Part shown: piece after piece, positions 1 to 26,418 of the stretch
How positions within the stretch are numbered: the stretch's first letter is position 1
How the letters are laid out: each line of letters starts with the position of its first letter
Notes under the pieces: generated by a model
Seen by the model: the letters and a program-made list of their open reading frames with translations, nothing else
Told to the model about the DNA's origin: nothing
The model's database searches: none
Assembly (NCBI GenBank): GCA_903930515.1
Contig: CAIYYW010000063.1
Span: forward strand, 1 to 26,418
Length of the DNA stretch: 26,418 bases
Direction of reading: 5' to 3'
Source of the DNA: an uncultured delta proteobacterium
GTDB lineage: Bacteria; RBG-13-61-14; DRUE01
Translations under genes and position numbers: made by a program

Positions 1-334
1 GGTTTTCGTGGGTTAAATTCATCGCGAGCCAAGGGGAAGATTTGCGGATGGAAGGGGGAACGGGCAGGATTTCAGTTTCCGGTTCAGTTAAAACCTGGAC
101 CTCAGAAACCCGGTTAGGGCGGTATAAGTCGAGCCGGATCCTGAATACTCCTCCAGAGTGCCATTCAGCGTCAACAATGCCTCTACTTGATCGCCCTGGC
201 GCCTGGGCAAAAAAAAATAGTTGCCCTTGAAACAGCTTATGCGGAAATGACGGGGAAGGAGTGTTCAAAGCAGAATCGCGCCTGAAGGCGCTCGCACATT
301 CAAAGCAACACGCAGACAAGATTGTCTGCGCCAC
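1..334 (-). CDS. Possible partial reading frame off the left edge, unidentified
   Basis: On the minus strand one frame stays open from the region upstream of the patatin gene to base 1 and beyond. The part nearest the edge reads like protein (for example ...VDAEWHSGGVFRIRLDLYR...), with alternating hydrophobic and charged residues. There is no ATG near its beginning; the first plausible start is a GTG at 334-332, without a convincing ribosome binding site. The upstream half crosses the palindromic repeats at 275-357, so it is probably not genuine coding sequence. I do not recognise a family. A real gene may begin somewhere in 1-230 and continue out of the window, or the openness may be chance in GC-rich DNA. 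Confidence 0.25.
   Translation of the reverse strand, partial: MAQTILSACCFECASAFRRDSALNTPSPSFPHKLFQGQLFFFAQAPGRSSRGIVDAEWHSGGVFRIRLDLYRPNRVSEVQVLTEPETEILPVPPSIRKSSPWLAMNLTHEN
205..226. repeat. Inverted repeat with A-rich loop
   Basis: GGGCAA at 205-210 and TTGCCC at 221-226 are a perfect 6-bp inverted repeat around an A-rich 10-base loop. Read on the minus strand the loop is T-rich. The role is unknown. Confidence 0.3.
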
Positions 335-357
335 GAATGTATCGCGCCTAAAGACGC
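275..357. repeat. Cluster of three small palindromic hairpins (REP-like)
   Basis: Three inverted repeats lie within 83 bases. The first is GCGCC-TGAA-GGCGC at 278-291, a perfect 5-bp stem. The second has arms CGCAGACA and TGTCTGCG at 311-318 and 323-330, a perfect 8-bp stem with loop AGAT. The third is GCGCC-TAAA-GACGC at 344-357, with one mismatched pair. The outer two share the direct-repeat text ATCGCGCCT (275-283 and 341-349). No T-tract follows any of them, so they are not ordinary terminators. The form resembles dispersed REP-type intergenic elements; whether copies occur elsewhere cannot be seen here. Confidence 0.6.
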
Positions 358-374
358 AACCAAATAGTCTCGGC

Positions 375-402
375 TTGACAGGGGCAGTGCGGGGATTAGA
401 CT
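375..402 (+). promoter_or_regulatory. Sigma70-type promoter of the patatin/rluD/yfiH operon
   Basis: A perfect -35 box TTGACA (375-380) is followed by a 16-base spacer and a -10 box TAGACT (397-402, 4 of 6 consensus). Transcription would begin near 409. A Shine-Dalgarno-like AAGGA (412-416) sits 8 bases before the ATG at 425. Confidence 0.6.
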
Positions 403-424
403 TTTTGGTGTAAGGATAGAGAAG

Positions 425-1372
425 ATGAAGATCGGGATAGCGTTGGGTGGAGGCTCGGCGCGGGGCCTTTCCCAGATCGGGGTATTGGAGGTCCTGGAGG
501 AGAACGGGATCTATCCGGAGGTTCTGGCGGGGACAAGTATGGGGGCCTTGATCGGGGCGCTCTATTTATATTTGGGGAAGCCGGCGAGCCAATTGCGGAC
601 TCGGATGAAGGAATTTATGGAGAGCGACCCTTTCAAGAAGGCCCGGTTTGATGTTCTGCGGGACAGCCGGGAGGAGAAGGGAGAGGGGTTCTGGGATTCG
701 GTGACCCAGGCGGTGCGGAAGGGTATTATGTATAGTTATTCGGTCCGGCGCGAGTCCATCATTCCGCGCGATATTTTCCAGGGTATTATTGAGGGGCTTC
801 TCCCGGACATCCGGATTGAGGAGTTGCCAAAGCCCTTTGCCGCGGTGAGCCTGGACCTGATTTCCGGCCGGGAGGTGATCTGGACCAAGGGATCGCTCCG
901 GCAGGCGGTGATGGCGAGTTCGGCGATTCCTGGTTTTTTCCCGCCCCAGATGGTTGACCAGCAGATTTTGGTGGACGGCGGGTGGACCAATTCGGTTCCG
1001 ATCCGGCCTGCGTTTTCTCTGGGCGCGGATATCGTGATTGCGGTTGACACTTCTCGCGGGAGCGAGGAGTTATTCGAGTTCAAGCGGGGCCTGGACCTGA
1101 TCCTGCGGACGGCGCAGATTATGATGAAGAAGTTGCGGGAGACGCAATTGGAGGAAGCGGATGTATTGATCCAGCCGGCGGTTACGGATATTCACTGGTC
1201 GGATTTCAACGAGCCGGAGCAGTTGGTTGAGCGGGGAAGACAGGCGGCGCTTCCGAAGGTGAAAGAGGTTCAGGCCGCGATCCGGAGAGGCCGTCGGCGG
1301 AAGGTATTGAAGGACGCGCTTGATTTGGCCAAGGTATATCAGAAGTTTTTGCCGGAGCGCGGTGATCAATAG
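425..1372 (+). CDS. Patatin-like phospholipase/esterase (RssA type)
   Basis: A 315-residue protein of the bacterial patatin family, cytoplasmic or membrane-associated serine acyl hydrolases that cleave lipid acyl esters through a Ser-Asp dyad. The N-terminus carries the glycine-rich oxyanion loop GGGSARG (residues 8-14) and the nucleophile elbow GTSMG with Ser38. The catalytic Asp is in the DGG motif (Asp184), so the dyad is intact. The length fits the RssA/YlbK-type subfamily. There is no signal peptide. The start is the ATG at 425, with AAGGA 8 bases upstream and a good promoter before it. It is the first gene of a tight cluster: its 3' end overlaps the likely GTG start of the next gene by 11 bases. 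The physiological substrate is unknown. Confidence 0.9.
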   Translation: MKIGIALGGGSARGLSQIGVLEVLEENGIYPEVLAGTSMGALIGALYLYLGKPASQLRTRMKEFMESDPFKKARFDVLRDSREEKGEGFWDSVTQAVRKGIMYSYSVRRESIIPRDIFQGIIEGLLPDIRIEELPKPFAAVSLDLISGREVIWTKGSLRQAVMASSAIPGFFPPQMVDQQILVDGGWTNSVPIRPAFSLGADIVIAVDTSRGSEELFEFKRGLDLILRTAQIMMKKLRETQLEEADVLIQPAVTDIHWSDFNEPEQLVERGRQAALPKVKEVQAAIRRGRRRKVLKDALDLAKVYQKFLPERGDQ

Positions 1373-2318
1373 CATCCGGGTGGTGGTCTCGGCTCAGGAC
1401 CAGCCGGGACGGCTGGACTATTTTCTGGCGCAAAAGCTCTCGGTCCCTAGCCGGAGCCGGATCAAAACCCTGATCGAGCAGGGACAGGTCTTGCTCAATT
1501 CCAAGCCGGCCAAGCCCTCGTCCAAAGTCAAGTCCGGGGATAAAATAGAAATGACCATCCCGAAGCCGCTTCCGGCCAAGCCTTTAGCGGAGGCGATCCC
1601 GCTTCAAATTTTTTATCAGGACCGGGACCTGATCGTGATTGACAAGCCGGCCGGGATGATGACGCATCCGGTGGCCGGGAAAATGAGCGGCACCTTGGTC
1701 AACGCCCTGCTCAATCATTGCAAGGACCTGAGCGGGATCGGCGGGGAACTCAAGCCCGGGATCGTGCACCGCCTGGACAAGCTGACCAGCGGGGTGATGG
1801 TTTCGGCCAAAACCGAGCTGGCGCATTTGAAGCTCGCGGAGCAATTCAAGCAACACAGCATTGAGCGGGCGTATTGGGCCTTGGCGCGGGGGAACCCGGA
1901 GAAAAATTCCGGCAGGATTGAATCCAAAATCAGCCGGAACCCGAGGCACCGATTGAAGATGACCGGCCGGGGCAAACAAGGCCGGGTGGCGATCACGGAA
2001 TGGAAGGTGATCAGGCGGTTCAAGCATTTCAGCGTTATTGAATGCCGCCTCCATACCGGCCGCACCCATCAGATCCGGGTACATTTGACCGAGATGGGAT
2101 TCCCTTTGGTCGGCGACGCCCTTTACGGAGGGGGCCATAACCCGTCGGAAAAAATCGCGCCCGAAATCCGGGAGGCGATCAAGAACCTGAACCGGCAGGC
2201 CCTCCACGCCTTTAAGCTCGGATTCGCGCATCCCCGGACCGGCCAAGGGATGTCCTTTTGCTCGCCCCTCCCCGAAGAACTAGACTCCCTGCTCAGGTTG
2301 CTGGAGAAATTTGACTGA
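1362..2318 (+). CDS. rluD: RluA/RluD-family 23S rRNA pseudouridine synthase
   Basis: An S4 domain (about residues 13-70) precedes a pseudouridine synthase domain (about 80-300), the RluD plan. The catalytic motif HRLDKLTSG places the nucleophilic Asp at residue 139, and a later GRTHQIRVH motif is also typical. Members isomerise specific uridines in 23S rRNA; RluD modifies helix 69. The family contains several paralogues, so the exact target is inferred. The frame is open further upstream to an ATG at 1320, but that would lie deep inside the patatin gene and add residues unlike the family. The GTG at 1362 has GGAG a few bases before it and puts the S4 domain at the usual distance. Its stop TGA shares one base with the ATG of the next gene (TGATG), suggesting translational coupling. 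Confidence 0.9.
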   Translation: MINSIRVVVSAQDQPGRLDYFLAQKLSVPSRSRIKTLIEQGQVLLNSKPAKPSSKVKSGDKIEMTIPKPLPAKPLAEAIPLQIFYQDRDLIVIDKPAGMMTHPVAGKMSGTLVNALLNHCKDLSGIGGELKPGIVHRLDKLTSGVMVSAKTELAHLKLAEQFKQHSIERAYWALARGNPEKNSGRIESKISRNPRHRLKMTGRGKQGRVAITEWKVIRRFKHFSVIECRLHTGRTHQIRVHLTEMGFPLVGDALYGGGHNPSEKIAPEIREAIKNLNRQALHAFKLGFAHPRTGQGMSFCSPLPEELDSLLRLLEKFD

Positions 2319-3100
2319 TGCGCAAAACGGAAAGCAACGGCCTGGTTTATTATCAGTCGGAAATTCTGCTCAACTTGGGCTTTGAGAATTTTTTCTTCAC
2401 CCGCAAAGGCGGGGTCAGCCTGGGCGAACTCGCGGAGCTGAACCTGAGCTTCCGGGCCGGAGATGATCCGGAGCGGGTGCAAAGCAACCTGGACAAAACG
2501 CGCCGGGTAATGAAGGCCGGGCATCTGGTTATGGTTCATCAGGTGCACGGCGCCAAGGCGCTGTTGCTCGAGCAAGGTCCGATTGAACCGGAAAGTTTGC
2601 GCAACCAGGAAAGGGACGCGATCGTGACCAGGATGCCCGGGATCGGGATCGGGGTTTTATGCGCCGATTGTTTCCCGCTGCTTCTGGCCGAGCCGGAGCA
2701 GAAAATCATCGGCATCGCCCATTGCGGCCGGAGGGGGATCATCTCCGGGGTGATTGAGAACACCCTGGATGAAATCGTCCGGCTGGGCGGCAAAGTTGGG
2801 AGGATCATCGCCGCGATCGGGCCGGGTATTTGCGGGGAATGTTACCAGGTGGATCAGCCGGTGATTTTGGAATACCGGGAAAAATTTCCGCAAGGAGAAG
2901 GCCGGATCTGGAGGCGCGGCCCGGGATTTTATCTATTGGACCTGAAACAGGCGATGGTCTCGGTGCTGGCCGACGCGGGCGTTGCCGAAGATCGGATAGA
3001 AGACCTCGGCCTTTGCACCCTGGAGGGAGAGGATTTTTTTTCCCACCGCCGGAGTCTGGGCCAAGCCGGTCGTCAGCTTTCCGCGATCGTGATAAAATAG
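2318..3100 (+). CDS. YfiH/PgeF laccase-domain protein (purine nucleoside phosphorylase family)
   Basis: A 260-residue protein of the DUF152/laccase-domain family. Members have been described as multicopper polyphenol oxidases, purine nucleoside phosphorylase/adenosine deaminases, and as editing factors for peptidoglycan precursors (PgeF). The metal-site motifs are visible: HQVHG (His74/His77), CADCFP (Cys115/Cys118) and AHCGRRG (His135), then IGPGICGECYQV. The third motif is usually AHAGWRG; here the Trp is Arg138 and the Ala is Cys136. The gene follows rluD with a one-base overlap. An rluD-yfiH neighbourhood is common in bacteria, which supports both calls. Zinc binding and catalytic potential look preserved. 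Which reaction it performs cannot be decided from sequence. Confidence 0.88.
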   Translation: MRKTESNGLVYYQSEILLNLGFENFFFTRKGGVSLGELAELNLSFRAGDDPERVQSNLDKTRRVMKAGHLVMVHQVHGAKALLLEQGPIEPESLRNQERDAIVTRMPGIGIGVLCADCFPLLLAEPEQKIIGIAHCGRRGIISGVIENTLDEIVRLGGKVGRIIAAIGPGICGECYQVDQPVILEYREKFPQGEGRIWRRGPGFYLLDLKQAMVSVLADAGVAEDRIEDLGLCTLEGEDFFSHRRSLGQAGRQLSAIVIK

Positions 3101-3119
3101 GGCGCGGGAAGAGCAGACG

Positions 3120-4274
3120 ATGGAATCAGCCGGATATAAAGTCGCGATAATCGCTTCAATTGAAAGCTCCTTCACCGCCCTGTTCGCCAACCAGATCAAG
3201 CAGCTCCAGGAGCAAGGATTCCAGATCACCGCCATCTCCAGCCTGGAGTATCCCAACAACCTGGAATTTTTCAAGAACGCCGGAGTGGAATTCATTGAAG
3301 TGCCCATCCACCGCCAGATTTCCCCCTTCGCCGACCTGCTCACGGTTTACCGACTAACCCGGATTTTCCGGCAAAAAAAATTCGACCTGATCCACACCCA
3401 GACCCCCAAGCCCACCCTGCTCGGAGCCATTGCCGGAAAGCTCTCGGGAATCCCGGTGATCAACACGGCCCGGCCGATCTTCCGAGAGATGCCCGAAGGC
3501 TGGAGGCGGAAGTTTTCCATCCGGCTGGAAAAACTTTCGGCCCTGCTCACGGATTTGGTGATGGTGGAGAACCCAAACGATTTTGATTTGTATCTGGGCC
3601 TGGGGATCGTTCCTGCAAGGAAATTGAAAATTCAGGGGAACGGCATAGACCTGTCCCGGTTTGATCCGGAAAAAATTACAGCCGCGGAACTCGCCCGGGT
3701 CCGCGGGGAGCTGAAAATCCCGGAAGACGCGGTGGTGATCGGGTGCGTGGCCCGGTATGTTTTTGAAAAAGGCTACCGGGAATTGTTTGAGGCCTTTCGC
3801 CAGCTCAAGCCCAAATACCCGAAACTATATCTGCTCACCGTCGGATTTTTCCTCCCCAGCGAGCGCGACCCGATCCCGCGGGACCTCCCGGAAAAAATGG
3901 GCATCGCCGACCGGGTGGTTATGCTGGAAAACCGCTCGGATATGGAATTGCTCTACGGCTTGATGGACATCGCGGTCCTCCCAACCTACCGCGACTGCTT
4001 CCCGCGATCCCTGATCGAGGCCGCGGCAATGCAAAAAGCGATCATCGCATCGGACCTGGTCGGATGCCGGGTGGTGATCAAGCCGGAAGAGACCGGGATC
4101 CTGGTCCCGGCCAAAGACGCCGTCTCCCTGCGCCAGGCATTGGAACGGTTGCTGCAAGACAAAGACCTGGCCCGGAGCCTGGGGAAAAACGCGCGCAAAT
4201 ACGCATTGGAACACCTCAATGAGGAGATGGTGTGCAAAAAAATTATTGACTGCTACGCCCAACTGCTTTCCTGA
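3120..4274 (+). CDS. Glycosyltransferase family 4 (GT-B fold)
   Basis: A 384-residue retaining GT4 glycosyltransferase. The N-terminal Rossmann half begins YKVAIIASIESSF and has the acceptor-side pattern ...FDLIHTQTPKPTLLG (about residues 95-110). The C-terminal half has the donor-site sequence GNGIDLSRFDP, then GCVARYVFEKGYRELFEA, and the closing ...CFPRSLIEAAAMQKAIIASD segment, which contains the GT4 Glu-containing signature. It lacks a signal peptide or clear TM helix, so it probably acts on the inner face of the membrane in surface-polysaccharide or glycolipid synthesis; donor and acceptor are not predictable. It lies 19 bases after yfiH and is the last plus-strand gene before the tRNA, with no T-tract terminator seen behind it. 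Confidence 0.88.
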   Translation: MESAGYKVAIIASIESSFTALFANQIKQLQEQGFQITAISSLEYPNNLEFFKNAGVEFIEVPIHRQISPFADLLTVYRLTRIFRQKKFDLIHTQTPKPTLLGAIAGKLSGIPVINTARPIFREMPEGWRRKFSIRLEKLSALLTDLVMVENPNDFDLYLGLGIVPARKLKIQGNGIDLSRFDPEKITAAELARVRGELKIPEDAVVIGCVARYVFEKGYRELFEAFRQLKPKYPKLYLLTVGFFLPSERDPIPRDLPEKMGIADRVVMLENRSDMELLYGLMDIAVLPTYRDCFPRSLIEAAAMQKAIIASDLVGCRVVIKPEETGILVPAKDAVSLRQALERLLQDKDLARSLGKNARKYALEHLNEEMVCKKIIDCYAQLLS

Positions 4275-4329
4275 TCAAAATCATCTTCCGGGAACGCGGA
4301 ACCCAAAACCCGCAGCAGGATGGTTAAAT

Positions 4330-4405
4330 TGGTGCGGCCGGCAGGATTCGAACCTGCGACCATCGGATTAGAAATCCGATGCTCTATCCACTGAGCCACG
4401 GCCGC
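4330..4405 (-). tRNA. tRNA-Arg (anticodon UCU)
   Basis: Read on the minus strand, the sequence folds into a complete cloverleaf. The 7-bp acceptor stem is GCGGCCG/CGGCCGC, the D-arm begins GGCTCAGTGGATAGAGC, and the T-arm has loop TTCGAAT. The anticodon stem is TCGGA/TCCGA with loop TTTCTAA, giving anticodon TCT, which reads AGA (Arg). The discriminator is A (complement of 4333) and the 3' CCA is encoded at 4332-4330. No intron or mismatch is seen. A strong promoter lies just upstream at 4420-4448. Confidence 0.97.
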
Positions 4406-4419
4406 GAAAAGATGAAAAT

Positions 4420-4448
4420 AATTTAACACCGATTTGGGGCAAGGTCAA
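4420..4448 (-). promoter_or_regulatory. Promoter of the tRNA-Arg gene
   Basis: On the minus strand, TTGACC (4448-4443) and TAAATT (4425-4420) are separated by exactly 17 bases. The -10 box ends 14 bases before the mature tRNA 5' end at 4405, leaving a short 5' leader for RNase P. The region between the boxes and the tRNA is AT-rich, as expected. Confidence 0.7.
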
Positions 4449-4543
4449 CCTTCAAAAACAGGCCGACCCGATCCAATCAATCCGATCCCCTTCCTAAAAT
4501 CCAGACATCACCCCTGCCCTCTCCTTCCATCATTTATTAAAAG

Positions 4544-4563
4544 TATCAGGAACAAGTCTGATA
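4544..4563. repeat. Perfect 6-bp dyad in the intergenic gap
   Basis: TATCAG (4544-4549) and CTGATA (4558-4563) form a perfect inverted repeat around an 8-base loop, in an AT-rich part of the gap between the tRNA promoter and the small gene at 4656. On the minus strand it is followed by CTTTTAAT, so a weak minus-strand terminator is possible; a protein-binding site is equally possible. Apart from this and the promoters, nothing else is evident in 4449-4597. Confidence 0.3.
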
Positions 4564-4597
4564 AAAGGAAAAAAACGGCTCGGGCGGGACCTGCGAC

Positions 4598-4626
4598 TTG
4601 ACAACGGCTATAAGTTGTGTCATTAA
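4598..4626 (+). promoter_or_regulatory. Promoter-like site with overlapping dyad
   Basis: A perfect -35 box TTGACA (4598-4603) stands 17 bases before CATTAA (4621-4626), a weak -10 (3 of 6). Between them ACAAC (4601-4605) and GTTGT (4614-4618) are inverted repeats with an 8-base centre, starting inside the -35 box. That arrangement suits an operator, but no regulator is identified. The following AGGGGGGAT (4642-4650) is a usable Shine-Dalgarno region for the ATG at 4656. Confidence 0.45.
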
Positions 4627-4655
4627 ATTAGGGAATACAATCAGGGGGGATAGAA

Positions 4656-4973
4656 ATGATCTGCCAGGAATGTCAGGAAGAGTATCAATTTGAGCGGGTG
4701 AGGCTTGATCCGGAGAGTTGCCGGTCGTTTGTAAGTTTTAGCTGCGATTGCAAGGCCAAGCTGGTCTTGCCGGAGGATGATTGCCTGCGCTTGGGCTTAT
4801 TGGGCAATGAAGCGCGGGAGCAATTGCGCCATTTGCGGATGGTCTCGTTTCGGAAGCGATTGGACAATGAGAAGAAGCCGGGGAAGGTCTATCTGAAGGC
4901 GATGAAGGCCCACCAGCGGATCCTGCTCCAATACCTGGAAGAGGTCAGCCGGAAGGAAATCAATTTCAGTTGA
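4656..4973 (+). CDS. Small Cys-rich protein of unknown function
   Basis: A 105-residue protein that I do not recognise. The first 45 residues hold six cysteines: Cys3 and Cys6 form a CxxC, Cys22 stands alone, Cys30 and Cys32 form a CxC, and Cys43 follows. The spacing suggests a small zinc- or metal-binding N-terminal domain with two Cys pairs. The C-terminal half (about 50-105) is charged and helical-looking, rich in Arg, Lys, Glu and Leu. There is no signal peptide or TM segment, so it should be cytoplasmic. It has its own promoter-like site and a purine-rich ribosome binding site, and stands alone between the tRNA and the Bat operon. The evidence that it is real is the start context, codon-like composition and motif pattern. 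Confidence 0.65.
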   Translation: MICQECQEEYQFERVRLDPESCRSFVSFSCDCKAKLVLPEDDCLRLGLLGNEAREQLRHLRMVSFRKRLDNEKKPGKVYLKAMKAHQRILLQYLEEVSRKEINFS

Positions 4974-5037
4974 AGCCAAAACTGTTTTTTAAGGAACCTG
5001 CCGCCAAAGAATTAGTCTAATCCATCAATGCGATCTA

Positions 5038-5067
5038 TTGGCGCGAAAGGGAATTCGGGCTTATAAT
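5038..5067 (+). promoter_or_regulatory. Promoter of the Bat operon
   Basis: A perfect -10 box TATAAT (5062-5067) follows TTGGCG (5038-5043, 4 of 6) with an 18-base spacer. Transcription would begin near 5074, leaving a leader of about 30 bases. GGAGG at 5090-5094 is placed 9 bases before the TTG at 5104. The same TTG at 5038 could be misread as a start codon. Confidence 0.65.
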
Positions 5068-5103
5068 CCGGTAGTAATTTTAGAGGGTTGGAGGTGGTCA
5101 GGG

Positions 5104-6129
5104 TTGAGATTCCGGAGTTGGTTACCGGTTTTGGTCCTTATATCGTTTCCCGGCTTGGCGCAGCAACCACAGTTGCCGGTTCCGGATCTGCATCTGCCGC
5201 CGCCATCCGCTCCGGCCCCTGCTCCCGGCCAAACCCCTGCGGCCCCCGCCCCTTCCGCTCCGGTTGGACCTCCCCCGTCCAATATGCCGAGCGTGAAAAT
5301 TTCCGCGAAAGTAGAGCCGCTCAAGATTCACCGGGGGGATATTTTTGACTACCTTCTTGAATTGAGTTGGGAGAAGAGCCGGAAGAGTTGCGAGTTGGAG
5401 TTCAAGCTGCCGCTGATCCCGGCCGGGGACAAGATCAAGGCGGTCGGGTCGGAGTTTGAATCGGAAAATTCCGCCCAGGCCGAGACCGAGCAGGTTAAAC
5501 GGATTTACCGGTTCAAATATTTCCCGATGGAGCAGGGCGGAAAGAGCATCGCCCAGGCCGACTTTGAATACCGCTGCCGCGGGACCGAGCCTTATTATAA
5601 GGTGTCCGCGCCTCCGTTTCCGGTGGAAGTCTTGAAGAAAAGGATTCAGTTCAAGGACCTTGCCCGCTCTTTATATTTCCGGATCGGCCTGCTGGCGATC
5701 CTGGTGGCCGGGATCGGCTCGGCGATAATAATTATTTTACGGGCGCGGCGGAAGCGGAAGGCCGGGCAGACGCTGATTCCGCTGGAAAAAACCCCGGAAG
5801 AAAAAGGAATGGAGCTGCTGATCCACGCGGACCAATACCGGATCGCGGGCAGGTATCCGGATTATTTCCTGGGACTGGAACAGGCGCTGAGGAAATATTT
5901 AGAGGAAAAATATTCAATCCGCTGGACCGGCCGGGAAAAATTGGTGGATGAAATTTCCAAAGCCACCGCCCCGGAACTGGCCTCGGAGTTGGGGTATTTC
6001 CTGAAATTTTCCGACCGGGTGAAATTCGCCGGGCAGGAGCCGGCCGGCTCGGACCTGGACCGTTGTTACCAGGCGGTGCGGCGGGTGATTGAATTTAAAA
6101 AATTGGATATGACTGGAGGCAAGCAATGA
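5104..6129 (+). CDS. BatD-like membrane-anchored protein, first of operon
   Basis: A 341-residue protein with a bitopic plan: signal peptide (1-20, ending GLAQ), Pro/Ala-rich linker (21-60), beta-rich periplasmic domain (about 62-178), one TM helix (about 193-213), a basic stop-transfer stretch RARRKRK, and a helical cytoplasmic tail (about 235-332). The tail pattern (ALRKYLEEKY...Trp...FA...) resembles the tails of the proteins encoded at 8947 and 12794, so I place it in the BatD/DUF4381-like group; this rests on eye alignment only. The start is the TTG at 5104, with GGAGG 9 bases upstream. An upstream in-frame TTG at 5038 lies within the promoter -35 and would spoil the signal peptide. It overlaps moxR by 4 bases (ATGA). 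It likely serves as a membrane partner for the MoxR/VWA proteins. Confidence 0.75.
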   Translation: MRFRSWLPVLVLISFPGLAQQPQLPVPDLHLPPPSAPAPAPGQTPAAPAPSAPVGPPPSNMPSVKISAKVEPLKIHRGDIFDYLLELSWEKSRKSCELEFKLPLIPAGDKIKAVGSEFESENSAQAETEQVKRIYRFKYFPMEQGGKSIAQADFEYRCRGTEPYYKVSAPPFPVEVLKKRIQFKDLARSLYFRIGLLAILVAGIGSAIIIILRARRKRKAGQTLIPLEKTPEEKGMELLIHADQYRIAGRYPDYFLGLEQALRKYLEEKYSIRWTGREKLVDEISKATAPELASELGYFLKFSDRVKFAGQEPAGSDLDRCYQAVRRVIEFKKLDMTGGKQ

Positions 6130-7112
6130 GCGAGATGGAGAGAATTCAGGCGATGGTGGAAAAAGAGAGCCAGTTCGTGGACAAGCTCCTTGGTGAGGTG
6201 GGCAAGGTGATCGTGGGGCAGAGGCGGATGCTGGAGCGGGTATTGATCGGCCTGCTCTGCAAGGGACATATCCTGCTGGAGGGCGTTCCCGGCCTGGCCA
6301 AGACCCTGACCATCAAGACCTTTTGCGATTGCATCCGGGTGAAATTCCAGCGCATCCAGTTCACTCCCGATCTCCTGCCCGCGGACATCATCGGCACCTT
6401 GATCTACGACCAGAAAACCGGGAACTTCATCCCCAAGAAAGGGCCGATCTTCCATAATTTGATCCTGGCCGATGAAATCAACCGCGCCCCGGCCAAAGTC
6501 CAGAGCGCGCTTTTGGAAGCGATGCAGGAGCGGCAGGTCACCATCGGCGACCAAACCTATAAATTGGAGGAGCCGTTCCTGGTGCTGGCCACCCAGAACC
6601 CGATTGAGCATGAAGGCACCTATCCCCTGCCGGAGGCTCAGGTGGACCGGTTTATGCTCAAGATTTTGGTGCCATATCCGAAGAAGGACGAGGAGCGCGA
6701 GATTATGGAGCGGATGACCGGGGTGGAAATCCCGAAGGCGGACGCGGTGATCAGTTCGGAGGAGTTGATGAAGACGCGGGAGGTGGTGAACCAGATCTAT
6801 CTTGATCCCAAGATCAAGGATTACATCATCAACCTGGTCTTTGCCAGCCGGAACCCCGCCGAGGCCGGCCTGAAGGACCTGGAAGGACTAATCTCCTGGG
6901 GGGCGTCTCCGCGCGCCAGCATCTACCTCAACCTGGCAAGTCGCGCACACGCTTTCCTAAGACACCGCGGTTATGTCACGCCCGAGGATATTAAGTCCAT
7001 CGGCCCGGAGGTGCTCAGGCACCGGATCCTTTTAAGCTACGAAGCGGAAGCCGAGGAGATAAGCAGTGATGAAGTGGTTAAGAGAATATTTGACAAGATT
7101 GAAGTCCCCTGA
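6126..7112 (+). CDS. moxR: MoxR-family AAA+ ATPase
   Basis: A 328-residue AAA+ ATPase of the MoxR branch. Visible motifs are Walker A GVPGLAKT (53-60), Walker B NLILADE (111-117), and sensor-1 TQN (156-158), followed by PLPEAQVDRF and the C-terminal lid helices with SPRAS. MoxR proteins act as ATP-driven chaperone-like machines that work with VWA-domain partners in maturation or activation of target complexes, often at the membrane. It is cytoplasmic and has no extra domain. It is coupled to the preceding gene by ATGA, and its 3' end overlaps the DUF58 gene by 44 bases. The pairing with DUF58 and two VWA membrane proteins downstream is the classical MoxR-Bat arrangement. Confidence 0.95.
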   Translation: MSEMERIQAMVEKESQFVDKLLGEVGKVIVGQRRMLERVLIGLLCKGHILLEGVPGLAKTLTIKTFCDCIRVKFQRIQFTPDLLPADIIGTLIYDQKTGNFIPKKGPIFHNLILADEINRAPAKVQSALLEAMQERQVTIGDQTYKLEEPFLVLATQNPIEHEGTYPLPEAQVDRFMLKILVPYPKKDEEREIMERMTGVEIPKADAVISSEELMKTREVVNQIYLDPKIKDYIINLVFASRNPAEAGLKDLEGLISWGASPRASIYLNLASRAHAFLRHRGYVTPEDIKSIGPEVLRHRILLSYEAEAEEISSDEVVKRIFDKIEVP

Positions 7113-8025
7113 GCCTCCGCGGGAAGCGGAAGAGCGGGAATCCGAATCGCTTCGCGAACTGCTCAAGCGGGTGCGCAAGATTGAAATCTCCACCCGCAAG
7201 GCGGTCACCGAGGTGTTCGCCGGGGAGTACCACAGCGTGTTCAAGGGACGCGGAATCGAGTTCCTGGAAGTGCGGGAATACTATCCCGGGGACGAGGTCC
7301 GGACCATTGACTGGAATGTCACCGCCCGGATCGGATCGCCTTTCGTGAAGGTTTTTGCCGAGGAGCGCGAGTTGACCGTGATGATCCTGGTGGACGCCTC
7401 AAGTTCGCTCCGGTTCGGAACCGTGAGCAAGATCAAGGCCGAACTCGCCGCGGAGCTTTCCGCCTTGTTCGCCTTTTCCGCGATCAAGAACAACGACCGG
7501 GTCGGCCTGATTATTTTCACCGACCGGATTGAGCGCTACCTCCCTCCCCGCAAAGGCTCCCAGAACGGGCTCCGCCTGATCCGGGAAATCCTCGGGTTCA
7601 AGCCCGAGCGCAAAGCCACCGACCTGGGCCTGGCCCTGGACTTTTTGTTCCGGGTGCAAAGAAGGAAAGCCGTGGTGTTCCTGATCTCAGACTTCCTCGC
7701 CGAGGGCTACGAGGAAAAATTGAAAGTGGCCCGCAAGAGATACGACCTGATCGCGCTCAGCCTGAACGATCCGCGCGAGAAGGAGATCCCCTCGCTCGGC
7801 CTGGTGGAATTGGAGGATGTGGAGACCGGCGAGACCATGCTGGTGGACAGCGGAGACCCGCTGGTTCGGGAACATTTCGCCCAGGCCTTTGCCGGCAAGC
7901 GCAAGAAGCAGGCCGACACCTTCCGCAAGGCCGAAGTGGACTCAATCCAGATTTACACCGGAGAAAATTACGAGCCGAGCCTGGTCAGGTTTTTCAAGGA
8001 GCGCGAACGGAGGGTTGGAAGATGA
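7069..8025 (+). CDS. DUF58 (VWA-like) protein of the Bat operon
   Basis: A 318-residue soluble DUF58 protein. The family signature is clear: FAGEYHSVFKGRGIEF, then REYYPGDEVRTIDWNVTAR, and a VWA-like segment ILVDASSSLRFG whose DxSxS motif (DASSS) could bind metal. DUF58 proteins are regular partners of MoxR ATPases. Start choice: GTG at 7066 and ATG at 7069 are adjacent, with AGGAG at 7054-7058, 7 or 10 bases upstream; I took the ATG, and the difference is one residue. The start lies 44 bases inside moxR, so translation is probably coupled. Its own stop overlaps the next start by 4 bases (ATGA). Confidence 0.92.
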   Translation: MKWLREYLTRLKSPEPPREAEERESESLRELLKRVRKIEISTRKAVTEVFAGEYHSVFKGRGIEFLEVREYYPGDEVRTIDWNVTARIGSPFVKVFAEERELTVMILVDASSSLRFGTVSKIKAELAAELSALFAFSAIKNNDRVGLIIFTDRIERYLPPRKGSQNGLRLIREILGFKPERKATDLGLALDFLFRVQRRKAVVFLISDFLAEGYEEKLKVARKRYDLIALSLNDPREKEIPSLGLVELEDVETGETMLVDSGDPLVREHFAQAFAGKRKKQADTFRKAEVDSIQIYTGENYEPSLVRFFKERERRVGR

Positions 8026-8972
8026 ATACGGTTCAAATGATGAAATGGGGAAAGGCCGCGGTCGCGATCATTATCCTGACCCCGCTGATCAACCTCGCCA
8101 TCCTCGGAGTCCTGCTCTGGTCCATCCTGGCGCCTAAAAAAGGGGACGATCGGGCCGAAATTCATCTGAGCCGGGCCGGGATTTATTCAGCTTCCGGGCT
8201 TTGGAAAAGCGCGGCCTCCGAATACCAGCAGGCCGCGGAATTGGCGCCAGGCGACCAGGCCATCGGTTTATGGCTCAAGGCCGGGGATATTTGTTATGAG
8301 CAAACGGAAGATTATGAATGTTCGGCCCGGAATTACCTGAACGCGAAAATATCGGGCAAGGAGTTCTCCAAGGATTCCGAAGCCGCGACCCGCCTGGTGG
8401 ATTCATTGAAGAAGCTGGGCAAGACCGAATCAGCTCAGGCCTGGCTCAACGACCTGACCGCGCTGACGCCGGAAACCGCCCAAGGCTCGACCGTGGTTGC
8501 CCGGATCGGCGAGCGCCAGATCACAATGGAGGAGTTGAAAAAATCCCTGGCCGCGGAGCAGGAAACGGTGAGGAACAATTTCTCCGGACCGGAGGGCATG
8601 CGTAAATACCTGGACAACTATCTTTTCACCAGCCTCTTATACCAGTCGGCCCTGGACGAAAACCTGCTCAATGACCGGGCCAAGGAGGATTTTGACCGGC
8701 TCAAGCGAAAATATATCGCCGAACTTTATTTCCGTCAGAAATTTTTGAGCCAGGAGTCAGTCACGGAAAAAGAAGTCAAAGAATATTACGATCAAAATAA
8801 AAATATGTTCAAGGACGCTTCGGGCAAACCCGAGGCTTTTGACCAGGCCAAAAAAGATGCGGAGTTCCGGCTGAAAGAAAACAAATTCAGCCGGCTCCGC
8901 AACGACTGGTTCAATGCCCAGGCCGAAAAACGAGGTCTATATATAAATGCGCAAGCCTTCGGCGCTCACTAG
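8022..8972 (+). CDS. TM-anchored TPR protein with SurA-like domain lacking the rotamase
   Basis: A 316-residue protein. An N-terminal TM helix (about 12-36) leaves the rest most likely in the periplasm. Residues 45-150 look like TPR helices (WKSAASEYQQAAELAPGD...). Residues about 157-262 resemble the N-terminal chaperone domain of SurA/PpiC/PrsA foldases: VVARIGERQITMEELKK, a helical block, then VTEKEVKEYYDQNKNMF, which in those proteins immediately precedes the parvulin domain. Here the parvulin domain is absent, and the sequence goes straight to the usual C-terminal closing helix (AFDQAKKDAEFRLKENKF...). It is therefore probably a holding chaperone or scaffold rather than an isomerase. It is coupled to its neighbours by a 4-base overlap upstream and a 26-base overlap downstream. 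Family assignment is by motif, not by alignment. Confidence 0.75.
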   Translation: MNTVQMMKWGKAAVAIIILTPLINLAILGVLLWSILAPKKGDDRAEIHLSRAGIYSASGLWKSAASEYQQAAELAPGDQAIGLWLKAGDICYEQTEDYECSARNYLNAKISGKEFSKDSEAATRLVDSLKKLGKTESAQAWLNDLTALTPETAQGSTVVARIGERQITMEELKKSLAAEQETVRNNFSGPEGMRKYLDNYLFTSLLYQSALDENLLNDRAKEDFDRLKRKYIAELYFRQKFLSQESVTEKEVKEYYDQNKNMFKDASGKPEAFDQAKKDAEFRLKENKFSRLRNDWFNAQAEKRGLYINAQAFGAH

Positions 8973-10047
8973 CGCCCTGATCTTCCTGATCCTGGCCGGA
9001 CCGGCATTTGCCCAGGTCCCAAGCCGGAACCCGGCTCAGCCGCCGTCCGCCCCGGCCGCGATTCAACCCGCGCCTCAGCCCGGAACCACCACGCTCCCTT
9101 TGGCCCCTCAACCCGGAGCGACCGTGCTTCAGGCGCCCTCCCAGCCCCCGGCTTTTTTCACCGGAAAGGCCCGGGTGAACTCCAGCGTGGACAAGCTGGT
9201 GATCAGCGTGGGCGAACTGATCGCCTATAAAATGGAAGTGGAATTGCCCCGTGGATACTCCGCGGCCATTCCCCCGCCCGGCGCCCAGCTCGGCCAGTTC
9301 CTGATCCGGAAATACGATTTCCCGGAGCCGGAAAAAAAGGATGACCGGGTGATCCAGAGGTTCAATTTCCAGATCACCGCTTACAATACCGAGGAGCTGA
9401 GCATACCGCCGGTGCCGGTGATCATCCGGAAAGACCGGCAGATGGTCAAGGTGATCCTGACCGAGGAGATCAAGATCAAGATCGCGCCGGTGACCGGCGC
9501 CGAGGATATGGAAATCAAGGATGTCAAGCCGCCTATGTCCGTGCCCTTTGAATACCGGCCCCTGCTCATCGCCGGGAGCATCATCGCCGGCCTGATCGCG
9601 CTCGCGATCGGGGGCATTTACGGATGGAGGAAATTGAGAGAGCCGACGCTGGAAATCCCGGTGCCGCTCCCGGAGCCGGAAGAGCTGGCGCTCAAGGAAC
9701 TGGCGGAACTGCTCGCGCTCAACCTTTTGGAAAAAGGAGAGCTGGACCGGTATTACACCAAACTAAGCGAGATCAGCCGGAGATACCTCGGACTCCGGTT
9801 CCGGATTTACGCCCTTGAGTTCACCACCCCGGAAATTACGGCGGCGCTCAAGGAAAAATACCTGGAGCATTTAACCTATCATTTGGTCCGGGAATTCCTG
9901 GAAGAATGCGACCTGGTCAAGTTCGCTAAATTCATCCCGGAGACCAAGGCTCAGGGACAAATCATTGAAAAAGCAAAACAGATTATAGGGCAGACCCGGC
10001 CGGTCGCGCCGATGGAGCCGAAATCATCGGCCGCGGGAGGGATATAA
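8947..10047 (+). CDS. Second BatD-like membrane-anchored protein
   Basis: A 366-residue protein with the same plan as the first gene of the operon: signal peptide (1-22, cleavage after AFA), Pro/Gln/Ala-rich linker (23-70), beta-rich periplasmic domain (about 72-195), TM helix (about 205-226), basic WRKLR, and a helical cytoplasmic tail (about 243-350) with ISRRYLGLRF...FTTPEI...CDLVKFAKF. The tail pattern matches that of the proteins at 5104 and 12794 at the level of spaced hydrophobic and FA residues. DUF4381/BatD-type proteins are usual in Bat operons. The start ATG at 8947 lies 26 bases inside the preceding gene, with an AGGT-containing site about 10 bases upstream, and gives a well-formed signal peptide. 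Its stop overlaps the BatA start (TAATG). Confidence 0.78.
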   Translation: MRKPSALTSALIFLILAGPAFAQVPSRNPAQPPSAPAAIQPAPQPGTTTLPLAPQPGATVLQAPSQPPAFFTGKARVNSSVDKLVISVGELIAYKMEVELPRGYSAAIPPPGAQLGQFLIRKYDFPEPEKKDDRVIQRFNFQITAYNTEELSIPPVPVIIRKDRQMVKVILTEEIKIKIAPVTGAEDMEIKDVKPPMSVPFEYRPLLIAGSIIAGLIALAIGGIYGWRKLREPTLEIPVPLPEPEELALKELAELLALNLLEKGELDRYYTKLSEISRRYLGLRFRIYALEFTTPEITAALKEKYLEHLTYHLVREFLEECDLVKFAKFIPETKAQGQIIEKAKQIIGQTRPVAPMEPKSSAAGGI

Positions 10048-11036
10048 TGTTAAGGTTCGCGGATCCCTGGTTCCTCTTCGCCCTCCTCGCCGGACCGATG
10101 CTCCTGTTCCTGTTCTATCGCTATCGGCCCGGACGCGCCAAGCTGAAATTTTCCGACCTGTCCCCATTGGCATCCTCGCCCAAAAGTTTTCGGGTAAAAA
10201 TCGCGGACCTCCCGGTCTGGCTGATCGCGGCCGCGCTTTGCCTGCTCTCGGTCGGCCTGGCCCGACCGCAATACGGCGAGAAGCGCGAGGAGATTTCCGG
10301 TCAGGGGGTTGACATGATCGTGGCGCTGGACACTTCCTGGTCTATGCGGGGCCGGGATTTTGAGCCCAAGAACCGGCTGGAAGTGGCCAAGCAGGTGGTG
10401 AAAGAATTCATCCTGAAGCGGCCCTACGACCGGATCGGGCTGGTGGTGTTCAGCGCCATCGCCTTCACCCATTCCCCGCTCACCACCGACCATCAGATCC
10501 TGTTGAACTTCGTGGACCGGGTGACCTTCTGCCGCAAGGAGCACGACGGCACCGCGATCGGGAACGCCATCGCCGTGTCCGCGGACCGGATCCGTAATTC
10601 CAAGGCCAAGTCCAAGGTGATCATCCTGGTCACGGACGGGGAGAACAACCGCGGGATTGACCCGCGCCAGGCCGCGGAAATCGCCAAGACCTTCAACATC
10701 AAGGTTTACCCGATCGGGATTTACAACCCCGCTGGTTTTATGCAGCCGGTGGACGACCTGATCTTCGGGACCCGTTATGTGGTGAGTATGCCCCAGGTGG
10801 ACGAGAGTATGATGAACCAGATCGGCGAGACCACGGGTGGAAAATATTTCCGCGCCGTGGACCCGCAGGCCCTGGAAAAGGTGTTCGCGGATATAGACAA
10901 ATTGGAAAAGAGCAAGGTGGAGGTCAAGAGATATTATCGCTACACCGAGCGGTTTACGGCCTGGGTGATCGCCGGCCTGGTCCTGATCCTGCTCGGACTA
11001 TCGCTCTCGGAAACATATCTGCGGAGGATTCCATAA
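10047..11036 (+). CDS. batA: BatA-like VWA membrane protein
   Basis: A 329-residue protein with the BatA/BatB plan: N-terminal FADPWFLFAL with a TM helix (about 8-24), a second TM helix (about 55-71), a VWA domain (about 90-290), and a C-terminal TM helix (about 305-322). The metal-ion-dependent adhesion site is complete: DTSWS (Asp95, Ser97, Ser99), Thr169 in HDGTAIG, and Asp197 in TDGEN. VWA domains of this type bind divalent metal and mediate protein contacts with MoxR partners. Bat proteins were named for Bacteroides aerotolerance, though the molecular role is not settled. It shares one base with the next start (TAATG). Confidence 0.92.
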   Translation: MLRFADPWFLFALLAGPMLLFLFYRYRPGRAKLKFSDLSPLASSPKSFRVKIADLPVWLIAAALCLLSVGLARPQYGEKREEISGQGVDMIVALDTSWSMRGRDFEPKNRLEVAKQVVKEFILKRPYDRIGLVVFSAIAFTHSPLTTDHQILLNFVDRVTFCRKEHDGTAIGNAIAVSADRIRNSKAKSKVIILVTDGENNRGIDPRQAAEIAKTFNIKVYPIGIYNPAGFMQPVDDLIFGTRYVVSMPQVDESMMNQIGETTGGKYFRAVDPQALEKVFADIDKLEKSKVEVKRYYRYTERFTAWVIAGLVLILLGLSLSETYLRRIP

Positions 11037-12043
11037 TGAGGTTCGCCGACCCGGAATATCTTTATGCCCTGCTGATCGTCCCGGTCCTGATCTTCTTCTG
11101 GATCGGCTCCAACCGCTCCCGGGCAACGGCGCTCAAAAGGTTTGGAAGCCCGGAGCTGATGGAAAAAATCGGGATGGGCCTGAGCCGGCAAAGGAGAATT
11201 TTTAAGCGGTCCCTGATCCTGATCGGCTTGATCCTGGCCGTACTCGCCCTGGCCCATCCCCAATGGGGGGCGCGAGTCACCCGGATCGAGCAGAAGGGTT
11301 TGGACATCGTGATCGCGATGGACACCAGCAAGAGCATGCTCGCCCAGGACATCAAGCCCAACCGCCTGGAAAAGGCCAAATATGAACTTTCCAAATTGAT
11401 TGACCTGCTCCAGGGGGACCGCCTGGGGGTGGTCGCCTTTGCCGGGACCGCCTTCACCCTCTGCCCGCTCACCCTCGACTACGCCGCGGCGCAATTATTT
11501 TTGGAAAGCATCACCACCGACATTGTCCCGGAACCGGGCACCTGCCTGGCCGACGCGATCCAAGCGAGCCTGGAAAATTTCAATGCCGCGGAGCGCAAAT
11601 ACAAGGTGATCCTGCTCCTGACCGACGGCGAGGACCACTGCAAGGAAATGGGACGGGACCCGGTCAAGGCCGCGGAAGAGGCCAAAAAGCAGGGCGCCGT
11701 GATCTACACCGTCGGGATCGGATCCGACTCCGGCAGCCCCATCCCGACCACCGATGACTCCGGGAACCTGGTCTATAAGCGCGACCAGGGCGGGGAAATC
11801 ATTGAAAGCCGGCTGGACCAGGATAGCCTGAAACAAATTGCGCTGGCCACGGAAGGAAAGTATTATCATTCCACGGCCGGGGAGTTGGAAGTGGAGAAAT
11901 TTTATCAGCAGATCAAGCAATTGGAGAAGAAAAAAATCGGGGAGCAACTCCAGGTGGAATACGAAGAACGGTTCCAGTATTTCCTCGCAGCCGCGATCCT
12001 CCTGCTTTTCGGGTCGGGATTGATCCCGGAGCGTAAAAGATGA
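11036..12043 (+). CDS. batB: BatB-like VWA membrane protein
   Basis: A 335-residue paralogue of the preceding gene with the same topology and the same motif spacing. FADPEYLYAL opens the first TM helix (about 8-23), a second TM follows (about 59-73), then the VWA domain, with MIDAS residues Asp96-Ser98-Ser100 (DTSKS), Thr169 in EPGTC and Asp197 in TDGED, and a final TM helix (about 315-330). The near-identical spacing suggests an old tandem duplication, as in other Bat operons, where BatA and BatB are thought to form a complex. Which paralogue is truly A or B is assigned by order only. It overlaps batC by 4 bases (ATGA). Confidence 0.92.
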   Translation: MRFADPEYLYALLIVPVLIFFWIGSNRSRATALKRFGSPELMEKIGMGLSRQRRIFKRSLILIGLILAVLALAHPQWGARVTRIEQKGLDIVIAMDTSKSMLAQDIKPNRLEKAKYELSKLIDLLQGDRLGVVAFAGTAFTLCPLTLDYAAAQLFLESITTDIVPEPGTCLADAIQASLENFNAAERKYKVILLLTDGEDHCKEMGRDPVKAAEEAKKQGAVIYTVGIGSDSGSPIPTTDDSGNLVYKRDQGGEIIESRLDQDSLKQIALATEGKYYHSTAGELEVEKFYQQIKQLEKKKIGEQLQVEYEERFQYFLAAAILLLFGSGLIPERKR

Positions 12044-12786
12044 AACAGAATCCGAAAATTTCAGGCCTGATCTTGATCGCCGCCCTCTCAATGGCCCTGG
12101 GCGGGGGGGTGTATGAAAAAACCAGCGAAGGCAACCAGCTCTGGCTTAAGGGCAAATACCAGGAGGCCTTTGCCAAATACACCGAGGCGATCAGCCAGGC
12201 CAAAGGCCCGGCCGAAACCCGGCTCCATTACAACCTGGCCGACTCGCTCTACAAGCAGCAGCAATATCAAGAGGCGATCAAGGAATTCGAGCCCGCGCTC
12301 GCAAGCCCCGACCAGAAGCTGAAGGAGAAAACTTATTACAACTCGGGCAACTGCTACTTCCGGATGGGGATCGCCCAGAAAAGCCTGGACCTGTTGAAAA
12401 AGGCCGCGGAAAATTACCAGAAGGCTTTGGAGATTGACCCGAACGACCAGGACGCCAAGCATAATTTGGAAGTGGTGAGGAGGCATATCAAGCTCCAGAG
12501 CCAGCAGCAGCCTCCCCAGCCCAACCCCCAGCAACAGCAGCAGGGCCAGGAACAGAAAAAAGACCAGCAGGCGCAGAACCAGCAAAAACAGCAGGAGCAG
12601 AAAATGGCGGAGCCGAATAAGAAAGGCGGGGAGCAGAAGCCCCAGGGGGGAGGACCTCAGCCCAAACAGTTGAGCAAGGAAGACGCGGAGCGAATCCTCA
12701 AATCACTTTCCGAGCAGGAAAAGGAAGAGTTGAAGAACCGGATGCAGGTTCAATCCATCAACCAGCCTTCGGGAAAAGATTGGTAA
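12040..12786 (+). CDS. batC: BatC-like TPR protein
   Basis: A 248-residue protein with an N-terminal signal sequence or anchor (about 1-25), then three or so TPR units (about 28-150: GNQLWLKGKYQEAFAKY, YNLADSLYKQQQYQEAIKEF, YNSGNCYFRMG, YQKALEIDPNDQDAKHN). A Gln/Pro/Lys-rich low-complexity stretch (about 150-213) follows, then a conserved-looking helical end (LSKEDAERILKSLSEQEKEE). This TPR plus Q-rich plan is typical of BatC, believed to act as an adaptor for BatA/BatB on the periplasmic side. The long Gln run is encoded mainly by CAG/CAA and may vary in length. The gene ends 7 bases before batD. Confidence 0.9.
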   Translation: MKQNPKISGLILIAALSMALGGGVYEKTSEGNQLWLKGKYQEAFAKYTEAISQAKGPAETRLHYNLADSLYKQQQYQEAIKEFEPALASPDQKLKEKTYYNSGNCYFRMGIAQKSLDLLKKAAENYQKALEIDPNDQDAKHNLEVVRRHIKLQSQQQPPQPNPQQQQQGQEQKKDQQAQNQQKQQEQKMAEPNKKGGEQKPQGGGPQPKQLSKEDAERILKSLSEQEKEELKNRMQVQSINQPSGKDW

Positions 12787-12793
12787 GCAAGGA

Positions 12794-14605
12794 ATGAGCC
12801 GGCCCGGCAAAAAAATTTCAACCGCCCTTTTCGCCGGCCTGATCCTGGTCGGGACAATGTCCCCGCTCGCCCTCTTCAGCCAGGCGGCTCCGGTCCTGTT
12901 CGCGCAGATGGACCAGACCCGTCTCCCGCTGGGAGGGAGGGCCGTGCTCACGGTTTCTTTGCAAGGAGAAAATATAGATGTAGGTTCCGGCTTGCAATTG
13001 CCCAACCTCAGCCCGTATTTCCGGCTGGAAAGCCAAAACGGCCCGAATATACGCACGGAAATGTCCATCATCAACGGCCGGATGACCAAGCAGACCAGCT
13101 GGCAGATGCAATATGCCCTGATCGCCTCCAAGGCCGGATCATTCACCATCCCCAGATTGACCTTCCAGAGCGGGGGCCGGATTTACTATTCCAACCCGAT
13201 CTCGGTGGAGATCACCGAGGCGAATGCCCCGGCCCCTTCCGGCCCGGTTACAGACAAGGGGTTCCTTCCTTCGGATGACCCGTATCTGAAGCTGGAGTTG
13301 GACCGGGATCAATACTATCCGGGACAGCAGATCCGCGCCGCCTGGTATTTGTATTACCAGGAGCCGTTCGGGCATTTGAGCCTGGGGATGAACCCGCCGC
13401 TCGCGGACTTCAACGCCCTGGAGTTGGAAACCGCTTCCCAGCTTTCGCCGGTTTTAAAAAACTTCCAGGGACAGAACTGGAATGTCGCTTTTGTCCGGAG
13501 CCTGGCCCTGTTTCCACTCCGAGCCGCCAAGATTAATATCGGAACTATGGAACTGCGGGTCCAGCGAGAGACCCGCCGGAGGGATTTCTTCGGGATGCCT
13601 ATGGTCCAGGAATATTCGGTCCGGTCCGAGCCGGTCTCGGTCACAGTGCAGCCGCTTCCCTCCGGAGCGCCCCCCGGCTTCACCGGGGCGGTGGGCTCTT
13701 TTCTCATCACCAGCCGTCTGTCCAAGACCGAAGTCCGCTCCGGCGAGAACCTCAACCTGGAAATAGAAATCCAGGGAGACGGCAATCCGGATTACATTCT
13801 GGAGCCGAAACTGGAACTGCCTCCCGCGTTTGAAATCTATCCGCCCGAGGTCAAGCTGGACAAGTCGGTGGAGGCCGGGGAATTGGTCTCGCATAAAAAA
13901 TTCAGCTATGTGGCGGTGCCTCGCCAGGCCGGAGAATATCAGATCCCGGAAGCGCAATTCATCTATTTTGATCCCGCGAGCAAAACCTACCAGGTCGCCA
14001 AAAGCGCTCCGATCCCGGTGAAAGTGTCGCCGGGACCGGGAATAACCGAAACCGGTCCCGGGGGTTCTCTCCCGGTATCCCGGACCGAAATAAAAACCGA
14101 CATCCGCTTCATCAAGTCCGCCCCGGCATCGCTCCCGGACCAAGGCCCGGGCGTGTTCGGCAAAAACTGGTTCTGGCTTTCGCACCTGGCCGGAATATTA
14201 CTGATCGGAGCCGCCTTCTGGTACCGATCTTATCAGACGCGGCTGGAATCCGACCCGGGATTCGCCCGCGGTCAAAAAGCCTTCCGCCAATTCAAAAAGC
14301 AGGCGAATCAAGCGGACCGCCTCGCCTCGGCCGAGGATTTCGCAGGGTTCAGTTCCGAGCTCAAGAAGGCCCTGCTGGAATATTTCGGGAACAAGTTCAA
14401 TCAAAGCCCCTGGGGCATTTTGGAGGAAGAGGCGGCGGAGATTATGAAAAAAGCCCGTCTCCCCGATCAGCTCTCGCGGGAATTCTCCAGCCTGCTCGCC
14501 GACCTGGGCCGGGCGCAGTATGCCGGCAAGGCCGAACTCGACCCGAACCTGCTGCTCCGCCGCGCCCGGCAATGGGCGGAGACGGTGGAAAAGGAATTGA
14601 AATGA
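12794..14605 (+). CDS. batD: BatD family protein (periplasmic domains, TM, cytoplasmic tail)
   Basis: A 603-residue protein of the BatD family: N-terminal signal sequence (about 1-31), several beta-rich periplasmic repeats (about 35-440; for example SLQGENIDVGSGLQLPNL and GRAVLTV segments), a TM helix (about 455-475) and a helical cytoplasmic tail (about 490-600). The tail carries LKKALLEYFGNKF and GRAQYAGKAELDPN, resembling the tails of the two smaller BatD-like proteins of this operon. BatD is a membrane-spanning partner of the VWA proteins. The ATG at 12794 has AAGGA directly adjacent, too close for an ideal ribosome binding site, so translation probably depends on coupling to batC. The stop overlaps batE by 4 bases. 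Confidence 0.9.
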   Translation: MSRPGKKISTALFAGLILVGTMSPLALFSQAAPVLFAQMDQTRLPLGGRAVLTVSLQGENIDVGSGLQLPNLSPYFRLESQNGPNIRTEMSIINGRMTKQTSWQMQYALIASKAGSFTIPRLTFQSGGRIYYSNPISVEITEANAPAPSGPVTDKGFLPSDDPYLKLELDRDQYYPGQQIRAAWYLYYQEPFGHLSLGMNPPLADFNALELETASQLSPVLKNFQGQNWNVAFVRSLALFPLRAAKINIGTMELRVQRETRRRDFFGMPMVQEYSVRSEPVSVTVQPLPSGAPPGFTGAVGSFLITSRLSKTEVRSGENLNLEIEIQGDGNPDYILEPKLELPPAFEIYPPEVKLDKSVEAGELVSHKKFSYVAVPRQAGEYQIPEAQFIYFDPASKTYQVAKSAPIPVKVSPGPGITETGPGGSLPVSRTEIKTDIRFIKSAPASLPDQGPGVFGKNWFWLSHLAGILLIGAAFWYRSYQTRLESDPGFARGQKAFRQFKKQANQADRLASAEDFAGFSSELKKALLEYFGNKFNQSPWGILEEEAAEIMKKARLPDQLSREFSSLLADLGRAQYAGKAELDPNLLLRRARQWAETVEKELK

Positions 14606-15357
14606 GGAAAGCGATCTTTGCCCTGACCCTGATGGTCCTGGCGGAGCCTTTATTCGCGGGTTCCGCCGCGCTCTCGCTCCTGAACCAGGGCAACGATTAT
14701 TACCGGCAGGGCGATTATCCCCGGGCGATTTCCGAATATCAGCGGGCGCTTCAAAGCGGCATCCCCAATAGTGATCTATATTACAATTTAGGAAACGCTT
14801 ATTACAAGTCCGGGGATTTGGGAAGGGCCGCGCTTTGCTGGTGGAGGTCGGAAAGACTCAATCCCGCGGACCCGGACCTGATCGCCAACCTGGCTCTGGC
14901 CCAAAAGATCGTCTCCGACCAGTTCCCGATCCAGGAGAAAAAATCCCTCACCGACTTCTTCCAGCAATTGCGCGACCTGGGCCCGGCCCGGAAATGGGGG
15001 ATCTGGTTCAGCGGTTCGATCTGGGGCTTCTGGGTTTGCCTGTTCCTGTATTTGATCTTTCGCGGCCGGAGAGTAAAACGAATCCTGCTGAGCTTGAATC
15101 TAATCCTGGCGGCGATGATGCTCTTGACCGGGTTGGGGTTCGGAGCCCGCCGTCACTTTGAAAACGAGCCGGCCGGGGTGGTGATCGCGGCCAAGGTTTC
15201 CGCCCGGAGCGGGCCGGGAGAAAACTTCTCGGCGTTGTTCGAGCTCCCGGCCGGGGCGCGGGTCCTGGTCCGCGAGTGCGGGAGCGGATATTGCAAGGTG
15301 GGATTTCCGCCCGGGATGATCGGATGGGTGGAGGGAAAGGCGATTGAAAGGATTTAG
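14602..15357 (+). CDS. batE: BatE-like protein: TPR, TM and SH3b domain
   Basis: A 251-residue protein with signal sequence (1-20, ending LFA), TPR units (about 22-105: LLNQGNDYYRQGDYPRAISEY, YYNLGNAYYKSGDLGRAAL), two TM helices (about 134-153 and 161-180), and a C-terminal bacterial SH3 domain (about 192-251) with VSARSGPGENF and the closing GMIGWVEGKAIERI. That is the BatE plan; the SH3b domain would face the periplasm and could contact peptidoglycan. An in-frame ATG at 14572 is possible, but the ATG at 14602 forms the ATGA overlap with batD and gives a clean signal peptide, so I chose it. It closes the Bat block; galU follows 21 bases later. Confidence 0.9.
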   Translation: MRKAIFALTLMVLAEPLFAGSAALSLLNQGNDYYRQGDYPRAISEYQRALQSGIPNSDLYYNLGNAYYKSGDLGRAALCWWRSERLNPADPDLIANLALAQKIVSDQFPIQEKKSLTDFFQQLRDLGPARKWGIWFSGSIWGFWVCLFLYLIFRGRRVKRILLSLNLILAAMMLLTGLGFGARRHFENEPAGVVIAAKVSARSGPGENFSALFELPAGARVLVRECGSGYCKVGFPPGMIGWVEGKAIERI

Positions 15358-15378
15358 CCTGAACAAGGAGGGCGCACG

Positions 15379-16251
15379 GTGAAGGTAAGGAAAGCGGTAT
15401 TTCCGGCCGCGGGTTTGGGCACCCGGTTTCTCCCGGCCAGCAAGGCCATCCCCAAGGAGATGATCCCGGTGGTGGACAAGCCGGTGATCCAATACATCGT
15501 GGAAGAGGCGGTCGCCAGCGGGGTGGAGCAGGTGATCTTCGTGACCGCCCAGGGGAAAAGCGCGATGGAGGATCATTTTGACAAGGCTTATGCGCTGGAA
15601 GATTTGCTTGACAAGCGGGGCAAACAAAAAATGCTCGGGGATTGCCGCGACCTTTGGACCAGGGTGGAAGTGGTGTCGGTGCGGCAGCACGAGCCGCTCG
15701 GACTGGGACACGCTTTTGCCTGCGCCCGGAATGTGGTGGGAGACGAGCCGTTCCTGGGGATGCTCCCGGACGACCTGGTGGACAACCCGGGATATCCCTG
15801 CGCGAAGCAACTGGTGGATGTTTATAACAAGTATCAGTGTTCGGTGGTTGCCCTGATGAAGACGCCGCGGGAGCTGATAGACAAATACGGGATGGTGGTG
15901 TCCAAGCCGGTTTCGGACAATGTGGTGCAGGTGTTTGACTGCGTGGAAAAGCCGAAACCGGAGGATGCGCCCAGCGACCTCGGGATCGTGGCGCGCTATC
16001 TGTTCACGCCGGAAATTTTCCAGGCGCTGTCCGAGACCAAACCCGGGGCGCAGGGCGAAATCCAGATCACGGACGCGATCGCGCGGCTGGCGCGGAAGGG
16101 CCGGGTGTATGGCTGCATTTTCAAGGGCGAGCGGTTCGACGCGGGCGACAAGCTCGGCTATCTCCAGGCCACCATCCATTACGGGCTCAAGCATCCGGAA
16201 CTGGGGGCTCAGTTCAAGGCCTGGCTGAAAAATCTGGTCCAAGGGATTTGA
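15379..16251 (+). CDS. galU: UTP--glucose-1-phosphate uridylyltransferase
   Basis: A 290-residue nucleotidyltransferase of the GalU family. It makes UDP-glucose and diphosphate from UTP and glucose-1-phosphate, supplying envelope polysaccharide and glycolipid synthesis. The N-terminal nucleotide-binding motif AAGLGTRFLPASKAIPKEM is complete, followed by VVDKPVIQYIVEEA, LGLGHAFACAR, and MLPDDLVDN, where the Asp pair would hold metal. The later FDCVEKPKPE and the closing GERFDAGDKLGYLQA are typical GalU sequences. It is cytoplasmic and of usual length. The start is GTG at 15379, with AAGGAGG (15365-15371) at good spacing. It is only 21 bases from batE, so co-transcription with the Bat genes is plausible. 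Confidence 0.95.
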   Translation: MKVRKAVFPAAGLGTRFLPASKAIPKEMIPVVDKPVIQYIVEEAVASGVEQVIFVTAQGKSAMEDHFDKAYALEDLLDKRGKQKMLGDCRDLWTRVEVVSVRQHEPLGLGHAFACARNVVGDEPFLGMLPDDLVDNPGYPCAKQLVDVYNKYQCSVVALMKTPRELIDKYGMVVSKPVSDNVVQVFDCVEKPKPEDAPSDLGIVARYLFTPEIFQALSETKPGAQGEIQITDAIARLARKGRVYGCIFKGERFDAGDKLGYLQATIHYGLKHPELGAQFKAWLKNLVQGI

Positions 16252-16297
16252 AAAAGTATCCTGCGCCCAAGCCGTCTTTCCCAAGTCGGAGACCGGG

Positions 16298-18046
16298 TTG
16301 AATAAAATTATTGTCGCGCAAACCGCGGGCTTTTGCATGGGCGTGCGCCGGGCGGTGAATCTGGTTCTGGAGCAGGTGGAACAGGCCCAAGAGCCGATCT
16401 ATACCATCGGACCGTTGATCCATAATCCCCAGGTGGTGGAACTGCTCCGGCAGAGGGGGGTGATTCCGGTGGAATCTCCCGCGAAGATCGAGCGAGGGAT
16501 GGCGGTGATCCGCTCCCACGGAGTCAGTCCCGCGGTCCGGAAAGAGCTTGAACTCAAGGGCCTTAAAATCATTGACGCCACCTGTCCGCGCGTGGCCCGC
16601 GTGCACCGGCTGGTGGAAAAATTCGGCCGGCAGGGATTCTTGATTGTGATCCTGGGCGATCCCGGACATTCGGAGGTGGAAGGCATCCTTGGTTTTGCCG
16701 GGGAAAATTCCATCGTGATCCGGAACCCGGAAGAGGTTGCGAATTTGCCGGAGACCGACCGGATCTTGCTGGTGGCGCAGACCACCCAGAGCCAGAAGCG
16801 GTTCGCGCTCGCCGGCGATGCGCTCCGGCAAAAATATTGCGGGTTGGCATCGGACCGGGTGCAGGTGATCAACACCATCTGCGATTCCACCGAGCGCCGG
16901 CAGGACGAGGTGAGCGAGCTGGCGCAGGGAGTGGACGCATTCGTGATCGTGGGCGGGAGGCAGAGCGCGAACACCAGGCGGCTTCAGGAGATCGCGGAAT
17001 CTTGCGGACGCAAGGCCTACCTGGTGGAGAGCGAGGAAGAGCTTTTGGTCGGCGCGCTGGAGCCGATGGGAAAAGTCGGCCTGACCGCGGGGGCGAGCAC
17101 GCCCAACTGGATGATCCGGAGGGTTTACGAGGAACTGCACCGGATCAGTCTCAAGAACCGCGCATTCCCGCTCCGGATTTTTTATCAACTGCTCCGCTCC
17201 ATCGGCATCCTGAATTTATATCTCGGCCTGGGAGGGGCCTTGCTCACCGCATTGGTCGGGATTTTGCTCTCCGGAAAAATCAATCCCTTTGCCGCCCTCG
17301 CCACTTTTTTTTATGTGTGGTCCATCCATAATTTCAACCTGGTTTCCCGGCCGCGGCTCCTGGAAGTGATCGAGCCGGCGCGCGGGAAATTTTTTCTCCA
17401 TCACCGGAAGGCGCTGGTTTACCTCAGTCTGCTGGGCCTGCTATCAGGCGGAATCTTTTCCTTCCTGATCAACCCCTGGGCGCTCCTGTTCTACGCCGGG
17501 CTCTCGATCCTGAGCCTGCTTTACCAGGCGCAATTCCGGCCCGCTTCCCAAGGGATGATTTTCCGGTTCCGCTCCCTGATGGACATCCCGGGTTCCAAGG
17601 ATCTTTTCAGCGCCCTGGCCTGGGCGGCGATGATCATCCTGGTGCCGCTTTCGGGCAAGCCCGGCTCGCATTCCTTCCGGGTCTGGCTCGGCTTCGTTTT
17701 GGTTTTCCTGTTCGTGCTCGCGAGGAGTATGGTCCAGGATTTCCGGGATCTCCAGGCCGACCGGATCGCCGGCGCCGAGAACCTTCCGACCTTGCTGGGC
17801 GCGAAAAGGAGTCGGATTATGATTCATTCTTTGCTCTCGCTCGCCGCGCTTATCCTCGGGCTAAGTTTGGTCCGGAGCTGGTTCAGCCTGCCCGGGGCGG
17901 GCTTGCTGGCCGGGCTGATCTGGCTCTGGCTCTGCGTCCCGTTCTTCACCCGCCGCCCGATCATCCAGGGACTGCGCGCGGAGCTGATGATAGATTTCAG
18001 TTTTATCCTGGCCGGGATCATCGGCCTGTTGATGAAAATATTTTAA
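16298..18046 (+). CDS. ispH: IspH fused to a UbiA-like prenyltransferase domain
   Basis: A 582-residue fusion. Residues 1-282 are 4-hydroxy-3-methylbut-2-enyl diphosphate reductase, the last MEP-pathway enzyme, which reduces HMBPP to IPP and DMAPP. The three [4Fe-4S] cysteines are present (Cys13 in GFCMG, Cys96 in DATCP, Cys195 in TICDST), as are His42, His74, His124, the HSEVEG Glu126, the Ser223/Asn225 pair and Ser267 in TAGAST. Residues about 295-582 form a UbiA-like membrane domain with seven to nine TM helices. The second Asp-rich motif is intact (DFRDLQADRIAG, Asp481/484/488), but the first motif, normally NDxxDxxxD, reads HNFNLVSRPR and lacks its aspartates. The start is TTG at 16298, with GGAGAC just upstream. 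No stop or frameshift separates the halves. The UbiA substrate is unknown. Confidence 0.88.
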   Translation: MNKIIVAQTAGFCMGVRRAVNLVLEQVEQAQEPIYTIGPLIHNPQVVELLRQRGVIPVESPAKIERGMAVIRSHGVSPAVRKELELKGLKIIDATCPRVARVHRLVEKFGRQGFLIVILGDPGHSEVEGILGFAGENSIVIRNPEEVANLPETDRILLVAQTTQSQKRFALAGDALRQKYCGLASDRVQVINTICDSTERRQDEVSELAQGVDAFVIVGGRQSANTRRLQEIAESCGRKAYLVESEEELLVGALEPMGKVGLTAGASTPNWMIRRVYEELHRISLKNRAFPLRIFYQLLRSIGILNLYLGLGGALLTALVGILLSGKINPFAALATFFYVWSIHNFNLVSRPRLLEVIEPARGKFFLHHRKALVYLSLLGLLSGGIFSFLINPWALLFYAGLSILSLLYQAQFRPASQGMIFRFRSLMDIPGSKDLFSALAWAAMIILVPLSGKPGSHSFRVWLGFVLVFLFVLARSMVQDFRDLQADRIAGAENLPTLLGAKRSRIMIHSLLSLAALILGLSLVRSWFSLPGAGLLAGLIWLWLCVPFFTRRPIIQGLRAELMIDFSFILAGIIGLLMKIF

Positions 18047-18973
18047 ATGGACCCGCTGACACATATCCTTTTCAACGCCGCCCTGGCCCGTTCGGAAATA
18101 ATCCCGGACAGCCGCCAGGTTCAGGCGGTGATGATCCTGGCCGGGATCGTGCCCGACCTGGACCTGGTCTGGCATAGCCGGGGCATTCCTGAATATTTTA
18201 TCCATCACCGGCGGGAATCCCATTCCCTGCCGGGACTGGCCCTGCTCAGCCTGCCCCTGCTCGCCCTGGCGAAATATCTCAGCCCCGGACTGAACTGGCC
18301 CCTGCTCTATGGCTGCGTCTGGGCCGGAATGCTCGGCCATATCTTTTTGGATTTCCTAACCGTGTACGGCGTCCCGCTCCTATTTCCCTGGAAAAAACGC
18401 TATTTCAACTTCGGCATCCTCTTCATCCTAGACCCCTGGTTGAATTTAATCCTGCTCCCGCCGGTCCTGGAAAAATTCGTCCCCTGGACCGGACCGTCCC
18501 CGGCCAGGATTTCCCTGCTGCTGGTTGGTTCTTATTTCGCCTTGCTCGCAATCCTGAAAAGTATCTCTCAATCCCGGGGCCCGAAAAGGATCTCGGAAAA
18601 ATTCCCCGGCCTGGGCCAGGCGCAAGTTTATTCCAGCCCGTTTCTGGCTCTCCCCTTTTCCTGGCTGATCCTGCTCAAGCATGAGCAAACCATTTATCGG
18701 ATGAGATACTCGCTTCTGTTCGGACCAGGCCCGATCGTGGCTTTCTCCGGACAAGACCCGGACCTGCTCCGGGGATATATTCAGAAAAGCCCCCTGCTCC
18801 GGGCCTTGATCGAATTCAGCAATTTCCTCCACTGGCAAATTCAACCCACCGCTTCCGGCAAAAAAATCATCGCCACCGACCTCCGCTTCAGCCAATACAA
18901 CCCCGGGTTCCGCGCCGAAGCCGAGTTTGATTCCGAAGAAAAACTGCGCGCGTCAAAATTCTACTTCTATTGA
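18047..18973 (+). CDS. YdjM/DUF457-type membrane metal-dependent hydrolase
   Basis: A 308-residue membrane protein of the DUF457 (YdjM/LexA-regulated) family, called metal-dependent hydrolases on the strength of conserved His and Asp residues. The signature is at the N-terminus: DPLTHILFNAALA, then GIVPDLDLVW and HHRRESHSLPG, followed by a GHIFLDFLTVYG-type motif (His and Asp) that would complete the metal site. Four to six TM helices are visible up to about residue 215; the C-terminal third (about 225-308) is soluble and is likely extramembrane. Members are often linked to lipid or envelope functions, but no reaction has been established to my knowledge. It begins on the base after the ispH-ubiA stop, so the two are almost certainly co-expressed. 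Confidence 0.8.
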   Translation: MDPLTHILFNAALARSEIIPDSRQVQAVMILAGIVPDLDLVWHSRGIPEYFIHHRRESHSLPGLALLSLPLLALAKYLSPGLNWPLLYGCVWAGMLGHIFLDFLTVYGVPLLFPWKKRYFNFGILFILDPWLNLILLPPVLEKFVPWTGPSPARISLLLVGSYFALLAILKSISQSRGPKRISEKFPGLGQAQVYSSPFLALPFSWLILLKHEQTIYRMRYSLLFGPGPIVAFSGQDPDLLRGYIQKSPLLRALIEFSNFLHWQIQPTASGKKIIATDLRFSQYNPGFRAEAEFDSEEKLRASKFYFY

Positions 18974-18980
18974 TCAGCCC

Positions 18981-19017
18981 CCGGCCCGGTTCCGGTCGGA
19001 CTATCGCGCCGGGCCGG
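18981..19017. repeat. GC-rich inverted repeat in the gap before the GT39 gene
   Basis: CCGGCCCGG (18981-18989) and CCGGGCCGG (19009-19017) form a perfect 9-bp stem around a 19-base loop that itself holds TCCG/CGGA. No T-run follows. It occupies most of the 75-base gap, the largest between plus-strand genes from 15379 to 22931, so it may be an attenuator, an RNA-stability element or a weak terminator. Confidence 0.45.
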
Positions 19018-19048
19018 ATTAGAGTAAAATAAACTCCGGGCGGTAAAT

Positions 19049-20677
19049 TTGAAGCGGGCGACAAAATATCTTTTGATCGGGATTGCCGCGGCCATCCTCT
19101 GGGCCGGATACGGCCTGATGATTGATTCCCGCTTTTATCTTTTTGAAGGCGGAAGCGCGCATTACCTGGTGATGGCGAAATCGCTCGCCCAGCACCACCG
19201 CTACTGGGAATATCATCTGCCCACGCCCGAGCCGCACATCAAGATCCCCCCCCTGCTCTCGCTGATGCTGGCGCCGATTTATTATTTCCTGGGTGTGGAT
19301 ATTCCGGCGATCAAAATTTTCTTCTGGCTCTGCCTAGTCGCGGCCAGCGCGATCGGGTATCGCTTGTTTTTGAAATTGACCGGGGACTGGAAACAGGCCC
19401 TGCTGATCATTTTCGCCGGCCTGCTCCTGCCCTTGAATTTTTCGCTGATGCAAAAGGTCGCCTCGGAAATTCCCTTCCTGGCCTTCAGCTATTTGTCCCT
19501 GCTTTTCCTGGTCAAGGCCGGCGAGGAAAAATTCTCTTTGCTCAAGGGGGTACTGGTCGGAACCCTGGTGGGCTTGAGTTGTTTGCTCAGGACCGCGGGT
19601 CTGGCGATGATTCTGGCATTTTTAATTTTCATCCTTGACGACCTGCTGCTGAACAAGTCCCGGAAATATCTTTCTCAGTATCTGATCATCCTGGTCATCT
19701 CCTCCGCGATCTTCTCTTCCTGGGCGGTCCGGAACCATCTGGTCAAGACCGAAACGCAAAAGGGATACTTCAATTTCATCCTGATGGACGCGGAACCCGG
19801 AAGCCTGGAACAGGGGATGAACGACCTCCAGCCCCCGCTCTGGACCGGGACTAAAACCATCACCCTTTCCGGGTTCGGGAAAAGGGTCGGTTATAACGCG
19901 CGCTTTTATTGGAACGCTATTGCCGGGCAGCGCCGCGGGGAAAAATCTTTTTATCTCTGGGCGATCCTGCTGCCCCTGGCCTTGCTGGGCCTGGTCGCGG
20001 GTTTGCGCAAAAATATGATCGTGAACGGCTGCGGCATTTTTTATATCCTCCAGATTCTGGCCTGGCATTTCACCGACGCCCGTTTTTTATCCCCGCTTTC
20101 CGGCCTGCTCTTCTTCTGGATCTTATCCGGCGCCGCCTGGCTGAAAGTAAGATTCAGGAGCCGGGCAATGATTTCCAGTTTGATTTACCCCCCGGCTTAT
20201 CTTTTGGTTTTGATTTCAGTTGCGCTATCCGCCGGCAACGACCATCAAATCTGGAAACACACCCGGCATCGGGTTTTTCCCAGGACCTATCAAGTCTCGC
20301 GACATTTTGAGATCGTGCCCTTGACCAGGGAGCGCGATTCCCTGGCGCAACTTTTGCTTTGGATCAAAGACCATCCCGAGCAGGACGCGCTCGTCGCCAC
20401 CATTGATCCCTACCTGGTGAATCTGGTGGCGGACCGGAAGGCCGCTTTTTTCCCGGCCACGGAAAACGATCGGGAGTTCTGGGAATATTTCAAGCAGAAT
20501 CAAATCCGATACCTGATGGTTGACGAAATGTATCAGGACCTGCAAGGCGGGGTGGTTCTGATGACGCAAGCCTATCTCCTGCCCGCGCTCAAGAATTGCC
20601 CGTATCATCTGGAAAAAGTCCGGCAAGTCCCCGGCTCGCAAACGATGTTATTATCAATCAGCTATGAGAAGAAATAA
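19049..20677 (+). CDS. GT39/ArnT-like membrane glycosyltransferase
   Basis: A 542-residue polytopic membrane protein resembling the GT39/ArnT/PMT group, which transfer sugars from polyprenyl-phosphate donors to lipids or proteins on the outer face of the inner membrane. The first TM helix (about 5-22) is followed by a periplasmic loop, FEGGSAHYLVMAKSLAQH, where the family has a conserved acidic residue (Glu30 region), then PEPHIKIPPLLSLMLAP, resembling the KPPL motif. Ten or so TM helices end near residue 400; the remainder is a soluble C-terminal domain. The loop has a single acidic residue where the family commonly has Asp-Glu, so catalysis is likely but not certain. The start is TTG at 19049 with a weak ribosome binding site; no better start preserves the first TM. 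The gene overlaps the next by 14 bases. Confidence 0.75.
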   Translation: MKRATKYLLIGIAAAILWAGYGLMIDSRFYLFEGGSAHYLVMAKSLAQHHRYWEYHLPTPEPHIKIPPLLSLMLAPIYYFLGVDIPAIKIFFWLCLVAASAIGYRLFLKLTGDWKQALLIIFAGLLLPLNFSLMQKVASEIPFLAFSYLSLLFLVKAGEEKFSLLKGVLVGTLVGLSCLLRTAGLAMILAFLIFILDDLLLNKSRKYLSQYLIILVISSAIFSSWAVRNHLVKTETQKGYFNFILMDAEPGSLEQGMNDLQPPLWTGTKTITLSGFGKRVGYNARFYWNAIAGQRRGEKSFYLWAILLPLALLGLVAGLRKNMIVNGCGIFYILQILAWHFTDARFLSPLSGLLFFWILSGAAWLKVRFRSRAMISSLIYPPAYLLVLISVALSAGNDHQIWKHTRHRVFPRTYQVSRHFEIVPLTRERDSLAQLLLWIKDHPEQDALVATIDPYLVNLVADRKAAFFPATENDREFWEYFKQNQIRYLMVDEMYQDLQGGVVLMTQAYLLPALKNCPYHLEKVRQVPGSQTMLLSISYEKK

Positions 20678-22931
20678 TCCGCAAAACAGGCTGATCCTGA
20701 TCCTGGCGGGCATCGCTTTCCTCGGGTTCTCGCCCGGAAGAAAAATCGGAGATGATTTCCTTCCGGCCCGGGGACAAATTCATTTGCTGGTGATCCTGGT
20801 CAATTTCCCTGAGCTTGCGCCCGCCGCGAGCGCGGAGGAAGTTGAGCGGATGATTTTTTCGCGCGGCGAAATCAAGAACGGCTCGGTCGCGGATTATTTC
20901 AGCCAGGTGTCCGGAGGCAAGGTTGAGATTTCCGGCCGGGTTTACGGATGGTTCCAGCTCCAGGAGCCCGAAGCATATTATGCCAACGCCCATTCCGGTC
21001 ATCAGCCGGAGGCGTATCCGAAGAACAGCGCCGGGGCGGCGGAAGAAGCGATTGAATTCGCGGACCAGGCCGGCGCGGATTTTTCAGGGTTTGACAGCAG
21101 CGGCGATGGCGCGGTGGATGGGCTGGTAATCCTTTTTGCCGGTCCCGGCGGTCAGGTGGGCAATAATAAGGATCGGCTCTGGCCCTGGCTGAGTTATTTG
21201 TCTATGGACGGGACCCGACCGGCGATCAAAGACGGCGTGAAGGTTGACCGATATCTCACGATCAGCGAACGATCTCCCAAGGGCGCGCTGAATTTTGTCC
21301 CCACCCTTTGCCACGAACTGGGGCACCTGTTCGGCCTGCCGGATTTGTTTGACTGGAACAATGACTCGTTCGGGATCGGAAGGTTCGGATTGATGGGATT
21401 AGGAAATTACGGGAACGGCAAGGCCTTCTGGCCCGAGGCTTGGACCCGATCATACCTGGGCTGGAGCGAGGTTCGGGAACTTTCCGCTTCGGGCAAATAT
21501 CAAATCGCTCCGGCGGAAAGTCGCGGAGAAATTTTCCGGATCAATACCCTCGCGCCGGAAGAATATTTTTTGCTGGAAAACCGGGAGCCGCTTGGAAACG
21601 ATCTGGGGTTGTTCGGAGAGGGATTGGCCGTCTATCATATTGACGAGCGAATCCTGACCGGGAATGATTTTCAATGCGTCGGGTATTGCCCGGATATGCA
21701 TTACCTGGTCTCAGTGGAACAGGCGGACGGCTTGAACCATTTGGAGCGGAGACAAAATAACGGCGACCCCGGAGATTTCTTCCCCGGATCCAGCCGGATT
21801 ACAAAATTCAATGACGCCACCGGCATCGGGCAAAATCATCTGGCCGGCGCTCACTCCCGGCTCTGGGACGGAGAACTTTCCGGAATCGCCCTGAGCGGGA
21901 TCAAATCAAAAAATGAACAACTATCCTTCAAGCTCAAGCTGAACCATCCCCAAAGCCCGGATCCGTTCACGCCTGAGCTTCGGCTTTATGATTTCAAGGT
22001 GATCGAGTCCGGCGAACCCGACGGCTTGCTCGGCGCCGGAGAAAAATTTGAGCTGGTCCCGACCATCTCCAACCAGGGCGCCAAGGCCGGCCGCAATAAC
22101 CTCCGCATAAAAGCAGAAGGCTTAAGAGTTGAAAAGGAAGAAATAGAAATTGCCGGAATAATAAAACCTGGGGAGAGAGTGGAGGTCTCGCCTGGATTTC
22201 ACCTTCAAGTCCCGGAATTCCCGGCTCAGGCAAAAGCAATCACGCTGGAAATTACCCTCCAGAGCAAAACCGAAGATTTCCAAAAAACTGAAAAGATCAA
22301 TCTTATTGTCGGCCTTCCCGAAATTATCCTGCTGATGGATGATGACGGACTCGGGATCAAAAAATATTATCAGAGCGCGCTCCAATCCGCGGGAGCGGTT
22401 TTCCATACTTTGGAAATCAAGGGTTCGCTTCCGAAGCCTGAATTCTTAAGCCAATTCAAAACCATCATCTGGACCACCGGGATCAGGGGAATGGACGGCA
22501 AACCCGCTTTGGATCAGGCCAGGCAGGAATTGATCGCATCGCTTCTGGATCAAGGGAAAAAGCTGATCCTGATCTCGCCCGGACTGAAGCTGGACCAATC
22601 CAACCCGCTCTCCCAAAAACTCGGAATCCTCAAGGCCGAACCCGGCTTCGGGGTCAAACTGATCAAGTCCGAAGCCAACCCCTCCCAACTGATCCCGCTC
22701 TCCTGGCTCTACTTCCCCGCCATCACCCCTTGCTCCATCCTCACCCCAATCCCCAAGCCCCAATCCCCAACCCCCGATCCCCAAATCCTTTTTAGAAATT
22801 TGCAGGGCGAGCCGATTGCAATTGTTTTTCACTCAGATCCAAACATAATATTCCTGCTTGCTTTCCCGTTGGAAACCGCGAATGAGAATCAAAGAAAAAC
22901 CATCATCAAAGAATTGGTCGGCGGGGAATAA
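20664..22931 (+). CDS. M6-family metalloprotease (immune-inhibitor-A-like)
   Basis: A 755-residue secreted or envelope zinc protease. The N-terminal hydrophobic segment (about 9-23) is a signal peptide. The catalytic domain (about 38-340) has the extended zinc motif HELGHLFGLPD (His217, Glu218, His221, Asp227) and a Met-turn, GLMGLGNYG (Met244). DSSGDGAVDG (144-153) looks like a calcium loop. After about 430 there is a beta-rich region, then a Rossmann-like domain beginning IILLMDDDGLG (about 552), of the kind often found at the C-terminus of M6 and other surface proteins. A Pro/Gln-rich insert (about 694-708) encoded by C-rich repeats interrupts that last domain. Targets are unknown. The start at 20664 overlaps the GT39 gene by 14 bases. 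Its stop lies one base from the convergent der gene. Confidence 0.85.
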   Translation: MRRNNPQNRLILILAGIAFLGFSPGRKIGDDFLPARGQIHLLVILVNFPELAPAASAEEVERMIFSRGEIKNGSVADYFSQVSGGKVEISGRVYGWFQLQEPEAYYANAHSGHQPEAYPKNSAGAAEEAIEFADQAGADFSGFDSSGDGAVDGLVILFAGPGGQVGNNKDRLWPWLSYLSMDGTRPAIKDGVKVDRYLTISERSPKGALNFVPTLCHELGHLFGLPDLFDWNNDSFGIGRFGLMGLGNYGNGKAFWPEAWTRSYLGWSEVRELSASGKYQIAPAESRGEIFRINTLAPEEYFLLENREPLGNDLGLFGEGLAVYHIDERILTGNDFQCVGYCPDMHYLVSVEQADGLNHLERRQNNGDPGDFFPGSSRITKFNDATGIGQNHLAGAHSRLWDGELSGIALSGIKSKNEQLSFKLKLNHPQSPDPFTPELRLYDFKVIESGEPDGLLGAGEKFELVPTISNQGAKAGRNNLRIKAEGLRVEKEEIEIAGIIKPGERVEVSPGFHLQVPEFPAQAKAITLEITLQSKTEDFQKTEKINLIVGLPEIILLMDDDGLGIKKYYQSALQSAGAVFHTLEIKGSLPKPEFLSQFKTIIWTTGIRGMDGKPALDQARQELIASLLDQGKKLILISPGLKLDQSNPLSQKLGILKAEPGFGVKLIKSEANPSQLIPLSWLYFPAITPCSILTPIPKPQSPTPDPQILFRNLQGEPIAIVFHSDPNIIFLLAFPLETANENQRKTIIKELVGGE
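22744..22788 (+). repeat. C-rich near-tandem repeat inside the protease gene
   Basis: Several CCCCAA-type units in a row (CCCCAAT, CCCCAAG, CCCCAAT, CCCCAAC, and CCCCAAAT) encode a short PxPxPxQ-rich run in the C-terminal domain of the M6 protease. The reading frame is kept. Composition is unlike the rest of the gene, so a slippage-prone insertion is likely. Confidence 0.7.
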
Positions 22932-22932
22932 G

Positions 22933-24279
22933 TCAGGATTTTTTGGTTCGGGCGCGGAACTGGAGGATCAGGGGGGTTCCGGAAAAAGAGAGAGCCTGGG
23001 CGAGCCGGGAATGGAGGAATCGCGAGAAGGCTTCTTTGATGATTTCGGGGTAGTTGACGAAGAAGAGGAAAGTTGGGGGCCGGCTCTTGGTCTGGGTGGC
23101 GTAGTAGATGCGGAGGGGCTGGCCGCGATGGTTGGGGAGCTGGGTCTGTTTCAGGATTAGGGGGAGGACGCGGTTGAGTTCGCTGGTGGAAATTTTGCGC
23201 TGATATTGCTGGAACACGGCGTCAATGGTTGGGAACAATTTATCCAGGCCGAACCCGGTTTTAGCCGAAACCGGCAGCACGGGCGCAAACGCGAAATGCC
23301 AGAGATATTTTTTCACGGCCTGATCAATTTTATCCTGAGCCACCCCGGGATTGGGCACCAGGTCCCACTTGTTGAGCAAAATAATCCCGGCCCGGCCGCG
23401 CCTGAGCAGAAGCCCGGCCAGCTTGGCGTCCTGATCGGTCGGCCCCTCCGCCGGGTCCAGCATCAAAAGCACCAGATCCGCGCGCCCAATCGCCTTGATC
23501 GCCCGGATCGAGCTGATCCGCTCCAGCTTCTCATCAATCCTGGTTTTCCTCCGGATACCCGCGGTGTCAATGAAAAAATATTTCTTGCCCCGATATTCAA
23601 CCTCGGTGTCAACCGTGTCGCGGGTGGTGCCGGGTTGGGAGGTGACCAACAGGCGCTCCTCGCCCAGCAGTCGGTTGATCAGGCTGGATTTCCCCACATT
23701 CGGTCTCCCGATCACCGCGATCCGCGGAACCTCCGACTCCTCCGATTCCTCCTCTTCAAACTTCGCTCCCGGAACCGCTTCCACAATCGCGTCCATCAAC
23801 TCCGCAACTCCCCTTCCGTGCCCGGAAGAAATCGGGAACACCTGATCAACCCCAAGCTGATAAAATTCATAAACGAATTTCTCCTGCTGGTTGTTGTCAA
23901 TCTTGTTGACCGTGAAAAAAACCGGCTTCCTCGACTTGCGCAGCCGGTCCACGATCGTCTGGTCCGCCGGGTTGATTCCGTCGCGGCCGTCCAGCAGAAA
24001 AATAATCGCCTCCGCCTCGGAAAGGGCCACTTCCAACTGAGCGCGCAGGTTCTCCACCAACTCCCCCACGGCCTCGGGCACCCATCCAGCCGTGTCAATC
24101 AGGTGGTAAACCATCCCATTGTGGTCCATCTCGGCGTAGAGCCGGTCGCGGGTCACCCCCGGAAGATCGTCCACGATCGCAATCCGCCTGCGCGCGAGCC
24201 GGTTGAAGAGCGTGCTCTTGCCCACATTGGGCCGGCCCACGATCGCGATGGTCGGAATATGCCTGGAAGTTTGTTTCAT
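22933..24279 (-). CDS. der: GTPase Der (EngA), ribosome biogenesis
   Basis: A 448-residue tandem GTPase with the Der plan. G-domain 1 has the P-loop GRPNVGKS (15-22), DTAGW (62-66) and NKID (125-128). An acidic linker (about 174-184) leads to G-domain 2, with a second GRPNVGKS (191-198), DTAG and NKWD, and a C-terminal KH-like domain (about 355-440). Der is an essential factor in 50S subunit maturation. Both nucleotide-binding sites look intact and the length is normal. It starts at the ATG at 24279, 67 bases after tlyA, without an evident Shine-Dalgarno site. A possible CATATT-type -10 lies close to the start, but I do not rely on it. It converges with the protease gene, with one base between the stops. 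Confidence 0.97.
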
Positions 24280-24346
24280 TGCCTAATGAATATGACTGAT
24301 ATTGGCGGTTTGAGCAACCCGGCCGGGGCGTCCGGAATTTGCGCGG

Positions 24347-25078
24347 CTACCCATTGATTAAATAGAGGAAATATTCCTGGTTGCCCTTGGGACCCTTGAT
24401 CCCGGCCTTGACCCGGCCCAGAAGCTCAAAGCCGAGGCCTTGCGCGAATTCCGCCACCTTCTCAACCGCTTCAAGCTGCAGTTCCGGATCGCGCACCACG
24501 CCTTTTTTCACCAGCTTCGGCGAAAGCTCAAACTGCGGCTTGACCATTGCCAGGACTTCCGCGTCCTTGGCCAGCACGCTTTTCAGCGCGGGCAGGATCA
24601 GATTCAGCGAGATAAAAGAGACATCAATGGTCGCGAGCTGGACCGGCTCCGGGAGACTCTTCGGAGAAAGGTAACGGGCGTTGAATTTTTCAATTACCGT
24701 AACGCGCGGATCGTTCCTGAGTTTCTGCTCAATCAGACCCTTGCCCACATCCAGGGCGTAAATTTTCCCCGCGCCGTTCTGGAGCAGGCAATCGGTGAAC
24801 CCGCCGGTGCTCGCGCCCACATCCAGGCAAATTTTCCCCGCAACCTGGACCTGAAATTCCTTGAGCGCGGGTTCCAGCTTAAGCCCGCCCCGGCTTACAT
24901 ATCTAAGCCCTTCCTTGATTTGAATCCCGCTCGCGACATAAACCAGGGTGCCGGGCTTGTCAACCGTTTCCCCGTTAACCCCAACCCTTCCCAGCCGGAT
25001 CAGGATCTGGGCCTTGGAATTATTCTCCGCCAGGCCCCGCTCCACCATCAATTTATCCAGACGAATCCGCTTCGACAT
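24347..25078 (-). CDS. tlyA: TlyA-family rRNA 2'-O-methyltransferase
   Basis: A 243-residue protein of the TlyA family: N-terminal S4 domain (about 5-60) and an FtsJ-like SAM-dependent methyltransferase (about 62-243). TlyA enzymes 2'-O-methylate cytidines in 16S and 23S rRNA; some family members have also been called hemolysins. The SAM motif is LDVGASTGGFTDCLLQ (85-100). The likely catalytic K-D-K-E tetrad is Lys67, Asp152, Lys180 and Glu235, close to the positions known in the mycobacterial protein. The ATG at 25078 fits the family N-terminus. Unusually, no Shine-Dalgarno precedes it, and a good -10 box ends only 7 bases upstream, suggesting a leaderless message. Confidence 0.93.
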   Translation of the reverse strand: MSKRIRLDKLMVERGLAENNSKAQILIRLGRVGVNGETVDKPGTLVYVASGIQIKEGLRYVSRGGLKLEPALKEFQVQVAGKICLDVGASTGGFTDCLLQNGAGKIYALDVGKGLIEQKLRNDPRVTVIEKFNARYLSPKSLPEPVQLATIDVSFISLNLILPALKSVLAKDAEVLAMVKPQFELSPKLVKKGVVRDPELQLEAVEKVAEFAQGLGFELLGRVKAGIKGPKGNQEYFLYLING

Positions 25079-25085
25079 CAGAGCT

Positions 25086-25115
25086 ATTTTAGCCCGGACA
25101 CGCGAACAATTGCAA
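25086..25115 (-). promoter_or_regulatory. Promoter directly abutting tlyA
   Basis: On the minus strand TTGCAA (25115-25110, 4 of 6) and TAAAAT (25091-25086, 5 of 6) are 18 bases apart. The -10 ends only 7 bases before the tlyA ATG, so the transcript should begin at or within a base or two of the start codon. Confidence 0.55.
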
Positions 25116-25174
25116 TTCGTTAAACTTTAATTGAAGGACTCCAATCAACAACCTGGGAGCGGCTCCGGGACGGC

Positions 25175-25504
25175 TCAGATGATCCCAAGTTTCTGGAGCT
25201 TGATCCCCGCGGTCATATTGCCCTTGAACTTGAGCTTGCCGGTCATAAAGGCGCGCTGGCCGGAAAGTTCTCCGTTCACCAGCCGGACAAAGTCCGCGTC
25301 CTTCATCTTCAGGCAGATGGTCGGGCTTTCCATGATGCCGGTCTGGACCGCGGCCTGGTTATCTTTGATGGTGATGAACCAATCTCCGCCGGCGTCACCG
25401 GTTATATTGAACTGGATGGTCATATTCAAATCGCCGATCTTTTCCGGGGTGAGTTTGGCGGGCAACGCTGCTTCGATAAATTCCTTGGGTGAACTTACAG
25501 CCAT
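25175..25504 (-). CDS. SCP2 sterol-carrier-type lipid-binding protein
   Basis: A 109-residue single-domain SCP2 protein. Family sequence is clear along the whole length: MTIQFNITGDAGGDWFITIKDNQAAVQTG, then PTICLKMKDADFVRLVNGELSGQRAFMTGKLKFKGNM, ending in a short helix. SCP2 proteins bind lipids or acyl chains in a hydrophobic tunnel; in bacteria the ligand is generally unknown. No signal peptide is seen, so it is cytoplasmic. A TTG at 25525 extends the frame by 7 residues, but the ATG at 25504 has a near-perfect AAAAGGAGG Shine-Dalgarno ending 6 bases upstream. With its own consensus promoter it is likely strongly expressed. Confidence 0.93.
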   Translation of the reverse strand: MAVSSPKEFIEAALPAKLTPEKIGDLNMTIQFNITGDAGGDWFITIKDNQAAVQTGIMESPTICLKMKDADFVRLVNGELSGQRAFMTGKLKFKGNMTAGIKLQKLGII

Positions 25505-25539
25505 TTGATCCTCCTTTTGGCTCAAATTTATCTTAAAAT

Positions 25540-25568
25540 CTTATAGCCCGAATCGCGCAGCTTGTCAA
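25540..25568 (-). promoter_or_regulatory. Strong consensus promoter of the SCP2 gene
   Basis: On the minus strand a perfect TTGACA (25568-25563) is 17 bases from TATAAG (25545-25540, 5 of 6 with consensus TATAAT). Together with the strong Shine-Dalgarno it is the best expression signal in the window. It lies just after the alpha-galactosidase stop, so the SCP2 gene need not depend on read-through. Confidence 0.75.
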
Positions 25569-25582
25569 TTTTTTCCGCTTGC

Positions 25583-26418
25583 TCAAACTTCAAGCTCGGT
25601 CCGGTCTTCAAAACTCAGCTCAATCGCCTTGGGCTCTTTTTGCTCCGGGAATTTGATCCAGACCTTTCCCTGGCGCTTGCCGGGAAGGGAAACCTTCAAT
25701 CGCAGGCCCGATCCGGAATCGGATGGTTTCAGCTCCGCTCCCTGCGCGCCCATTCCCAGATGAAAATCCAGGCCGATGATCCTGGGCTCCGGCCCGGCTT
25801 CAGTGAGGCCGAAGTATCTGACCGAGTGAGGCGGGATCACCCCCAGGTCAACCTTTCCCTCCGCTTCCCCCAAATAATTCCAGGTCCAACATTCAAACAG
25901 GTGATATCTTTTCTTCAATCCAAACCGGGCGAAATTGATCCGGCAGGGTTTCTCTTCCTCGGACCAGTTGCCCAGGCCGAGCAAGCTGATCGGCTCGCCG
26001 CGCTTGAAAAATTGTTCGGGAAACTCCCGCTCAAAAAGATCAATCGGCTCCGCGGATTTTTCCGCAACCGGAAGGGCCAGGTTGAACCAGCGCAACTGCC
26101 CCTGATCCAGCCGGCTGATCTCTTCGCTCAGGAAAACCTGTCCGGCCAAAAGATGGAAGAGGATCAGTTGGCTTTTCAGCTCCGCTTCTTTCAAGCCCCG
26201 GCCCCGACCGAGCAAGAGGCAATCCGGGTCCAAGGTCCAGAGCCGTCCGTTGGTGAGCGAGCGGGTCAGGGAATTTTTCAAACAACTTTTCAGCGAAGGC
26301 GTGAGCGCGATCCCGAAGGCCAGGTCCAGAATATTTTTCCATTTCCGGTCCGTGTCCGGCGAGACCCTCATAATATCCACGATCCCGACCGAGGGCCCGA
26401 GCGGGGCGCCGCACCCGA
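25583..26418 (-). CDS. Alpha-galactosidase-like glycoside hydrolase (GH36/GH27 type), partial
   Basis: The 3' part of a gene cut by the right edge; 278 codons are visible, and the frame is open to 26416. The first visible residues GCGAPLGPSVGIVDIMRVSPDT match a conserved GH36 stretch; the Asp of the final SPDT is probably the acid/base catalyst of the (beta/alpha)8 barrel. The rest is the end of the barrel and a C-terminal beta-sandwich (ARFGLKKRYHLFECWTWNYLGE...). The enzyme would hydrolyse terminal alpha-galactosides such as melibiose or raffinose-type sugars. The nucleophile and any signal peptide lie outside the window. A GTG at 26380 should not be taken as the start, because family sequence continues upstream of it. 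Confidence 0.85.
   Translation of the reverse strand, partial: GCGAPLGPSVGIVDIMRVSPDTDRKWKNILDLAFGIALTPSLKSCLKNSLTRSLTNGRLWTLDPDCLLLGRGRGLKEAELKSQLILFHLLAGQVFLSEEISRLDQGQLRWFNLALPVAEKSAEPIDLFEREFPEQFFKRGEPISLLGLGNWSEEEKPCRINFARFGLKKRYHLFECWTWNYLGEAEGKVDLGVIPPHSVRYFGLTEAGPEPRIIGLDFHLGMGAQGAELKPSDSGSGLRLKVSLPGKRQGKVWIKFPEQKEPKAIELSFEDRTELEV

What the first reader, a model, noticed from the sequence alone, without database searches (positions are those of the whole stretch)
16298..18046. IspH fused to a UbiA-like domain with one degenerate Asp motif
The enzyme that releases IPP/DMAPP is fused to a membrane prenyltransferase fold. All IspH cluster and substrate residues are retained, and the second UbiA Asp motif is intact, but the first (NDxxD) is not. 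The membrane half may use an unusual substrate, bind diphosphate through one site only, or merely anchor IspH at the membrane near prenyl consumers. I cannot tell how widespread this fusion is.
Basis: partly seen in the sequence, partly recalled or inferred. Interest (0 to 1): 0.6.

Follow-up and report, generated by a model that had tools for sequence, protein, structure and literature searches.

The report
IspH fused to UbiA-like membrane domain
This is a real two-part bacterial protein in which the last enzyme of isoprenoid precursor synthesis is joined to a membrane prenyltransferase-like domain; the arrangement was described in 2015, but it proves to be more widespread than reported, and the pocket of its membrane half has lost metal-binding residues to differing degrees.

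Summary
ORF 16298-18046 (+, 582 aa) is a complete IspH joined in frame to a UbiA-fold membrane domain whose first Asp motif is degenerate and second intact. It is no assembly error: full-length fusions occur in 25 of 290 sampled genomes (21 families) and in named Sumerlaeota and Stahlbacteria/WOR-3 records. The architecture is known: Rao et al. 2015 (PMC4746011) described 47 IspH-UbiA proteins in sulfate reducers, function unknown. New here: the fusion is the only IspH in all 25 genomes; each has another UbiA; only 4 of 25 carry dsrA; fused IspHs and UbiA halves each cluster in trees; complete motif 1 survives in 2 of 34 fusions while Asp488 of motif 2 is invariant; the window lineage has Arg/Lys in place of the Mg-binding Asp72; the UbiA half is under purifying selection as strong as IspH's, strongest at the pocket mouth. 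Best reading: a membrane-held IspH whose UbiA half still binds a prenyl phosphate, doubtful as a canonical Mg-dependent transferase in this lineage. A feedback-sensor role, as in UBIAD1-HMGCR, is untested. New member of a known kind.

The parts
16298..18046 (+). Complete ispH-ubiA fusion gene, 582 aa, TTG start, stop included
   Evidence: full-length homologues
16298..17149 (+). IspH half (aa 1-284); [4Fe-4S] Cys13, Cys96, Cys195, Glu126, His42, His74, His124, Thr163
   Evidence: PF02401 1.9e-89; TIGR00216 over cut-off; Z 31.8 to E. coli IspH; residues invariant in 34 fusions
17165..18043 (+). UbiA-fold membrane half (aa 290-582)
   Evidence: PF01040; Z 19.6 to AfUbiA 4tq4, 263 residues
17336..17362 (+). 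Degenerate first Asp motif, aa 347-355 N-LVS-R-PRL-L (AfUbiA N68, D72, D76 equivalents = N, R, L)
   Evidence: profile alignment; residue counts
17570..17623 (+). Loop from R425 (RSLMDIPGSKDLF) to W442, signature of this UbiA clade, with conserved K434 and W442
   Evidence: K434 K/R in 33 of 34; W442 in 32 of 34
17747..17761 (+). Intact second Asp motif D484-x3-D488 (AfUbiA D198/D202 equivalents)
   Evidence: D488 34 of 34; D484 Asp in 27, Glu in 3
15379..16251 (+). galU, upstream neighbour on the same strand; not part of the fusion
   Evidence: TIGR01099 over cut-off
18047..18973 (+). YdjM-type membrane protein whose start directly follows the fusion's stop; linkage not conserved in other lineages

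Best explanation
The gene makes the cell's only IspH, which supplies all IPP and DMAPP of the MEP pathway, carried at the cytoplasmic face of the membrane by a C-terminal UbiA-fold domain of transmembrane helices. That domain belongs to one clade of UbiA-like proteins and is kept by selection for something more than anchoring: its pocket, with the second Asp motif, the first-motif Asn and a conserved lysine loop, most likely still binds a prenyl diphosphate or phosphate next to IspH. In the window's genus the ligand of the first Mg (AfUbiA D72) has become Arg or Lys, so canonical two-Mg prenyl transfer is doubtful there, and a fixed positive charge may stand in for Mg1. Shown: architecture, sole IspH, spread, residue pattern, selection. 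Inferred: membrane tethering in vivo, ligand binding, loss or change of catalysis. The acceptor, if there is one, is unknown.
For: Sole IspH in 25 of 25 fusion genomes, so the IspH half must work if the MEP pathway is used. UbiA fold in predicted models. Another UbiA in every fusion genome; in the window's genome one lies beside UbiD- and UbiX-like genes (read by eye), so the fused one need not make menaquinone. UbiA halves form one supported clade with two unfused proteins (100/99), and fused IspHs form a clade (97/91) with two unfused members. Purifying selection equal to IspH, stronger at the pocket mouth. D488 and G492 34 of 34, K434 basic in 33 of 34, W442 and R476 32 of 34, N347 29 of 34. 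In AfUbiA, N68, D72, D198 and D202 coordinate Mg; alanine at N68 or D72 abolishes GPP binding, at D198 or D202 only weakens it (PMC4106721).
Against: No assay exists; Rao et al. could not express full-length protein (PMC4746011). Conserved residues at the pocket mouth could also serve folding or contact with IspH. No model coordinates were available, so the distance between the two active sites was not measured. Neighbouring genes give no consistent functional link. The dN/dS estimate rests on one pair of genomes with nearly saturated silent sites.
Confidence: 0.5

Rival explanations
1. Anchor only: the UbiA half is a dead prenyltransferase that merely keeps IspH at the membrane, near the enzymes that consume IPP and DMAPP.
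For: Complete motif 1 in only 2 of 34 fusions; Asp72 equivalent replaced by Arg or Lys in the window's genus; a separate UbiA in every fusion genome. Rao et al. also proposed membrane localisation (PMC4746011).
Against: Motif 2 Asp488 and Gly492 invariant, K434, W442 and R476 nearly so; pocket-mouth segments more constrained than the rest of the domain. A pure anchor needs no such pocket.
Confidence: 0.27
2. Fully active prenyltransferase that uses IspH-derived prenyl diphosphates on an unidentified acceptor, as Rao et al. thought likely.
For: Most fusions (23 of 34) keep Asp or Glu at the D72 position, and motif 2 is kept. UBIAD1 is an active enzyme although its first motif is N102TYYDFSKG, without the third acidic residue (PMC9314443).
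Against: In the window's lineage D72 is Arg/Lys and D76 is Leu; the D72A change in AfUbiA abolishes GPP binding (PMC4106721). IspH makes C5 units, whereas UbiA enzymes mostly use longer chains.
Confidence: 0.13
3. Chance or assembly-made fusion of neighbouring genes.
For: The window comes from a fragmented genome assembly (401 contigs).
Against: Full-length fusions in one open frame in 25 genomes of 21 families and in named Sumerlaeota and Stahlbacteria/WOR-3 records; published family.
Confidence: 0.01

Closest known systems
IspH-UbiA 'Rosetta stone' fusions (Rao et al. 2015, PMC4746011)
   Same: Same domain order, UbiA half of unknown function, separate UbiA/MenA in the genome.
   Different: Reported as confined to sulfate-reducing anaerobes and as having two DXXXD motifs; here most carriers lack a dsrA over its cut-off (21 of 25) and the first motif is incomplete in 32 of 34 fusions.
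Archaeal UbiA prenyltransferases AfUbiA (4tq3, 4tq4) and ApUbiA (4od4, 4od5)
   Same: Fold (Z about 19) and second Asp motif.
   Different: They are free-standing and keep the first motif; the window has N, R, L at the N68, D72, D76 positions.
UBIAD1, bound to HMG-CoA reductase
   Same: UbiA-fold protein physically joined to a key reductase of isoprenoid precursor supply; its first motif also lacks the third acidic residue (N102TYYDFSKG).
   Different: Separate chain, human, mevalonate pathway; keeps the D72 equivalent, is enzymatically active and senses GGPP (PMC9314443).
IspH-RPS1 fusions
   Same: C-terminal extension on IspH in anaerobes (PMC4746011).
   Different: The partner is ribosomal protein S1, not a membrane domain.

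Membership tests
IspH (LytB), 4-hydroxy-3-methylbut-2-enyl diphosphate reductase | Family profile over cut-off and three cluster cysteines | tested here: met
   PF02401 1.9e-89; TIGR00216 283.4 bits over 187.85; Cys13, Cys96, Cys195
IspH (LytB), 4-hydroxy-3-methylbut-2-enyl diphosphate reductase | Reduces HMBPP to IPP and DMAPP | not testable with these tools
   Needs an enzyme assay; supported indirectly by being the only IspH in the genome
UbiA superfamily | UbiA fold | tested here: met
   PF01040 over cut-off
UbiA superfamily | First Asp-rich motif NDxxDxxxD | tested here: not met
   N347, R351, L355
UbiA superfamily | Second Asp-rich motif DxxxD | tested here: met
   D484, D488
UbiA superfamily | Mg-dependent transfer of a prenyl chain | not testable with these tools
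   No assay; published expression attempts of relatives failed
IspH-UbiA fusion family of Rao et al. 2015 | N-terminal IspH and C-terminal UbiA domain in one chain | tested here: met
IspH-UbiA fusion family of Rao et al. 2015 | Two DXXXD motifs in the UbiA half (reported, not used by the authors as a criterion) | tested here: not met
   Only the second is present in the window
IspH-UbiA fusion family of Rao et al. 2015 | Host is a sulfate reducer (reported, not used by the authors as a criterion) | tested here: inconclusive
   No dsrA match in the window's genome, but the genome is 93% complete
CDD PT_UbiA_5 | CDD subfamily assignment | not tested
   CDD is not among the tools; the name is from PMC4746011

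The most novel reading that the evidence does not exclude
The UbiA half is a built-in sensor: it binds a prenyl (di)phosphate in its part-degenerate pocket and passes the signal to IspH, giving bacteria a one-chain feedback control of isoprenoid supply comparable to UBIAD1 acting on HMG-CoA reductase.
Probability: 0.12. Interest if true: 0.75.

Novelty: new member of a known kind. Interest (0 to 1): 0.35.

Why it matters
The fusion has been known since 2015 without a function. The present data widen its host range beyond sulfate reducers, show that it is the cell's sole IspH wherever it was checked, and define which pocket residues are kept and which are lost. That makes the three readings (anchor, enzyme, sensor) separable by mutating a few named positions in proteins from branches that keep or lack the first Mg ligand.

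Tried and rejected
Operon context as a clue: neighbours of 31 fusion loci share no conserved family beyond close relatives; immediate neighbours are unrelated housekeeping or regulatory genes. Link to aroA: the fusion of G005 directly follows an EPSP synthase gene and the unfused relative of G081 directly precedes one; only two cases, in opposite order, so not used. Viral contigs: no relative found. Sequencing-error fusion: rejected. Menaquinone enzyme: disfavoured, as another UbiA beside UbiD/UbiX-like genes is present. Proof of several independent losses of D72: the tree asks for 4 changes (bootstrap 3 to 6), but the firmly supported branches alone do not force more than one.

Full report
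The gene. The + strand frame 16298-18046 is open for 582 codons from a TTG start. Pfam finds LYTB (IspH) at residues 4-280 with E 1.9e-89 and UbiA at 369-550 with E 9.9e-13, the latter covering profile positions 66-232, so that the stretch with the first Asp motif is left out of the match. NCBIfam's IspH model TIGR00216 is passed well over its cut-off.

Not an artefact. A sister genome of the same genus has the same protein at 70% identity, one of the same order at 47%, and further genomes at 34-37%. A scan of named genome records returned the same-genus 'delta proteobacterium', Sumerlaeota and Stahlbacteria/WOR-3 members, all with both halves in one frame. With a profile of 17 fusions, 25 of 290 sampled genomes, including the window's own, gave a full-length match; by my count these fall in 21 families. 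The sample is spread over the domain but unnamed, so phyla cannot be counted.

Prior work. Rao et al. [quoted passage not shown] full-length expression failed. The architecture is therefore not new. Later full-text searches found no further study of it in the library.

What this survey adds. (1) In all 25 fusion genomes the fusion is the only IspH. (2) Every one has at least one other UbiA, in G034 only as a fragment at a contig end. In the window's genome the others are one beside UbiD- and UbiX-like genes, one resembling the decaprenyl-phosphate phosphoribosyltransferase type, and one divergent protein (these assignments are by eye). (3) dsrA over its cut-off is found in only 4 of the 25 (G002, G033, G064, G205) and not in the window's genome, so the fusion does not look confined to sulfate reducers, with the caution that many of these are incomplete assemblies. 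(4) In a tree of UbiA domains the fused halves and two unfused proteins (G081, G063) form one clade, support 100/99, apart from 21 other UbiAs. Fused IspHs form a clade, 97/91, with two unfused members inside. One ancient fusion with a few later separations is the simplest account; the trees do not prove a single origin, and several rows have long branches.

The pocket. Profile-profile alignment with 18 canonical UbiAs (probability 99.7%) places N347, R351 and L355 against N, D, D of NDxxDxxxD. Over 34 fusions the Asn is kept in 29, the D72 position is Asp in 17 and Glu in 6, the D76 position is Asp in 9, and all three are intact in only 2 (L009, L012). The second motif is better kept: D484 is Asp in 27 and Glu in 3, D488 and G492 are invariant; K434 is basic in 33, W442 and R476 are kept in 32. 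The 18 canonical UbiAs all keep the first motif. In AfUbiA, N68, D72, D198 and D202 coordinate the two Mg ions while D76 does not do so directly; alanine at N68 or D72 abolishes GPP binding, and at D198 or D202 weakens it (PMC4106721). Human UBIAD1 is active with N102TYYDFSKG, also lacking the third acidic residue (PMC9314443). So loss of D76, common in the family, need not stop catalysis; loss of D72, seen in 11 of 34 including the window (Arg) and its sister (Lys), is more serious. The tree suggests about four changes at the D72 position, but firm branches do not force more than one.

Selection. Between the window and its sister genome, dN and dS are 0.213 and 0.911 for IspH, 0.235 and 1.085 for the UbiA half, and 0.162 and 1.12 for the three pocket-mouth segments against 0.268 and 1.072 for the rest of that half. 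One pair only, with nearly saturated silent sites.

Structure. The full-length AlphaFold2 model (12 sequences, pLDDT 86.8, pTM 0.80) aligns with E. coli IspH at Z 31.8 and with ApUbiA at Z 19.4 over 258 residues. The UbiA half alone (pLDDT 85.2, pTM 0.85) gives Z 19.6 to AfUbiA over 263 residues, above the soluble prenyl synthases at about 16; Foldseek's first 14 matches are all UbiA-family structures. Residues 413-425 are modelled poorly.

Context. galU lies upstream, a YdjM-type membrane protein starts directly at the fusion's stop, then a glycosyltransferase-like gene and an M6 protease. The sister genome shares the upstream gene, the glycosyltransferase-like gene and the protease but no recognisable YdjM. 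No neighbour is conserved across lineages, so context does not tell the function.

Judgement. The protein belongs to the published IspH-UbiA kind by architecture. Two further features its authors reported (two DXXXD motifs, sulfate-reducing host) do not hold here, which suggests that their description was too narrow rather than that this is something else. As to mechanism, I favour a membrane-held IspH whose UbiA half keeps a ligand-binding pocket (0.5), over a bare anchor (0.27) and a full canonical transferase (0.13). The sensor reading, by analogy with UBIAD1 and HMG-CoA reductase, is a special case of the first and is untested.

Noticed in passing
window 6126-14605: A MoxR-type AAA ATPase, DUF58, two BatA/VWA proteins, TPR and BatD genes in a row: an aerotolerance-type (Bat) operon upstream of galU and the fusion.
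   Followed up: no
window 20664-22931: Protein with an M6-family metalloprotease domain (TIGR03296 over cut-off), conserved downstream of the fusion in the sister genome (L036).
   Followed up: no
window 19049-20677: 542-aa protein with a weak match to the LA_3751/LA_3752 putative glycosyltransferase family and no Pfam match.
   Followed up: partly
L018:724-2331: A different IspH fusion: about 230 aa that read like a CMP kinase (by eye, not scanned) in front of IspH, with no S1 domain in the frame.
   Followed up: partly
L131:7384-8247 and L111: Two unfused relatives of the fused UbiA half, also with a degenerate first motif; the one in G081 lies between sdhCAB-type genes and an EPSP synthase gene.
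   Followed up: partly
L004:1381-2295: A further UbiA-like protein in the window's own genome with an unusual second motif (NGVEHFEQDLKGG).
   Followed up: no
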